The notes under the pieces were generated by a model. It had not been told where the DNA came from, did no database searches, and saw nothing but the letters and a program-made list of their open reading frames with translations. Below are positions 1 to 64,000 of a stretch of DNA of 64,000 nt, in pieces. Numbering within the stretch: the stretch's first letter is position 1; each line of letters opens with the position of its first letter. A program made the position numbers and the translations under genes. The stretch comes from Planctomycetaceae bacterium (GTDB taxonomy: Bacteria > Planctomycetota > Planctomycetia > Planctomycetales > Planctomycetaceae), in the NCBI GenBank assembly GCA_900299185.1, contig OMIV01000254.1:1-64000 (forward strand), read 5' to 3'.

Positions 1-1
1 C

Positions 2-1495
2 AACCTGCCGTTCCCGGTGACCTTTCGAGGAGACTCGGGAGCCAAGAGCGGTGGCAGCGCCCCGGCAGGCAAAGGCGCGAAGAAGGCCAAAGCCGGCCCG
101 ACTGTCGGAGCGATCGAACGAGCGTCGGCATTGGGATTGTCCGACTTCCCAGAACGACTCGAATCCGAACTTTCCAACGGCAAGCTCGATGTACCCGGTG
201 CAGTGACGGGCAGCATCGAAACTCGCTTCGGGACCGACCGCTATCAAGCATCCTTCAAGAAAGCCGAGAAGTGGGTGATCCGCGCCGAGGCTCGCGCCCT
301 CGGTTCGCCGCTCGATCTGGATCTCGTGCTGCTGAATGCCGAAGGCAAGCAACTTGTCGCTCAAGAAGATGCTCCGGGGTCGACCGATCCTGAACTCGAA
401 TTCGTCGTGCCTGCCGATGGCGATTATCAGATCGTGCTCACTGACCGTTCGGGCTTCAGTGGTTCGAAAGCCGCGAACTATCGCCTGGTGCTCGAACCGG
501 TCGACGAAGACTTCTCGATCGCCCTGCCGCCGCTGCAAGCTGTTGCCATTGGTGCCACGGCCAAAGTGCCGCTGAAGGCGACTCGCCAAGGTGGCTTCGC
601 TGGTGCCATCACATTGCAGATCACCGGGTTGCCGGACGGTGTCACCGTTCCTACAGAGCTGCTGATCGCCGAGAAGAAGGTCGATCTCTCGCTGGACATC
701 ACCGCTGCCGCCGATGCTCCGGCCACGGCAACTCTGGCGGAAGTCACTGCAACGGCGACGCTCAATGGTCAGAGCATGACTCGGTCGCTCGGCAAGTTTG
801 TGATCGCCACCACCATGAAGCCGCGCATCAAGATCGTGCCGGACGGACTCGACGATGTTCGCAAAGTGCATCGCGGCAGCACCTACTTGGCACCACTCAC
901 CATCGAACGCTTGGAAGGCTTTCAAGGCGAGATCGTCCTAGAGATGACGTCCAAGCAGCAGCGACATCGGCAAGGACTGGCCAGCGGCGAGTACGTGGTG
1001 AAAGCCGACGCCTCGCGAGTGGACTATCCGATCTTCGTGCCCGAGTGGATGGAGACCACCAAGACCAGCCGCATGATCTTGAACGGCTCGGTGAAAGTGG
1101 CCGATCCCAAAGGCAACGTCAGAACGTTGCTGCAACGGCAAGAGATGCGCATCGGCATCTTGCCCGAAGGCGCGTTGCTCAAACTCAGTCACAACGCCGG
1201 CGAGCCGGTCCTTAAGCCCGGAGCAGAGATCACCATCCCGCTGACGATCTCGCGAGCCGAAAGCTTGCGTGACCCGGTCCGTCTCTCGTTGTCGAATCAA
1301 GAAGTCGCCAATCGAGCTTTCACTGCGGAACCCATCGTCCTGAATGCCGATCGCAAGGACACGGACTTCAAGGTGCGACTCGCCGCCAATTCGGGCGCGA
1401 TCATGGGAGAAGTCCCGATCGTCATTCGTGCGGAGTCCACCAAAGACGGCTTGCCGGTCATCTCGGAAACGACCGTGCTCGTTACGATTCGCTAA
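2..1495 (+). CDS. PPC-domain (pre-peptidase C-terminal) secreted protein, 3' part
   Basis: The frame is open to the left edge, so this is the C-terminal part (about 497 residues) of a longer protein whose start lies outside the window. Residues 60-165 or so look like a bacterial pre-peptidase C-terminal (PPC) domain: a GSIETRFGTDRY strand, DLDLVLLNAEG and a closing DGDYQIVLTDRSG block. Two or three Ig-like beta-sandwich stretches of alternating hydrophobic residues follow. In planctomycetes such tails sit on secreted proteins that often carry cytochrome c or DUF1549-type domains at the N-terminus; that part cannot be seen here. The gene ends 13 bases before the DUF692 gene on the same strand, so co-transcription is possible. 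PPC is a moderately confident call; the function of the whole protein is unknown. Confidence 0.7.
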   Translation, partial: NLPFPVTFRGDSGAKSGGSAPAGKGAKKAKAGPTVGAIERASALGLSDFPERLESELSNGKLDVPGAVTGSIETRFGTDRYQASFKKAEKWVIRAEARALGSPLDLDLVLLNAEGKQLVAQEDAPGSTDPELEFVVPADGDYQIVLTDRSGFSGSKAANYRLVLEPVDEDFSIALPPLQAVAIGATAKVPLKATRQGGFAGAITLQITGLPDGVTVPTELLIAEKKVDLSLDITAAADAPATATLAEVTATATLNGQSMTRSLGKFVIATTMKPRIKIVPDGLDDVRKVHRGSTYLAPLTIERLEGFQGEIVLEMTSKQQRHRQGLASGEYVVKADASRVDYPIFVPEWMETTKTSRMILNGSVKVADPKGNVRTLLQRQEMRIGILPEGALLKLSHNAGEPVLKPGAEITIPLTISRAESLRDPVRLSLSNQEVANRAFTAEPIVLNADRKDTDFKVRLAANSGAIMGEVPIVIRAESTKDGLPVISETTVLVTIR

Positions 1496-1508
1496 CTCTA
1501 GCCACTCC

Positions 1509-2486
1509 ATGAGAGCGACATCACTTGGGACTTCCGACCGTATGACTGCGACGAACTCTTTGACGCCCCGACTGGGCTACCCTCATCTGGGATTCGGCGT
1601 CGGCCTGCGTGCGACTCATTACCCCTACATCTTGGAGCATGAGCCAGCGGTCGATTGGTTCGAGATCATCTCTGAGAACTACATGGATTCGCAGGGCCGA
1701 CCGCGCTACGTCCTGGAACAGATTGCCGAGCGATACCCAGTTGTCATGCACGGCGTTTCGTTGTCGATCGGCAGTACCGATCCACTCAACTTGGAATATC
1801 TCGCACGTCTGAAGCGACTGGCCGCATGGACGCAAGCCGTTTGGATTTCGGACCACATTTGTTGGACCGGGGTCAACGGCGTCAACGGGCACGACTTGCT
1901 ACCGCTGCCCTACAACGACGAATCCTTGAACCATGTCATCGCGCGAGTACGGCAAGTGCAGGACTATTTGGAACGCCCGTTGGTCCTCGAAAACCCCAGC
2001 AGCTACGTCACGTTCCGCGAATCGACCATGACCGAGTGGGACTTCGCAACCTCCCTTTGCGAGGCAACCGGCTGCGGCCTGTTGCTCGACGTCAACAACG
2101 TCTTCGTGAGTTGCTTCAATCACGATCTCGATCCGCTGGAGTTCATCCGCTCGCTGCCCCATGACCGCATCGTGCAGTTCCATTTGGCCGGGCACACGCA
2201 CTGCGGCACTCACATCATCGACACTCACGACAACTTCGTGATCGACCAAGTGTGGGAATTATTCCGGTTGGCTCATGAGCTGACCGGCGGCGTCTCAACC
2301 TTGCTGGAATGGGACGCCAACATCCCTGACTTCAAGACCGTGCATGCCGAAGTCTTGAAGGCTCGCGACTTCATGCACGCCACACCGATGAACCGACCGC
2401 AGGTCACGGAGTCGCTGAAGATCGAACCGCAGCGACGACGAGCAGTTCCGCAACCCGCATCCTTCATTACGGCGGAGGCCGAATGA
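1509..2486 (+). CDS. DUF692 / multinuclear non-haem iron oxidase (MNIO, BufB/MbnB-like)
   Basis: A TIM-barrel enzyme of the DUF692 family (325 residues; 314 if the ATG at 1542 is used). Characterised members bind two or three iron ions and oxidatively modify cysteines or other residues of a ribosomally made precursor peptide. Ligand-type motifs are in the usual order: VMHGVSLSIG (His81), WISDHICW, LVLENPSSY, LLLDVNNV, QFHLAGHTH, IIDTHD and LLEWDANIPD. All His/Asp/Glu positions I would expect appear intact, so it should be active. Its stop overlaps the start of the DUF2063 gene (ATGA), the typical BufB-BufC arrangement. No BufA-like (DUF2282) or other Cys-rich precursor is visible next to it. 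The open frame extends upstream to 1344 inside the previous gene; that extension is not family-like. Neither candidate start has a strong ribosome site. Confidence 0.9.
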   Translation: MRATSLGTSDRMTATNSLTPRLGYPHLGFGVGLRATHYPYILEHEPAVDWFEIISENYMDSQGRPRYVLEQIAERYPVVMHGVSLSIGSTDPLNLEYLARLKRLAAWTQAVWISDHICWTGVNGVNGHDLLPLPYNDESLNHVIARVRQVQDYLERPLVLENPSSYVTFRESTMTEWDFATSLCEATGCGLLLDVNNVFVSCFNHDLDPLEFIRSLPHDRIVQFHLAGHTHCGTHIIDTHDNFVIDQVWELFRLAHELTGGVSTLLEWDANIPDFKTVHAEVLKARDFMHATPMNRPQVTESLKIEPQRRRAVPQPASFITAEAE

Positions 2487-3406
2487 TGACGCTGCACTCG
2501 TTGCAAAGTTGGATGCAGGCTGTTGTCACTCATCCCTCGGGAATCGTGGCGGGCATCAACTCGGATGCCGCCCAAGCATGGGCTGGCGTCAGTGTTGAAA
2601 ACATCGAGTCGATCATCGGTCGGTCGCAGTCGCTGGGCAGCGTTGAACGACTTGCGGTCTACGGCAACGCGTACTTCGCCAGGCTATTGGAATGCTTGGG
2701 CGAAGAGTTCCCCGCCGTGAAGCAACTGCTCGGCGAAGACGCCTTCAACACCATTGGCTTTCAATATCTGCAAGCGTGCCCGTCCCGTAGCTACACATTG
2801 AATGAGCTTGGTCGCAGCTTCCCCAACTTCTTGCGTGAGACTCGACCGCAGGACGTTCCCGCTCCGAGTTGGCCAGACCTGTTGATCAACCTTGCGACGG
2901 TCGAACGAACTTACTCCGAAGTCTTCGATGGCACCGGCATCGAACCACTCGATGACGCCGACGCGGATTCGTCGACCTGGGCCAAGCTGTTAGCAGCCGG
3001 ATTCCGCGCGTTGACTCCCGATGAATTGGCGGCGATTGGTCCCGAGGACATGGGAGCGATTCAGTTGCAAGCAGCACCATGCTTGAGACTGCTGACGCTC
3101 GACTTCCCGGCCCATGAATTCATCTCGGCATTACGCCGGTCCGAGAACGCCGAAGTCACTCCCCCACCTGCTCAGCCAACATTGCTGGTCGTCACTCGTC
3201 GCGACTTTGTTGTACGTCGCTCGGTTGTTTCGAAGTTTGAGTTCGCGGTGCTCCAAGCGTTGCTCGCCGGAGAGTCGCTCAGCGCAGCTCTGCAAACGGC
3301 CGCGGACTTCGCGAGTGATGACTTGCCCTCGAGCACCAACATCGCCGCTGGCTTTGAAGGCTGGGTCAAAGCTCGCTGGTTCATCGGCTTCAAGTTGGCG
3401 AACTAA
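2483..3406 (+). CDS. DUF2063 (HvfC/BufC-type) MNIO partner protein
   Basis: 307 residues. The N-terminal ~100 residues fit the DUF2063 'putative DNA-binding' fold, with LQSWMQAVV, the hallmark VYGNAYFARLLECLGEEFPAVKQLLGE given here in shortened form (RLLECLGEEFPAV), and a following LNELGRSFPNFL helix. The C-terminal half is divergent and ends in a winged-helix-like VLQALLAGESLSAALQ stretch. In described systems this protein works as a recognition/partner subunit of the adjacent DUF692 enzyme, probably presenting the precursor peptide; DNA binding was only a database label. It overlaps the upstream DUF692 gene by 4 bp, implying translational coupling. Two adjacent ATG codons (2483 and 2486) follow a GGAGG site; the second has the better spacing. 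It converges with the YfiR gene 13 bp away, with no clear terminator between. Confidence 0.86.
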   Translation: MMTLHSLQSWMQAVVTHPSGIVAGINSDAAQAWAGVSVENIESIIGRSQSLGSVERLAVYGNAYFARLLECLGEEFPAVKQLLGEDAFNTIGFQYLQACPSRSYTLNELGRSFPNFLRETRPQDVPAPSWPDLLINLATVERTYSEVFDGTGIEPLDDADADSSTWAKLLAAGFRALTPDELAAIGPEDMGAIQLQAAPCLRLLTLDFPAHEFISALRRSENAEVTPPPAQPTLLVVTRRDFVVRRSVVSKFEFAVLQALLAGESLSAALQTAADFASDDLPSSTNIAAGFEGWVKARWFIGFKLAN

Positions 3407-3419
3407 CCGTGCTTCGCGA

Positions 3420-3983
3420 TTAGGGCATACCCACCATCGTGGTAGGCCGATGCAGCTTGTAAGCAATCTTTTGCAGCCGCGCATCGAAGCTCAGACCGGC
3501 GTTCGTAGCAGCGGTCACATTGAGTTCGAACTTGATCGTCTCTTCAACTCGGGCCAAGAAGACTGACGCGCCATCTTCGACCGAAGTGGGAGCATCAGAC
3601 AAGATCAGCACCGGTTGGCCTCGGTACTTCTTCACGGCAGCTTGCAACCGGGCTCGATCCGCTTCGGTCTCACCCGCGACAAACAGCATCTGCGGAATGC
3701 CCGCTTGCTCTAGCTTCTCAATGCGAACGACTTGCACCGGTAAGCCATTGATCTTGGCGGCAGCGAATGATTTAAGCGTCTCTTCGTTTGGGTAATCGCC
3801 CCAGATCACAAGCGTCATGACTTTCGGAGGATCCTTGGCCGGCCATCGCACATAACTGCCGAGCTTGTAGAGATAGGCCGCCTTCACCGCGTACTCATCC
3901 AATGTTGCTGCAGACGCGCAGTGACCCGCGAGGGCACTCAGCAGCGCGAAGCAAGCAATCAGGAATGAGCGACGAGCTAACAC
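3420..3983 (-). CDS. YfiR family (DUF4154) periplasmic protein
   Basis: 187 residues with a clear Sec signal peptide (MLARRSFLIACFALLSALAG, cleavage near ASA-ATL). The mature part begins with the DUF4154 signature EYAVKAAYLYKLGSYVRWP and has the RARLQAAVKKYRGQPVLILSDAP segment followed by VFLARVEETIKFELNV, matching the YfiR fold. Pseudomonas YfiR restrains the diguanylate cyclase YfiN in the periplasm. In planctomycetes and other phyla DUF4154 genes often lie next to TonB-dependent receptors, as here: it starts 63 bp after the receptor stop on the same strand, so the two are probably one operon. No cyclase or histidine kinase partner lies in the window. Family assignment is firm; partner and signal are unknown. 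Confidence 0.85.
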   Translation of the reverse strand: MLARRSFLIACFALLSALAGHCASAATLDEYAVKAAYLYKLGSYVRWPAKDPPKVMTLVIWGDYPNEETLKSFAAAKINGLPVQVVRIEKLEQAGIPQMLFVAGETEADRARLQAAVKKYRGQPVLILSDAPTSVEDGASVFLARVEETIKFELNVTAATNAGLSFDARLQKIAYKLHRPTTMVGMP

Positions 3984-4046
3984 GGTAATTCCGAAAGTCC
4001 GAGGTTAAAGAAGCAGACCAAACAAGACGGCCAACACAGGCGAGCG

Positions 4047-6485
4047 TTAGTAAGTGATCTCCGTTCCAAAGATGTAAGAGATGCCCGGCTCAGGCAGGAA
4101 CGTGGGGCGACCATCAGGACCAGTGATGGCCAGCGAGCCGTGCTGTCGGTACTTGGTATCGGTGAAGTTCTCGATGCCGGCCGTGATGCGCCAGCGCTCG
4201 GTCGGGCGGACGTAGCCTCGCAGCGAGAACACCGCAAAGCCGTCGGTCGGGCGTTCGGAAACCGAACGAGCCACTCGGTTCTGATCAGCCACCAAGCGCG
4301 TCACGAGAGCCAAGCTCCAGAGGTCGTCTTCCGGTTGGAAGATGCGAGTGGTGATAGTCGCATTCAGCGGATAGATCCCCGGCAACGGTTCGGAACCACC
4401 GATGCTCCTAAACGAACCATTGCGGCTATCGAAGGTGCCACTGTCGGGCACGAAGGTCATAGGGTTTTGATTCACCGCATGGACGTAGGCGATCGCCCCT
4501 CGCACAGACAGCCACTCTTGCGGCAACACTTCCACAAAGGCGTCAGTGCCCAGAATGTCGACTCGATCCAGGTTGGTGTATTGGTAACCAACCGAGCTGA
4601 TGTCTGCGTTCACGCCGCCAGAAGCCAAGTCGTCTCGTTGTGACGGATCGAACGCAGAGAAGTCACGTCCCAAGAAGTTGGTAGCGATGGCGGGATCGAC
4701 TCCGGGATAGACCTGAGATGGCACCGCCATGATGTAGTTGCGGATGTGCGAGTAGAACCCGCGAGCACCGAACTTCAGAGGTCCGTCGTCCGCAGTGATG
4801 CCCAAGTCCAACTGCAAATTGCGTTCGGGTTCGAGATTGGAAAGCCCGTCGGTGAAGCTGTTGCCGAAACGGTACGCCGGCTCGTAAGGCTCGTCTTGAT
4901 AAAGCTCTGGCAATGTCGGAGCACGCATCGCGAACGCAATGCCGCCTGTAATTCGAATTGCATCCGTCAAGTCGTGAGTGGTCGACGAATACAGCATTCC
5001 CAAGAAGTGGTTGGGAGTCGACAACCCTGGGCGATAGTTCGTGATCGCAGCCGAGCTGCCACTATTCGAGGCCGAAATCACTTCGTCGTTGGACCTCACA
5101 TTCGACTGCACGAAGTCGATGCGTCCGCCCAAAGTGCTCTTGGTCTGGTCGTCCCAAGTGCGAGCCAAATGCGTCAGCAATCCAAAGTCATCCTGCCACG
5201 ACTTCGGAATGCCATACACGTTGCCGCCGAACGCGAGATTGCCATTCACTTCGAAATTGTGTTCGTCGTACCGCTGGATGTAGCGCCGCCAATCCGCACC
5301 GAAGGTCAACTGCAGATCGTCCGCATCGCCCACTGTGGAATAGAGCCGCGTGCCCATCGTGTTGAGCAGACCTTTTCCAAACGTTGTCGCCTGAGCTGTC
5401 GACGGATCAGTTGGGTTCGTCGTCGAGAGCGTCATGAAGTCGCGATAGAACGAGCGTTGCTTCCCGCCGGCCAATGAGTCGCCGTGGTATTGCGTGTCGG
5501 TCCACCAGCCTTGCAGCACCAATCGATCGGGTCCGTTCCGCTCGTCGTGAATGACGTAGCGCACATTGAATTGATCGTTGTGAGAGTTGTTGAGGTCATA
5601 CGAGATACCGGGCAGTTCGAGTCCGTTGATCTCCGTGCGCAGGTAATTGAACTCCAACCGCGACACGTCATTGAAGTCGTGACTCAACGCCGTGTAGACG
5701 TCCCACTTCTGATAGCTCGACGGGACTTCGAAACCGTCCTTGCCGCCTGTCGTGTAGTCGTTGCCGGTCCGCAGTCCGTAACTGACATAAGCTCCGGTGG
5801 TGTCGTTGCCGACCCAACCATTCTTGCGAACGTAGAACGCTTCGCCGTTGGTGCCGTAATTCGTAATCAACGACCCACCGACAGAATTGCGGGGAGCCTT
5901 AAACAGCTCGGCCTCAATGAAGGAAAAGCCCGGACCAAACAAAGACGAGTACGGCCCATCCATCACCGTGACCCACTCCACTACTCCGGGGTCGATCTGA
6001 CTAAACAGCGAGTCGATATCCACGCGCGACTTAAGCTGATTCACGCCATTAGCCGTCGCCGCAATCTGGCGACCGTGATAGCCACGAACGGACGCATCGA
6101 GATTGAGAGCCGAGGTGCGGCGTGTATTCACGCTCGCAGCTTTGTCGAGCAGTTCGCCAGTCGTGCTGGAGCCAGCGAAGTCAGAGTCGGCAGAATCCAA
6201 CACCGTCGACGCGCCTTGAGTCGGAGCATGATTGGACTGCTTCTGCACTTTGACAGAGCCCAACGCTTCCAGATCCAAGTCGAGAAGATCATCAGCCTTT
6301 TCGGACTTCGCATTGGGATCGCCTGGCGATTCCGCGCTCGCATCCGAGTTGTCTTCCAGTGCGAGAGAGCCTTCTAACAGAGCCGCCCAAGCGCGCCCCG
6401 ATCCACGGTCTAGGCCGTAAAACGCCACGGCAAACAAGACCGCCATAACCCCACAGCTCAGGGGCAAGGACCGTCGAAACTTCAT
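4047..6485 (-). CDS. TonB-dependent outer-membrane receptor
   Basis: 812 residues from the ATG at 6485, preferred over an upstream start at 6512 because a basic, hydrophobic signal sequence (MKFRRSLPLSCGVMAVLFAV) begins exactly there. A plug domain lies at roughly residues 90-210 (LLDKAASVNTRR, SVRGYHGRQIA, VEWVTVMDGPYSSLFGPG). It is followed by a 22-strand-type barrel with aromatic-rich turns and many LRTGNDYTTGG-like loops, and it ends in EPGISYIFGTEITY, a typical outer-membrane C-terminus with a terminal aromatic. An acidic Asp/Glu-rich stretch between signal and plug could hold the TonB box. Such receptors import iron chelates, B12 or glycans with energy from TonB; the substrate cannot be named. 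It is followed by the YfiR gene in a likely two-gene operon. Confidence 0.9.
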   Translation of the reverse strand: MKFRRSLPLSCGVMAVLFAVAFYGLDRGSGRAWAALLEGSLALEDNSDASAESPGDPNAKSEKADDLLDLDLEALGSVKVQKQSNHAPTQGASTVLDSADSDFAGSSTTGELLDKAASVNTRRTSALNLDASVRGYHGRQIAATANGVNQLKSRVDIDSLFSQIDPGVVEWVTVMDGPYSSLFGPGFSFIEAELFKAPRNSVGGSLITNYGTNGEAFYVRKNGWVGNDTTGAYVSYGLRTGNDYTTGGKDGFEVPSSYQKWDVYTALSHDFNDVSRLEFNYLRTEINGLELPGISYDLNNSHNDQFNVRYVIHDERNGPDRLVLQGWWTDTQYHGDSLAGGKQRSFYRDFMTLSTTNPTDPSTAQATTFGKGLLNTMGTRLYSTVGDADDLQLTFGADWRRYIQRYDEHNFEVNGNLAFGGNVYGIPKSWQDDFGLLTHLARTWDDQTKSTLGGRIDFVQSNVRSNDEVISASNSGSSAAITNYRPGLSTPNHFLGMLYSSTTHDLTDAIRITGGIAFAMRAPTLPELYQDEPYEPAYRFGNSFTDGLSNLEPERNLQLDLGITADDGPLKFGARGFYSHIRNYIMAVPSQVYPGVDPAIATNFLGRDFSAFDPSQRDDLASGGVNADISSVGYQYTNLDRVDILGTDAFVEVLPQEWLSVRGAIAYVHAVNQNPMTFVPDSGTFDSRNGSFRSIGGSEPLPGIYPLNATITTRIFQPEDDLWSLALVTRLVADQNRVARSVSERPTDGFAVFSLRGYVRPTERWRITAGIENFTDTKYRQHGSLAITGPDGRPTFLPEPGISYIFGTEITY

Positions 6486-7158
6486 GTTGCACCGCACTTC
6501 AAGACATACCATTCGAGGTGCCGCCCGAGATCAAAGAACAGCGTGAACCGTTCGTGTCTCGTCGTGACCAGTTACCCGAGTTCATCTTCCAATCACGACT
6601 ATGCCCATCGGTCTTCCGGGCAGAGCTGCTACTTTCGAGACAAGTCAGATAACTCGGACAAAGAGACTCACGGACATTGGTGCGCCTTGGGAACTCATGC
6701 AGAAGCCGAGCAATACCTCCGCGCCATCTTTCCCGGACCATGCGAACTCACGATGTCTCGTCTGAAGAATTGCCTCCGATGCGGAGGCCAGAACGCACTC
6801 AAGCTTTGACCAAGATCTGAGGTCAACCGTCTTGTCCCCCTAGCCCCCCTAGTGAGAGTGGTTAGCGGTGAGAGGCACTCACCAGCGACCTTCATCAACA
6901 TGGGAGCGTTTGGCCTTTGTCGCCGAAGGACTGCACCACACACATCACTGCCTCACTGCTGCGAGCTGTCCTTGGTTGCCCCTCACCCCCGGCCCCTCTC
7001 CCCATAGGGGCGAGGGGAGCTTTTGGGGGAAAGCTGAGTTAGTGAGAGCTGGCACCTGCTCTCGATGTGGGCGATGTCGGTCTGCTGTTTCGTTCGCTGG
7101 CACCAGCCACCAGAATCCGCCGTCCGTGCTTCGCAGAGTCTGTGGCCGAGGAGCGTCG
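6486..7158. other. Divergent intergenic region
   Basis: About 670 bases between the TonB receptor and the sigma-factor gene, which are transcribed away from each other, so promoters for both should lie here. Open frames in it have no family-like sequence. The recognisable contents are a C/G-rich palindromic element at 6979-7020 and short C-rich runs near 6836-6850. I see no confident -35/-10 pair. Confidence 0.6.
6979..7020. repeat. GC-rich palindromic (REP-like) element
   Basis: Nested inverted repeat: CCCCTC at 6979-6984 pairs with GAGGGG at 7012-7017, and inside it CCCC at 7000-7003 pairs with GGGG at 7007-7010. The right arm AGGGGCGAGGGGAGC is nearly identical (14 of 15 bases) to the right arm of an element inside the giant haem protein gene at 41733-41771, so this is a dispersed repeat family and not a local terminator. 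Confidence 0.7.
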
Positions 7159-7758
7159 ATGAGCAGCGCTGGAAACTTTCAAGAACTACTAAATCGCATT
7201 CGCACCGGAGACGCAGTGGCGGCTGAGGAGCTGGTGCGAACCTATGAGCCAGAACTGCGACGCGCCATTCGAGTCCGTCTGACGGATGCTCGCTTGCGGC
7301 GCTTGGTGGACTCGATCGACATCTGCCAGTCGGTCCTCGCGGGCTTCTTCGTGCGGACCGCCGCCGGCCAATTCGATGTCGAGTCGCCCGAAGAACTTTT
7401 GAAGCTGCTGGTGACGATGGCCCGAAACCGAGTCATTGATTGGGCTCGCCGCAGTCAGGCCGATCGGCGCGATGGACGCCGCAACGTGTCGCTGGAAGAC
7501 GCCGATGGCCAGGTCAGGCCATTGGCTTCCCAACAAGAAGGCCCCGTCACCGTGCTGGTGAATCGCGAACTGCTGGAGAAGGTTCGCAGTCGGCTCAATC
7601 TCGATGAACTCAAGCTGATGGAGGACCGAGCCGACGGCAGAAATTGGAACGAGATCGCTGCCGAAACTGGCGAGCAACCCAATGCCGTGCGGATGCGATT
7701 GACTCGAGCACTCGACCGAGTGGCTGAAGAGTTGGGATTGGAGGAGTCACGTGGCTAA
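7159..7758 (+). CDS. ECF-type RNA polymerase sigma factor
   Basis: 199 residues from the ATG at 7159, placed 4 bp after a GAGGAG site. The open frame continues upstream to 6868, but that extension runs through the palindromic repeat and is not sigma-like. Region 2 is seen in AVAAEELVRTYEPELRRAIR and WARRSQADRRDGRR; region 4 in DELKLMEDRADGRNWNEIA followed by the helix-turn-helix TGEQPNAVRMRLTRALD. Extracytoplasmic-function sigma factors of this planctomycete kind are genetically linked to Ser/Thr kinases in place of classical membrane anti-sigma factors. Here the kinase gene starts within the last 8 bases of this gene, so the two are translationally coupled. The likely scheme is phosphorylation-controlled sigma activity; the target promoters are unknown. 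Confidence 0.9.
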   Translation: MSSAGNFQELLNRIRTGDAVAAEELVRTYEPELRRAIRVRLTDARLRRLVDSIDICQSVLAGFFVRTAAGQFDVESPEELLKLLVTMARNRVIDWARRSQADRRDGRRNVSLEDADGQVRPLASQQEGPVTVLVNRELLEKVRSRLNLDELKLMEDRADGRNWNEIAAETGEQPNAVRMRLTRALDRVAEELGLEESRG

Positions 7759-10700
7759 TCCGACTCCCCCTTCATCATCGACGAACTTGAGATCGACGAG
7801 TCCATCAAGCGATCGTCATTCGGTCTCGCGCGATGGCAACTCGCTGCCAACATCGACAATGGCAACGCATCCGCTCGACGTTCAGAACAACATCGAAAGC
7901 TTGTCGGTCTCTCTCAGTGATCGCATCGAGTTCTTAGCTCAAGAGCTGCGTGCTCGTTGGCGAGCCGGTCGACACATCAAGATCGAAGCCTTCGGCTCGA
8001 TGTTTGAAGAGGTCGCACAGAACACCGAACAACTGCTCGACCTGATCTATCACGAGATTCTGATTCGCGAAGAATTCAACGACCCAGCGGCGCTCGACGA
8101 GTATGTGGAACGATTCCCACTGCATGCGGAAAGCCTGGAGCGACTGTTCGCCGTACATGGAGCGTTGGCCGACGAAAGTTGGAGTGCCGATCTCAACGCA
8201 GCGTTGGGTGATAATCCCGAGGAAGCTGACGATGAGATTGAATCCTCAGAAGTGTCTTCGCCTCGTCGTACCGTCGCCGAAGGTTCGGATGGCCGTAGCA
8301 AGGCCACGTGGCCGCGCAAGTCGCGCAGCACGCGACATGTCGATCCGCCGCCGGGCTATGAACTCTTGGAAGAGATCGGTCGAGGCGGCATGGCTGTTGT
8401 GTTTCGCGCACGGCAGCAGGTTCTCAATCGCATCGTCGCGCTCAAGATGTTGCTCGGCGGCAAGATCGCATCGACCGAAACGCTGGCTCGCTTACAGCAA
8501 GAAGCTCGCGCGGTGGCGCAGTTGCAACATCCCGGCATCGTGCAAATCCACGAAGTCGGCGAGCATCAAGGTCTGCCCTATCTCTCGCTGGAGTATGTCC
8601 CCGGCGGCAAGTTGCATAACTGGCTGCGAGGTCGCCCACTTGCGGCCATCGAAGCAGCACAAATCATCGAGCAACTGGCGCGAACCATCGCGTTCGCTCA
8701 TGAGCGCGGCATCGTTCATCGCGATCTCAAGCCCGCCAACATCTTGCTAACAGAGCTTCCCGCAGAGACTCAGTCGAGCACTACCGTCCCCAACACGCGT
8801 TTGTCGCATCAGTCCACGCCGTCATTCAACGTGACGCCCATGAAGATCAGCGACTTCGGGTTAGCTCGAATGAGCGACGACCAAAGCGATCTCACGGCCA
8901 CCGGCCAAGTCCTGGGAACACCCAGCTACATGGCTCCCGAACAAGCTTCGGGGCAAGGTGATGCCGTCGGACCGGCGCTCGATATCTATTCGCTCGGCGC
9001 GATCCTCTACGAACTTCTGACAGGCCGGCCTCCATTCCGCGGAGCCACCTTGCTGGAAACTCTGGAGCAAGTTCGCAACGACGATCCCGTGCCGCCCCGG
9101 CACTTGCAACCACGCACTCCCCGAGACATCGAAACGATCTGTTTGAAGTGCTTAGAGAAGAGTCCCTCGCGCCGATACGAGTCTGCCACTGCACTCGCGC
9201 TTGATCTCAGCAGCTTCATCAATGGGGAATCTATCTCCGCTCGACCAGCCGGAACGATTGAGCGTTGCCGCAAGCTGATTCGCAAGAACCCGACGGTCGC
9301 AGTGCTCACGAGCCTCTTGGCTTTGATGGTGATCTTGAGTGAGGCCGCCATTCTTCGCGAAGCACGCCGCGCCAATGAGAACGAGAAGGTCGCGATCGCC
9401 GACAGTCGTCGAGCTTTGGCCGCAGTGGAAGAAGCCAATGCCGAGAGAATTCGGGCACAACAATCTGCGGCCATCGCAGAAACCGAACGACGCAAAGCTG
9501 ACGAAGAACGAACTCGCGCCGTGTTCGCTCAAGCAGAAGCCGAAATGAGCTTTGAACGAACTTTAAAGGCCATCAATTCGCTCGCCGAACTTGGCACCGC
9601 GTTGCAACATCAGCCGGGCCAGCAAGTCATCAGCAAGCGGCTGCTCACCAACACGTTGGCGCTCTACAACGAGTTCGCCAGCGAGAGGTCCGATAAGCCA
9701 GAGATTCGCCGCCGCCAGATCATCGTGCTCATCGGAGCTGGGGAAGCTCATCGCGTCATTCATGACGATGCGCAGGCCGAGAAGTTGTTGAGGCAAGCCG
9801 CCACCTTGCTGGAAAAGGAATTACAACTAACTCCTCAAGACGTCGAACTGCATGCTCGCGCGGCACGAGCGTCGACGGCGTTGGGTGCTGTCCTAAAAAG
9901 CGTCGAGCGTTGGACGGAGTGTCTCGCAGCCTACGAGGATGCAGACAGCGCCTTCGCGACCGCGAGCAAACTCCAACCCGACGAGGCGGCCTACATCCAT
10001 GGCCGAGTTAACTCGCTGGTCAGTCAGTGCGCAGCGCTCAACGAACTTGAACGACTTGACGAAGCACTGCGTCGCTACGAGCAAGTATTTGCTTTGGCTC
10101 GACCACTCAGTAGCCAACGAGCTGACGACCGGTTCGTTCAAGCCTCGCTGGCCAACGCGTTGCATCAGTATTCGCAGCTTCTGCGTCGCATGAATCGTGA
10201 TCGCGAAGCGGAAGCAGCGGCGACGGAAGCACTCACAATCCGTGAACAGGTCCTGGCGGCCAATCCGAACCTACCCGAAGCGCGATTCGCGATCGTTCGA
10301 AGTTGGTTCGACCAAGCGGAACTCGATCGAGCCGCTGGTCGATTTGATGCGTGCATCTCGAAGCTTGTTGATGCCGACGAGCAGATACGGCTTGTCGTGT
10401 TGCTCTTCGCCGACATTTACGACAACCACACGCTGATGTTGAAACTACTGCGGACTCGATTGGATGTCTGCCTGGAGTCGAATCGTGCCGAGCAAGGCTT
10501 TACTGCGTCGCGGCGCGTTGCAGAGCAACTCACCTTTTCACTGCCGCGCTTTCCAAATGATCGGTCACTCCTGCGACAGATGTCGGATTGGGGTTACTTT
10601 CATGGCGAACTGCTCTGGGAACGTAACAACACAGAGTTCGCTGAGATCAGCCATCGAAATGCTTTCGCAGCAATGGAAGCATTCAGCGGTACCTTCGCAG

Positions 10701-11170
10701 ACAAGACGAGTAAGGATGCCTTGGAGTTCTTAAATCAACGTGCCTGGTGCCTCGCCAACACGCCGATGGAGTCTCTGCGGAATGTTTCACTCGCACTCAA
10801 TCTTGCGGCTCGTAGCTTGGAGTACGAGCCGAACAATCCCCATTACCTTCGAACATGCGGCTTGGCGTGGTATCGCTCCGACAAGTTTTCCGAAGCCAAG
10901 AACACGCTACAGAAGGCTGTTGAATTGCTGGATCAAGAAACCATGCAGAGCCAGCAGCCGGACGAAGAAACAACGCGGCTCCGCTCAGCATGTCGAATGA
11001 TTCTGGCGATGTCGGAATGGCGACTTGGTGAGCACGATCAAGCCAGGCAGACTCTGGAACTCGTCAGCGTTCCAAGTCGAGATTTCACGCGCTATGGCCC
11101 CGAGATGCGGCGACTTTACTTTGAGGCGATGAAGATGATGCAGCCTTCCAACCAATCCAAAGCTCGGTGA
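7751..11170 (+). CDS. Membrane-anchored Ser/Thr protein kinase with TPR-like C-terminal region
   Basis: 1139 residues from a GTG at 7751 with a GGAGGAG site 5 bp upstream, overlapping the sigma gene by 8 bp. Residues 1-200 are a low-complexity N-terminus with an acidic stretch. A full Hanks-type kinase domain spans about 203-490: glycine loop IGRGGMAVVF, VALKML lysine, catalytic HRDLKPANIL near 322-331, ISDFGLARM near 366, MAPEQASG and DIYSLGAILYELLTG. All catalytic residues are present. One membrane helix (TVAVLTSLLALMVILSEAAI) lies near 514-534, then an Ala/Glu/Arg-rich coiled coil to about 620, then about 500 residues of TPR-like helical repeats that would lie outside the cytoplasm. The layout suggests the repeat region senses an external signal and controls the overlapping ECF sigma factor. 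Confidence 0.93.
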   Translation: MANPTPPSSSTNLRSTSPSSDRHSVSRDGNSLPTSTMATHPLDVQNNIESLSVSLSDRIEFLAQELRARWRAGRHIKIEAFGSMFEEVAQNTEQLLDLIYHEILIREEFNDPAALDEYVERFPLHAESLERLFAVHGALADESWSADLNAALGDNPEEADDEIESSEVSSPRRTVAEGSDGRSKATWPRKSRSTRHVDPPPGYELLEEIGRGGMAVVFRARQQVLNRIVALKMLLGGKIASTETLARLQQEARAVAQLQHPGIVQIHEVGEHQGLPYLSLEYVPGGKLHNWLRGRPLAAIEAAQIIEQLARTIAFAHERGIVHRDLKPANILLTELPAETQSSTTVPNTRLSHQSTPSFNVTPMKISDFGLARMSDDQSDLTATGQVLGTPSYMAPEQASGQGDAVGPALDIYSLGAILYELLTGRPPFRGATLLETLEQVRNDDPVPPRHLQPRTPRDIETICLKCLEKSPSRRYESATALALDLSSFINGESISARPAGTIERCRKLIRKNPTVAVLTSLLALMVILSEAAILREARRANENEKVAIADSRRALAAVEEANAERIRAQQSAAIAETERRKADEERTRAVFAQAEAEMSFERTLKAINSLAELGTALQHQPGQQVISKRLLTNTLALYNEFASERSDKPEIRRRQIIVLIGAGEAHRVIHDDAQAEKLLRQAATLLEKELQLTPQDVELHARAARASTALGAVLKSVERWTECLAAYEDADSAFATASKLQPDEAAYIHGRVNSLVSQCAALNELERLDEALRRYEQVFALARPLSSQRADDRFVQASLANALHQYSQLLRRMNRDREAEAAATEALTIREQVLAANPNLPEARFAIVRSWFDQAELDRAAGRFDACISKLVDADEQIRLVVLLFADIYDNHTLMLKLLRTRLDVCLESNRAEQGFTASRRVAEQLTFSLPRFPNDRSLLRQMSDWGYFHGELLWERNNTEFAEISHRNAFAAMEAFSGTFADKTSKDALEFLNQRAWCLANTPMESLRNVSLALNLAARSLEYEPNNPHYLRTCGLAWYRSDKFSEAKNTLQKAVELLDQETMQSQQPDEETTRLRSACRMILAMSEWRLGEHDQARQTLELVSVPSRDFTRYGPEMRRLYFEAMKMMQPSNQSKAR

Positions 11171-11213
11171 GTGCGACTCGCTGAGATGTCAGATCTCATA
11201 CACATACCAGCTC

Positions 11214-11699
11214 TTAGCCTTCGATGAAGTCCGTAACTTCAACCGGTTCTTCTCGCGATGAAGTGTGCAACTTCCAGAGCACAAGATTGCCGATCAAGAT
11301 GACTGCGAGTGACGCGAACCACACCCAGCAGCCGGGTTCGAGCGTCTGCATGTAGAGCTTGTTGACTCCGGCTTCGTCGCCGGGGAACTCATTGCCGAAC
11401 ATCGTGAAGACGTTGCAGGCCAACAGCAGCGAGAGCACTCCCAAGACCAGCGATACCTTCCAGCCGCGCAGGGCCATGATCACGGCTGCAAAGAAAATGG
11501 CGACGTTCGCAAACCAAGCGAACTGTCCCATGAAGGCACCGAAGGGACCGAGCATCAAACAACCGATGCCTTGCCACGTCTCGGGTTCTTGATGATTTCT
11601 GGAAAAGCCAATCGCTGGCAACGAGCACGCGACCACGAACAACACAGCGGCCACCGCCAGTATCAGGGCCACAGCCCAACGATGTTGCGACTTAGACAA
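11214..11699 (-). CDS. Small hypothetical integral membrane protein
   Basis: 161 residues with four predicted membrane helices: AVALILAVAAVLFVVACSLPA near the N-terminus, then GCLMLGPFGAFMGQFAWFANVAIFFAAVIMAL (at least one, probably two helices, cited here as LGPFGAFMGQFAWFANVAIF), VSLVLGVLSLLLACNVFTMF, and WVWFASLAVILIGNLVLW near the C-terminus. The tail is short and acidic. I recognise no named family. It lies between the kinase (convergent, 43 bp away) and the DUF1501 gene (same strand, 37 bp upstream), so it may share a transcript with DUF1501. Codon use resembles its neighbours. Confidence 0.65.
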   Translation of the reverse strand: MSKSQHRWAVALILAVAAVLFVVACSLPAIGFSRNHQEPETWQGIGCLMLGPFGAFMGQFAWFANVAIFFAAVIMALRGWKVSLVLGVLSLLLACNVFTMFGNEFPGDEAGVNKLYMQTLEPGCWVWFASLAVILIGNLVLWKLHTSSREEPVEVTDFIEG

Positions 11700-11736
11700 G
11701 TTGAATCCTCGATGTGAGTGAAGTTGAGTCCGAGCC

Positions 11737-13173
11737 TCAGCTCAATAAGTCGGTCAGCACTCGGCCATGCACGTCGGTTAGACGTTGATCGCGGCCGCCG
11801 TGACGGAACGTCAGCCGCTCGTGATTGAGCCCCATCTGATGCAGCAACGTGGCATGGATGTCGTGAATATCGACCGGGTCAGCAACGACGGAATTCCCGA
11901 AGTCGTCGGTCTCGCCATAAGCAAACCCACCTTTGAAACCGCCGCCGGCCATGAAGATCGAGTATGCATTCACATGATGATCGCGGCCCGCGCTGGCATG
12001 CACCGAGGGAGTGTGAGGAGTGCGACCCATCTCTCCCGCCCACAGCACGATGGTCTCATCGAGTAGCCCGCGTTGCTCCAAATCGACAATCAACGCCGCG
12101 ACCGACTGCTCCGTGATCCGCGCGTTCTTCTCATGATTCTGCTTGAGCAAACCGTGTTGGTCCCACGGCGAGTTATTGCCATCAAAGCTCGGGCAGGTGA
12201 TCTCGACGAAACGCACGCCTGCTTCCACCAATCGCCGAGCCCGCAGCGCTTGAGTCGCATACAGCCGCTGATGCTCGTCGGGCGAGTCGACACCATACAT
12301 CTTTTGAATGTGCTCAGGCTCGCGACTGATGTCGGTGACATCTGGCACCGCCGACTGCATGCGGAACGCGGTCTCGTAATTGGCAATCGCGCCTTCGATC
12401 GCTAGAGCATCAGACGTTGTCGCCGCGAACTCGGCATCTTGCTCGGCCAAGAGCGCGAGCTTGCGACGTTGCAAACTGAGCCGATCTGCCTGAGCGATGT
12501 TGTCGACCGGCACTCCCTTTGAACGCACCTGAGTGGCCTGATGACTGGCCGGTAAGAACGAGCTGCCAAAGTTCTCTAGGCCGCCGTTGGGCACCCAATC
12601 ATTGTTGAGCACGACATAGCCCGGCAGGTTCTGATTCTCGGTGCCCAGCCCATACGAGACCCACGCCCCGAAGCTCGGAGCCTGCCCCAAGATGCGACCG
12701 GTATGCAGCAGCAAGTCTTGCTGACCATGCAACGGCAGCTCGCCCACCATCGACCTCACGACACACAGATGATCGGCTTGCTTGGCGATGTTGGGAAACA
12801 AGTCACTCATCACCAGACCGCTGTCGCCCCGTGCTCGAAAGGACCACGGACTGCCGAACCACACTCGATTGGCACTCGACTGAGACCGCTTGCTGACCGC
12901 GCTTTCGCCGATGGGTTTGCCTTCGAACTTCTTGAGCATCGGCTTTTCATCCAGCGAGTCCACGTGACTTGGACCACCATCCATAAAGCAGAACACGATG
13001 CTCTTGGCACGAGGTCGATGATGCCCGCTGCGGTCATTGGTTTTGGCAGCGGCTTGCTGAGCGATGGCCTGCCACGCCAGCCAACCAAATCCCACTCCCG
13101 CCTCTTGCAAGAACGCCCGACGCGACCGACAGCCCTGCCCATCGCAAGCTGCGTGAGTCTCTGAATGAGTCAT
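11737..13173 (-). CDS. DUF1501 domain-containing secreted protein (sulfatase-like fold)
   Basis: 478 residues from the ATG at 13173, which follows a GGGGGAT ribosome site; an in-frame TTG at 13188 is less likely. The N-terminus has a Tat-type signal (SRRAFLQEAGVGFGWLA), typical for DUF1501. Family blocks are clear: FCFMDGGPSHVDSLDEKP, ELPLHGQQDLLLHTGR, FVEITCPSFDGNNSPWDQHG, LWAGEMGRTPH, GRDHHVNAYSIFMAGGG and DIHDIHATLLHQMGLNHERL. The fold is related to alkaline phosphatases and sulfatases, but the activity is unproven. In planctomycetes DUF1501 genes usually directly follow a DUF1549/DUF1553 cytochrome gene. Here that partner type is found only 18 kb away (31895-35011), so this copy is solitary. 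The next gene upstream on this strand is the PQQ-like propeller. Confidence 0.92.
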   Translation of the reverse strand: MTHSETHAACDGQGCRSRRAFLQEAGVGFGWLAWQAIAQQAAAKTNDRSGHHRPRAKSIVFCFMDGGPSHVDSLDEKPMLKKFEGKPIGESAVSKRSQSSANRVWFGSPWSFRARGDSGLVMSDLFPNIAKQADHLCVVRSMVGELPLHGQQDLLLHTGRILGQAPSFGAWVSYGLGTENQNLPGYVVLNNDWVPNGGLENFGSSFLPASHQATQVRSKGVPVDNIAQADRLSLQRRKLALLAEQDAEFAATTSDALAIEGAIANYETAFRMQSAVPDVTDISREPEHIQKMYGVDSPDEHQRLYATQALRARRLVEAGVRFVEITCPSFDGNNSPWDQHGLLKQNHEKNARITEQSVAALIVDLEQRGLLDETIVLWAGEMGRTPHTPSVHASAGRDHHVNAYSIFMAGGGFKGGFAYGETDDFGNSVVADPVDIHDIHATLLHQMGLNHERLTFRHGGRDQRLTDVHGRVLTDLLS

Positions 13174-13263
13174 GTCGAGATCCCCCAAGAAGAATTGAAG
13201 AGCCGTCCGGTTTCGCGCGGCGGTTGATCGTAGCCCAGCCTACGTTCCGTCAAGAGCCAGAGT

Positions 13264-13292
13264 TCGCCTCGTCGAGCCGGAGTGCGAGGCGA
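13264..13292. terminator. Short perfect hairpin
   Basis: TCGCCTCG at 13264-13271 pairs perfectly with CGAGGCGA at 13285-13292 across a 13-base loop. It lies downstream of the PQQ-propeller gene and upstream of DUF1501, both on the minus strand. There is no strong T-run, so termination is only a possibility; it may also be part of the adjacent repeat cluster. Confidence 0.35.
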
Positions 13293-13301
13293 GGTTTGTA
13301 A

Positions 13302-13442
13302 TTTGTAGGGTGTGGACCAGCTCGCGCGGATCGGTGGGCCGGTGCGAGCTAAGTCAAACAGCGACGGCAGTCCGATTCACAATCAATGTGGCATGGCGAG
13401 CGCCGGCCCACCAGTCGATTCGCTCGCTTGTCCCACCCTACT
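13302..13442. repeat. Long imperfect inverted repeat (MITE-like)
   Basis: Left arm 13302-13349 (begins GTAGGGTGTGGACCAGC, includes GGTGGGCCGG) aligns with the reverse complement of right arm 13396-13442 (GCGAGCGCCGGCCCACC ... TCCCACCCTAC), with a ~46-base spacer. The arms are about 47 bases long with only scattered mismatches. It carries no coding sequence, and the arrangement is that of a non-autonomous palindromic element. It lies between the DUF1501 and PQQ-propeller genes. I see no flanking target-site duplication that I can be sure of. Confidence 0.75.
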
Positions 13443-13484
13443 CAAGACCAGAATCGCAAACCTCGCCGGTCGACGCTGCCACAT

Positions 13485-15509
13485 TCAGTACTTCAACTTC
13501 AAGAGCGCGACCGATGCTCCGTAGAACGTCGCGTAGCCCAGCATCTGCCAGCAGCATCGAGTCATCGGAGCGAGCTTTCCCAATCGACGTTGCCACTTTG
13601 CAGAGAGCACCAGAAATGGAAAGGCGACGGGCGGACCTGCGAGGAAAACCCATTCGAAGACCAAGCTCAATCGACGGCACAAAGCAAAATACGTCGCACA
13701 CGTCAGCAAGACACACACCACCGCCAACCGCTCTTTCCAACGCTGCCCGGAAGTGACGAATTGAGTTCGAGACCGTGACTGCGCGACAACGATCTCGAAC
13801 GCCACGAACAGCGTCAGCGGCCAGGTGAAAAGGAACCGCCCGGTCCAACGACTGAGGTACGTCGTTCCCAGAGCAGCAACCACGAAGGTGAATGTGCGAG
13901 CGACTCCATTGGCCCAACTCTGCCGACGATCGAAATCAGTCCGCGCGACAACCAAGCGACTCGTCAGCCCACCGATCATGTGCCCGACCAGCAACATCAA
14001 CTCGGTGATCAAGAACCATTGCCACAGCCACTCGCTCGAAGGCACGTCGAACGCGTACTCGGGCTCGATGGAAAGAATCGCACCGGCCCAGTCCACATAG
14101 TTGGATTGCGGTATGTCAGCGAGACTCATCGTCGTCTTCGGTCGGTCCACGAACAGATCGAGATCCCCGACATACACGCACACGGCTCGCGATTGGTTTC
14201 GCAAGTAGAGGCGGCCTCGATGCAAAGTCGGCGGCGTCCAAACCAACTCGCCGCCCAACACACTGACGCGCGAGACTTCTTCGTAACGCTCGGCGTTAAC
14301 TCGCGCGAGGATCAGCTCGCCAATCTCATTGAGCATCAGCAGCTTGCCATCGGCAACCACCACACCAGCTTGGCCGACATACGGTTCGTTGAAAGGTTCT
14401 TCGAAGGGATCACGGTGGGCTCGCTGAGAACCGACCGACCATTTGATCTTGCCGGTCTCGAAGTCTTGGCAACGAAAGTATCCGCGCGACGGACGCTGAG
14501 TCTTCGACTGCACATCGATGATGTCGAAGCCATAGACGTGCCCATCCACCAGCACGCTGGAAAGCACGTCGTTCGAGAAGTCCGAGTGATGCCACACGCG
14601 ATCCAAGCCAACGACATCCGAGCCCTCTTCAAACTTGGGGATGCGCAGCATCGTCGCACCCGCGCGGAATGGTGCTGCGAACCATAAGTAAGGCTCGCGA
14701 TAAATCGGCCAAGCAGAGTGTTCGTCGTAATGTTCGGACAACTTGACGCGAGCAAGCTGCCGTCCCGTATGCAGATCGCAAACCACGAGCGCGTTCTGAA
14801 GCAAGCCCACCACGCAATCTCGGCCCGCACGTTGGATCGGCAGCAACGGCGTGTAGCTCGCCGGATCATCGCCCGACTTCCACAGCTCGCGACCATCATC
14901 CAAATGCAACGAGACCAGGCTGGCACCCGGACCTCCCACCGCCAGCAAGACTTGTTTCCCCACCACCGTGGGTGAGCAGGCATAACCAAACTCGCAGCCA
15001 GCTCCGTGATACTTCTGGTTCACGTTGACCGACCACACGACGTCGCCAGTGCTGGCACCGAGACAACACACCAACCCGCTCGGCGATGTGAACACGACTT
15101 TGTCCTCGGCCAAAGTCGGAGTCGAACGCGGACCGGGATAAACTCCGACTGGGTCATAGGGCAAGTCGTAGCGATGCTCCCAGATGATGCGTCCGGTATC
15201 GGCGTCCAAACAAACGACGTACTGCCCCGCGAGTGATTGCGTCTGCGTGAAGACACGCCGGCCGTGAGCCACGAACGCCGAATAGCCCTGGCCCAATTCC
15301 TTCACCCACAACACTGGCGGACCAGCTTCCGGCCAGCGTTCCGCCAGCCGCGCTTCCGGTGAGTGTCCGTTGTGATCACGACCTCGCACCGACGGCCAGC
15401 CAACATCATCCACACCTTCGGGCAGAAACGAATTCTGAGCCCGTAGGTCCAGAGAACTAAGAGCCCAAGCAACGACGACCAACAAAACTCGGCAAACATC
15501 ACGGCACAT
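13485..15509 (-). CDS. PQQ-like beta-propeller protein with C-terminal membrane domain
   Basis: 674 residues from the ATG at 15509, chosen because a signal peptide (MCRDVCRVLLVVVAWALSSL, cleavage after LRA) starts there behind a GGAAGG site. The frame stays open to 15719, but the extra sequence is not signal-like. Residues ~30-430 are a PQQ-type beta-propeller: VVCLDADTGRIIWEH, RSTPTLAEDKVVFTSP, VCCLGASTGDVVWSVNV, VSLHLDDGRELWKSGDD and VVCDLHTGRQLARVKL are successive blades with the usual D.G..W pattern. The last ~200 residues hold five or six hydrophobic helices ending in LGYATFYGASVALLKLKY. Planctomycete relatives are annotated only as PQQ-binding-like repeat proteins; cofactor binding is not shown. 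The membrane tail is unusual and suggests a propeller held on the outer face of the inner membrane. Confidence 0.85.
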   Translation of the reverse strand: MCRDVCRVLLVVVAWALSSLDLRAQNSFLPEGVDDVGWPSVRGRDHNGHSPEARLAERWPEAGPPVLWVKELGQGYSAFVAHGRRVFTQTQSLAGQYVVCLDADTGRIIWEHRYDLPYDPVGVYPGPRSTPTLAEDKVVFTSPSGLVCCLGASTGDVVWSVNVNQKYHGAGCEFGYACSPTVVGKQVLLAVGGPGASLVSLHLDDGRELWKSGDDPASYTPLLPIQRAGRDCVVGLLQNALVVCDLHTGRQLARVKLSEHYDEHSAWPIYREPYLWFAAPFRAGATMLRIPKFEEGSDVVGLDRVWHHSDFSNDVLSSVLVDGHVYGFDIIDVQSKTQRPSRGYFRCQDFETGKIKWSVGSQRAHRDPFEEPFNEPYVGQAGVVVADGKLLMLNEIGELILARVNAERYEEVSRVSVLGGELVWTPPTLHRGRLYLRNQSRAVCVYVGDLDLFVDRPKTTMSLADIPQSNYVDWAGAILSIEPEYAFDVPSSEWLWQWFLITELMLLVGHMIGGLTSRLVVARTDFDRRQSWANGVARTFTFVVAALGTTYLSRWTGRFLFTWPLTLFVAFEIVVAQSRSRTQFVTSGQRWKERLAVVCVLLTCATYFALCRRLSLVFEWVFLAGPPVAFPFLVLSAKWQRRLGKLAPMTRCCWQMLGYATFYGASVALLKLKY

Positions 15510-15825
15510 CGCACGGCCCTTCCGATAACGACACCGTTCTTCGCAGCCAGGACGGTATTCATCGAGTCCCCAACCGGACCAGATTTGAATACCGGTGGAT
15601 TGAGCGATTATCGAGATTGTTGAACTCGGTCTCCCGAGGGACGCATCCATTTTGATGTGTCTAATTCGGTCCGTCTTATTGACCTCCCGAGAACTAAAAG
15701 TGAGCCTAGTCAAAGCCATGCTTCATTCGGGACCGCGCTAACGCAGGTAGCAAGACGTTCTTACCGACAGCCACACTTCGTGTATCCGTTCTTACTCTTA
15801 GAACAGCCAACCCGAGATTTAACCA
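15510..15825. other. Divergent intergenic region
   Basis: 316 bases between the PQQ-propeller gene and the acyl-carrier-like gene, which point away from each other. In-frame extensions of the PQQ gene cover most of it but look non-coding. No repeat, hairpin or clear promoter was recognised. An in-frame TAA at 15820-15822 closes the reading frame just before the start of the next gene. Confidence 0.5.
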
Positions 15826-16623
15826 ATGGGCATCGATCTGTTAGACGTCACATTTCGATTAGAGAAACAGCTCGATCGCAAACTACCAACCACACTGCTT
15901 TGGCCGCTTTGTATTGAGAACGTTTCGACCAATCCGAGCCAAACGGTTCTCGACATTCGAGTAAGCCGACTACATGAACGTCTTTGCGAAATCATGAATG
16001 TCACCCCGTCTCCAATTCAGGCGCTCGAACCGACGCGTGAGCGAGTCATGAAGTCGATTCAGGAGTGTCTTGGCTGTGACTCTCAAGCTATTCAGCTTGA
16101 GTCCCGATTGAATGACATCATCCCGATACGAGACAGAGAGAAGTATTGGTTTCTGATTTCCCAATCATTGGGCTACTACTGTGTGCCGTGGCTCACTCGA
16201 TCCTGGGCGTATGAGATCGTGTGTATTGTCTTATTCTTCGGCAGCATTACGGGAGTCGGGCTCACCTATATCTCGCTTAAGCAACCGATGCGTTCCGGCG
16301 CATTCATTTCACTTACAGTCTCGTTAACCGCTCTTTGTGTCATCGGCTTCTGGTTCTTTCGTCGTTGGCCAAAATTGACGCGCTTCCCTCCGAATCTCAC
16401 CACAGTCGACGACCTCGCGAGAATGATCGCGTTTGGTCAGCTTGAAGAGCCGTTGTCTTTGAAGAACCCGCCTGAGTCTTCCGAAACACCGAGTGAATCA
16501 GTCGAGTGGACCGAAGAGCGATTGTGGACTGTCTTGGTCGGAGTTCTGGTCGACAGTCTCGGCGTCGATGAAGAAGAAGTCGTTCCAGACGCGACCCTCA
16601 TCAAAGACTTGGGATGCACTTAG
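15826..16623 (+). CDS. Membrane protein with split acyl-carrier-like ends
   Basis: 265 residues. The first 20 residues (MGIDLLDVTFRLEKQLDRKL) read like helix II of an acyl carrier protein directly after the phosphopantetheine serine. The last ~37 residues (VLVDSLGVDEEEVVPDATLI, then KDLGCT and stop) read like helix I and the loop leading up to that serine. The two ends are therefore complementary halves, broken at the modification site, and no attachment serine is present. Between them are a second divergent ACP-like stretch (residues ~70-110, RVMKSIQECLGCDSQAIQLE), two membrane helices (about 130-152 and 157-178) and TVDDLARMIAFG, like an ACP C-terminus. Base composition looks more A/T-rich than in the neighbours. 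It could be a circularly permuted carrier, a remnant of a tandem array, or a decayed gene. Coding status is likely; function is unknown. Confidence 0.6.
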   Translation: MGIDLLDVTFRLEKQLDRKLPTTLLWPLCIENVSTNPSQTVLDIRVSRLHERLCEIMNVTPSPIQALEPTRERVMKSIQECLGCDSQAIQLESRLNDIIPIRDREKYWFLISQSLGYYCVPWLTRSWAYEIVCIVLFFGSITGVGLTYISLKQPMRSGAFISLTVSLTALCVIGFWFFRRWPKLTRFPPNLTTVDDLARMIAFGQLEEPLSLKNPPESSETPSESVEWTEERLWTVLVGVLVDSLGVDEEEVVPDATLIKDLGCT

Positions 16624-16716
16624 TCAATGCAACTCATTTGCCGTGCGTGAGTCGCTGCCGTCCAATGCGCAGGTTCTTTGGTCGTCACCATTCTTGGACC
16701 GCTTTGGGAGCCCTGC

Positions 16717-18141
16717 ATGAAACGTCTTCTTGTCAGTCTCGCGCTGTTGTTGCTGATGCCGATCGCGGCCTTGAACGCGGCTGAGTCTGCGAACGGGGCC
16801 AAGCCTAATGTCGTCCTGATCTTCATTGATGATCTTGGCTACGGAGACATCGGGCCGTTTGGTAACACCAAGCACAAGACGCCGAACCTGGATCAACTGG
16901 CCAAAGAAGGCCGGAAGTTTACGAGCTTCTATGCCACTCCGGTGTGTTCGATGTCTCGAGCCTGCCTGTTGACCGGTTGCTACAACGTGCGAGTTTCCAT
17001 TCCCGGCGTGATGTTTCCGGGCGCGAAGAACGGACTGAATCCCAACGAGACCACGTTGGCAGAGATCGTCAAACCTCAGGGCTATGCCACGACCTGCATC
17101 GGCAAGTGGCATCTGGGGCATCGAGAGCCCTTCTTGCCGACCAAGCAAGGCTTCGATTCGTACTTCGGCATTCCCTACAGCAACGACATGACGATCGATC
17201 CCGAGCACGCTCGGTTTGCCAAGGACTGCGTCTTTCGAGAAGGCATGACTGAAGAAAAGGCACGAGCCGGTGCAATTCGAAATACAGTCCCTCTGATGCG
17301 CGGCGACGAGGTTGTTGAATACCCCGCCGACCAATCGACGCTGACGAAGCGTTACACCGAAGAGGCCATCAAGTTCATCACGGCTAACCAAGCCAAACAG
17401 TTCTTCCTCTACCTGCCGCATTCCATGGTGCATGTGCCGCTGGCGGCTTCCGAAGCCTTCCGAGGCAAGAGCGAAGGCGGCCTCTTTGGTGATGCCGTCG
17501 AAGAAATGGATTGGTCCGTCGGTCAAATCATGAAGACGTTGAGCGACCTGAAGCTCGACGAGAAAACGTTGGTCATCTTCACGTCCGACAATGGTGCGGC
17601 GAGCGGTTCGTCAGCTCCGTGGCGCGGTAAGAAAGGCACCACTTTTGAAGGCGGTGTTCGCGAACCATGCATCATGCGTTGGCCCGGTCGCATTCCCGCA
17701 GGAACGACCTGCAATCAAATCGCGGGCAACATCGATGTGCTGCCAACGCTCGCCAAGTTGGTGGGCACCGAAGTCTCGAAGGACCGAGTCATCGACGGTC
17801 GCGACATCTCATCGTTGATCCTCAATGACAATGCTCCCGCAGTCCGCGACACGCATCTCTACTTCAACGGCGGCAGCAATCTGGCTGCGATTCGTCAGGG
17901 AGATTGGAAGCTGTTTCTCATCGACCCGACGACTCCTCGAAACACTCCTGCTGGTCGTCGAAATGCCAACCGCAACTCAGAGACATCGCTGCCGTTGTTC
18001 AACCTGAAGGACGACCCTGCGGAAACAACGGACGTGGCCGAGAAGCACGCTGATGTCGTCGCTCGCCTCAAAGAAGAAGCTCAACGTCGCGAGAAAGAGA
18101 TTCGAGACCATCAAAGTCCTGCCGGGACGATTGAACGATAG
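16717..18141 (+). CDS. Secreted sulfatase (formylglycine type, CSMSR active site)
   Basis: 474 residues from the ATG at 16717, where a signal peptide begins (MKRLLVSLALLLLMPIAALN); upstream in-frame codons are not signal-like. Sulfatase blocks: NVVLIFIDDLGYGDIG (metal-binding Asp pair), the active-site segment PVCSMSRACLLTG with Cys77 to be converted to formylglycine, GKWHLGH, FLYLPHSMVHVP, VIFTSDNGAAS and PWRGKKGTTFEGGVREP. The core is C-S-M-S-R, with Met where the CxPSR/CxASR consensus has Pro or Ala. The C-terminal domain (SETSLPLFNLKDDPAETTDV) is the usual S1 sulfatase tail. It should hydrolyse sulfate esters of polysaccharides or steroids in the periplasm; the substrate is unknown. A second sulfatase follows 213 bp downstream. 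Confidence 0.93.
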   Translation: MKRLLVSLALLLLMPIAALNAAESANGAKPNVVLIFIDDLGYGDIGPFGNTKHKTPNLDQLAKEGRKFTSFYATPVCSMSRACLLTGCYNVRVSIPGVMFPGAKNGLNPNETTLAEIVKPQGYATTCIGKWHLGHREPFLPTKQGFDSYFGIPYSNDMTIDPEHARFAKDCVFREGMTEEKARAGAIRNTVPLMRGDEVVEYPADQSTLTKRYTEEAIKFITANQAKQFFLYLPHSMVHVPLAASEAFRGKSEGGLFGDAVEEMDWSVGQIMKTLSDLKLDEKTLVIFTSDNGAASGSSAPWRGKKGTTFEGGVREPCIMRWPGRIPAGTTCNQIAGNIDVLPTLAKLVGTEVSKDRVIDGRDISSLILNDNAPAVRDTHLYFNGGSNLAAIRQGDWKLFLIDPTTPRNTPAGRRNANRNSETSLPLFNLKDDPAETTDVAEKHADVVARLKEEAQRREKEIRDHQSPAGTIER

Positions 18142-18354
18142 GAATCCCACGACAACTCACATCCCGGTATCAGCTCAACGCGAACTGTATCGATCAGTGT
18201 CCCGGCAGAATCGTCTCGGAAGAGTTCAGCTCTCGAACCTTCAACAATTCATCCTCTCTTTGTTCGCTGTGCCTCTGTGTTTCGAGTTCTTGGCCGTTCG
18301 CTGGGAATCACGTCGAGAGCAGAGATTTCAAACAAGTGGAAGAAAGAATTCACC

Positions 18355-19701
18355 ATGAAGCGATACCTCACCCTCATCGTGGTTGCCTTGCTGAGCACTT
18401 TGCTCCGCGCACAAGCCGCTGATGAGCAAGCCAAGAGACCGAACATCGTGCTCATCATGGCCGATGACTTTGGCTATGAGTGCGTGACGGCCAATGGCGG
18501 GCAGTCTTATCGCACTCCCAATCTCGATCGGCTCGCGGCCAATGGAGTTCGCTTCGAGCACTGCCACGTGCAGCCGCTCTGCACGCCGACTCGCGTGCAA
18601 CTGATGACCGGGCTCTACAACGTCCGCAACTATCTCAACTTCGGCACGTTGGTCCGGACCGAGAAGACCTTCGCGCATCTCCTCAAGCAAGCCGGCTACG
18701 CCACGGGCATTTGTGGCAAGTGGCAGCTCGGTCATGAAGTCGATTCACCGCAGCACTTCGGGTTCGATGAGTCGTATCTCTGGCAACACACTCGCCGCCC
18801 GCCGCGCTATGCCAACCCCGGACTCGAACACAACGGCAAGGAACTCAACTTCTCGAACGGCGAATACGGTCCGCAGCTGGTGAATAACTTCGCGATGGAC
18901 TTCGTCGAACGGCACAAGGGGCACGAGTTCTTTCTCTACTACCCACTGATGCTGACTCACGATCCATTCCAACCCACGCCGGATAGTCCCGACTGGGATC
19001 CTAAGGCCACGGGCGAGAACGTGCATAAAGACGAGAAGCACTTTGCCGACATGACCGCTTACATGGATAAGCTGATCGGCGAGCTCGATCGCAAGCTGGA
19101 AGCGCTCGGCATTCGTGATAACACGCTGGTGCTATTCGTCGGCGACAATGGCACCGGACGAGGCGTTACGAGTCGCTTTCAAGACGCGAAATACAAGGGC
19201 GGCAAAGGTGGCACGAAACGCAACGGGACTCACGTGCCGCTGATTGCGAGCTGGCCCAGCGTCATCAAACAAGGCCGAGTAAATGCTGACCTGGTTAGCA
19301 GCGTCGACTTCCTGCCAACGATCTGTCAGGCCGCCGGCGTTCGAGTGCCGAGCAACTTGGACGGCGTCAGCTTCTTGCCTCAATTGAAGGGCGAGAAAGG
19401 TTCGCCGCGCGATTGGCTCTATCACTGGTACTCGCCCCGCCAAGGCACCGATCTGACCGTGACCGAGTTCGCTTTCAATCACAATTACAAGCTCTATCGC
19501 GGCGGACGTTTCTTTGATCTGAAGGCTGACCCCGACGAAGATCGACCACTGAAAGTCGAAGACCTGTCCGGCCCCGCGGCGACTGCTGCCCAACAACTGC
19601 GAGCCGCTCTTTCGCAGTTCAAGGACGCTCGACCTGCAGAGCTTGAACCCCAATCCGAGTCGAAACCAAAGGCCAAGGGCAAGAAGCGGAAGAATCAATG
19701 A
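18355..19701 (+). CDS. Secreted sulfatase (CTPTR active site)
   Basis: 448 residues from the ATG at 18355 with a signal peptide (MKRYLTLIVVALLSTLLRAQ, cut after AQA). Key blocks are NIVLIMADDFGYECV, the formylglycine motif PLCTPTRVQLMTG with Cys76 in a standard CxPxR core, GKWQLGH, FLYYPLMLTHDPF, LVLFVGDNGTGRG and KGGKGGTKRNGTHVPL. The tail is lysine-rich (PKAKGKKRKNQ). Planctomycete enzymes of this S1 kind are usually annotated arylsulfatase A-like, acting in the periplasm or outside the cell on sulfated glycans. Its stop overlaps the start of the methyltransferase gene (ATGA), so the pair is co-translated. The 213-bp gap to the previous sulfatase contains a short stretch related to the repeat at 20479-20560. 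Confidence 0.93.
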   Translation: MKRYLTLIVVALLSTLLRAQAADEQAKRPNIVLIMADDFGYECVTANGGQSYRTPNLDRLAANGVRFEHCHVQPLCTPTRVQLMTGLYNVRNYLNFGTLVRTEKTFAHLLKQAGYATGICGKWQLGHEVDSPQHFGFDESYLWQHTRRPPRYANPGLEHNGKELNFSNGEYGPQLVNNFAMDFVERHKGHEFFLYYPLMLTHDPFQPTPDSPDWDPKATGENVHKDEKHFADMTAYMDKLIGELDRKLEALGIRDNTLVLFVGDNGTGRGVTSRFQDAKYKGGKGGTKRNGTHVPLIASWPSVIKQGRVNADLVSSVDFLPTICQAAGVRVPSNLDGVSFLPQLKGEKGSPRDWLYHWYSPRQGTDLTVTEFAFNHNYKLYRGGRFFDLKADPDEDRPLKVEDLSGPAATAAQQLRAALSQFKDARPAELEPQSESKPKAKGKKRKNQ

Positions 19702-20459
19702 CGGTCATCGATCGGCATCTCCCGGCTACAGAGGAACTCCGAGCGTTGTCATTTGCCGAGCTGCATCAGCTCTTTGCCGATGGCATCGTGAAGCACGGAC
19801 CATTTGCCGGGCTGAAGTATCCTCTGCTAGCGAGCATCGGCAGTGCTCTGTATCCGAAGTTACTCGGTTGCTACGAAGCCGAAATCCAGGACTGGGTCGA
19901 AGTCATCTGTAACACAGATTACTCCGAGATCGTCGACGTCGGATGCGCGGAAGGCTTCTATGCCGTCGGTCTCGCACGGCGAATTTCAGATGCGAGAGTC
20001 TTCGCTTACGACACGGACCCAGAAGCCCAGCGAATGACAACCTTGATGGCCGCTGCGAATGGCGTGGCCGATCGAGTCACCGCTCGCGGAACCTTTGCGG
20101 CGGGAGATATCACCAGCATCCCCGTGCGACGCCGAGGACTCTTGGTCTGCGATTGCGAAGGTCACGAGAGGAACATCTTCACCGCTGAAACGCTCTCGCT
20201 GTTCGCCGACTGGGACATCCTCATCGAGACCCACGACCTCTTCGACATCACGATCTCCACCAACCTCGCACGATTGTTCGCAACCACGCATTCCTTGCGA
20301 ACAGCCATCAGCAAGGACGACATCCAAAAGGTGAAGACCTATCGCTATCCCGAGCTAGAAGGGCTCGACCTCCGCACGCGCCATTCCATCGTCTCGGAAT
20401 ACCGGCCATCGCTGATGGAGTGGTTCTTCCTCACGCCGTTGTCGAAGCCAGCTCCTTAG
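19698..20459 (+). CDS. Class I SAM-dependent methyltransferase-like protein
   Basis: 253 residues, starting with an ATG that overlaps the sulfatase stop by 4 bp. A Rossmann-type SAM site is seen at about residues 76-90 (EIVDVGCAEGFYAVGLARR), followed by the acidic strand-2 end VFAYDTDPEAQ and GLLVCDCEGHERNIFT, which resembles the post-II/IV region of FkbM-like enzymes (D-x-E-G). The N-terminal 70 residues are helical and lack a signal peptide, so it is cytoplasmic. Substrate is unknown. Coupling to a secreted sulfatase may be chance or may reflect glycan modification. FkbM-like is my closest reading, not a firm family assignment. Confidence 0.72.
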   Translation: MTVIDRHLPATEELRALSFAELHQLFADGIVKHGPFAGLKYPLLASIGSALYPKLLGCYEAEIQDWVEVICNTDYSEIVDVGCAEGFYAVGLARRISDARVFAYDTDPEAQRMTTLMAAANGVADRVTARGTFAAGDITSIPVRRRGLLVCDCEGHERNIFTAETLSLFADWDILIETHDLFDITISTNLARLFATTHSLRTAISKDDIQKVKTYRYPELEGLDLRTRHSIVSEYRPSLMEWFFLTPLSKPAP

Positions 20460-20478
20460 CCATACAAGCTCGAAAATG

Positions 20479-20560
20479 TCTCACGCAGAGGCGCGGGGAA
20501 CGCAGCGGGAAGCTGCCAACCTAGTCTTTCTCTCCGCGTCCCCTGTGCCTCTGCGTGAGA
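20479..20560. repeat. 82-base inverted repeat between genes
   Basis: Left arm 20479-20503 begins TCTCACGCAGAGGCGCGGGG. The right arm, read on the other strand from 20560 backwards, begins TCTCACGCAGAGGCACAGGG. The 25-base arms differ at only a few positions and enclose about 30 bases. The element lies 20 bp after the methyltransferase stop and could fold into a strong RNA hairpin. A related half-site (CTGTGCCTCTGTG) occurs near 18268-18282. It looks like a dispersed palindromic repeat, not a classical terminator, since no T-run follows. Confidence 0.75.
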
Positions 20561-20658
20561 GACTTCTGGCCTTCCTCCATTCGTGTTGAAAGCAAATCTG
20601 TAGAACCACATTTGGGAACAGTCGAAAAGCAATTTCTCGATCCGCGACCGACGCATGA

Positions 20659-23300
<2,642 letters not shown>

Positions 23301-23315
23301 GTCGCTCAGTGGCAG

Positions 23316-26078
23316 CTAGCGTTGCAGACCAACGTAGAAGCTGAAGATTCGCTCGTTGTCGTTGCGTTCGGACAAGAGTGGGAAGCCGAAGTCGAAGGCC
23401 AACGGTGCTGGGCCCATCATCGGAATCACCAGTCTCAAACCAAAGCCCGCTGACATACGGAAGCGGCTGGCCGACAAGTGGCTCTTGTCCAATTCGACCG
23501 AGCCAAAGTCCGTGAAGGCCACGGCCTTGATCATGTCGTCGGCAGTCAGAGGCACGGAGTATTCGACCGAGCCCAAATACATCGCGTCACCGCCGATACG
23601 AATGCCTTGATCCAGCGGGCTGACGCCGCGGAATGCAAAGCCTCGGAACGATTGATAGCCACCGGCATAGAACCGTTCGAAGAGCGGTGTGCCGTTATCA
23701 GACCAACCCACTTCACCATGCACGCTCAAGACTTGCTTACCTTGTCCGTCGAGCCGTTCATAAGTCGTGAAGTATTGAGTTCCCTGTAGTTCCATGCGCG
23801 GATAGACGAACTCGCCGAAACCTTGTTCGAATGCCGCTTCAACAAAGTGACCTTCCGTTGGGAAGAACGACGAGTCGCGAGTGTCGTGAGTCAGCGAAAC
23901 ACGCGCGGTGGTCAGTGCGTTCGAGCCTTTGACCTGCTTCATCATGGGAGTCAGCGAGGCGTTCGGAATGGCGAAGTTGTCGAGCGTCACGCTTTCGGCA
24001 CGCAGGGCTCCGGTGATCGACCACCACTTATCGATTTGCTTACCGAGCGTCAGACGTCCGCCCGCTCGTTCTTCATCCCAACCCGGCAAGAACCGTTGGT
24101 AATAGAAGCCGCTAACGCCGAAGTTGTAGTCCGTGTCGAGGAAGTAAGGATCATTCCAACTCACCATGTAGCGGCTGACGATTTGGCCTGGCATCGCTTC
24201 CAACCGGAAGCGTTGTCCGTCGCCTCGGAAGGCCGTGCCTTCAACCCAGTCACGCCAACTGGTGGGGATGCGAGTGATGTCGAAGTTGTTCTCTTCGAGT
24301 GTGAACTGACCGACGACACCAGCATTGCTATTCACACCGGCGCCAAACATCAGCCGTCCGGTTTGAGCCTCAGTCACATGCACATCGATGTCGACTTCCG
24401 ATGGACGTTCGAGGGCTCGTGAATACGGGCCTTCCAAACTGCCATAGGGATCGCCGCCATTGTTGTTCTCGAAAAGAAAGTTTCTCGGCGAGGTCTGAGC
24501 GACCATCGCATCTTGCCCGCGAATGATCGTTTCAAAGTCTTGAGCGGATCGAGCTCGCGGCATGACATGCACTTCTTCTCGATCAGCGTCAGCGTCGAGC
24601 GTTTCAATTGAGTCGCGATTGACTTCGTGGTCGTAGCTCTGGCCACGAGCCACTTTGCCGTGAGTCTTCGTCGGCTTCTTCTCGTCGACCTTGCTGATGT
24701 CGATACGCGGCGCGTTCGGTCCGTTGTTGTCCCAAATCTGACCTCGCAGCCGAGACTTGCTCTTAGCGATCAACTGCGGATTGGCGAGATCTCCGGGAGC
24801 AACCAACAACGGGTTTAACACCACGGGCTCGCGAGTATGCGGCACTCCACCGGGCGCGGCGATATGCACATCGATGTTGCGAATCGTGTAGGGTCGGTCT
24901 TCGTCGATCATGTAGACGATATCAACGATGCCCTTCTCACCGGGAATGAACTTAGGAGTCGGCTCGACCTTCGCAAACAAGCGTCCGAGGTTGCCGTACT
25001 TCTCGCGCATGCGTTCCACGTCTTTGTTGAGGAACCGCGCATTGAACTTGTCGCCGGGATTCAGCTCCGAACCACCTAGCAGATCTTCGTTCGTGAAGAT
25101 CTCGTTGCCTTCCATCAGGATGTTGCGAACGGTGTAGCGCGGACCTTCACTGATCGTGTAGGAGTAAGTCGCGCGAGCATCGACGCGCGGGATGTATTGG
25201 TTCTCGGGAATGATGTGGAAGTTGTTCTTCGCCACAGACACATCCTTGCTGACCTTCACGTCGAAGTAACCCAGCGAGGTGTAATAGTCCTTCAACGAAA
25301 CCAGGTCGTCGGGCAATGTCGATTCATCGTACTTGCCACCGAACAACGAGATGTCGAAGAACGCCGTCTTGGACTTCAGCTTGGTCTTCAAGACTCCATC
25401 ACTGAAGGCTTCATTCCCCTCGAATTCAACGTCTGAAACGATCGTTCGATCGCCTTCATCAATCGAGAAGATGACATCGCGATCCTTGGTATCGTCGCCT
25501 GACTCCAACGTGACTTTGGCGTTCGGGCAGGACTTCTTCTCGTGGTAGTAACGCTCGATCGCCCGCGCCGCAGAACGGTTCATGGAGACGTCATACGGCG
25601 AGCCCGGCTCGATATTGATCTGTTTCAACAACGTCTTCGTGCGGACCTTGTTGTTGCCTTTGACTTCGACGCTCTTCACGACCGGTCGTTCCACAACTCG
25701 GAAGACGAGAATCAGACCACGATCACTCATGCGATAACGACGTTCGACGCTGTAGAACCAGCGTGTGGCATACAAGGCTCGCAAGTCTTCCTTGATGACT
25801 CGCTCGTCCGCTGGTCGGCTGCGTTGGGACTTAATGAGACCCAAGATCGCACCGGTTTCAATGGTCACATTGCCTTCAATCAAGATGTCTTCAATGACGT
25901 CTTTGACTGGTGGTTCCTCGGGCCGAGAGACGATGTTAGGAGCATCATCCGGCGACTGTCCGCGGATGAACGGCACCGACTGACAACCAACGAGCGAACC
26001 GGCAAGTAGCAGCACGGCCGCGAATGTCAGTCGCAGGCCGAACAGCATGCGCAAGAAGCCGAGATGGCGGTGGGACAT
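23316..26078 (-). CDS. bamA: BamA-like outer-membrane assembly factor with lipobox-like N-terminus
   Basis: 920 residues from the ATG at 26078. N-terminal signal with AAVLLLAGSLVGCQS, a lipobox-like end placing Cys at residue 32, which is unusual for BamA. POTRA domains start near residue 60 (IEDILIEGNVTIETGAI), with further ones at VVKSVEVKGNNKVRTKTLL, TIVSDVEFEGNEAFSDGVL, RYTVRNILMEGNEIFTNEDL and PYTIRNIDVHI, so five. A charged, proline-poor linker of about 100 residues (KKPTKTHGKVARGQSYDHEV onward) separates them from the Omp85 barrel, which starts near EVDIDVHVTEAQTGRLMFG and ends NERIFSFYVGLQR; it includes the conserved YQSFRGFAFRGVSP motif of strand 16/loop 6. It should insert beta-barrel proteins, including the TonB receptor, into the outer membrane. 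Confidence 0.92.
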   Translation of the reverse strand: MSHRHLGFLRMLFGLRLTFAAVLLLAGSLVGCQSVPFIRGQSPDDAPNIVSRPEEPPVKDVIEDILIEGNVTIETGAILGLIKSQRSRPADERVIKEDLRALYATRWFYSVERRYRMSDRGLILVFRVVERPVVKSVEVKGNNKVRTKTLLKQINIEPGSPYDVSMNRSAARAIERYYHEKKSCPNAKVTLESGDDTKDRDVIFSIDEGDRTIVSDVEFEGNEAFSDGVLKTKLKSKTAFFDISLFGGKYDESTLPDDLVSLKDYYTSLGYFDVKVSKDVSVAKNNFHIIPENQYIPRVDARATYSYTISEGPRYTVRNILMEGNEIFTNEDLLGGSELNPGDKFNARFLNKDVERMREKYGNLGRLFAKVEPTPKFIPGEKGIVDIVYMIDEDRPYTIRNIDVHIAAPGGVPHTREPVVLNPLLVAPGDLANPQLIAKSKSRLRGQIWDNNGPNAPRIDISKVDEKKPTKTHGKVARGQSYDHEVNRDSIETLDADADREEVHVMPRARSAQDFETIIRGQDAMVAQTSPRNFLFENNNGGDPYGSLEGPYSRALERPSEVDIDVHVTEAQTGRLMFGAGVNSNAGVVGQFTLEENNFDITRIPTSWRDWVEGTAFRGDGQRFRLEAMPGQIVSRYMVSWNDPYFLDTDYNFGVSGFYYQRFLPGWDEERAGGRLTLGKQIDKWWSITGALRAESVTLDNFAIPNASLTPMMKQVKGSNALTTARVSLTHDTRDSSFFPTEGHFVEAAFEQGFGEFVYPRMELQGTQYFTTYERLDGQGKQVLSVHGEVGWSDNGTPLFERFYAGGYQSFRGFAFRGVSPLDQGIRIGGDAMYLGSVEYSVPLTADDMIKAVAFTDFGSVELDKSHLSASRFRMSAGFGLRLVIPMMGPAPLAFDFGFPLLSERNDNERIFSFYVGLQR

Positions 26079-26507
26079 CGCAAGAGTCTCGAAAAGAGAT
26101 GAGGCAGGAGTTGCGAACGCGCAGAGGAGAGCGATCAAAAGAAGGGAACGTATCAGTAGCCCAAATCTTCAAATCGCGACAAGACGAGTTTGAAACTCAC
26201 TCATCTCATGTGCTCAACGCAGTCTGCTGAAGTTCAACGCCACCTCATTCGAAGGTCGCAGAGTCCGTTCAAGCTTGTGACTCTGGCTGTCGGGTCACTC
26301 GCATGACGACATGTAGTCCTGCTCTGGTTGTCAATGACTTCTGAAATGAGCATTGCGCATAGCTTTCAACTTTCTGCACGAGTCTTCTCACTATTAGTTT
26401 GCCGCCCCCGTCGCGAATCACTCGGGCATGTTTGATTTGCGCAGGTCTCTTTATCGCGAGCAGTCGCACTTGTGGCAGGACTGCGTTGGCTCGACTGAGA
26501 GTCTCAA
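26079..26507. other. Divergent intergenic region
   Basis: 429 bases between bamA and the SHD1 gene. An in-frame extension of the bamA frame reaches 26138 but precedes its likely start. I see no family-like open frame, strong hairpin or repeat. Promoters for both neighbours should lie here but none can be picked with confidence. Confidence 0.5.
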
Positions 26508-27617
26508 ATGCAAAAGATCATTCGCGCGTTGTTCTTGTTGGTGGCGATGTCCGTACCGCTCTTGGCTCAGGCCGAGATTCGGACCTTTCGAGAGGTCAAC
26601 GGTCGAAGTCACACCGGCACTTTCCAAAAGGTGCAAGGTGACAAGGTTCATCTGCGTGTCCGCAACAAGACTTCGATGATTTCTTTCTGGTCGCTTTCAA
26701 AAGACGACCAGCTCTACGTGCTGGAGCAAGCTAAGTCCGATCCCCTCGTCGCTTCGAATTTGAAGGCCGCAGAACCTCCTCGCGATTGGATCGACTCGCG
26801 CGGCAATAAGTCGATGGCGCGCTTCATCGAAGTGAAGCCCGGCGCGACCGTCGTTCTGGCGATTGATGGCAATAAGTCCGAGTTCCCTTTCGAGAACTTC
26901 TCGAAGACCGATCAGGACTACATCCGCGGCCAAGTGCTCGGCACTGACGCCGCAAAGCATCTGCCGGAAGACACCAAACCAGCAGGGAACCCAACACCTC
27001 AACCAAGCCAGGGCGTGCCGCCATCCGCCTTGGGGCAGATTAACATCCCGCAATTTGTCCCCGGTGGAATCAGATCACCCTCGATTCCCTCAGCAGGCCA
27101 CGGCGCGATGCCACCATCTGTGCCCGGCGTTCCCAACACACCAACGTTTCCAGCAGCCGGTCATGCCGCAACTCCGTCTGGCATTCCCGGATCGACGTTT
27201 CCAACAACATCGACCACGGGCAGCATTCCAGGGCACAACGCCACTCCGCCAAGTCCTGCACCTGCCACGAGCTTGCCGCCCACTACCAACCCAACGACGC
27301 CGCCCATGCATGCGGCTGCAGCGCCGGCGCCTCGAGCCCCAACGCCGCCGCCATCAACGACAAATCGTCCCACTCCATTTGGGTCATCCGACACTGTCGC
27401 GGTCTATCGCTGTTCTCGCTGCAACAAGGAAGTCACGAACTCCGCAACTCGATGCCCGCACTGCAGCGCCCAGTTCGACTATGTCGAAGACGAAAACGGC
27501 AATCGCACATCGACCACTTACGGCTCCTCACGCAACGTCGGAAAAGCGCTGCGAGCAATCGTGGTGATCGCCGTTGGAATTGGCGGATTCCTCTACCGCA
27601 AACTCAGCAGTTCGTGA
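26508..27617 (+). CDS. SHD1-domain protein with proline-rich linker, zinc ribbon and C-terminal helix
   Basis: 369 residues with a signal sequence (MQKIIRALFLLVAMSVPLLA, cut after AQA). Two SHD1 (Sla1-homology 1-like) units follow: TFREVNGRSHTGTFQKVQGD to FWSLSKDDQLYV (residues ~24-70), and DWIDSRGNKSMARFIEVKPG to FENFSKTDQDYI (~88-140). A long Pro/Thr/Ala/Gly linker (~155-285) contains three imperfect GHxAxPPS/GHAATPS repeats. Near residues 302-320 is a zinc-ribbon-like pair CSRCNKEVTNSATRCPHC, then one membrane helix (AIVVIAVGIGGFLYRKL) at the very end. SHD1 proteins are common and uncharacterised in planctomycetes. A zinc ribbon outside the cytoplasm is odd and leaves the topology open: either the signal is an anchor or the ribbon sits in the periplasm. 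Confidence 0.82.
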   Translation: MQKIIRALFLLVAMSVPLLAQAEIRTFREVNGRSHTGTFQKVQGDKVHLRVRNKTSMISFWSLSKDDQLYVLEQAKSDPLVASNLKAAEPPRDWIDSRGNKSMARFIEVKPGATVVLAIDGNKSEFPFENFSKTDQDYIRGQVLGTDAAKHLPEDTKPAGNPTPQPSQGVPPSALGQINIPQFVPGGIRSPSIPSAGHGAMPPSVPGVPNTPTFPAAGHAATPSGIPGSTFPTTSTTGSIPGHNATPPSPAPATSLPPTTNPTTPPMHAAAAPAPRAPTPPPSTTNRPTPFGSSDTVAVYRCSRCNKEVTNSATRCPHCSAQFDYVEDENGNRTSTTYGSSRNVGKALRAIVVIAVGIGGFLYRKLSSS

Positions 27618-27633
27618 TTGTTCGTCGAACCAA

Positions 27634-27665
27634 CAGGCTTGATGTTGTCAGCCGCATCAAGCCTG
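27634..27665. terminator. Hairpin between convergent genes
   Basis: CAGGCTTGATG at 27634-27644 pairs perfectly with CATCAAGCCTG at 27655-27665 across a 10-base loop. It fills the 52-bp gap between the convergent SHD1 and SGNH genes, so it probably works as a bidirectional terminator. No strong T-run is present on either side. Confidence 0.6.
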
Positions 27666-27669
27666 CGAC

Positions 27670-28800
27670 CTATCCCGCCATCCGAGCTTTCAACCAGGCG
27701 TAGATCGTCTTTCCAATCTGTTGATAGCCCGCAGCATTGGGATGCACTCCGTTGTCCTCGGGGTAGCCGTCGGTGGCATCCAAGTTGAGCTGCGTCGGTA
27801 TGACAAACACCTTCTCGTGGTCGCGCTTCAGGAAGTGCAGTAACTGCTTTTCGACCAAGCGATGTTGAATGCGACGCCAGCCCCAGCGCGGATAGCGGTC
27901 CTTGTAGTTGGCATAGAACGCGGCATCGCGACTGTTGCCAGGTGTAGTAAGACAGACACCAATCTGAGCCTCGGGAGCTGCGCGACGAAACTCGGCAATC
28001 AGCTTGTCGGCTTCTTTGAAGACGCCATCAATTCGCACATCGAGGTTCACGGCATCGTCGGGATTGAATCCAAAGCAGTCGTTGATCCCCAACATGACGG
28101 TGATGAAGTTTGGAGTCTTGCCGCCCGTTCGCTCGGCGAAGTACCGCGCGACATCGAGCTTGGCTTGGGGAGGCTCGCCGACTCCAAACACAAACGGGCT
28201 GCTGCCGCGATAGCCCGGCTCGGGATTCTTCGGATCGAACTTCGTATTGAACGCTGCCCACGTCCAGCCTCCGTAACCTTCATGGACCACGCCCGGCTTA
28301 ACTCCTGCAGGCTGATGAGTGCCGATCATCTGCCACTTGGGATTGCTGGGCAGTGATAGCAAGCGAGCGATCTCGTTGGGATATGCCGACGCATGAGTCA
28401 GGCTGTCTCCGACAATGAGCAGCGTAATGTCTTTGTCATGACCTGAGTTGCCGGGAACAACTCGTACGTGAGTCTGCGCTTCTTCAACGACCTTCCCTGC
28501 TTCGTCTTTGACCTTCAGCTTGAGCGGGACCGTCCCCACTTCTTGAGCGGTGGCCTTTATCGTCCAACGGCGCGGTTCGACCTTCCCCAGCGAACACTCC
28601 ACTTCGAAGCTGACCTTCTGACCGTCCGCGACCAAGACGGTGTTCTCGAAGTACAGACTCATGTCGACATCGGGCACCGCATAAATCGTCGGAGGCAATG
28701 TGAGTCGAAATGGTCGAGCCTTGGAATCCGCGACATCTTGAGCCGACGTCGCCTGAAGCCCAACAGCCAGCAACAACACAGACATCCAATAGCGAACCAT
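27670..28800 (-). CDS. Secreted SGNH/GDSL-type hydrolase
   Basis: 376 residues from the ATG at 28800, where a signal peptide begins (MVRYWMSVLLLAVGLQATSA); the open frame reaches 29232 but this long extension is not protein-like. Residues ~25-120 form an immunoglobulin-like N-terminal domain (DMSLYFENTVLVADGQKVSF). The SGNH hydrolase follows: block I IVGDSLTHA with the nucleophile Ser, GYGGWTWAAFN (block II Gly), MLGINDC (block III Asn) and DNGVHPNAAG (block V Asp/His). All four catalytic blocks are present. Such enzymes act as carbohydrate esterases or lipases; beside sulfatases and glycosidases an acetyl-xylan-type esterase role is plausible but not shown. Confidence 0.88.
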   Translation of the reverse strand: MVRYWMSVLLLAVGLQATSAQDVADSKARPFRLTLPPTIYAVPDVDMSLYFENTVLVADGQKVSFEVECSLGKVEPRRWTIKATAQEVGTVPLKLKVKDEAGKVVEEAQTHVRVVPGNSGHDKDITLLIVGDSLTHASAYPNEIARLLSLPSNPKWQMIGTHQPAGVKPGVVHEGYGGWTWAAFNTKFDPKNPEPGYRGSSPFVFGVGEPPQAKLDVARYFAERTGGKTPNFITVMLGINDCFGFNPDDAVNLDVRIDGVFKEADKLIAEFRRAAPEAQIGVCLTTPGNSRDAAFYANYKDRYPRWGWRRIQHRLVEKQLLHFLKRDHEKVFVIPTQLNLDATDGYPEDNGVHPNAAGYQQIGKTIYAWLKARMAG

Positions 28801-29245
28801 GAGTGCCCCTTTGAGAAGAATGAAACGTCTCTCCGCAACGTATCGCTGCGACTGCGAGATCTCGACTCGAACGACAAGCTCACGATGAGATCGCTCCAAC
28901 ACTCGCCCAACGAGAACACCAAACTCGAATGGGGAATCAGTCGGCAAGTCGAACCGGCACGCCTTCGATGTGTTAGCTTCAGAGTCATCGCGATCGATGC
29001 GAATGCAGGGGCAGCCAACAGTTGGCTCGACAATCGAACGACTCTTCATCGGAGAATCGTCCGTGACAGGTTCGATCCAAGCAACACGGTCTGTGATTCG
29101 TCGCAATGGCAATTTCCCATTGCTATCGTCCTGCCCGCGTTGAAAGTTGTATCGGGCCAATCGTGGAGAAGTTCGGTCGCACAATGCAGAGCACGCAGGG
29201 ATGCACTCTCGCAATCGCCGCAGCCGCAGCAACTAAGGAACCGCA
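28801..29245. other. Divergent intergenic region
   Basis: 445 bases between the SGNH gene and the phosphatase gene. Open frames cross it on both strands, but none has family-like content or a convincing ribosome site. No notable hairpin or repeat was seen. It should hold both promoters. Confidence 0.5.
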
Positions 29246-30445
29246 ATGCGAATTCTCGTCGGATGGGACAACGACTCCGAGATCGACTTGATCTCGATGT
29301 ACCTCGGAGTTGATGGCAGCGATGTTGTGACGGCACTCGGCCCCGAGGCCATCAAGGCGCAAATCACCAGCGGAGAGCGATTCGATGTGGTGTTGCTCGC
29401 CATCAACATGCCCACTGCTGATGACGGCTACGACATCTTTCAGCAGCTGCGAATGGAGTCGCTCGACATTCCGATTGTCGGTGCTTGCCAGCCTCAAGAA
29501 GTCTTCCGCATCGTGCGTTTCATGGCCAACGGCATGAACGGCTACGTCATCCGCGACGGCGCGGGCGACTACATGTTTATGTTGCAGACCATTCTCGAAA
29601 GTACCGTTGATGCCGTGCGAGCAGCTCGCGAACAACAACTCGCAGCCAAGCTGCGAGAAGAAGTCGACAGCGTTCGCAAGCTGCAAGAAAGCGTCATTCC
29701 TCGGCACATCGAAGCACCGTCGGGATATCAGATTCGTGGTCGCTACGAGCCGTCTCAGATTCGAGTCGTCGGCGGTCAAGCTGTCACGATGGCCGGAGGA
29801 GACTACTACGACATCTTCACGCTGCCGGATAACAGCATTGTGTTACTCGTCGGCGACGCCTCGGGTCACGGTATGAAGGCCGCGATGTCGATCATGACGA
29901 TGCACACGCTCGTCCGCATGATTCGATCTCAGCGCTACGCCGACACGGCGCATTTCGTCACCGAGATCAACAAGCAACTTTGCGAACAAACCATCGTCAG
30001 TGAGGAAGGCGGCTTCATCACTCTGCTGTATGCGATCTTCAACCCCGAGACGCGCGTCATTCAGTGGACCTCAGCCGGACACCCGCCGCCATTCATTCAA
30101 GACTTCTCGAAGGGCACGGTCGAAGCTCTGGGCGATAAAGATGTCGGCGGTCTGCCTTTGGCCGTCACGGAATTCGCCGAGTACGAGACCTATCACAATG
30201 TCTTGCCCGAAGACTGTCGGCTGCTGCTCTTCACCGACGGACTGGAAGAAGCCTTCCCCGAAGCCAAAAAGGACGCGCACCATCAGTTCGGCTTTGAAGG
30301 CATCATGAACACGATGCGATGCAACACCGAGAAATCGATCGACGAATTGCTGCAAGCTCTGTTCGATGATTCGAACGCCTTCACCGAAGGCAGCGGGCGT
30401 CACGACGACACGTCGGTTGTCTTGCTGGAACGCCGCAGTCACTAA
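29246..30445 (+). CDS. SpoIIE/RsbU-type PP2C phosphatase with degenerate receiver domain
   Basis: 399 residues. Residues 1-125 fold like a response-regulator receiver, but the phospho-acceptor position in VVLLAINMP is Ala52 in place of Asp, and the conserved Thr and Lys are also replaced (IVGACQ, GYVIRDG). A coiled-coil linker (~128-150, REEVDSVRKLQESVIPRHIE) leads to a SpoIIE-type phosphatase domain with MAGGDYYDIF, LLVGDASGHGMKAAMSI, TSAGHPPPF, LLLFTDGLEEAF and GRHDDTSVVLLERR. All metal-binding Asp residues are present, so catalysis should work. In RsbU-like systems this domain dephosphorylates an anti-sigma antagonist. No STAS or HPK partner is in the window. It is followed by a strong terminator, so the gene ends its own transcript. 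Confidence 0.92.
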   Translation: MRILVGWDNDSEIDLISMYLGVDGSDVVTALGPEAIKAQITSGERFDVVLLAINMPTADDGYDIFQQLRMESLDIPIVGACQPQEVFRIVRFMANGMNGYVIRDGAGDYMFMLQTILESTVDAVRAAREQQLAAKLREEVDSVRKLQESVIPRHIEAPSGYQIRGRYEPSQIRVVGGQAVTMAGGDYYDIFTLPDNSIVLLVGDASGHGMKAAMSIMTMHTLVRMIRSQRYADTAHFVTEINKQLCEQTIVSEEGGFITLLYAIFNPETRVIQWTSAGHPPPFIQDFSKGTVEALGDKDVGGLPLAVTEFAEYETYHNVLPEDCRLLLFTDGLEEAFPEAKKDAHHQFGFEGIMNTMRCNTEKSIDELLQALFDDSNAFTEGSGRHDDTSVVLLERRSH

Positions 30446-30486
30446 GAGCGAGTTCGTTGCTCTGCGGTTGTCTTTGTCTGATCTCG

Positions 30487-30531
30487 AAACGAGGCACGTC
30501 TTTCTCATGAAGGCCGTGCCTCGTTCGTTTT
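30487..30531 (+). terminator. Rho-independent terminator after the phosphatase gene
   Basis: AACGAGGCACG at 30488-30498 pairs perfectly with CGTGCCTCGTT at 30515-30525, with a 16-base loop and TTTT at 30528-30531. It lies 40 bp after the phosphatase stop and before the convergent methyltransferase. Confidence 0.85.
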
Positions 30532-30566
30532 ACGAGTTCGCGGCATCCGTCATGACAAGCCGACTT

Positions 30567-31593
30567 TCAGGACTTCGTCGCTGGCTTCCGAGCCACAACG
30601 GTCAGCCGTCCGCCTTGATGTAGCCACGCCAACACGATGGCCAGCGGAGCCAAGATCAACTGCCACCACAACGTCGATGATTCGCCCAATTCAAGACGCG
30701 CTGAGCCGACCGGCTGCGCGGAAACCAGCGGGTCAGCACGATGCCCACGCTGGTAACCACGTTGAGCAAGTTCCGCTGATGAATGATGTCGATGCGATCG
30801 TAGCCGCAGTCAGCCAGCAGACTTCGCAGACGTCGAGGCGTGAAGTGCTGCAAGTGACGTGGCAGCTCCCAAACCATCCACGACTTCCCGGAGACGTAAG
30901 GCTCCCAACAAGCCACGTTCGGCACACTGAAAACCAACCAGCCATCTGTTTTGAGAGTTCGCCGCAGCTCAACCAACGTCTCGCGCGGATTGGTCAGATG
31001 CTCGATCACCATCCACGCAAAGGCCGCGTCAAAAGCGTCGCTCTCCAATTGAGCAGACTCCAACATTCCCACGTGGATCGAGAAGCCTCGACGCTGTGCC
31101 TCTGCTGCCGCCGTTGCCACAGGCTCGATGCCGCGAGGTTGCCAACCGGCTGCTCGTAACTTCTCAAGGAACGCACCGGTCGCGCAACCCAACTCAACCG
31201 CAGTGGCCCCTTGGTTCGGCAAAGGCGGCATGAAGTCGGCGTAGGTCTTCGTCAGCCAGTAATACAGCGATCTCAAGCCAGGAACGGCTCGCGCCAACGG
31301 CGAGAGATACCAAGGCCGCCGCGCAGGTGATGAAGTGGTCGAGGATGACGAACTCGAAGCGCTCGTTTCATGAGGTCCTAATGAGCCGGGTAGCAATTCA
31401 AGATCGTCTCAGGCGTGGGCCGGGGATCCATGTAAAGATGGCTACAGTCCAAGCACCGCACGATCTGAAACTCGCCCGGCAGCCCGCAGAGCACGTCTTT
31501 GTTTTTGAGATAGGCACGAGAGCGCGTCGAATTGCATAACGGGCAAGGCTTACTCTCTAACTCAATCACCACTGAAGTTGGTTCAGCCATCAT
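30567..31593 (-). pseudogene. Class I SAM methyltransferase gene broken by two frameshifts
   Basis: Three reading frames together spell one methyltransferase. Part 1 (31593-31378) has a zinc-binding-like head, CPLCNSTRSRAY, GEFQIVRCLDCSHLYMDPRP, and stops after CYPAH. Part 2 continues from about 31375 in a frame two bases on, giving GPHETSAS, the SAM motif AVELGCATGAFLEKL, VIEHLTNPRETLVELRR and FSVPNVACWEPY, and runs out at 30656. Part 3, in the third frame from about 30700 to 30567, gives LELGESSTLWWQ, LAPLAIVLAWLH and GGRLTVVARKPATKS, a normal C-terminus for this family. Restoring one missing base at each junction (near 31376 and 30700) rebuilds an open gene of ~340 residues, with YPAHYGPHE across the first. 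It is a decayed gene or an assembly artefact. Related intact enzymes modify glycans or lipids. Confidence 0.8.
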
Positions 31594-31596
31594 CAA

Positions 31597-31894
31597 TTCC
31601 CAGAACGTTGCCCATCAGCATTGTCTGACCCGCGAACGACCATCCGTCACAAGCACATCGCCGAGCGCTGCGTCGCATGCTGTGACTCGAGATCGGACAG
31701 TATCGCCCCGCCCGCAACAAATCAGTCCGCCCTTCCGACAGCTTTCGAATTCAGACCAACGACCTACGATGGTGAGCGATCTATCGATTGGTAGCATGAG
31801 TGACGGCCTCATACGGCGCCGCTCAACTGCGACCGGACTTGCCAAGCGACTCTGCTCCATCCCCGCCATGACTCCTTCCAACAGAAGCACAATC
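31597..31894. other. Divergent intergenic region
   Basis: About 298 bases between the broken methyltransferase and the PSD1 gene. The PSD1 frame stays open back to 31532, but this stretch is Ser/Arg-rich, lacks signal-peptide character and is probably leader. An ATG at 31868 is an alternative start. No hairpin or repeat was recognised. Confidence 0.45.
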
Positions 31895-34800
31895 ATGACA
31901 CCACGCCAATACTTCGTCCGTCTGTGTGTTAGCTCCTGTCTCGCGGCCAGTGCGATTGGCCCATCGGCTCAGGCTGCGGATGACATCGACTTCAATCGAG
32001 ATATCAGGCCCATCCTGTCTGACAATTGCTTCGCCTGTCATGGCCCCGATGCCAATCATCGCAAGGGTGACTTGCGATTGGATATTCGAGAAGACGCACT
32101 CGGCTCCAAAGCGATTACGCCCGGCAAGCCAGAGATGAGTAAGCTCATCCAACGCATTCTCAGCGACGATCCTGAGCAAGTCATGCCGCCCAAGGATTCG
32201 CCCAAGCGACTCACTGCCGCTCAAAAGGATCTGCTTAAGAAGTGGATCACAAGCGGCGCCGAGTATCAGGGGCACTGGGCCTATCAGACTCCCAAGAAGT
32301 TAAGCGTTCCAGCGGGAGTCCAGCCTGTTGATTTCCTCGTGCAACAGCGACTCAAGAAGCTGGGCCTCTCACCTTCCGTCGAGGCCGATCGACGCACTCT
32401 CGCGCGACGACTCAGCTTCGATCTGGTTGGTCTCCCGCCCAAGACCGAGGACGTCGATGCCTTCGTCGCTGACCAGTCGCCCGATGCCTACAAGAACTAC
32501 TTCGAGAAGTTGATCGCGTCTCCGCACTACGGCGAGCGAATGGCGATTGGTTGGCTCGACGCGGTCCGGTTTGCAGACACGATTGGCTATCACTCGGACA
32601 ACCCGCGAAACATCTTCCCGTATCGCGACTATGTCATTCGCGCCTTCAACGAGAACAAGCCTTTCGATCAATTCACCGTCGAGCAGTTGGCTGGCGATCT
32701 GCTGCCCAATCCGACGGTTGAGACGAAGGTAGGCTCGGCCTTCAATCGGCTCTTGCTCACGACGGAAGAAGGTGGCGCTCAAGCCAAGGACTATGAAGCC
32801 CGTTACCTCACTGACCGAGTCCGAGCACTCGGAACGGTCTGGCTCGGTCAGACGATTGGTTGTTGCCAATGTCACGACCATAAGTTCGACCCAAGCACTC
32901 AGCGCGACTTCTATTCGTTGGGTGCGTTCTTCGCGGACATTCAAGAAGCGATCATCGGTGGTCGCGAGCCGGGCATGCCGGTTCCCACGCTCGAGCAAAC
33001 TGCAGAGTTAGCCAAGTTGCAAAAGGCTGCGGCTGACCTCGAAGCACAATTCAATGCGCCGCAACCGCAGCTCGCGGAAGCGTTCGCCAAGTGGCAAGAA
33101 CAACAAGCTCAGCTCGCCAATCAAGAAGCGAATTGGACTCAGCTCAAGCCAATCAAGCTGGAATCAACCGGCAAGGCCAAGCTGACTCTGCAAGGCGATA
33201 ACTCGATCCTCGTCAGCGGACCAAAGCCTGATAAGGACGACTACAAGCTCGACATCACTGGCGAATTGAAGAACGTCGTCGGGCTGAGAATCGAAGTTCT
33301 CCCTGATGGTTCTTTGCCCGCTCAAGGACCAGGTCGAGCCGGCAACGGCAACTTCGTCCTGACCGAAGTGGTTGCTCAAGTGCGTCGCGCCGACGGTAAG
33401 ACTCAAGCCATCAAGTTCACGGCCGCTCGCGCATCGATCGAACAAACCGGGATTGCGGAAGCCAATCCTTACAAGGCTTGGAATGCAGCCTCGACCATCG
33501 ACGCTGATGAGAAAGGTGCTCAGTGGGGTTGGGCGATCCTGCCGGAAGTCGGCAAGCCTCAGCAATTGCTGCTGACCTTGGCCGAACCGATCAGCATGGA
33601 TTTGGGCGACGCTCTTCAAGTGGAATTAAAACAACAGCACGGGCAAGGCAGCCACACGCTGGGCAAGTTCCGAGTTTCAACCACATCTAAGTCGGAAGCT
33701 CTGCAAGCTCCCCTTGGTTCGAGCGCTCTCACCAAAGAGCTTGTCGACCTCCTCAACATTCCCACTGACAAACGGCAGCCTGCTCAAAGCGACAAGCTCT
33801 TCGCACTCTTCAAGAATGTTGGCCCAGAACTTGCCGATCTCCGCAGCCGCAGAGACGCCGCCAAGAAAGCCGCTACCGATTTCGAAGCGTCGTTCCCCAA
33901 GTGCATCGTCTCGGTGGCAGGCAATCCTCGCACGGTCCGCATTCTGCCGCGCGGGAACTGGATGGACGAAAGCGGGCCGATCATGCAACCCGCGCTGCCC
34001 GCGTTCCTAACAACTGCGAATCTCAAAGCTCCCGACAGCGCGACACCTGCCGTACAAGGAAAGAGACTGAATCGACTCGATCTTGCGCAGTGGGTCACGG
34101 CTCGCGACAACCCTCTCACCGCACGCGTCTTCGTGAACCGACTGTGGAAGCAATTCTTCGGAGTTGGCTTGTCAAAGACGTCCGACGACTTCGGTGCTCA
34201 AGGTGAGCCGCCCGTTAATCCAGAGTTGCTCGATTGGCTGGCCGTCGAGTTCATCGACAGTGGCTGGAATATTAAGCACATGGTTCGACTGATGGTGATG
34301 AGCAACACCTACAAACAAGTCTCCACGACCTCGAAGGAACAACTGCAACGCGATCCCGAAAACCGTGAGCTTACTCGACAAAGCCGTTATCGACTCGATG
34401 CCGAACTCGTCCGAGACAACGCCTTGGCGATCAGCGGCCTGCTGATTCCCAAGATTGGCGGACCGAGCGTGAAGCCGTATCAGCCCGATGGCTATTGGGA
34501 GAATTTGAATTTCCCGACACGCACATGGCAGGCAGATCAGAACGAGAATCAATACCGCCGAGGTCTCTACACCTGGTGGCAACGCTCGTTCGTGCATCCG
34601 AGCATGTTGGCCTTCGATGCTCCGACTCGTGAGGAGTGCGCAGCCGATCGACCTCGATCCAACATTCCGCAACAAGCGCTGGTGCTGCTGAATGATCCGA
34701 GCTATGTCGAAGCAGCTCGAACCTTCGCTGCGTCCATCGTGCAAAGTGGCGGAGCGGACTCGGCATCGCGTCTGAAGTTCGCGTTCCGCAAAGCACTCGC

Positions 34801-35011
34801 CCGAGACCCGCGTCCGCAAGAAAGCGAGCAGCTCTCAAAGCTTGTCGACAAGTTGTCGGCCCAATACACGGCTGACCCAAAGGCCGCCGAGGCAATCTTG
34901 AAAGTCGGCATTGCTCCAATGCCCAACGGCATGAACCCAGCCGAACTCGCCACATGGACCAACATCGCTCGCGTCATCATGAACCTGCACGAGACCGTCG
35001 TGCGGAGCTGA
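31895..35011 (+). CDS. PSD1/PSCyt1 cytochrome protein (DUF1549 and DUF1553)
   Basis: 1038 residues from the ATG at 31895, where a signal peptide starts (MTPRQYFVRLCVSSCLAASA, cut after AQA). A planctomycete cytochrome C domain opens the mature protein (RDIRPILSDNCFACHGPDA, CxxCH haem site; QVMPPKDSPKRLT). DUF1549 follows (RRLSFDLVGLPPKTEDVDAF, GERMAIGWLDAVRFADTIGY) with a second haem-type CQCHDHKFDP. A Gln/Ala-rich coiled linker and a galactose-binding-like insert lie in the middle. DUF1553 ends the protein (ARVFVNRLWKQFFGVGLSKT, DDFGAQGEPPVNPELLDWLA, QALVLLNDPSYVEAARTFA, RDPRPQESEQL). Such proteins are periplasmic or surface haem proteins of unknown function. They usually sit directly before DUF1501; here they are apart. 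A hairpin follows at 35040-35079. Confidence 0.92.
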   Translation: MTPRQYFVRLCVSSCLAASAIGPSAQAADDIDFNRDIRPILSDNCFACHGPDANHRKGDLRLDIREDALGSKAITPGKPEMSKLIQRILSDDPEQVMPPKDSPKRLTAAQKDLLKKWITSGAEYQGHWAYQTPKKLSVPAGVQPVDFLVQQRLKKLGLSPSVEADRRTLARRLSFDLVGLPPKTEDVDAFVADQSPDAYKNYFEKLIASPHYGERMAIGWLDAVRFADTIGYHSDNPRNIFPYRDYVIRAFNENKPFDQFTVEQLAGDLLPNPTVETKVGSAFNRLLLTTEEGGAQAKDYEARYLTDRVRALGTVWLGQTIGCCQCHDHKFDPSTQRDFYSLGAFFADIQEAIIGGREPGMPVPTLEQTAELAKLQKAAADLEAQFNAPQPQLAEAFAKWQEQQAQLANQEANWTQLKPIKLESTGKAKLTLQGDNSILVSGPKPDKDDYKLDITGELKNVVGLRIEVLPDGSLPAQGPGRAGNGNFVLTEVVAQVRRADGKTQAIKFTAARASIEQTGIAEANPYKAWNAASTIDADEKGAQWGWAILPEVGKPQQLLLTLAEPISMDLGDALQVELKQQHGQGSHTLGKFRVSTTSKSEALQAPLGSSALTKELVDLLNIPTDKRQPAQSDKLFALFKNVGPELADLRSRRDAAKKAATDFEASFPKCIVSVAGNPRTVRILPRGNWMDESGPIMQPALPAFLTTANLKAPDSATPAVQGKRLNRLDLAQWVTARDNPLTARVFVNRLWKQFFGVGLSKTSDDFGAQGEPPVNPELLDWLAVEFIDSGWNIKHMVRLMVMSNTYKQVSTTSKEQLQRDPENRELTRQSRYRLDAELVRDNALAISGLLIPKIGGPSVKPYQPDGYWENLNFPTRTWQADQNENQYRRGLYTWWQRSFVHPSMLAFDAPTREECAADRPRSNIPQQALVLLNDPSYVEAARTFAASIVQSGGADSASRLKFAFRKALARDPRPQESEQLSKLVDKLSAQYTADPKAAEAILKVGIAPMPNGMNPAELATWTNIARVIMNLHETVVRS

Positions 35012-35039
35012 CGCAGCGAGAACTCTTCCTTGCTCAAGT

Positions 35040-35079
35040 AGCCGTCACTGTCAGGCAAACGAGTCCGACAGTGACGGCT
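35040..35079. terminator. Perfect 13-bp hairpin after the PSD1 gene
   Basis: AGCCGTCACTGTC at 35040-35052 pairs perfectly with GACAGTGACGGCT at 35067-35079, with a 14-base loop. It lies 28 bp after the PSD1 stop and faces the convergent DUF1570 gene. There is no T-run, so it may be a bidirectional terminator or a small palindromic repeat. Confidence 0.6.
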
Positions 35080-35173
35080 GATGCTCGTAGCTTCGTGGTC
35101 ATAAATCCAACACTCGCCGCGCAGTTCGTTCAGCGGCTTCGTCTGATTCCGACTGAGTTCCCGTCGTTGTCTG

Positions 35174-36478
35174 TTATGGCCGAAGGTTCGGGACACCGAT
35201 CGAACGGCCGTATTGGGCCAGCATCTCAGGCAACGTGGAGCCGTAGCTGCGTCCCATCGCTTCGTCAGGAGTGTCGCCTTCCTTCTGATACATCATGAAG
35301 GCCCGGAATCGAGCGGGGTCGAGCTGAATCAGGTAATTCACGAAGTGCCAACCCATGTCGTATTGCCATGACTCCAACTTGGCATGCTTCTCGAAGAAGT
35401 TTCCGCCGAGGTTGCCCGTTTGTTGAACGCGCTGCACCGACTTCTTCTGACGCTCAAGATCGCTAGCGATCGGTACGACCGCGTACCTCATCCATTCAGC
35501 AAGCCCTTCGCCAATCCATTTCGGAAGGTCCATTGTCGACCGAACTCGATGCATCACTCCGTGCGTCGTTTCGTGAACCATCAAGCCACCGAAATTCGGT
35601 GGTGGGTTGCTGCCCCGGAAACAGGAAATGATCGCTCGCCCGTCACTCGAACCATGAGCTAACCCACCGGCCCCTTTCGCATTCGGGTTATCGAGGAACT
35701 TCTCTTCAAAGGCCAAGAACGATTCTTCGGTGTTGAACGCGACGATGATGCACTTGCCCAGAAAGAGGTTTTTGGTCTTGGACAGCCCCAGAAGCTCACA
35801 CAGCTTGGCGTACATCCGATCGAGGTTCGCGACATACGGTGCGACTTGATTCGCGGGCAGGTCGGTCATGAAAAGGAAGAACTGCGTTTCATGGACGAAG
35901 AGCGGAGCCTGAGAACTCGACTGCACGCGCTTCAGGAAACTCTTGTAGTCGTCAATCGTCTTCGCGCGTTCGTCATCGGTCTGTGCGGGCCAAAGTCGAT
36001 GATTCATCGTCTTGAGTTGCTCGTTGACGTCGGCGTCTCGGGCTGTGACATCAATCAAGACATAACCGCGTTTGGCCGGATCGAGGACGAGTTCGTATTC
36101 GGTCTGATCGCCTTGCAAGCGCGAGATGAGATTGGCCGCAAACTTCTGCTTCTTCTTTCCACCAGCTTCGGCCACCGTCAGGAACTTGAGCGTCTCGTTG
36201 CCCTTATCCAGCAACGCATCGGTCACTTCGACCATTGTCAAAGTCTTGCCATTCGCCAGTTCCAAACTGACCGTCTTGCCGACTTCAATCGGTGAATCAT
36301 TCCCAGCGAGCGGACGAAGGTATTTCGACAGCTCCTCATTAGCCGTTGCCGCCGGAGCCTTGGCCTTGGGCTTAGTAACCTGCCCCGCAAGCCAACCTTC
36401 ACCGCCAATCGAAAGCGCTGCCACCAAAGTCAGTCCAAACACCAGTCTGCCATAAAGCGGCCGGGGCGAATGAATCAT
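35174..36478 (-). CDS. DUF1570 secreted protein with HExxH metallopeptidase motif
   Basis: 434 residues with a signal peptide (LVFGLTLVAALSIGGEGWLA). Residues ~50-150 contain a DUF1570-associated SHD1-like strand set (VGKTVSLELANGKTLTMVEV). The domain at ~195-430 has MVHETTHGVMHR with His302, Glu303 and His306 in HExxH form, followed 22 residues later by WIGEGLAEWMRY, which supplies the third, Glu, ligand of a gluzincin-type zinc site. The final part (YDMGWHFVNYLIQLDPARFR, DEAMGRSYGSTLPEMLAQYG) matches the DUF1570 C-terminus. The protein is probably a secreted or periplasmic zinc peptidase of unknown target. It is common in planctomycetes. It converges with the PSD1 gene. Confidence 0.85.
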   Translation of the reverse strand: MIHSPRPLYGRLVFGLTLVAALSIGGEGWLAGQVTKPKAKAPAATANEELSKYLRPLAGNDSPIEVGKTVSLELANGKTLTMVEVTDALLDKGNETLKFLTVAEAGGKKKQKFAANLISRLQGDQTEYELVLDPAKRGYVLIDVTARDADVNEQLKTMNHRLWPAQTDDERAKTIDDYKSFLKRVQSSSQAPLFVHETQFFLFMTDLPANQVAPYVANLDRMYAKLCELLGLSKTKNLFLGKCIIVAFNTEESFLAFEEKFLDNPNAKGAGGLAHGSSDGRAIISCFRGSNPPPNFGGLMVHETTHGVMHRVRSTMDLPKWIGEGLAEWMRYAVVPIASDLERQKKSVQRVQQTGNLGGNFFEKHAKLESWQYDMGWHFVNYLIQLDPARFRAFMMYQKEGDTPDEAMGRSYGSTLPEMLAQYGRSIGVPNLRP

Positions 36479-36761
36479 CGGGCAATCCTCTGATCTTGAA
36501 CTTTGCTTTAAGTGCTAGCCGGACACATTGCCGACTGAATCGAATTGGCCAACGAAGCAGTCGGACTTTTCTTTCGCGATACATCGCGGTGCCACATATT
36601 GGGGAACGGAATGCTGCGTTGTCATCAGTGGCAAACGAACTCGACGAGCAACTGCGAGACAATTAACCGAACCCTGTCGAGAGGTTGGCAATCCTCGACG
36701 TCGAGTTGAGCGTCAGACGACATCTGGCTGCCTCAGAAATGAACGTGTGGAGTGTGATTGA

Positions 36762-37550
36762 ATGGGATTGGAATATCAGACGCGAGCCTGGTTGTATGTC
36801 GCCAATGAAGATCAATTCGAACTCGACGAAGATCATCAAGAGGGATGGCACGTAACTGGGAATAAAGGTCGCTTTTACCATTGGTCAGCAGATGGAAAGT
36901 CGTTGGCGTTTTATGCGGTCAAACAATTCATTGACCATTTGCCGACTCTTCGAAGTTCTCGAGGATTCGTCTCAATGTGTGCCGACTGCTGTGATGTTGG
37001 CCTGGGATTTGATCGGGGCTATTGGCTGCGCGACGAGCTGAGCGAAATCAACTTGCGACAGGAATCACTTCTCACCCTGCCAAACGATGGTCTGCGCGAC
37101 CATTTCAGTTTCTGTCGTGCAATCAGCTACTCCACCAATGGGCTGTCCGACTTCCTCAGTCAGTATTCAACATTTGAGCCTTCAAGCTCAGTCGAGCTTC
37201 CTGTTGCCGGTTGGTTCTATCTCCGTCGTCAAAAGCCCGAGTTCGCTTCAGTTGGTGACTTGTTCGAGCCTCAGTCGATAACGATTGGGCAAACCTATGC
37301 GTGGGACGACTTCTACGTCTTCTATGGCGACATCGCGCCCGTCGCTTCGGTCGTTGAGTCGTTTCAAAAGCTCTCAGAGCGATTTCCGTTTGGAGCCGGT
37401 TTGATCTCCCCGATCTACCCACGAGGCTTTGATCAGTTCGCTGTTTTCCGAGGTCGAGCCTATCAGTTGTTTCGAATCACTGAGTCAGAAGTCGCCTTTC
37501 ATTCGCCGGTTCAATTCAGCACTTGTCGCCACGGATATGGACCGAGTTAA
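36762..37550 (+). CDS. Hypothetical protein, orphan
   Basis: 262 residues starting MGLEYQTRAWLYVANEDQFE. It has no signal peptide or membrane segment and is rich in aromatic residues. A CADCCDVGLGFDRGYWL stretch near residues 74-90 could be a metal or redox site. The second half (WFYLRRQKPEFASVGDLFEP, WDDFYVFYGDIAPVASVVES) has no motif I recognise. Base composition is more A/T-rich than in the neighbours, and the flanking intergenic regions (283 and 124 bp) are relatively long, which could suit a recently acquired gene. It precedes the DUF433/DUF5615 pair. Coding status is likely from length and consistent codon use. Confidence 0.6.
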   Translation: MGLEYQTRAWLYVANEDQFELDEDHQEGWHVTGNKGRFYHWSADGKSLAFYAVKQFIDHLPTLRSSRGFVSMCADCCDVGLGFDRGYWLRDELSEINLRQESLLTLPNDGLRDHFSFCRAISYSTNGLSDFLSQYSTFEPSSSVELPVAGWFYLRRQKPEFASVGDLFEPQSITIGQTYAWDDFYVFYGDIAPVASVVESFQKLSERFPFGAGLISPIYPRGFDQFAVFRGRAYQLFRITESEVAFHSPVQFSTCRHGYGPS

Positions 37551-37674
37551 TGATTGAGCGATCGGCGACTACGATGAGGCGAGCACTACCAAGAAGAACG
37601 CGAAGCGACCGATACTTCTGCAATGACAGGCTTAGGTGAATCAGGTCGCGATGAAGTCTTTTGAGGAATGTTCC

Positions 37675-38004
37675 ATGACGGTTCTACAAGAAGCCGAACG
37701 CCTACTTCCGAAACTTTCTCGAAGTGAAAAGGCTTTGTTGGCGCAACGCCTCATTAGCGAGCTGGCCGATAGCTTTCCCGGCATTGAATCCCATCCAAAC
37801 GTTTGCGGCGGCGAGCCGTGCATTGTTCGGACTCGAATCCCAGTCTGGGTATTGGAGCAAGCTCGACGGCTCGGTTTGAATGGTGCCGACCTGTTGCGTA
37901 GCTATCCCACATTGCGAGCCGAAGATCTCGCACAAGCATGGGCCTTTGTGTGGTCGCACGGTCAAGAAATCGATCAGCAAATCCGTGAAAACGAGGCGGC
38001 ATAG
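37675..38004 (+). CDS. DUF433 antitoxin-like protein
   Basis: 109 residues from the ATG at 37675, which has GAGGA 8 bases upstream; in-frame starts at 37636 (GTG) and 37651 are less likely. The N-terminal 35 residues are a helix (LLPKLSRSEKALLAQRLISE). The DUF433 domain follows: IESHPNVCGGEPCIVRTRIP, VWVLEQARRLGLNGADLL and RSYPTLRAEDLAQAWAF, a helix-turn-helix-like fold. DUF433 proteins are usually the antitoxin half of a two-gene module with a DUF5615 PIN-like partner, and exactly that gene follows 2 bp later. The order (antitoxin first) and tight spacing fit a type II toxin-antitoxin operon with autorepression by the antitoxin. Confidence 0.85.
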   Translation: MTVLQEAERLLPKLSRSEKALLAQRLISELADSFPGIESHPNVCGGEPCIVRTRIPVWVLEQARRLGLNGADLLRSYPTLRAEDLAQAWAFVWSHGQEIDQQIRENEAA

Positions 38005-38006
38005 TC

Positions 38007-38354
38007 GTGGCGGCACTCTACTCGAATGAGAACTTTCCAATTCCTGTTGTCGAAGAACTTCGGCGGCTCGGCCATGATGTTTTAACCGTCCTAGAAGCTG
38101 GCAAGGCGGACCAATCAATCTCTGACGAGGACGTCTTAAAGTATGCCGTCAGCCTGAATCGCGCCGTCTTGACTCTGAATCGCAAGCACTTCATCCGGCT
38201 GCATCAAGCAAGTCCGAATCACTCAGGAATTGTGGTTTGCACGTTCGATCCAGACTTCAGTCGTCAGGCACAGCGAATTCATGAAGTGCTCATCAAGAAG
38301 AAGGATCTCGCATGTGAATTGCTGCGAGTGAATCGCCCGGAGTCGGGCCAATGA
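38007..38354 (+). CDS. DUF5615 PIN-like toxin candidate
   Basis: 115 residues from a GTG 2 bp after the DUF433 stop. The sequence has the DUF5615/Mut7-C PIN-like pattern: ALYSNENFPIPVVEELRRLG at the start, HDVLTVLEAG, DQSISDEDVLKYAVSLNRAV with the acidic pair, and LTLNRKHFIRLHQ. The family is PIN-like and thought to cleave RNA; toxicity of this branch is little tested. It pairs with the upstream DUF433 gene. It is complete in length for the family (about 110-120). Confidence 0.85.
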   Translation: MAALYSNENFPIPVVEELRRLGHDVLTVLEAGKADQSISDEDVLKYAVSLNRAVLTLNRKHFIRLHQASPNHSGIVVCTFDPDFSRQAQRIHEVLIKKKDLACELLRVNRPESGQ

Positions 38355-38464
38355 TCGGCTGAGTTCCGTTTCAGAGGAACGCTGACAAACGCCGCACGCT
38401 GTCGCACTTGGGACACATCCGCCAGACTCGCTGTAGTTATTCCACTCTCAAAAAGGGGGCGACT

Positions 38465-41400
38465 ATGGCGCGTTCGTGTTGGCTGCTTTTGTTCTCGATG
38501 GCGATTGGGCTTGTTCCGGCTGCGGCTCGGGCTGAGGAGTTTTTGTTGCATTCGTTTTCGAAGCAGCAGCTCAGCATTCATTTCTGGAGCGAGGGGGCTT
38601 CGTTCGGCGACTTCAATCGCGATGGCAAGATGGATGTCGTGAGTGGGCCGTACTGGTATCAGGCTCCCGACTTCAAAACGAAGCATGAGATCTATGAGCC
38701 GAAGATGACCTTCAAGAAGGTCGGGGCTGATGGGAAAGAAGAAGTCATCCCCGGCTTTGAGGGCGGGCTGGGGAGTAAGAATACTTACTCAGACAACTTC
38801 TTCGCCTTCACGCATGACTTCAATAACGACGGCTGGACCGACGTCTTGATCTATGGCTTTCCCGGTCAAGATGCGTCTTGGTACCAGAACCCGCAGGACA
38901 AGGGCGGGCGGTGGACTCGGCATAAGGTGTTTGAGACTGTCGATAATGAGTCGCCTCAGTGGGGCGACATCACCGGCGATGGGAAGCCCGAGATCATCTG
39001 CCATGCGGGCGGGTTCTTGGGGTATGTCAGCCCCGATTGGGCCGATCCAACGAAGCCGTGGACCTTTCATAAGATCTCGGCGAAGGGACCGTGGCAACGT
39101 TTCACGCATGGGCTCGGCTTTGGCGATGTGAATGGAGATGGTCGCAGCGACTTCTTGCTCGGCAGCGGTTGGTGGGAGCAGCCGGCGTCGCTCGAAGGTG
39201 ATCCCGAGTGGAAGCATCATCCCGAGCAGTGGGGCAACGGGGCTCAGATGCATGTCTACGACGTTGATGGCGATGGTCTCAATGATGTCGTCACGAGCTT
39301 GCAGGCACATGGCTTTGGGCTGGCTTGGTTTCAGCAGTATCGAGTCGATGTGCCGTCAAAGAATGACGACGGCTCGGTGAAGACGACGAAAGAAATTCGC
39401 TTCAAGCAGAACCTCATCATGGGGCAGGAGCCGAAGCAGAATCGGTACGGACTAAAATTCGCGCAACTGCATGCGGTCGAGTTGGTCGACATGGACGGCG
39501 ATGGGCTGAAGGACATCGTCACCGGCAAGCGGTTTTGGGCGCATGGTCCGAAGGGCGATGCCGAGCCCGATGCACCGTCGGTCGTGTATTGGTTCAAGCT
39601 CGCGAGGAACGCCGACAAGAGCGTTGATTGGGTGCCTCAGTTTGTGGACGACGATTCGGGAGTCGGCACGCAGGTCGTGGTCGGGGATCTCAACGGCGAC
39701 AAGCTGCCCGACATTGTGGTGGGTAATAAGAAAGGCACCTTCATTCATCTGCACGAAACGAAGAAGGTCTCGAAGGAAGAGTGGGAAAAGGCTCAGCCAA
39801 AGGTCATGTTCGAGCCTCTCCGAGCTTCTGCCGCCGCGCAGGATGGAGCTTCGCCAACAGGAACAGCAGCGGGTTCAGCCAATAAGGAACCCCCATCAAA
39901 AAAAGCTGACGCGCCGGGAACGGCGCATGCTGCGAACAATGTCGTCGGCGAACTGCCAAAGGGCCGCGATGGCAATTCGCTCAACACGGACTTCGAAACC
40001 GGTGACCTCAGCGACTGGACCGCGACCGGGAACGCTTTTAATAAGCAGCCGGTCGAAGGTGATCTCGTCCATAAGCGACGTAGGGAATCTTACAGCCGCC
40101 ATGAAGGCAAGTTCTGGATCGGCGGCTATGAAGTCGTGCAAGACGCCGGAATGGGGACGCTCACTTCGAAGCCGTTTCGAGTCACTCAACCCTACGCCGC
40201 CTTCCGAGTCGCGGGCGGGGCTTACGACAACTGCCGAGTGGAACTCGTCCGCGCGGACAACGACGAGGTAATTTTTCGCACCACCGTGTTTGAACCCCAG
40301 ATCTTTCAAGACTCTCATGACTGCAAAGAGGACTTGCGGCCCTGCGTTGTCGATCTGTCAGCTCAGTTGGGCAAAGAGATCTTCATTCGGATTGTCGATC
40401 AGCAGCAGGGCCATTGGGCTCATCTGAACTTCGACGACTTCAAGCTGTATTCAAAACGACCGGAGTTCAAAGACGAGTTCAAGCCAGTCAAAGAGGGCCT
40501 CAAGCAACTCGGGCCGGCGAAGGGGCAGCCGACGACTCCGGCGGATCAATACAAATTCGCGGGGCTCAGTCCTGAGGAAGCCGCGAAGGCGATGACCGTT
40601 CCGCCCGGCTTCAAAGTGACGCTGTTTGCCGGTGAGCCCGATGTCGTGCAGCCGATCGCAATGGCAATTGATGACAAAGGCCGGCTGTGGGTGGCCGAGG
40701 CGTATTCGTACCCGGCTCGCGTGCCGGACGATCAAGCCAAAGATCGCATCATCATTCTTGAAGACACCGATAACGATGGCCGCTTCGACAAACGCAAGGT
40801 GTTCATCGACAAGCTGAATTTGGTGAGCGGGCTGGAAGTCGGTTTCGGCGGAGTGTGGGTCGGAGCGGCTCCAAACTTCCTCTTCATTCCCGACAAGAAC
40901 GGCGATGACGTGCCAGATGCGGGGCCTCAAGTCTTGCTCGACGGCTGGGGCCAGCAGGACACGCACGAGACGCTCAACTCATTCATCTGGGGACCGGATG
41001 GTTGGCTCTATGGTTGTCATGGCGTCTTCACTCATTCGAATGTCGGCAAGCCCGGTGCGACCGATGAGCAACGTCAAAAGATCAACGCGGGCATTTGGCG
41101 CTATCATCCCGTTAAGCATCAATTCGAGGTCTTTGCGCACGGCACCAGTAATCCGTGGGGCGTCGACTTCAACGATCGCGGGCAAGCGTTCTTGACGGCG
41201 TGCGTGATTCCGCATCTATGGCATGTCATTCAAAATGCACGCTATCAACGGCAAGCCGGGCCGCACTTCAACCCCTTCACCTACGACGACATCAAGACTA
41301 TTGCCGTGCATCGACACTATGTCGGAGGCACTCCGCACGGAGGCAACGGTCGGTCGGATTCGGCAGGCGGCGGACATGCCCATGCCGGAGCGATGATCTA

Positions 41401-44089
41401 TCTGGGGGGTAGTTTTCCTGACAAGTACCGCGATCAGATCTTTATGAACAACATTCATGGAGCGCGTCTCAATCAGGATCAATTGAAGGCGAGCGGATCG
41501 GGATATGCCGGAGATCGTGCACCGGACTTCTTGATGGCGAACGATGCTTGGTCGCAGATCCTCTATCTGACCTACGGGCCGGATGGGTCAGTCTACATGA
41601 TCGACTGGTACGACAAGAACCAATGCCATCACGGCAACACCGCCGGGCACGACCGCACTAACGGGCGGGTTTTCAAAGTGAGTTACGTGGGGAATGAGAA
41701 GGTCGCAGCGAACACCGCGCCCTCGAACTCAACTTCTCCCGTCTCCCCTGCGGGGAGAGGGGCGAGGGGAACTGAATCTCGCTCACTCAAAGACTTCGGG
41801 GGCGACCTCAAAACCGCAACCAACGAGCAACTCATCGCGCTGCAGTTGCACTCGAATGACTGGTACGTCCGACATGCTCGCCGCATCTTGCACGAGCGAG
41901 CGGCTGCTCAACCGCCGGGGCCGACGAGTGATGTTATGAAGAAGGTGCATGCGGCTCTGTCGCCGATTGCTTATGAGCACGCGGACGAGACGCGGCAGTT
42001 GCGCGGATTATGGGCGCTGCATGTGACGGGCGGGTTGAAGAAGGCGCTGCTGTCGGCGGCGCTCAATGCCAAGAGTCCGTTCGTGCGAGCATGGGCCATT
42101 CAACTGCATTGCGAACCGGGCACAGCAGCTCCGGGGATTTTGAATCGCTTTGTCGAACTCGCTCAGACCGATGATTCGCCGATCGTTCGCAAGTATCTCG
42201 CAAGCGTCGCGCTGCGGCTGCCACTCAAGGATCGAGCAGGCATCATCAAGGCGCTCGTCGCGCATGCTGAGGACGCCGACGATCACAACTTGCCGCTGCT
42301 CTATTGGTATGCGTCTGAGTCGCTCGTTGCCGAGCGATTGGATGAAGCGATCGAAGTACTCGCCGCTGCGAAGGTGCCGACCGTCCGCGCGTTCTTGATC
42401 CGTCGCCTAGCTCAAACGGGCGAGACGCCAATCATCGACAAGCTCATTGAGCGAACGCTGACGCAGGACGCAAAGCCTGCCGAGCAACTGCAAGTGCTCC
42501 GCGAGATCAATGAAGGACTGAAGGGTCGTCGCAAAGTCGAGATGCCGAAGTCATGGTCGGCGGCGTTTGCGGCAATCGTCGCGAGTCCCGATGCCGACGT
42601 GCGTTCGCAAGCGATGTCGCTCGCGATCACGTTTGGAGATCCGCAAGCGGTTGAAGCTCAGCGCCGAGTCCTCAACGACAACAAGGCCGCGCCCGCTGCT
42701 CGGCTCGATGCCATCAATGCTCTCGTGAAAATCAACGCCTCGAACTTGGCACCGTCACTGCAAGCTCTTGTGAATGATGCAACGCTCGGCGGCGCTGCCG
42801 TGCGAGCACTCGCGGCTTATGACGATGCGAAGACTCCGGCGGTGTTGCTCGGCGCGTTCGAGACAATGAGTTCGGATCTCAAACGCGATGCCCTCGCGAC
42901 GTTGTGTTCGCGACCGGCTTATGCCGACGCGCTGCTGGCAGCCGTCGAGCAAAAGAAGTTGCCGTCAGCGGCGTTGACGGCGGATCTCATCACTCAGCTT
43001 CGTAACTTGAAGCAGCCGTCGCTCAATGAGCGGATCGGCAAAGTGTGGGGCGCGGTGCGCGAGACTCCTGAAGAGAAAGCTCAAGAAATCGAGCGGCTCA
43101 AGAAGCTGCTGACCTCGAAGCCGAAAGCCGAGAATCGAGCTGATGTCGCGCTTGGTCGCGCGGTCTTCGCGAAGACGTGTCAAAACTGTCACACACTTTT
43201 CGGAGTCGGGCAGAAGATCGGTCCCGACATCACGGGCTCGAACCGCAGTAATTTGGATTACCTGCTGGCGAACATCGTCGATCCGAGTGCGCTCGTCGGT
43301 AAGGACTATCAAGCTCACATCATCGAGCTGAAGTCAGGCCGCGTTCTGACGGGGCTCATTAAGGCCGAAGACACTCAATCGCTGACGCTCGCGACGGCGA
43401 CTGAAACCGTTGTCGTGCCAAAGAACGAAATCGAAGAGCGCGTCGTCAGCGAGAAATCGTTGATGCCGGATGCGCAATACGTGCCGATGTCCGAGCGCGA
43501 GTTGCGTTCGCTCGTCGCGTATCTCGGAAGCCCTGCTCAAACGCCGATCGCCGCGACGCCGGAGACGATCAAGCAATTCTTCAACGGCAAAGATCTGACG
43601 GGATGGAGCGGCGACTTGAGTTTGTGGTCGGTCGAGAACGGCGAGCTGATTGGTCGCACGTCGGGCTTAAAGCACAACGAGTTCCTGAAGAGCGAGCTGA
43701 TGCTGAGCGACTTCAAATTGAGCCTCGACGTGAAGCTCGTAAAGAACGAGGGCAACAGCGGCATTCAGTTCCGCAGCGAAGTTCAAGCCGACGGACACAT
43801 GAAGGGCTATCAAGCCGACATCGGCCCCGGCTGGTGGGGCAAGCTCTACGAAGAGCACGGCCGCGCGTTGCTCTGGGACAAGTCCGGCGAGCAACACCTG
43901 AAGCCCGGCGAGTGGAACCGCTACGAAGTCGAAGCGATCGGCCCGCGCATCCGGACCTATCTCAACGGCCAACTGTGCGTCGACCTCAACGATGAACCGG
44001 GAGCAAGGTCAGGCTTAATCGGCCTGCAACTGCACTCCGGCGGAGCGACAGAGGTGCGGTTTAAGAATATGGTCGTTGAGCTGAAGTGA
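38465..44089 (+). CDS. Giant PVC-type haem-binding CxxCH protein fused to VCBS repeats and DUF1080
   Basis: 1874 residues from the ATG at 38465 (signal WLLLFSMAIGLVPAAARA). Domains in order: FG-GAP/VCBS repeats at ~25-450 (FGDFNRDGKMDVVSGPYWYQ, GLGFGDVNGDGRSDFLLGSG, VGDLNGDKLPDIVVG); a galactose-binding-like domain at ~500-670 (LNTDFETGDLSDWTATGNAF); a membrane-bound-dehydrogenase-like propeller at ~700-1080 (VTLFAGEPDVVQPIAMAIDD, GRLWVAEAYSYP); HEAT-like repeats to ~1530; cytochrome c with haem site CQNCH near 1572 and ITGSNRSNLDYLLANIVDPS; and DUF1080 from ~1702 to the end (FFNGKDLTGWSGDLSLWSVE, GNSGIQFRSEVQADGHMKGY). Residues ~1090-1104 are encoded by a palindromic repeat. DUF1080 enzymes include 3-keto-glycoside hydrolases, so a surface oxidative glycan-breakdown role is a reasonable inference. 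Confidence 0.92.
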   Translation: MARSCWLLLFSMAIGLVPAAARAEEFLLHSFSKQQLSIHFWSEGASFGDFNRDGKMDVVSGPYWYQAPDFKTKHEIYEPKMTFKKVGADGKEEVIPGFEGGLGSKNTYSDNFFAFTHDFNNDGWTDVLIYGFPGQDASWYQNPQDKGGRWTRHKVFETVDNESPQWGDITGDGKPEIICHAGGFLGYVSPDWADPTKPWTFHKISAKGPWQRFTHGLGFGDVNGDGRSDFLLGSGWWEQPASLEGDPEWKHHPEQWGNGAQMHVYDVDGDGLNDVVTSLQAHGFGLAWFQQYRVDVPSKNDDGSVKTTKEIRFKQNLIMGQEPKQNRYGLKFAQLHAVELVDMDGDGLKDIVTGKRFWAHGPKGDAEPDAPSVVYWFKLARNADKSVDWVPQFVDDDSGVGTQVVVGDLNGDKLPDIVVGNKKGTFIHLHETKKVSKEEWEKAQPKVMFEPLRASAAAQDGASPTGTAAGSANKEPPSKKADAPGTAHAANNVVGELPKGRDGNSLNTDFETGDLSDWTATGNAFNKQPVEGDLVHKRRRESYSRHEGKFWIGGYEVVQDAGMGTLTSKPFRVTQPYAAFRVAGGAYDNCRVELVRADNDEVIFRTTVFEPQIFQDSHDCKEDLRPCVVDLSAQLGKEIFIRIVDQQQGHWAHLNFDDFKLYSKRPEFKDEFKPVKEGLKQLGPAKGQPTTPADQYKFAGLSPEEAAKAMTVPPGFKVTLFAGEPDVVQPIAMAIDDKGRLWVAEAYSYPARVPDDQAKDRIIILEDTDNDGRFDKRKVFIDKLNLVSGLEVGFGGVWVGAAPNFLFIPDKNGDDVPDAGPQVLLDGWGQQDTHETLNSFIWGPDGWLYGCHGVFTHSNVGKPGATDEQRQKINAGIWRYHPVKHQFEVFAHGTSNPWGVDFNDRGQAFLTACVIPHLWHVIQNARYQRQAGPHFNPFTYDDIKTIAVHRHYVGGTPHGGNGRSDSAGGGHAHAGAMIYLGGSFPDKYRDQIFMNNIHGARLNQDQLKASGSGYAGDRAPDFLMANDAWSQILYLTYGPDGSVYMIDWYDKNQCHHGNTAGHDRTNGRVFKVSYVGNEKVAANTAPSNSTSPVSPAGRGARGTESRSLKDFGGDLKTATNEQLIALQLHSNDWYVRHARRILHERAAAQPPGPTSDVMKKVHAALSPIAYEHADETRQLRGLWALHVTGGLKKALLSAALNAKSPFVRAWAIQLHCEPGTAAPGILNRFVELAQTDDSPIVRKYLASVALRLPLKDRAGIIKALVAHAEDADDHNLPLLYWYASESLVAERLDEAIEVLAAAKVPTVRAFLIRRLAQTGETPIIDKLIERTLTQDAKPAEQLQVLREINEGLKGRRKVEMPKSWSAAFAAIVASPDADVRSQAMSLAITFGDPQAVEAQRRVLNDNKAAPAARLDAINALVKINASNLAPSLQALVNDATLGGAAVRALAAYDDAKTPAVLLGAFETMSSDLKRDALATLCSRPAYADALLAAVEQKKLPSAALTADLITQLRNLKQPSLNERIGKVWGAVRETPEEKAQEIERLKKLLTSKPKAENRADVALGRAVFAKTCQNCHTLFGVGQKIGPDITGSNRSNLDYLLANIVDPSALVGKDYQAHIIELKSGRVLTGLIKAEDTQSLTLATATETVVVPKNEIEERVVSEKSLMPDAQYVPMSERELRSLVAYLGSPAQTPIAATPETIKQFFNGKDLTGWSGDLSLWSVENGELIGRTSGLKHNEFLKSELMLSDFKLSLDVKLVKNEGNSGIQFRSEVQADGHMKGYQADIGPGWWGKLYEEHGRALLWDKSGEQHLKPGEWNRYEVEAIGPRIRTYLNGQLCVDLNDEPGARSGLIGLQLHSGGATEVRFKNMVVELK
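41733..41771. repeat. Palindromic REP-like element inside a coding region
   Basis: A C/G-rich palindrome, with TCTCCCC at 41742-41748 pairing GGGGAGA at 41752-41758 around TGC. Its flank AGGGGCGAGGGGAAC matches 14 of 15 bases of the intergenic copy at 6979-7020. It is read in frame as SPVSPAGRGARGTE within the linker between the propeller and HEAT-like repeats of the giant haem protein, so the gene tolerates it. Confidence 0.75.
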
Positions 44090-44290
44090 GATCCGTGTAG
44101 TCGAGACTCTTCTGCTTCCCGTCCCTCAATTCGCGATCGATCGACATCGCAATACGGTTTGCTACATGACCCGAGGAATCGGGTCACTACGAACGGCGGT
44201 CTGACGGCAAGCAAGAGCATGCCGACTGTGGCTTCTCATGTAGTGCATTGGAACGAGTCGCGTCGCGAAGACTGAGCCGGTGAGATCGAT

Positions 44291-45790
44291 GTGAGACGCG
44301 ACTTCGGATTCGGTTTAGGGAGATTAAGTGTGGAGGGTCGCCGGTCGTTGCTTGGACTCTTGACTCGCTATCGAGCAATCAGCGCGATTGTCGTGGTTGC
44401 GTTTGGTCTGCGAGTCGTCGCGGCAAGCAATGACTTTTGGCTGGACGAGATTTGGACATGGATGACGACTCTGCAAATGGAGTCGGCCAGCGATGTGCTA
44501 TTTCGCATTCGAGACGAGAACAACCACTTCCTCAACACGCTGTGGATCTATTGGCTTGGACCGAATGCCGGCGTCTTGTCGTATCGCCTTGGCAGTGTTG
44601 TTACCGGGACGTTGAGCGTTGCTGTTGCGGGGTTGATTGGAAACCGACAAAGCAAGACCGCAGGCTGTGTTTGCTCGCTACTGATGGCGACATCTTACTT
44701 GCAGGTGCATTACAGCTCGGAAGCGCGAGGCTATGGAGCCGTCGTATGCTTTTCATTGATCGGGTTCTGGTTGCTTGAGCGCAGCACGCTTCAGCCAAGC
44801 ACTCGACGTGACGGAGCGTTTGCGATTGTCAGCGTACTCGGCATTCTCGCACAGCCCATGTTCGTCTACGCGTATGGATCACTCGGAATTTGGTGGCTGA
44901 TCCACACATGGCCCCAACGACAACATCTGCGACATTGGATTGCCTCAGGATTCCGATGCCACTTGTTACCAATAGCCTTCGGCGGGTGGCTGTATGCGAT
45001 CAACGTGCGGCACATGGTAAATGGCGGCGGCCCGATTGATCCGTTGGCCGATGTCCTGTCTCAGACGTTGTCGCTGACTGTCGGCGGGCCGTACTCGGGC
45101 TGGCCGATGACACTGCAAGCGCTGCTCGCATTGCTGCTGGTGGTCCTCGCAATTTGGAAAATCGCAGGCACCAGAGATCGTCGTTGGGTGTTCTTCACGC
45201 TCATCATCTTTGTCATGCCAGCATTGCTGTTGATCGTTGTGAATCGCAGCGAAATCTACCCTCGTTACTTCGTGATCTCACAAGCGTTTGCAACGCTCGC
45301 ACTGGGCTTGATGTTGGCCGAAGTCTGGCAGCGATCGGGTCGATGGCGAGGGATCTCGGCCTGCCTGCTGGTGCTAATTGTCAGCGGCAATCTGTGGCAC
45401 GTCGAACGGCTCGCAAGATTGGGACGCGGAAACTATCGAGCGACATTGGCTTGGATGTTTGAGCAATCCGGTTCCGGCCCCCTGTTTGTCGGAAGCGATC
45501 ATGACTTTCGCAATCAGATGCTCTTGAGCTTTCACCAGCAATTCTTCGAGCGACGTATCGTTTACTTCGACGGTCAGCATTGGCCACCAAATGGCCAAGA
45601 CTGGTTCATCGCACATCGAATTGAGGAGGGAACAGAGTTCGCCCAGCAAATCTCACCGAACCGCCAAACGGAGTATCGCTTGAAGCGAGTCGTGCCCTAT
45701 GCGGGCCTCTCTGGTTGGGAATGGGCGATCTATCGCCGCGCTGATCTCGCGACGGAGGCCGACTCAGGCACAACGGAAACGAAGCGTTGA
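44291..45790 (+). CDS. GT39-like integral membrane glycosyltransferase
   Basis: 499 residues from a GTG at 44291; a second in-frame GTG at 44330, preceded by AGGGAG at good spacing, is an alternative that would remove 13 residues. The first helix (AISAIVVVAFGLRVVAA) is followed by the hallmark loop NDFWLDEIWTW with the catalytic Asp-Glu pair of GT-C enzymes, then about ten more hydrophobic helices (SVVTGTLSVAVAGLIG, WWLIHTWPQ, ALLALLLVVLAIWKI, WVFFTLIIFVMPALLLIVV). The ~120-residue C-terminal soluble part is typical. Such enzymes transfer sugars from polyprenyl-phosphate carriers to proteins or lipids. No lipid-carrier gene is nearby. It converges with the long membrane/TPR gene. Confidence 0.8.
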   Translation: MRRDFGFGLGRLSVEGRRSLLGLLTRYRAISAIVVVAFGLRVVAASNDFWLDEIWTWMTTLQMESASDVLFRIRDENNHFLNTLWIYWLGPNAGVLSYRLGSVVTGTLSVAVAGLIGNRQSKTAGCVCSLLMATSYLQVHYSSEARGYGAVVCFSLIGFWLLERSTLQPSTRRDGAFAIVSVLGILAQPMFVYAYGSLGIWWLIHTWPQRQHLRHWIASGFRCHLLPIAFGGWLYAINVRHMVNGGGPIDPLADVLSQTLSLTVGGPYSGWPMTLQALLALLLVVLAIWKIAGTRDRRWVFFTLIIFVMPALLLIVVNRSEIYPRYFVISQAFATLALGLMLAEVWQRSGRWRGISACLLVLIVSGNLWHVERLARLGRGNYRATLAWMFEQSGSGPLFVGSDHDFRNQMLLSFHQQFFERRIVYFDGQHWPPNGQDWFIAHRIEEGTEFAQQISPNRQTEYRLKRVVPYAGLSGWEWAIYRRADLATEADSGTTETKR

Positions 45791-45860
45791 AGTCCTGAGT
45801 GCGCTTCGTCTGTGTTGGTCGTCGCCGTTGTACGATTTGTGACAATCGATTCGGCGGCAG

Positions 45861-48800
45861 TTACTTGGCATCCTTCTCGCTGTCGCCGGTGCCGTCTTCG
45901 AAGAGGATGGGAACGCGTTCGCCGGGGATGGAAATGCTGAGCGGTTCGTCGGTCAGCATTTGTAGGTAGACACTCGCCAGCGTGGAGTAATTGCTGTGAG
46001 GATGGTTCGTCAGCAAGGTCTTGATCTCGCGTGTGGCGTCGGCACAACGACCAATCTCCATATGCGCGTTCGCCATCATCCAAGTGAGCATGGCCGACTG
46101 GTCCGAGATGTTGAACAACACTTGATCGCTGGCGGCGAGATGCGCGGTCGGCCAGACCGTCTTTGTTCCGATCAGCGGGCTATCGAATGACTTAAACGGA
46201 GCTGTGCCGAGCAAGGCTTCGAATGATGTTCGAGTGAGGGACTTGCGATGCTTCTGCCCCCAAGCCACCGCACGGTCGTAGTCGCCTCGGGCCATCGCCA
46301 CAAAAGCAGCTTGCACCTGCCACGCACCAAAGACCGGCTCCTCACCGCCGCCCATTTCATCGAAGCTCTCGAACAACGTGTTGGACTCATCCAACCGCCC
46401 CACCTCCGACATCAACATCGCCATCTGTAAGTGAACTTGCATGTTGCCCGCGAGCTTGAGCTTGTCCGCTTCCAAGATCTCCAGCGCTTTGACCACAAAG
46501 CCTTGTTGAACGGCGAAGGTCGACAAAGCGAGGGGATCAGTGTTCTTGTCTTGCGCTTCGGAGACAGCTTTCTCCATGCGTTCCATCGCTGGCCCAAGCT
46601 GCGTGTTGTATTCGCGCAACCGGGCGAGCACGGCGATGTCGTCCTTCGTGAGCGTAGGCTTGTCTTTGTAGAGAGCCATCAGCTTTTGAACTTCGCCATA
46701 CATCGCGTCGACACGATTCATCGCGCGATACTTCTCGACCAAGACGCCGCGCAGTCCCAAGTTGTTGGGTTCGAGCACCAAGGCTTGCTGCAAGGCTGCA
46801 GTGCTTTGATAGAGCCGCTGCGGAGCTGCTGGTGGTCGTCCACCTGCGGCATAGATCCGAGACTCCAGCAACTCCAACACGTTGTAGGCATCAGCCAAGG
46901 TGATGTAGGCCGACACGTTGCTGTTGTCCTCGAAGACAGCGGCCTGTGCATCGCGAATGGCGAGGAAGCACATGCCCAATGCCTGCAACGCCGAGAGTTG
47001 CATGTGACCATTTTGGTCGGTCTGCAGGAGCTCGATGTAATGCCGAGCGCGTTGGCCGAAGTTCGAAACCGGTGTGCCCTTCAACGACAAGAATCTCTGA
47101 TAACCCGTCTGAGGCTGAGGCCATGTGATGCGCGCCGGATTAACAACAGACGGCTTGCAATCACGGAACGCCAGCTTGGCAAAGTCGATACCTGAAGCCC
47201 GGGACTTTTCGACAACGACCGGCTTACGTCCGAAGATAGCGCACGTGGCACCTAAGCGTTCGAGGCGCCAATCCGGTGACTGAATCACATCGACCAAGGC
47301 GCCGTAGCCGGGAGTCTGTCCCCACAAGCGAGGTGTAAGATGCGTGACTTCAAACCGCTTCAAGACTTCTCGACCAGCGCTCTGCTTCGAGTCGTCTTCG
47401 AGTGCATTGAGCGCATTTGTGGGCGCGGCCATACCCGCACCAGCGGGGGCTCGACGACCAACCGGTCGCAGTGAATTGCGTGCTTCATCTTGCAGGTTCA
47501 ACACGTTTTCGCCGCCGCGGGCATACAACGCGACTCGACTATCAAAGAACACTTTGCGACCAGCCCAAATGACGACGTCACCTTGATCGAGTCGGAATTG
47601 GAAAAGCCGCGCGTTCTCGAAGTCTTGAAGTTCGTCAACCGCTCCCGCGATGGTGGCCGCTAACTGAGGAGTCCAACCAAAGCCGACTCGCGGACCATCG
47701 CGTCCCATTAAGCGACCACTGATTGCGAAGTAAGCCAACGCTCCAAACGCGATGACCGTGACCGCACGACCGGCTCGCGAGAACAGCACTTCGCTGGTCG
47801 CGATTGAGTACTCCTGACGACAATGGTCTCGATACCAATCTTGCCCGTTGAGCGACGACAACACGCACAAAGCCACGAGTGCCGGTGCGAAGTCTTCCCA
47901 GCTCATCGCTCCGAACAGACAGACCAAGGCGACCGCGAACAACAGTCCCAAGTCCACTCGGCGACGATTGAGATACGTTGTCACAAGACCCATCAGCACC
48001 AAGACGGCTGTGGCGATCATTACCGGTGAGGGAGCGGTCCAAGCCACACGGTCGAACAACGACTGCCAGCCGCCACCTGTTCCGAGGTCGGTGATGCGCG
48101 GGCCATTGGCTCGCAACCACGGCAGCTCGGTCGCAACGCGAACCCACGGACTGAACCAGGCATTCCACCCAAAGGGATTGAGAACCAAGGCTCCCAACCC
48201 CGCTCCCATGATCTTCAACCAGCTCTGTCGCTCCTCGGCACTTAATGCCGGAGTGCGTTGCATCTGAGCCGAGACAAACTGCCCAACTCCAAAGCCGGCC
48301 AGCAACAGCCAACCGAAATACGCGCGAGCATCCAGATTGGACCACACCGCCAACGTCACGACGACGCACCACAACGATCGCGGCTGTTTGGTCGTCGTCC
48401 ATTGGATCAACTCGCGCAAACACCAGGCCACACCCAGCAACGTGACGAGCTTCGGCAGCGGCACGAACTGTGGGAACAAGGCCAGCAGCAAGACTCCCGC
48501 ACAGACCGCATGCCACCAGGTCGGTAGCTTCGATCGATTCAGATTCACAAGGCCGTAGATCAACGCGGCGCCGGCCAGTCCGACTCCCACCGACAGCGCC
48601 AAGGGACCACCGAGCCGATGCAAGAGGCCGACACTCAGGTCAAATAGCCAACTCAGATTGACCCACGTTCGATCGCCTGCGGTGTAAGAAAAAATGTCTG
48701 TGCGAGGCGGCAAGATGCCATGCGAAGTCAGATACTCGCCCGTGCGAATGCGGACCAACGTTTGAGTTTCAGCGATCTGTCGGCAGCCCAGCAGCAAGCC

Positions 48801-49031
48801 CAACAGAATCACGGCCCAACGCAGCATGAAGTCGCCGCGAATGGCTTCGTCTTCAACGATCTCGGGTGAAAGCGGCTCCCATTCGGGAAGGTCTTCGGAA
48901 GGAGATTGTTGAGCCACTGCCGTCGTCGCAGCTTCAGGAGCGGGTGCGGGGGACTCGATCGGAGTCGCGTTCGCCGCAGGCGTGGTGGTTGGATCGAGTG
49001 GAGCTGGCGAAGCAGGATGTGGATCAGTCAC
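45861..49031 (-). CDS. Large polytopic membrane protein with C-terminal TPR-like repeats
   Basis: 1056 residues from a GTG at 49031. It begins with a ~50-residue Pro/Ala/Thr-rich cytoplasmic stretch. A GT-C-like membrane domain follows, ~65-450, with RTDIFSYTAGDRTWVNLSWL in its first external loop, which resembles glycosyltransferase-type Asp/Trp loops, and about ten hydrophobic helices (WAVILLGLLLGCRQ, AVTVIAFGALAYFAIS). A periplasmic domain contains VFFDSRVALYARGGENVLN. Residues ~640-1030 carry TPR-like helices (LQALGMCFLAIRDAQAAVFE, STAALQQALVLEPNNLGL, KALEILEADKLKLAGNMQVH). It is a family seen in planctomycetes without known function. It is the largest hypothetical protein of the window and lies beside a GT39-like enzyme, so a shared role in envelope glycan assembly is an inference only. 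Confidence 0.75.
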   Translation of the reverse strand: MTDPHPASPAPLDPTTTPAANATPIESPAPAPEAATTAVAQQSPSEDLPEWEPLSPEIVEDEAIRGDFMLRWAVILLGLLLGCRQIAETQTLVRIRTGEYLTSHGILPPRTDIFSYTAGDRTWVNLSWLFDLSVGLLHRLGGPLALSVGVGLAGAALIYGLVNLNRSKLPTWWHAVCAGVLLLALFPQFVPLPKLVTLLGVAWCLRELIQWTTTKQPRSLWCVVVTLAVWSNLDARAYFGWLLLAGFGVGQFVSAQMQRTPALSAEERQSWLKIMGAGLGALVLNPFGWNAWFSPWVRVATELPWLRANGPRITDLGTGGGWQSLFDRVAWTAPSPVMIATAVLVLMGLVTTYLNRRRVDLGLLFAVALVCLFGAMSWEDFAPALVALCVLSSLNGQDWYRDHCRQEYSIATSEVLFSRAGRAVTVIAFGALAYFAISGRLMGRDGPRVGFGWTPQLAATIAGAVDELQDFENARLFQFRLDQGDVVIWAGRKVFFDSRVALYARGGENVLNLQDEARNSLRPVGRRAPAGAGMAAPTNALNALEDDSKQSAGREVLKRFEVTHLTPRLWGQTPGYGALVDVIQSPDWRLERLGATCAIFGRKPVVVEKSRASGIDFAKLAFRDCKPSVVNPARITWPQPQTGYQRFLSLKGTPVSNFGQRARHYIELLQTDQNGHMQLSALQALGMCFLAIRDAQAAVFEDNSNVSAYITLADAYNVLELLESRIYAAGGRPPAAPQRLYQSTAALQQALVLEPNNLGLRGVLVEKYRAMNRVDAMYGEVQKLMALYKDKPTLTKDDIAVLARLREYNTQLGPAMERMEKAVSEAQDKNTDPLALSTFAVQQGFVVKALEILEADKLKLAGNMQVHLQMAMLMSEVGRLDESNTLFESFDEMGGGEEPVFGAWQVQAAFVAMARGDYDRAVAWGQKHRKSLTRTSFEALLGTAPFKSFDSPLIGTKTVWPTAHLAASDQVLFNISDQSAMLTWMMANAHMEIGRCADATREIKTLLTNHPHSNYSTLASVYLQMLTDEPLSISIPGERVPILFEDGTGDSEKDAK

Positions 49032-49327
49032 GAAGGCGTCTCTGAGTTACGGCACGAGAGCAGGACCAGTTTTCCGGTCCGAAGAGCAGCGAGATGCTAC
49101 GACCGCAAAAAACTAGGGGTCAAGGAGCCTCGTTCTCCGTATTCACGGTTGGCCGGTGCGTTATGAGCACATCCTGCTACGACCGGCACAACAGCACCAA
49201 CTCGTGCCCCGGCAAGTGGCCTTTTATCATCAGTCACACAGCCGCACGGACGCGCCGATTGCTGACGAAATCGTGCCTGATTCACTGCCCTTAAAGAGCT
49301 GCCTCGCTGGCTCAAATCGGAACCTTA
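49032..49327. other. Divergent intergenic region
   Basis: 296 bases between the membrane/TPR gene and the pseudouridine synthase gene. No family-like open frame, repeat or strong hairpin was seen. Both promoters should lie here. Confidence 0.45.
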
Positions 49328-50080
49328 ATGCCGCTCGAAATTCTGTATCTCGATGATGCGTGTGTCGCGATCAACAAACCGTCGGGCCTGTTGGTCCACA
49401 GCACGCGCATTGCGGCCTGGGTGACTCAGAACGCCGTCAACATGCTGAAGAAGCAACTTGGTCGACCGATCTTTCCGATTCATCGACTTGATCGCCCGAC
49501 GTCGGGAGTGCTGCTGTTCGGTCTCACGTCCGAGATCGCTCGCACGCTGACCGATGGCTTCATGGATCGCACTGTCGACAAGCAGTACCTCGCGGTTGTC
49601 CGAGGCTACACGCCCGAATCGGGAGTCATCGAAAAGCCGCTAGACGACATCTATCGTCGCGAAGCTCAAAGCGATGACGAGGACGACGAAGACGCGGCCC
49701 CGCTTCCGTTGGCGGAATGTCGGACGGAGTATGCCACTCTGGCCACGACCGAAATCCCGTTGTCAGCCGGCAAGTATCCATCCAGCCGATACTCGTTGGT
49801 ACGAGCCACACCGTTGACCGGACGCACGCATCAGATTCGTCGCCACTTCAAGCACGTGCGACATCCCATTCTTTGCGATGGTCGGTATGGCGATCACCGA
49901 CACAACCACATGTTTCGCGACCAACTTGGCATCGAACGACTGTTGCTGGTGGCTCGGGAGTTGACCTTCACTCATCCCACATCCGGCGATCGAGTGACGA
50001 TTAAAGCACCGCTCGGCAAAGACTTCGAAGACGCACTGCAGAAGCTCGGCTTTGATGCCTCGGTCGTTGAAAAGAAATAG
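49328..50080 (+). CDS. truC: RluA-family tRNA pseudouridine synthase (TruC-like)
   Basis: 250 residues. The catalytic loop is IHRLDRPTSGVLLFG with Asp55, the nucleophile that forms pseudouridine. Other family blocks are CVAINKPSGLLVHST, KQYLAVVRGYTPESG, LTGRTHQIRRHFKHVRHPIL and ERLLLVARELTFTHP. It has no S4 domain and fits the short TruC (tRNA U65) or RluA-like type; an acidic insert (SDDEDDEDAAP) near residues 118-128 is unusual. TruC is the best guess from length and motif order, but another RluA subfamily is possible. It converges with the LutA-like gene 16 bp away. Confidence 0.85.
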   Translation: MPLEILYLDDACVAINKPSGLLVHSTRIAAWVTQNAVNMLKKQLGRPIFPIHRLDRPTSGVLLFGLTSEIARTLTDGFMDRTVDKQYLAVVRGYTPESGVIEKPLDDIYRREAQSDDEDDEDAAPLPLAECRTEYATLATTEIPLSAGKYPSSRYSLVRATPLTGRTHQIRRHFKHVRHPILCDGRYGDHRHNHMFRDQLGIERLLLVARELTFTHPTSGDRVTIKAPLGKDFEDALQKLGFDASVVEKK

Positions 50081-50096
50081 ACCGAGACGACGTAAC

Positions 50097-50840
50097 TCAA
50101 CGCGCGGCTTCGGCGAAGATCTCGGCAATGTGCATGACTCGGATCGGCTTGTTGTTGCGCCGAATCAGACCTTCGAGATGCATCAAGCAGGACATGTCGT
50201 TGGCGGTCAGTACTTCACTGCCAGCTTGCTCGTGATCAGAGATGCGGTCGAGGCCCATCATGCCCGAGATCGCTTCTTCAGCGACCGCAAACGTACCGCC
50301 GAACCCGCAGCATTCGTCGGCTCGTTTGAGATCCGTCAACGTGATGCCTTCCAGCGATGCCAACAACCGCCGCGCCTTGTTGAAGGTCGGCAAGTTTCGT
50401 TCGCTCGAACTCCCCAATCTCAGCTCGCGCAAACCGTGGCAGCTCTGATGCAAACCAACTCGATGCGGGAAGCGACCAGGCAAGCTCTCCACTTTGAGGA
50501 CATCGGTTAGGAACTCAGTGAGTTCGAAGGTCTTGGCTTTGAGTTCTTCAAATCCCGGGCGGCTGCTGAGGAAGTCGTCGTAGTGATGCCGAACCATCGA
50601 CGTGCAACTTCCCGACGGACAGACGACGTACTCGTACTGTTGGAAGATCTCGAAGAAGCGAATCGCAAGCGGACGCGTGCAATCGCCCAGCCCGGTGTTG
50701 GCCATCGGCTGGCCACAGCACGTTTGCTCGGGAGGAAACTCAACGTCGATCCCCAGTCGCTCTAGCACTTCCACTGTCGCCATTCCGACATTGGGATAGA
50801 CCTGATCGACGTAGCAAGGAATGAAAAGGCCAACTTGCAT
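50097..50840 (-). CDS. LutA/YkgE-type (Fe-S)-binding oxidoreductase subunit
   Basis: 247 residues from the ATG at 50840 (MQVGLFIPCYVDQVYPNVGM), the start shared by family members. It has two CCG domains: FPPEQTCCGQPMANTGLGD and VCPSGSCTSMVRHHYDDF in the first half, and VGLHQSCHGLRELRLG with DECCGFGGTFAVAEEAI in the second, so the cysteine pairs that bind a noncanonical 4Fe-4S cluster are complete. In Bacillus this subunit acts with LutB and LutC in L-lactate oxidation. LutB/LutC genes are not within the window, so this copy is solitary or part of a split system. It follows rimO on the same strand, 90 bp downstream. Confidence 0.88.
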   Translation of the reverse strand: MQVGLFIPCYVDQVYPNVGMATVEVLERLGIDVEFPPEQTCCGQPMANTGLGDCTRPLAIRFFEIFQQYEYVVCPSGSCTSMVRHHYDDFLSSRPGFEELKAKTFELTEFLTDVLKVESLPGRFPHRVGLHQSCHGLRELRLGSSSERNLPTFNKARRLLASLEGITLTDLKRADECCGFGGTFAVAEEAISGMMGLDRISDHEQAGSEVLTANDMSCLMHLEGLIRRNNKPIRVMHIAEIFAEAAR

Positions 50841-50930
50841 GATGTAGTACGCTAGAGCTGGGTGTAGGAAATATCTCAGGTCACGGGCAACGAGGTCTGC
50901 ATCGAAATCAAGACTGCCGCCATTCAACGA

Positions 50931-52364
50931 TTACTCGTCGTCCGCCTCTTCGTCGTCATCGTCCTCGTCAAACAGCACTTCGCCGACGAGGTCATAGTCT
51001 TGCCGCTCGACAATGACGACAGGCACCAGGTCACCGATCTCCAATTCAGCTCCGGCCACAATCACGTTGGCATCAATGTCAGGCGCGTCGGCATACGAGC
51101 GGCCGCGATAGACGCCCTCTTCAATGCGTTCGTCGATGATGACATCCAACTCTTCTTCAACGAGTGAGTCTTGGAAGCCGAACGCGATCTCTTGCTGCAA
51201 CGCCATCAGCTCGTCGCGCCGCTCATTCTTCACATCGTCAGGCAGGTGACCATCGAGCCGTTCGGCGGGAGTACCCGGCTCCAACGAATAGGTGAAGACG
51301 CCCATGCGTTCGAACTGGTACTCGTCGACAAAGTCTCGCAGTTCTTCGAATTGAGCATCGGTCTCACCAGGGAAGCCGGTGATGAACGTCGTGCGGATGG
51401 CGAGGTTCGGAACTATGTCGCGCAGCTTGTCGAGCAGTTCAATCGTCTGAGCCTTATTCACTCGACGTTGCATGCGTTTCAACATCGTGTCGTTGATGTG
51501 CTGCAGCGGCATATCGAGATACGGCAGGATCTTTTCAGACGCCGCGATCGTGTCGATGAGTTCGTCGGTGAAGAAGATCGGATAGAGATACATCAGCCGG
51601 ATCCAATCGAGCCCGTCGACCTTCTCCAACTCCTTGAGAAGCTGAGCCAGCCGCGTCTCCCCGTAGAGATCGAGGCCGTAATAAGTCGTGTCCTGAGCCA
51701 CGATGATCAGCTCACGCACGCCATCTTGAGCCAGTTCGTTGGCTTCCTTAATCACCATGTCCATCGGCTTGGTGAGATGCTTTCCGCGCATCTTCGGAAT
51801 TGCACAGAAGGTGCAGGTTCGGTCGCAGCCTTCGCTGATCTTCAAATAGGAGTAGTGCTGCGGAGTGATTCGCAGCCGAGCCGTGTCGTCCATCGCCTTC
51901 AGAGGTGCCGGGCGGAAGATCTCGCGTTGCTCGCGAGCACCACCAATCAATCGATCGGCAACGCGGCTGATCTCGTCACGACCAAACACGCCAACGACGT
52001 GATCGATCTCTGGCATCTCCTGCAGCAAGGTGCCGCCCAGCCGCTCGGGCAAACATCCCGCGACAATCACACCTTTCGTCTGCCCGCCGCGTTTCAAATC
52101 GAGCATCTCTTGAATGACCGACTTCGACTCAGCTCGAGCACTATCAATGAACCCGCAGGTGTTGACGATCACGAAGTCCGCACCCTCTGGGTTGGGCACC
52201 AACGTGTAGCCATCGATAGCGAGCGTCCCCAGCATTTTCTCGCTATCCACGAGGTTCTTGGGGCAGCCCAAACTGACGAAGGCGTAGGTGCCTTTCGAGT
52301 AGGGAATCGTTCCGGCAGACGGACCGGCGGGGAAGAAGTCGAGGTCTGATTGAATGACCGACAT
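50931..52364 (-). CDS. rimO: Ribosomal protein S12 methylthiotransferase RimO
   Basis: 477 residues. The N-terminal UPF0004 domain shows AFVSLGCPKNLVDSEKMLG and VNTCGFIDSARAESKSVI, with the first cluster cysteines. The radical-SAM core has CDRTCTFCAIPKMRGKHLTK (CxxxCxxC) and DGVRELIIVAQDTTYYGLDL. A C-terminal TRAM domain binds RNA (VEEELDVIIDERIEEGVYRG and the following beta strands). RimO methylthiolates Asp88 of ribosomal protein S12. The acidic tail (DEDDDDEEADDE) is longer than usual. The protein is divergent from the nitrilase gene upstream. The LutA-like gene lies downstream. Confidence 0.96.
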   Translation of the reverse strand: MSVIQSDLDFFPAGPSAGTIPYSKGTYAFVSLGCPKNLVDSEKMLGTLAIDGYTLVPNPEGADFVIVNTCGFIDSARAESKSVIQEMLDLKRGGQTKGVIVAGCLPERLGGTLLQEMPEIDHVVGVFGRDEISRVADRLIGGAREQREIFRPAPLKAMDDTARLRITPQHYSYLKISEGCDRTCTFCAIPKMRGKHLTKPMDMVIKEANELAQDGVRELIIVAQDTTYYGLDLYGETRLAQLLKELEKVDGLDWIRLMYLYPIFFTDELIDTIAASEKILPYLDMPLQHINDTMLKRMQRRVNKAQTIELLDKLRDIVPNLAIRTTFITGFPGETDAQFEELRDFVDEYQFERMGVFTYSLEPGTPAERLDGHLPDDVKNERRDELMALQQEIAFGFQDSLVEEELDVIIDERIEEGVYRGRSYADAPDIDANVIVAGAELEIGDLVPVVIVERQDYDLVGEVLFDEDDDDEEADDE

Positions 52365-52577
52365 CGATGCAAGAACCTTGAAAACAGCGGAAGGGAAGCG
52401 AAGCGCCGTGGGATTCTAGCGGTCCAAAGTGAAGACGCTACGAGGCCGCAGCCAGCCTGCATGACTCCGCCAAACGGGGCTGATAGCCTGCTGCTGATGC
52501 GTAGATCGAAGAAGAACTGCAATCTCTATCGTTCGTCACATCGAATCGAGTTATTCATCACATCCCAAGGTCCAGAC

Positions 52578-53552
52578 ATGCGAGACATCCGCGTTGCCAC
52601 TGCTCAGTTCGAGCATCATGACCAAGACAAGTCCTACAACTTGGGACGAATCCGCGAGCTGACTCGACGCGCTGTCGAACAAGGTGCGGAGATTGTCAGC
52701 TTTCATGAGTGCTGCATCTCTTCTTACACGTGGGTGCAACCGCTGAGCTACGAGCAACTGCTGGATGTCGCTGAATTCGTGCCGGATGGCGACTCGACCC
52801 GACGGCTGATTGAGATCGCTCGTGAGTTTAAGACCGTCGTTATGGCGGGACTCTTTGAGAAAGACTCGGCAGGCAAGATCTATAACTGCTACGTCACGGT
52901 CGGGCCGGATGGCTTCATCACGAAGTATCGCAAGTTACACACGTTCGTCAGCCCGTACCTCACCCCCGGTGACAGCTACAACGTCATTGACTTGCTCGGC
53001 TGCAAGATTGGTTTCTTGATCTGCTACGACAACAACCTGCCCGAGAATGTCCGCATCACGACGATGATGGGTGCCGAGATCATCTTTATGCCGCATGTGA
53101 CCTGCGGACTGCCTTCGCCGATGCCCGGTCGCGGCAAAATCGACAGAGCGTTGTGGGAGAACCGACATCGAGACCCCGTGCGGCTTCGGCAAGAGTTCGA
53201 CGGACCCAAGGGGCGAGGCTGGTTAATGCGGTGGCTACCAACGCGAGCTTGGGAGAACGGAGTTTATGCCGTCTTCAGCAATCCCATCGGCGTTGATGAC
53301 GACACGATCAAACCGGGACTCGCGATGATTCTGGATCCGTTCGGCGAGGTCGTTGCCGAAAGCCGAGCACTCGAAGACGACGTCGTGGTCGGCCTACTGA
53401 CTCCGGAGAAGCTCGATCAATCATCGGGTTGGCGCTATCGCAAGGCTCGACGTCCGGCCTTGTACGGCAAGTTGGTCGAACCTCAAGAGTCGGTCACGTT
53501 GCCGGGCTGGCAACTCAAGTACGACCCGCCCGCGGCAGGAAGTTCGAAGTGA
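52578..53552 (+). CDS. Carbon-nitrogen hydrolase (nitrilase superfamily)
   Basis: 324 residues from the ATG at 52578 (MRDIRVATAQFEHHDQDKSY); the open frame upstream to 52350 is not nitrilase-like. The catalytic triad is complete: Glu44 in SFHECCISSY, Lys119 in TKYRKLHTFV and Cys149 in GFLICYDNNLPE. The shape fits N-carbamoylputrescine amidase or N-carbamoyl-D-amino-acid hydrolase-like branches of the family; the substrate is not clear from sequence. A VFSNPIGVDDDTIKPG stretch near the end is typical. It starts 213 bp from divergent rimO and is followed by the epimerase gene 46 bp later. Confidence 0.92.
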   Translation: MRDIRVATAQFEHHDQDKSYNLGRIRELTRRAVEQGAEIVSFHECCISSYTWVQPLSYEQLLDVAEFVPDGDSTRRLIEIAREFKTVVMAGLFEKDSAGKIYNCYVTVGPDGFITKYRKLHTFVSPYLTPGDSYNVIDLLGCKIGFLICYDNNLPENVRITTMMGAEIIFMPHVTCGLPSPMPGRGKIDRALWENRHRDPVRLRQEFDGPKGRGWLMRWLPTRAWENGVYAVFSNPIGVDDDTIKPGLAMILDPFGEVVAESRALEDDVVVGLLTPEKLDQSSGWRYRKARRPALYGKLVEPQESVTLPGWQLKYDPPAAGSSK

Positions 53553-53598
53553 TGGTTCTCGAAGCGATACATCCTCTTCCCTGCGGACACCGACTGAC

Positions 53599-54471
53599 GT
53601 GACGACTCGATCTCTCATTATTGGCTGCGGTTATCTCGGCTTACGTGTTGCTCAGCGTTGGTTAACTGCCGGGCATGAAGTCTTCGCTTTGACTCGTTCG
53701 AACTCGCGGGCCGCCGAACTGGCACCAAGCGGACTCAGTCCGGTGGTGGGAGACGTCACCGACCCGGCCTCGTTGCGAGAGCTGCCCGAGGTGGATGTTG
53801 TCTTACATTCCGTGGGCTTTGATCGTTTCGCCGGGCCGAGCAAACGCGACGTCTATGTGAATGGGCTAGGTCATGTGCTCGATGCGATGACCAATCGCTG
53901 CCGACGCTTCATTCATGTTTCAAGCACCAGTGTCTACGCGCAGCAAGCCGAAGAATGGGTCGATGAGAACTCGCCGCTAGAACCGACGGACGAATCCGGC
54001 TGCATCTGTCTCGACGCCGAGCATTTGATTCAACATGCCGCCGAGCGATCGCCCGCAACCGCCTTCAACATTCTGCGACTGTCCGGCATCTATGGACCTC
54101 AGCGTTTGCTGTCCCGAGTAGACGCCATTCGCGCCGGTGCGAGTCTGCCCGGACCGCGAGATAGCTGGCTGAATCTGATTCATGTCGATGACGCAGCCTC
54201 TGCCGTTGTCGCTTGCTCTGAACGCGGCGTTGCGGGCGAGACGTATCTCGTCAGTGACGACCGCCCGATTCGGCGGCATGAGTACTACGAGCAGCTCGCC
54301 TTGCTGTTGTCTGCACCCGCACCCAAGTTTGATGAGAGCACGATCGCTCGACACACCAAGGGCCGCAGCAAGCGTTGTCGGAATCACAAACTGCGCACCG
54401 AACTTAAGGTTGAGCTGCAATACCCAACGCTCGAAGCCGGACTGCAACACGCGTTACAAGGCATTGAATAA
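53599..54471 (+). CDS. NAD-dependent epimerase/dehydratase family protein
   Basis: 290 residues from a GTG. The nucleotide-binding site IIGCGYLGLRVAQRWLTAG has a GxGxxG-type loop of the YeeZ/atypical extended SDR kind. ALTRSNSRAAELAPSG marks the NADP-like binding arginines, and HVSSTSVYAQQAEEWVDENS holds the Ser and Tyr-type active-site strand, although the classic YxxxK is not obvious (a YAQQ stretch stands there). LIHVDDAASAVVACSER and YLVSDDRPIRRHEYYEQLA are typical SDR C-terminal parts. It belongs to the NAD(P)-dependent sugar-epimerase-like group, with unknown substrate. It follows the nitrilase on the same strand. Confidence 0.85.
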   Translation: MTTRSLIIGCGYLGLRVAQRWLTAGHEVFALTRSNSRAAELAPSGLSPVVGDVTDPASLRELPEVDVVLHSVGFDRFAGPSKRDVYVNGLGHVLDAMTNRCRRFIHVSSTSVYAQQAEEWVDENSPLEPTDESGCICLDAEHLIQHAAERSPATAFNILRLSGIYGPQRLLSRVDAIRAGASLPGPRDSWLNLIHVDDAASAVVACSERGVAGETYLVSDDRPIRRHEYYEQLALLLSAPAPKFDESTIARHTKGRSKRCRNHKLRTELKVELQYPTLEAGLQHALQGIE

Positions 54472-54779
54472 ACTGTTGCCATCCGACCTCTTATTCGCGC
54501 TCCATTCCATTCGCGCGGTCCTTCATCGAATTGGCCGCGCGAATGAAACCAAGCGACAATAGATGCAGAACATCTACTCTGCGTTTCTTCTTCTGTGTTG
54601 TCTCTGATCTCTCATATTCCATGTCTTTGCGAAGACGGTTCGAACAGGAGAGAACGAAGGAAACGAAGTTGAAGACGAACGGAGGTGCTCTCCCAAAGCT
54701 GGTCTTATTTGGCGACGAGAACGCCGACGATTAGTGATCCCCTTATTCGAACGATTTCCTTTCGCCTGAGTCCTACATC
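54472..54779. other. Intergenic region before the third sulfatase
   Basis: 308 bases on the plus-strand side between epimerase and sulfatase. Short open frames here have no family content. I saw no confident promoter, terminator or repeat. Confidence 0.45.
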
Positions 54780-56177
54780 ATGCCCACAACAGTGCTGCGT
54801 TCGTTGCTTGCTTGGTTGCTTGTCAGTTCGTTGGCCATAGCTCAGTCACAAGGTCGTCCCAATGTGATTTTCATCATGGCAGATGATCTCGGTTATGGAG
54901 AACTTGGCTGCTACGGCCAGCAAAAGATTCAGACGCCGCGACTGGATGCGTTCGCTCGCGAGAGTCTGCGGTTCACTCAGTACTACGCCGGAGCAACGGT
55001 CTGCGCTCCGTCACGCAGCGTGCTGATGACCGGCTTGCATACGGGGCACACTCGAGTCCGAGGCAACTCCACTCCCGAACGACAGACGCTGCTGACGGAA
55101 GATGTCACGCTGGCAGAACTCTTCCAACAAGCAGGTTATGCCACCGGACTGGCTGGTAAGTGGGGCCTCGGCGACACGCTGGCTGGCGGCGAGAGTGGCT
55201 TGGCGACTCGGCAAGGCTTCGACTTCTTTTACGGCTATTACAACCAACATCACGCCCACAACTACTTCCCGTCGTTCCTCTTTAAGAACGAGCAACGAGT
55301 GTCATTACCCAACGAAGGTAACTTTGATGACAAGGGCGCGGGCAAGGTCACGAACAAGCAGGTCTATGCTCACGATCTGATTCTCGATGAGTCTCTCAAC
55401 TTCATTCGTGAGCATCAAAAGCAGCCCTTCTTTTTGTATTGCGCGTGGACTCTGCCGCACGCCAACAACGAGCACAAAGAAGCGGGCATTCCCGATCATG
55501 GCATCTACAAGGATCGAGATTGGACCGACGCCAACAAGATGCACGCGGCGATGGTCACGTATCTCGACACACAAGTTGGCAAGCTGTTGGACACGCTCGA
55601 TGAACTCAAACTTCGCGACAACACGATCGTGTTCTTCACGTCGGATAATGGGCCTCATACAGAGAGCGGCAACGATCCCAACTTCTTCCAATCCAGCGGC
55701 AGTGTGCGGGGCACGAAGCGGTCGCTGTATGACGGCGGCATTCGAGTCCCCTTGTTGGTCCGTTGGCCGAGCAAGATTAAGCCGGGAGTGACCGATCACA
55801 TCGCCTATCACGGAGACATCCTGGCGACGACCAGCGAGCTTGTCGGACACAAACTGCCCAGCGGTCTCGATTCTGTAAGTTTCGCTCCCACGTTGTTGGG
55901 TCGATTGAACGAACAGAAGCCGCATGAGTTTCTGTATTGGGAGTTCTATGAAGGAGCCGGTGCGCGAGCGGTCCGGCTCGGCAATTGGAAAGGCGTCCGC
56001 CCGAAGTGGCACGCACCGGTTGAGCTATACGAAGTCACGCAGGACTCGCGCGAAGAACACAACGTCGCTGCCGAACATCCCGAAGTGGTGCAGCGCATCG
56101 AGCAACTGATGATCGAACAACACACTCCCGCCACGAACTGGCCAATTCCCAAGGCCAACATGGCGGTGAAGAAGTAA
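54780..56177 (+). CDS. Secreted sulfatase (CAPSR active site)
   Basis: 465 residues with a signal peptide (TTVLRSLLAWLLVSSLAIAQ). Blocks: NVIFIMADDLGYGELGCYGQ, ATVCAPSRSVLMTG with formylglycine precursor Cys75 in a consensus CxPSR core, AGKWGLGD, FLYCAWTLPHANNE, VFFTSDNGPHTES, and GTKRSLYDGGIRVPLLVRWP. The C-terminal subdomain (GARAVRLGNWKGVRPKWH, VELYEVTQDSREEHNVAAEH) is of arylsulfatase A type. It should act on sulfated glycans outside the cytoplasm. No formylglycine-generating enzyme gene is in the window, so maturation depends on a gene elsewhere. Confidence 0.94.
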   Translation: MPTTVLRSLLAWLLVSSLAIAQSQGRPNVIFIMADDLGYGELGCYGQQKIQTPRLDAFARESLRFTQYYAGATVCAPSRSVLMTGLHTGHTRVRGNSTPERQTLLTEDVTLAELFQQAGYATGLAGKWGLGDTLAGGESGLATRQGFDFFYGYYNQHHAHNYFPSFLFKNEQRVSLPNEGNFDDKGAGKVTNKQVYAHDLILDESLNFIREHQKQPFFLYCAWTLPHANNEHKEAGIPDHGIYKDRDWTDANKMHAAMVTYLDTQVGKLLDTLDELKLRDNTIVFFTSDNGPHTESGNDPNFFQSSGSVRGTKRSLYDGGIRVPLLVRWPSKIKPGVTDHIAYHGDILATTSELVGHKLPSGLDSVSFAPTLLGRLNEQKPHEFLYWEFYEGAGARAVRLGNWKGVRPKWHAPVELYEVTQDSREEHNVAAEHPEVVQRIEQLMIEQHTPATNWPIPKANMAVKK

Positions 56178-56256
56178 CAACGGCTTCGCTCGTCCGGCTT
56201 TCGATCAGCAAGCAATCTCCATGACCTTCAAGTGACCTTCGGCAAGGACCAAGACT

Positions 56257-57294
56257 GTGACTGCACCAATTCGAGTGGGTTTGACTCGCGACTTCTTGAA
56301 GCCGGATGGCTCACTGGGTTTCGGTGATATCGGACTCGATGTGCTGAAGTGTGATCCGCGCATCGTGACCGAGTTCTTGCCAGATTTTGGTTCTGAATTG
56401 CCGCCGTCAGTCGGTCATGATTTCGATGCCATCGTCGCGCTGGCTCCGCGCATCAGCGCGAAGACACTCGACGGTGCGACTCGCCTGGCAATCATCGCAC
56501 GGTTCGGAGTCGGCTATGACAGCGTCGATGTCGAGGCATGTACTCGAAACGACATTCTGTTGACGATCACGCCATCGGGAGTGCGTCGCCCCGTCGCGGT
56601 TTCGGCCCTGACGTTGTTGTTGGCATTGTCTCACAAGTTGTTGATCAAGGACCGGCTGACTCGCGAGGGGCGATGGGCCGACAAGTTGCATCACATGGGA
56701 GTGGGGCTCACGGGTCGAACCTTGGGGCTGATTGGCTTGGGCAACATCGGTCGCGAAGTTCTGAAGATGGTCGCTCCGTTGGAAATGAAGCACGTGGCCT
56801 ACGACCCATTCGTGACTCCTGACAGCGCGCGAGCCAGTGGTGTCGAACTGCTGGATCTCGATGCCTTGTTGGAACAGTCGGACTTCGTTTGCGTGTGTTG
56901 CGCACTAACTCCCGAGACACACCACTTGCTGAATACCGAGCGACTGGGACGCATGAAGCCGTCTGCGTTCCTCATCAACGTCGCTCGAGGTCCGATCGTC
57001 GATCAAGCGGCACTCACGCAGTGCTTGCAAGCCGGGCGAATTGCCGGAGCAGGGCTCGATGTTTTTGAAAAGGAACCGATCGAGCCAAGCGATCCGCTGC
57101 TGAAGCTCGACAATGTGATCGTCGCTCCGCATGCCATCTGTTGGACCGACGAACTGTTTCATGGGATTGGCCAATCGGCATGTCGCAGCATCGTGGAAGC
57201 AGCTGCCGGTCGAATCCCGCCCGACGTCGTCAATCGCGATGTCATCAACAGTGCCGGCCTCCAAGCAAAGCTCGCGGCACTGGCGTCGAAGTAA
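56257..57294 (+). CDS. D-2-hydroxyacid dehydrogenase (NAD)
   Basis: 345 residues from a GTG. Rossmann motif TLGLIGLGNIGREVLKM binds NAD. The family signature continues with GFVCVCC-type strand (DFVCVCCALTPETHHLL), AFLINVARGPIVDQAAL with the catalytic Arg, IAGAGLDVFEKEPIEPSDPL with the catalytic Glu, and NVIVAPHAICWTDELFHG with the catalytic His. The catalytic Arg, Glu and His therefore appear complete. It resembles phosphoglycerate-dehydrogenase-like or glyoxylate-reductase enzymes; the natural substrate is unknown. It follows the sulfatase with an 79-bp gap on the same strand, so the two may be cotranscribed. Confidence 0.9.
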   Translation: MTAPIRVGLTRDFLKPDGSLGFGDIGLDVLKCDPRIVTEFLPDFGSELPPSVGHDFDAIVALAPRISAKTLDGATRLAIIARFGVGYDSVDVEACTRNDILLTITPSGVRRPVAVSALTLLLALSHKLLIKDRLTREGRWADKLHHMGVGLTGRTLGLIGLGNIGREVLKMVAPLEMKHVAYDPFVTPDSARASGVELLDLDALLEQSDFVCVCCALTPETHHLLNTERLGRMKPSAFLINVARGPIVDQAALTQCLQAGRIAGAGLDVFEKEPIEPSDPLLKLDNVIVAPHAICWTDELFHGIGQSACRSIVEAAAGRIPPDVVNRDVINSAGLQAKLAALASK

Positions 57295-57310
57295 GGGCCG
57301 AACCGCCAAC

Positions 57311-57333
57311 ACGTTGACTTCAGAAATCAACGT
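57311..57333 (+). terminator. Possible weak terminator
   Basis: ACGTTGA at 57311-57317 pairs with TCAACGT at 57327-57333, then TTTGCTT. It lies 17 bp after the dehydrogenase stop. The stem is short, so this is tentative. Confidence 0.35.
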
Positions 57334-57462
57334 TTGCTTCTGGGGGCAATGAACCGCAACCACAAAATCACGAGACGAACCCGATGCCGTCGCCGTGGTG
57401 ATGAATGTGGATTGGAGCGACACCGTCGTTTCGTAGCTGTCGCTCTCAATGGCCACGTCAAC

Positions 57463-58989
57463 TCAAGGGTTTGACGGCGAAATCAATGCATGCGTCGCGT
57501 ATGAGTAGATGTCGGCATCCCTCAGAAAGAATCGCAGTCTCTTCTCAACCCCGATTTGCTCGGGTGCGAAAGTGGAATTCTTCCAACACAGGCGATGGCG
57601 AACATCGTCGCCTCGAAAGGAAATGCAGTCGGCGCGAGAGAAGCCAACCAGAGCCTTGCCGCTTCCGTCGATGATTTCAGCTTCGATAACGCCATCAGCA
57701 TCCGTCCGCGCGTTGATTGAGACGACCGGATTTTCGAACTGCTCCGGACGACTGATGAAGTGACCGACTGAAGTTCCAGCGCGCATCGAGCAGAACCCAT
57801 CGAGCCGCAACATGCCCAGTCCGATCGCGGCTCGATTCGCTCCAGCCGGTGCGTTGTGTGGGCCGTTGAAGCCGCCGTAATAGAAATACAACTTGTCGCC
57901 CATCAGCACCGGACTTCGCGCGGTGTAGATCATGCCAGAGTCGAACTCACCTGCGGCACCGCGCGGGATGAAACTCGATCGCGCAGGAGTGCGATTCCAT
58001 TGAACAAGGTTGCGACTCCAGGCCAATTGCACGTCCATCGTGTTGGGACTGGTTCGTTCGGCAACACGCAAGTTGTCGTCAGTCGCGGGACGATCTTTCG
58101 GCCACCGCGCGTTGTAGACCCACGGCAAGCCGATGTAGTAACCCTGATACGGAAAGACTGGCATCCCATAAAGCTGAGTCGCATCGGGATCGAGATCATC
58201 CGCAAACATCACCGCGCTCGGCGTCGGCTTGTTCCAAACGAGTCCATCGTCCGACGTCGCGACTCCGACCGCGCGGCCTCGTTCGGTTGTTGTCTTCCAC
58301 GTCGCGACATACCGCTGCCGATACGGGTCATGAAAGAAGTTCACGACATCGCCCGATGGAAACAGCCCACTGCTGCCTTTGGCCGGCAGCACGAAGTTCT
58401 AATTCAAACCATCTGCCGAGAACGCGACGTGCGGCACGCGCCACTCATACGAGAACGAGTAGAGCGCATATCGCTTCTGAGGATCTCGCTGCCACGGTTG
58501 AAACAGGACATTGGGATTGTGGCACTGCCCGACATCACCCGGCGGCTTCTCACTGAGTCCGATCGACCGAGTCGCGAACAAGTTGTTCTGCTTCGAACCT
58601 TGATATTCGATGAGCCCGAGAGCGGGCTTGCTCCAAGCAACGCCGTCGAGCGACTCGGCATAACTATTCCACATGCCGTCAGGATTGATGTGGTGATACC
58701 ACATGCGGAGCTTGCCGCCGTCCCACAACACGGTCCCATAGAGATAAGGCCCGGTACCTTCCCACTCGTGCTCCTTCTTCATCACGGGATTGCCAGCGAA
58801 CTTCTCAACCGCATGGAAGATTCGTTGCACTCCCTGACTCTCTTCGACCACCGTCGCATCCAAGAACAGCCGCCGCCACGGTCCCTTCGACCGACCGGCC
58901 ACAACCTGCTCTTGCCGCTCATAAGTCTCTGTCGCAACTGAGACGCTGCAGAACCAATAGACAAGAAACAGAAACATCAAACGTCTCAT
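57463..58989 (-). pseudogene. Glycosidase-like secreted protein interrupted by an in-frame TAG
   Basis: Two adjacent open stretches lie in the same frame and are separated by one TAG codon (58399-58401). Together they spell ~508 residues: a signal peptide starting at 58989 (MRRLMFLFLVYWFCSVSVAT), then a five-bladed-propeller-like fold of GH43/GH32/GH62 kind (FLDATVVEESQGVQRIFHAV, GTVLWDGGKLRMWYHH, YALYSFSYEWRVPHVAFSADG; then FFHDPYRQRYVATWK, LYFYYGGFNGPHN and a beta-sandwich end). The motif DG-x-x-W-x-K-P occurs twice elsewhere (DGVAWSKP, DGLVWNKP), and at the break the sequence reads DGLN-stop-NFV, so the stop probably replaced a Trp (TGG to TAG). The upstream part would be a truncated secreted protein. 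Family call is moderate. Confidence 0.75.
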
Positions 58990-59318
58990 GATCGATCTCC
59001 ACTGCGGAATCACTCTTGAAGCCATGATTAACAGAGCTTCGATCAGCCTTACCAAGCTGACCTTCACCAATTAGCTCGGGCGAGGTGCGTTATTTCAATT
59101 CATCAAATCTCTTGAGTTCCCGTGGGCTTAGTCGTTTGAAAAGCCAAGGCATTTTTATTCGGTTGCCTCACGGAACGATCGAGATCTGGGCCTTTCACTC
59201 GTCGTATTTCACGGCGTTTCGATGTCACGACAAGCCACGGCCGAGGAGTCGACGAAGACGGGAGCTGATTGGTCGAAACATGGCTTAGGTAACGAGTCAT
59301 CGAAGCAGAGTTTGAAAA

Positions 59319-59335
59319 TTAACACAGCCTTAACA
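59319..59335 (+). promoter_or_regulatory. Pho-box-like direct repeat upstream of pstS
   Basis: TTAACA at 59319-59324 and TTAACA at 59330-59335, with a 5-base spacer (CAGCC), give an 11-bp repeat period, the geometry of PhoB/PhoP boxes (the sequence resembles the Bacillus PhoP half-site). It lies 114 bp upstream of the pstS start. No third repeat and no clear -10 were seen. Confidence 0.55.
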
Positions 59336-59448
59336 GACGGGCCGTTGGCTCTTCATGGGCTTCGTTAACCTACGTGCCTTGTTGCGAACCTGCAGGTCGC
59401 AACCCAACGAATCGAGAGCGACTTCAACCCTTACTGACGGAGATTCTT

Positions 59449-60429
59449 ATGAAGAGTCTGAAGCGTGCATTCTTCGCCTGCGTAGCAGTTGCGGCAGTGA
59501 TGTCGGGAACGGCATCGGCTCAAGTGAAGGTCGACCCAGCGTTGCCCGACTACAAGGCCGTGCAAGGCGTGACCGGTAGTCTCAAGAGCATCGGCTCGGA
59601 CTCGATGAACAACGAAATGACGTTGTGGTCCGAAGGCTTCGCCAAGTTCTATCCCAACGTTCGCGTCGAGATCGAAGGCAAGGGCTCATCAACAGCACCG
59701 CCAGCGCTCATCAACGGCACCGCTCAGTTCGGCCCAATGAGCCGTCCGATGAAGGACAAAGAGATCGACGAGTTCGAGAAGAAGTTCGGCTACAAGCCGG
59801 TTGGTCTTCCGACGAGCATCGACATGCTGGCCGTCTATGTTCACAAGGACAACTCGCTAAAGAGTCTGACCTTGCCGCAGATCGACGCGATCTTTTCGAA
59901 GACTCGCAAAGGTGGCTTCAAGACTGACATTCGCACTTGGGGCGATGTCGGCCTGAAGGGCGCCGCTGCCAAGGAGCCGATCAGCCTTTACGGTCGGAAC
60001 TCTGCGTCGGGCACTTATGGTTACTTCAAAGAACATGCTTTGAAGGGCGGCGACTACAAGGACAGCGTCAAGGAGCAACCTGGTAGCTCTGCTGTGGTGC
60101 AAGGTGTCGCGACGGATAAGTTCGGCATCGGCTATAGCGGCATCGGCTACAAGACGGCAGACGTGCGAGCGATCTCGCTCGCTCCCGCTGCCGGTGAAGA
60201 GCCCGTCGAAGCGACTCCAGAGAACGCGTACTCGGGCGAGTATCCGCTGTCGCGATTCCTCTACGTCTATATCAACGTGAAGCCAGGCACGAAGCTCGAT
60301 CCGCTGCGACGCGAGTTCGTGAAGTACATCTTCTCGAGGCAAGGTCAGCAGGACGTGATCAAGGACGGCTACTTCCCGGTTACTCCCGAGATTGCCAAAG
60401 AGGCACTGAAGAGTGCGGGCATCGAGTAA
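59449..60429 (+). CDS. pstS: Phosphate ABC transporter substrate-binding protein PstS
   Basis: 326 residues from the ATG at 59449 (signal MKSLKRAFFACVAVAAVMSG, cut after ASA), preceded by GACGGAG. Phosphate-binding blocks are present: LKSIGSDSMNNEMTLWSEGF, EIEGKGSSTAPPALINGTAQ and FGPMSRPMKDKE, then SLYGRNSASGTYGYFKEHAL with the anion-binding Ser/Gly loop, and GIGYSGIGYKTADV. It captures phosphate in the periplasm for PstCAB. A Pho-box-like repeat lies upstream, so phosphate starvation should induce it. The terminator-like hairpin after it (60532-60566) would give more PstS than PstC, which is common for binding proteins. Confidence 0.94.
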   Translation: MKSLKRAFFACVAVAAVMSGTASAQVKVDPALPDYKAVQGVTGSLKSIGSDSMNNEMTLWSEGFAKFYPNVRVEIEGKGSSTAPPALINGTAQFGPMSRPMKDKEIDEFEKKFGYKPVGLPTSIDMLAVYVHKDNSLKSLTLPQIDAIFSKTRKGGFKTDIRTWGDVGLKGAAAKEPISLYGRNSASGTYGYFKEHALKGGDYKDSVKEQPGSSAVVQGVATDKFGIGYSGIGYKTADVRAISLAPAAGEEPVEATPENAYSGEYPLSRFLYVYINVKPGTKLDPLRREFVKYIFSRQGQQDVIKDGYFPVTPEIAKEALKSAGIE

Positions 60430-60487
60430 CTCGACGGTTTGCTGGTGAATGGCGTGTCTCGGCGATGGCCCACTGCACGCCACCAAC

Positions 60488-60513
60488 CCCGCCGGATGAA
60501 ACGAATCGGCGGG
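60488..60513. other. 7-bp hairpin in the pstS-pstC gap
   Basis: CCCGCCG at 60488-60494 pairs perfectly with CGGCGGG at 60507-60513. No T-run follows. It may protect the pstS mRNA 3' end together with the next hairpin. Confidence 0.45.
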
Positions 60514-60531
60514 CTCAATTTGGATGACTCT

Positions 60532-60566
60532 GCCGATGGCTCAAGGAAGATGGGCCGTCGGCTTTT
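60532..60566 (+). terminator. Terminator or attenuator between pstS and pstC
   Basis: GCCGATGGC at 60532-60540 pairs with GCCGTCGGC at 60554-60562 (one mismatch), followed by TTTT at 60563-60566. Its position between two genes of one transporter suggests partial termination that favours pstS expression. Confidence 0.7.
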
Positions 60567-60803
60567 GTGTTAGTAGAGCATTGAGCTAACCTGCTCGCCC
60601 ACTCGGCAGCAGATGATGGTCGAGTGGAAGCGTCAGCGAAGGAGTGTTGGCGATCGAGAGAATGGTCGAGCGACTGAGATGCCTCAGTCACGACGTGTCG
60701 GGCGGGATTGAATCCGTCCGCTCTCTGGAGTGCAGCTGAGCCGCAAAGCCAGCTTCAAAGACCCAGAGTCGAGAAACTCACTTCGCACCTTCTGAGTTCT
60801 TTT

Positions 60804-63431
60804 ATGCCGCCTTCGCCCGAGACATCAGGCTTCATCGGTAGACGTCGTAGTCGCAAAACGCGTCCGGGCTTGATCGTGGTTGATCGAGTGGCGAGAGCCA
60901 TGATCACGCTCGGCGGCATCGGCACGATCCTCGCCGTGGCGTTGGTGTGCGTGTTCCTCGTGAGCGTCGTTGTTCCGCTGGTAGTGCCCGAGTCTTTGTC
61001 GTCGACAAAAACTCTTACACAACCGCTCAAGGCCGACTCAAAACCAATTCATATCGGCACCGACGAGCACTTTGTCATTGGCTGGAACGCATACTCGGAC
61101 GGAACGCTGACTTCGTATCGGCTCGACAGTGGCGAACAACTCTCAACCCAGTCGTTGGTTCGAGGCGACCGGAAGTTGACGGCATGGTCCATCGCGCCCG
61201 GCGGTGCGGTGGCGCTGGGGTTCGCAGATGGAGCCATTCAGATTGGTCAGATCAAATTCAGCACGAGCTTCGTCGAGGAAGCTGATCTGCCTGATGAGTT
61301 GAAGTCTCTCGAAGTTGGCAAGCTGTCGGCGTTCAAAGGCGGAGTTCTCGAACGAACCCCCGAAGGCCAGTTCCGTTGGCAACAACTGCAAGTGAAGCTT
61401 GACGAACCCGTCGTTGCCAAAGCTGATGTGCCTATTGCATTGATCGATGTCTCGGTGCAGCGCGGCGAATCTACGAGTGACAGCGGTGGTGCCGGCAGTG
61501 AGATCGTGACTCTGCTTACTGACGATGGCGAGTTGCAGATTGCTCGCGTCAAACGGACGACCAACATCCTCACCAAAAAGGTGACAACCAAACTGACGAA
61601 GGGCACCTTGCCCGTGGAGTACCCCGGCGGAAAGAAGCCGAGTTACATCAAGCTCGCCGGGTTGGGCGACTGCGTTTACCTCGCTTGGAACGACGGGCAA
61701 CTCCAGCGCTTTGATACGCGCGTCATCAATCAACCCGAGTTGGCTGAGGAACTGGATCTCGTGTCTGGCGAAGGCAAGCTCACGAGCTTGAGCTTCCTCG
61801 TCGGTAAGACTTCATTGGTTGTCGGCGACTCAACAGGAGGTCTCGCGGTTTGGTTTCGCATCAAACCCGCCGACGCCAAAACACCAGATGGATCAGTACT
61901 CAAGCTCGCTCATCAACTGCCGTCAAAGAACGTCGCTGTGACTTCGATCGCGGCATCATCACGGTCGCGCATGGTGGCCGCAGGCTATGCCGACGGAGCC
62001 GTCAGCTTGTTTCATGTCACGAGCGATCAACAACTCGCTCAGGCCAAGTCCACCGATAGCGGAGAGATCTTGGGACTGACTCTCTCGCCGAAAGACGACT
62101 CGTTGGTGGCGCTGACTCAGCGCGGCATGGAACTCTGGAAGGTGTCGGCTGAGCATCCCGAAGTCACGTTCGGAGCGATGTTCTCAAAGGTGTGGTACGA
62201 GGGTTACGAACAACCCGAGCATGTTTGGCAATCATCCAGTGGTACGGACGACTTCGAACCGAAGTACGGTTTGATGCCGCTAATCTTCGGAACGCTGAAG
62301 GCCACGTTTTACTCCATGTTGTTCGGTGCTCCGCTAGCCTTGCTGGCGGCGGTTTACACCAGCGAGTTCTTGCATCCTCGTACTAAAGCTCGCGTGAAAC
62401 CGACGATCGAAATCATGGCGAGTTTGCCCAGCGTCGTTCTGGGATTCTTAGCAGCGCTCGTCATTGCCCCTGTTGTCGAGGACTTCATTCCTGAAGTTCT
62501 GACGCTTGTACTCAGCGTGCCGTTTGCCGTGCTGTTGGGTGCTTACTTATGGCAGTTGCTGCCGCCTTCGATCGCGCTGAAGCATCGTCATTGGAGAATC
62601 CCCGGTGTCTTCGCTTCGCTGGCTGGCGGGTTCTTGTTGGCATCGTATTGCTCGCGAACTGTCGAGAGTTGGTTGTTTGCGGGCGACGTGCGAGCGTGGC
62701 TCGACGGACAAGTCGGTTCCAGTGTCGGCGGCTGGATGTGGTTACTCACACCGCTCAGTGGAATTGCGGTCGCTCTATTGAGCAGTCGATTGCTAAGTCC
62801 GGCCTTGAGACGCATCGCCGATCAATGGTCACGTCCGAAGTTCGTGCTCTTCGATCTACTCAAGTTCTTTGCGTGCTGCATCGCGACCTTGTTGCTGGCT
62901 TGGATCGCGGGCGCGGTCTTCGATGCCATTGGCTGGGATCTGCGAGGCTCGCTGCTGGGCACCTATGTGCAACGCAATGCGATGATCGTTGGGTTCATCA
63001 TGGGCTTTGCCATCATCCCGATCATCTACACGATCTCGGACGACGCACTGTCCTCGGTGCCGGAATCGTTGCGAGCCGCCTCGCTGGGTTGCGGTGCCAC
63101 TCAATGGCAAACCGCCGTGCGAGTCATCATCCCTACGGCCACGAGTGGCTTGTTCTCCGCACTGATGATCGGCCTGGGGCGAGCGGTCGGCGAAACGATG
63201 ATCGTCTTGATGGCTGCTGGTAACACGCCTGTCATGGAATGGAATCTCTTCAACGGCTTCCGCACGCTTTCAGCCAACATCGCCGTGGAACTCCCCGAAG
63301 CCGTGAAGGACAGCACTCACTACCGCATGTTGTTCCTCGCCGCACTGGCGTTGTTCGCCCTGACATTTGTGCTCAACACCATCGCCGAAGTCGTGCGATT
63401 GAGATTCCGCAAACGAGCATTTCAGTTGTGA
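60804..63431 (+). CDS. pstC: Phosphate ABC transporter permease PstC with N-terminal propeller insert
   Basis: 875 residues from the ATG at 60804 (MPPSPETSGFIGRRRSRKTR); an in-frame start at 60708 is possible but less likely. A first helix (ITLGGIGTILAVALVCVFLV) is followed by ~430 periplasmic residues that look like a WD40/beta-propeller repeat (SLSFLVGKTSLVVGDSTGGL, IAASSRSRMVAAGYADGAVS). The permease domain starts near residue 490 (LIFGTLKATFYSMLFGAPLA) and has the EAA loop SVPESLRAASLGCGATQWQT, then GLGRAVGETMIVLMAAG. Long PstC proteins with such a domain are known from gamma-proteobacteria, so the fusion is not new, but a ~430-residue propeller is large. PstA and PstB are not found downstream in the window; the next gene is the convergent vapC. 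Confidence 0.9.
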   Translation: MPPSPETSGFIGRRRSRKTRPGLIVVDRVARAMITLGGIGTILAVALVCVFLVSVVVPLVVPESLSSTKTLTQPLKADSKPIHIGTDEHFVIGWNAYSDGTLTSYRLDSGEQLSTQSLVRGDRKLTAWSIAPGGAVALGFADGAIQIGQIKFSTSFVEEADLPDELKSLEVGKLSAFKGGVLERTPEGQFRWQQLQVKLDEPVVAKADVPIALIDVSVQRGESTSDSGGAGSEIVTLLTDDGELQIARVKRTTNILTKKVTTKLTKGTLPVEYPGGKKPSYIKLAGLGDCVYLAWNDGQLQRFDTRVINQPELAEELDLVSGEGKLTSLSFLVGKTSLVVGDSTGGLAVWFRIKPADAKTPDGSVLKLAHQLPSKNVAVTSIAASSRSRMVAAGYADGAVSLFHVTSDQQLAQAKSTDSGEILGLTLSPKDDSLVALTQRGMELWKVSAEHPEVTFGAMFSKVWYEGYEQPEHVWQSSSGTDDFEPKYGLMPLIFGTLKATFYSMLFGAPLALLAAVYTSEFLHPRTKARVKPTIEIMASLPSVVLGFLAALVIAPVVEDFIPEVLTLVLSVPFAVLLGAYLWQLLPPSIALKHRHWRIPGVFASLAGGFLLASYCSRTVESWLFAGDVRAWLDGQVGSSVGGWMWLLTPLSGIAVALLSSRLLSPALRRIADQWSRPKFVLFDLLKFFACCIATLLLAWIAGAVFDAIGWDLRGSLLGTYVQRNAMIVGFIMGFAIIPIIYTISDDALSSVPESLRAASLGCGATQWQTAVRVIIPTATSGLFSALMIGLGRAVGETMIVLMAAGNTPVMEWNLFNGFRTLSANIAVELPEAVKDSTHYRMLFLAALALFALTFVLNTIAEVVRLRFRKRAFQL

Positions 63432-63444
63432 GAGCGACCGTCGC

Positions 63445-63849
63445 TCAAGCCACAGACCAGTCTTCAATGATCAGCCCCTGAACCCGAGAAAACTCTCGGA
63501 CGTTATGAGTCACCAGAGTGCATCCATGCTGCAACGCGATCGAAGCAATCTGCAGATCCATCGGACCGATGACTTGACCGTTCATTTCGAGTTCGTGGCG
63601 AAGACGCGCGTAGATAGCCGCAGATGCATCGTCGAAGGGCAACGATTGAAACAAAGACAACAACTCGTTGATCAGCGCACGGCGTTCGTTGGGACGGCCA
63701 TACTTCTCCGCGCCGTGCAACAGTTCGGCCTTGATGACAGAGCAGGTCACAATCTCACGAGGCTGGCGAAACGAGAGTCGCGCTCTAATGAGACTGTTGG
63801 GATCCTTCACGTATTGAATCCAGGCGTTGGTATCGAGCAGGTATCGCAT
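63445..63849 (-). CDS. VapC-family PIN-domain ribonuclease toxin
   Basis: 134 residues. PIN-domain acidic residues are in order: Asp6 in LLDTNAW, Glu42 in VIKAELLHG, Asp98 in GPMDLQIAS, and Asn116 in VTHNVREF at the fourth position. The set is complete, so it should cleave RNA, with tRNA or rRNA as the usual VapC targets. Its ATG overlaps the stop of an upstream antitoxin-like frame by one base (TAATG). It converges with pstC, 13 bp away. Confidence 0.92.
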   Translation of the reverse strand: MRYLLDTNAWIQYVKDPNSLIRARLSFRQPREIVTCSVIKAELLHGAEKYGRPNERRALINELLSLFQSLPFDDASAAIYARLRHELEMNGQVIGPMDLQIASIALQHGCTLVTHNVREFSRVQGLIIEDWSVA

Positions 63850-64000
63850 TACCAGCCCTCGCGCGCCGGGTACTTACCTTGGTCAGGACGTTCAAACGGC
63901 TCGTTTGCGAATGCCCCGGCGGTCTTCTCGAAAAAGCCCAGTGGCCATTCTTTGTCTGAGCCGTTTGGTTCTACGTTTTCGGCTCGAGAAATCGCATCAC
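63849..64000 (-). CDS. VapB-type antitoxin, C-terminal part
   Basis: A reading frame running off the right edge and read toward vapC gives AISRAENVEPNGSDKEWPLG, FFEKTAGAFANEPFERPDQG and KYPAREGW, then a TAA that overlaps the vapC ATG by one base. The start lies outside the window. The location and one-base overlap, plus a short, Pro/Gly-rich, Trp-containing tail as in neutralising antitoxin C-termini, support antitoxin identity. The DNA-binding N-terminus cannot be seen. Confidence 0.72.
   Translation of the reverse strand, partial: DAISRAENVEPNGSDKEWPLGFFEKTAGAFANEPFERPDQGKYPAREGW

Follow-up and report, generated by a model that had tools for sequence, protein, structure and literature searches.

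A BufB-BufC bufferin maturase pair in a planctomycete genome, with its probable precursor gene on another contig

Main finding

The two adjacent genes at positions 1509 to 3406 of the window (the whole stretch of 64,000 nucleotides that was analysed, bases 1-64000 of contig C254, which has 83,753 bases and belongs to a 7.87 Mb assembly of 383 contigs) encode an ordinary bufferin maturase (BufB) and its DUF2063 partner (BufC). Bufferins are small cysteine-rich metal-binding proteins, and BufBC are their maturase pair. We consider it very probable that the pair acts on a single BufA2-like precursor encoded in trans, on a different contig of the same genome (C272:17406-17870). The features discussed below, in the window unless another contig is named, are as follows.

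2..1495, + strand: C-terminal part of a PPC-domain protein, 13 bp upstream of BufB, not counted in the system
1509..2486, + strand: BufB-type MNIO (DUF692) maturase (NF050167, PF05114)
2483..3406, + strand: BufC-type DUF2063 partner (PF09836)
3420-6512, - strand: YfiR-like (DUF4154) gene and TonB-dependent receptor gene, convergent to BufC
G000:C272:17406-17870 (L093:9407-9871), + strand: BufA2-like precursor, found by a whole-genome search with alignment A1
G000:C190:50046-50699 (L057:10017-10847), - strand: second, divergent MNIO (PF05114, 121 bits)

The maturase pair

The window MNIO, read from its first ATG at 1509 (translation could also start downstream, from the ATG at 1542), scores 359.5 bits against the NCBIfam model MNIO_BufB (NF050167; curated cut-off 310) and 361 bits against Pfam PF05114, and lies below the cut-offs for HvfB, MbnB, ApyH and ChrH. 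Matches to it are present in 28 of 59 related genomes, most of the best ones at more than 60% identity, and the BufB proteins of relatives share 60-75% identity with it. The earlier note on this DNA had described the ligand motifs of the enzyme as intact, and this is borne out by comparison: the ligand-type residues H81, D115/H116, E161, D194/N196/N197, H225, H229, D238, H240 and E267 are invariant or nearly so across 44 BufB relatives, and the motifs, by which the iron ligands were assigned rather than from a structure of the enzyme itself, align with those of H. somni 3BWW.

The partner protein scores 74.2 bits against PF09836 (cut-off 27.2). Its gene directly adjoins that of BufB, and the 4-bp overlap reported earlier agrees with the coordinates (2483-2486). 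It is the sole DUF2063 gene in its own genome; exactly one such gene was found in each of the 14 genomes checked, and in most relatives a homologous BufC adjoins BufB. A search of BufC against the PDB matched only an unrelated designed protein.

The convergent YfiR-like and TonB-dependent receptor genes were considered as parts of the system and set aside, as neither was found near BufB in relatives. The same DNA also encodes a sigma factor that matches a Planctomycetaceae-specific model below its cut-off, as well as PPC and DUF1501-like proteins, a gene content in keeping with a planctomycete origin.

A BufA2-like precursor in the same genome

Up to 20 kb was read around close BufB matches in relatives. 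In most of them the gene directly upstream of BufB is conserved and encodes a protein of some 140-190 aa that carries an RRxF signal and nine core cysteines and, as a rule, a lipobox-like GC. An alignment of 15 precursors (A1) shows both arginines and the phenylalanine of the motif and all nine cysteines to be invariant, and 14 of these precursors match the NCBIfam BufA2 model NF050166 (best 4e-09); three precursors scored singly all fall below the cut-off of this model. The RRxF motif stands in the signal-like N-terminus of 23 of 24 precursors, and some precursors pass or approach TAT-signal models. These N-terminal features suggest that the precursor may be exported by Tat and lipidated. Fuller clusters of precursor, BufB, BufC and a DoxX/HvfX-like gene were seen in two genomes (G032, L050:11552-13966; G110, L122:6971-10900), and G110 carries two precursor genes.

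When the genome of the window was searched with the 15-member alignment, it gave one strong match (C272:17409-17867, E = 2.4e-56). The encoded protein has 154 aa counted from its ATG, with an RRxF Tat-type signal, a lipobox-like Cys and nine core cysteines, and its closest relative is the precursor of G031 (67%). It scores 27.9 bits (E 2e-06) against NF050166, where the cut-off is 60, and we therefore term it BufA2-like and not BufA2; its nine invariant core cysteines also differ from the 6 or 12 conserved cysteines expected of BufA2. Downstream lie a gene for a PLP enzyme, probably trpB, and then trpA. C272 appears to come from the same organism as the window, judging from its GC content (0.563 versus 0.569) and its YidC-like gene, which is nearest to that of the congener G001 (56%), followed by G387, G031 and G350; contamination as the source of this contig is unsupported on the same grounds. 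C272 and C254 are separate contigs of a fragmented assembly.

The earlier note had left three possibilities for the substrate: a precursor elsewhere, the upstream protein, or a different role for the pair, with a non-peptide or large-protein substrate as the novelty. The first of these agrees with the precursor on C272. The presence of this distant precursor in the same genome makes a new kind of substrate unnecessary, and the proposal of a non-peptide or large-protein substrate is left unsupported.

Co-occurrence and separation of the genes

In a survey of 398 genomes from the class, BufB and a precursor occur together in 102, a precursor alone in three, BufB alone in one and neither in 292; these are raw counts that take no account of kinship, so that the Fisher p-value computed from them overstates independence. 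The near one-to-one pattern holds over about 50 genera. One of the three precursor-only genomes (G295) does possess BufB, which adjoins the precursor but is truncated where the contig stops; a precursor without BufB was found in G223 and G225, and BufB without a precursor in G178, an incomplete genome.

In 81 of these 102 genomes a precursor is found no more than 3 kb from BufB; in the other 21 the two are unlinked, mostly on different contigs. The separation is more than an assembly effect, because in G226, a single contig, BufB and the precursor are 2.98 Mb apart. Unlinked genomes cluster on the BufB tree, and about eight changes of linkage (bootstrap range 5-9) are required to explain their distribution, two of them forced by well-supported branches. 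The window BufB groups, with moderate support, with those of G020, G350, G387 and G031, all of which are unlinked. The DUF2063 gene also stands apart from BufB in several genomes (G251, G226, G034, G209, G011, G165 and others); in G251, for example, BufC is at 4.93 Mb and BufB at 6.32 Mb. All three bufferin genes can, then, be dispersed. Taken together, the co-occurrence, the single copy of the precursor and the gene order in relatives suggest that the window BufBC act on the C272 precursor.

Alternative explanations

Alternatively, the pair could be an orphan that has a different role or acts on a different substrate, the C272 precursor being left unmodified or handled by the MNIO on C190. 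This second MNIO is a real feature of the genome, no Cys-rich precursor is visible beside it, and the C272 precursor is a conceivable substrate for it. However, precursor and BufB occur together almost one to one, the precursor in relatives adjoins BufB and not the divergent MNIOs, and the C190 enzyme reaches only 109 bits against the BufB model, well short of the cut-off of 310; we regard an orphan pair as quite improbable. The gene upstream of the C190 MNIO encodes a 211-aa product resembling MOSC-domain proteins.

It is still less probable, with only a very slight chance in our estimate, that a standard precursor adjoins the pair and is concealed by misassembly or by the end of the contig. 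Window and contig share their first base, and the left side was invisible to the earlier note, which had named a standard BufA-type precursor just outside the window as what would speak against its reading. The contig end, however, falls inside the PPC gene, and through this split gene we located contig C323, which ends in the other, N-terminal half, as the left neighbour of C254. Set against the unbroken 782-aa protein of G001, the two parts abut where they should, and hardly any residues are lost between them. The contigs share no overlap, and their order is inferred from this homology; since the frame shifts when C323 and C254 are joined directly, the junction probably lacks a few bases. 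C323 carries no precursor, and the whole-genome search returned the C272 precursor only. Within positions 1-20000 of the window no small Cys-rich frame with bufferin-like spacing was found, in keeping with the absence of such a frame beside the pair that had been noted before.

The upstream PPC-domain protein as a large substrate of BufBC is, at the same slight level, highly unlikely. The upstream frame ends at 1495 and BufB starts at 1509, which agrees with the 13-bp gap on the same strand given earlier, and the two may share one transcript. The frame itself matches the PPC model weakly (16.4 bits; cut-off 25.9), but the full-length orthologue in the congener G001 scores 41 bits and is clearly PPC, which upholds the identification of the fragment as the C-terminal part of such a protein. 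Also, G031 and G387 carry a distant PPC paralogue (27%) downstream of BufC, in the opposite orientation. Against this, the 497-aa fragment contains no cysteine, its orthologue (72%) is present in G001, which lacks both BufB and the precursor, and the two genes are apart in G019 (one contig; 2.06 vs 4.75 Mb) and in the other genomes that have both. The C272 precursor, moreover, accounts for the enzyme without the PPC protein, which we reject as the substrate. The paralogue of G031 and G387 (L033:14903-16225 and L112:9876-11288) is not orthologous to the window PPC gene.

Comparison with known systems

The maturase pair and its proposed precursor on C272 most resemble the Bufferin 2 (BufA2-BufB-BufC) clusters described by Antoine et al. 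(2025, Microb Genom, PMC12452194). The two have in common a BufB, which in the window scores above the curated cut-off, a DUF2063 partner, a Cys-rich, putatively exported precursor with C-G repeat motifs matching BufA2, and occasionally a DoxX/HvfX-like gene. In contrast to the described bufferins, which have Sec signals and 6 or 12 cysteines (PMC12452194), the precursor here has an RRxF Tat-type signal and nine invariant core cysteines, scores below the BufA2 cut-off and is encoded on a different contig from the enzymes. The terms 'twin-arginine' and 'Tat' are absent from the text of that paper, supplements aside, and a literature search for Tat-exported or planctomycete bufferins returned unrelated papers only ('bufferin' also matches 'buffering'). 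The same study reports that a sizeable share of bufferin precursors is unlinked to MNIO genes and that single enzyme pairs may in some cases serve distant precursors.

The HvfABC/oxazolin system of Haemophilus influenzae (PMC13419390) likewise combines a related MNIO with a DUF2063-type partner, and the motifs holding N175, D242 and H244 of HvfB are preserved in the window enzyme. However, against the HvfB model this enzyme reaches 249.9 bits (cut-off 360), and for its partner the score is 48 against a cut-off of 142.

TIGR04222 membrane proteins are also associated with MNIOs, with an example from the planctomycete Pirellula staleyi (PMC12452194); these pairs are similar to ours in being MNIO-associated and in occurring in a planctomycete, but contain divergent MNIOs, whereas the window has a BufB pair. 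In two relatives (G025 and G002), divergent MNIOs (L058:9024-9881, L059:6744-7640) have membrane proteins with Gly/Cys-rich tails upstream, an arrangement that resembles the TIGR04222-MNIO pairs.

Proposed mechanism and implications

By analogy with the characterised bufferins and HvfBC (PMC12452194, PMC13419390), BufC would bind the precursor and present it to BufB. As in the characterised bufferins, the multi-iron centre of BufB would then oxidise precursor cysteines, most likely to thiooxazoles, and the modified product would be exported to the envelope, where it may buffer copper or a similar metal outside the cytoplasm. The chemistry, metal and function of the window system are all proposed here from such likeness.

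The novelty that remains is modest and lies in the precursor, with its RRxF Tat-type signal, nine core cysteines and score under the BufA2 cut-off. We tentatively suggest, with somewhat less than even confidence, that planctomycete-type genomes possess a distinct subclass of nine-Cys, BufA2-like, Tat-exported lipoprotein precursors that would be modified, and perhaps folded and metal-loaded, by BufB-BufC in the cytoplasm, their genes being often dispersed and yet forming a functional trio.

The assignment removes a supposed orphan MNIO, together with the need for a large-protein substrate. Mining of gene neighbourhoods would overlook roughly one in five pairs of precursor and maturase in the class (21/102 genomes). 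If the Tat-type signal is real, it would become possible to test whether a bufferin is exported after its modification and perhaps metal loading, the bufferins described so far being Sec-dependent.
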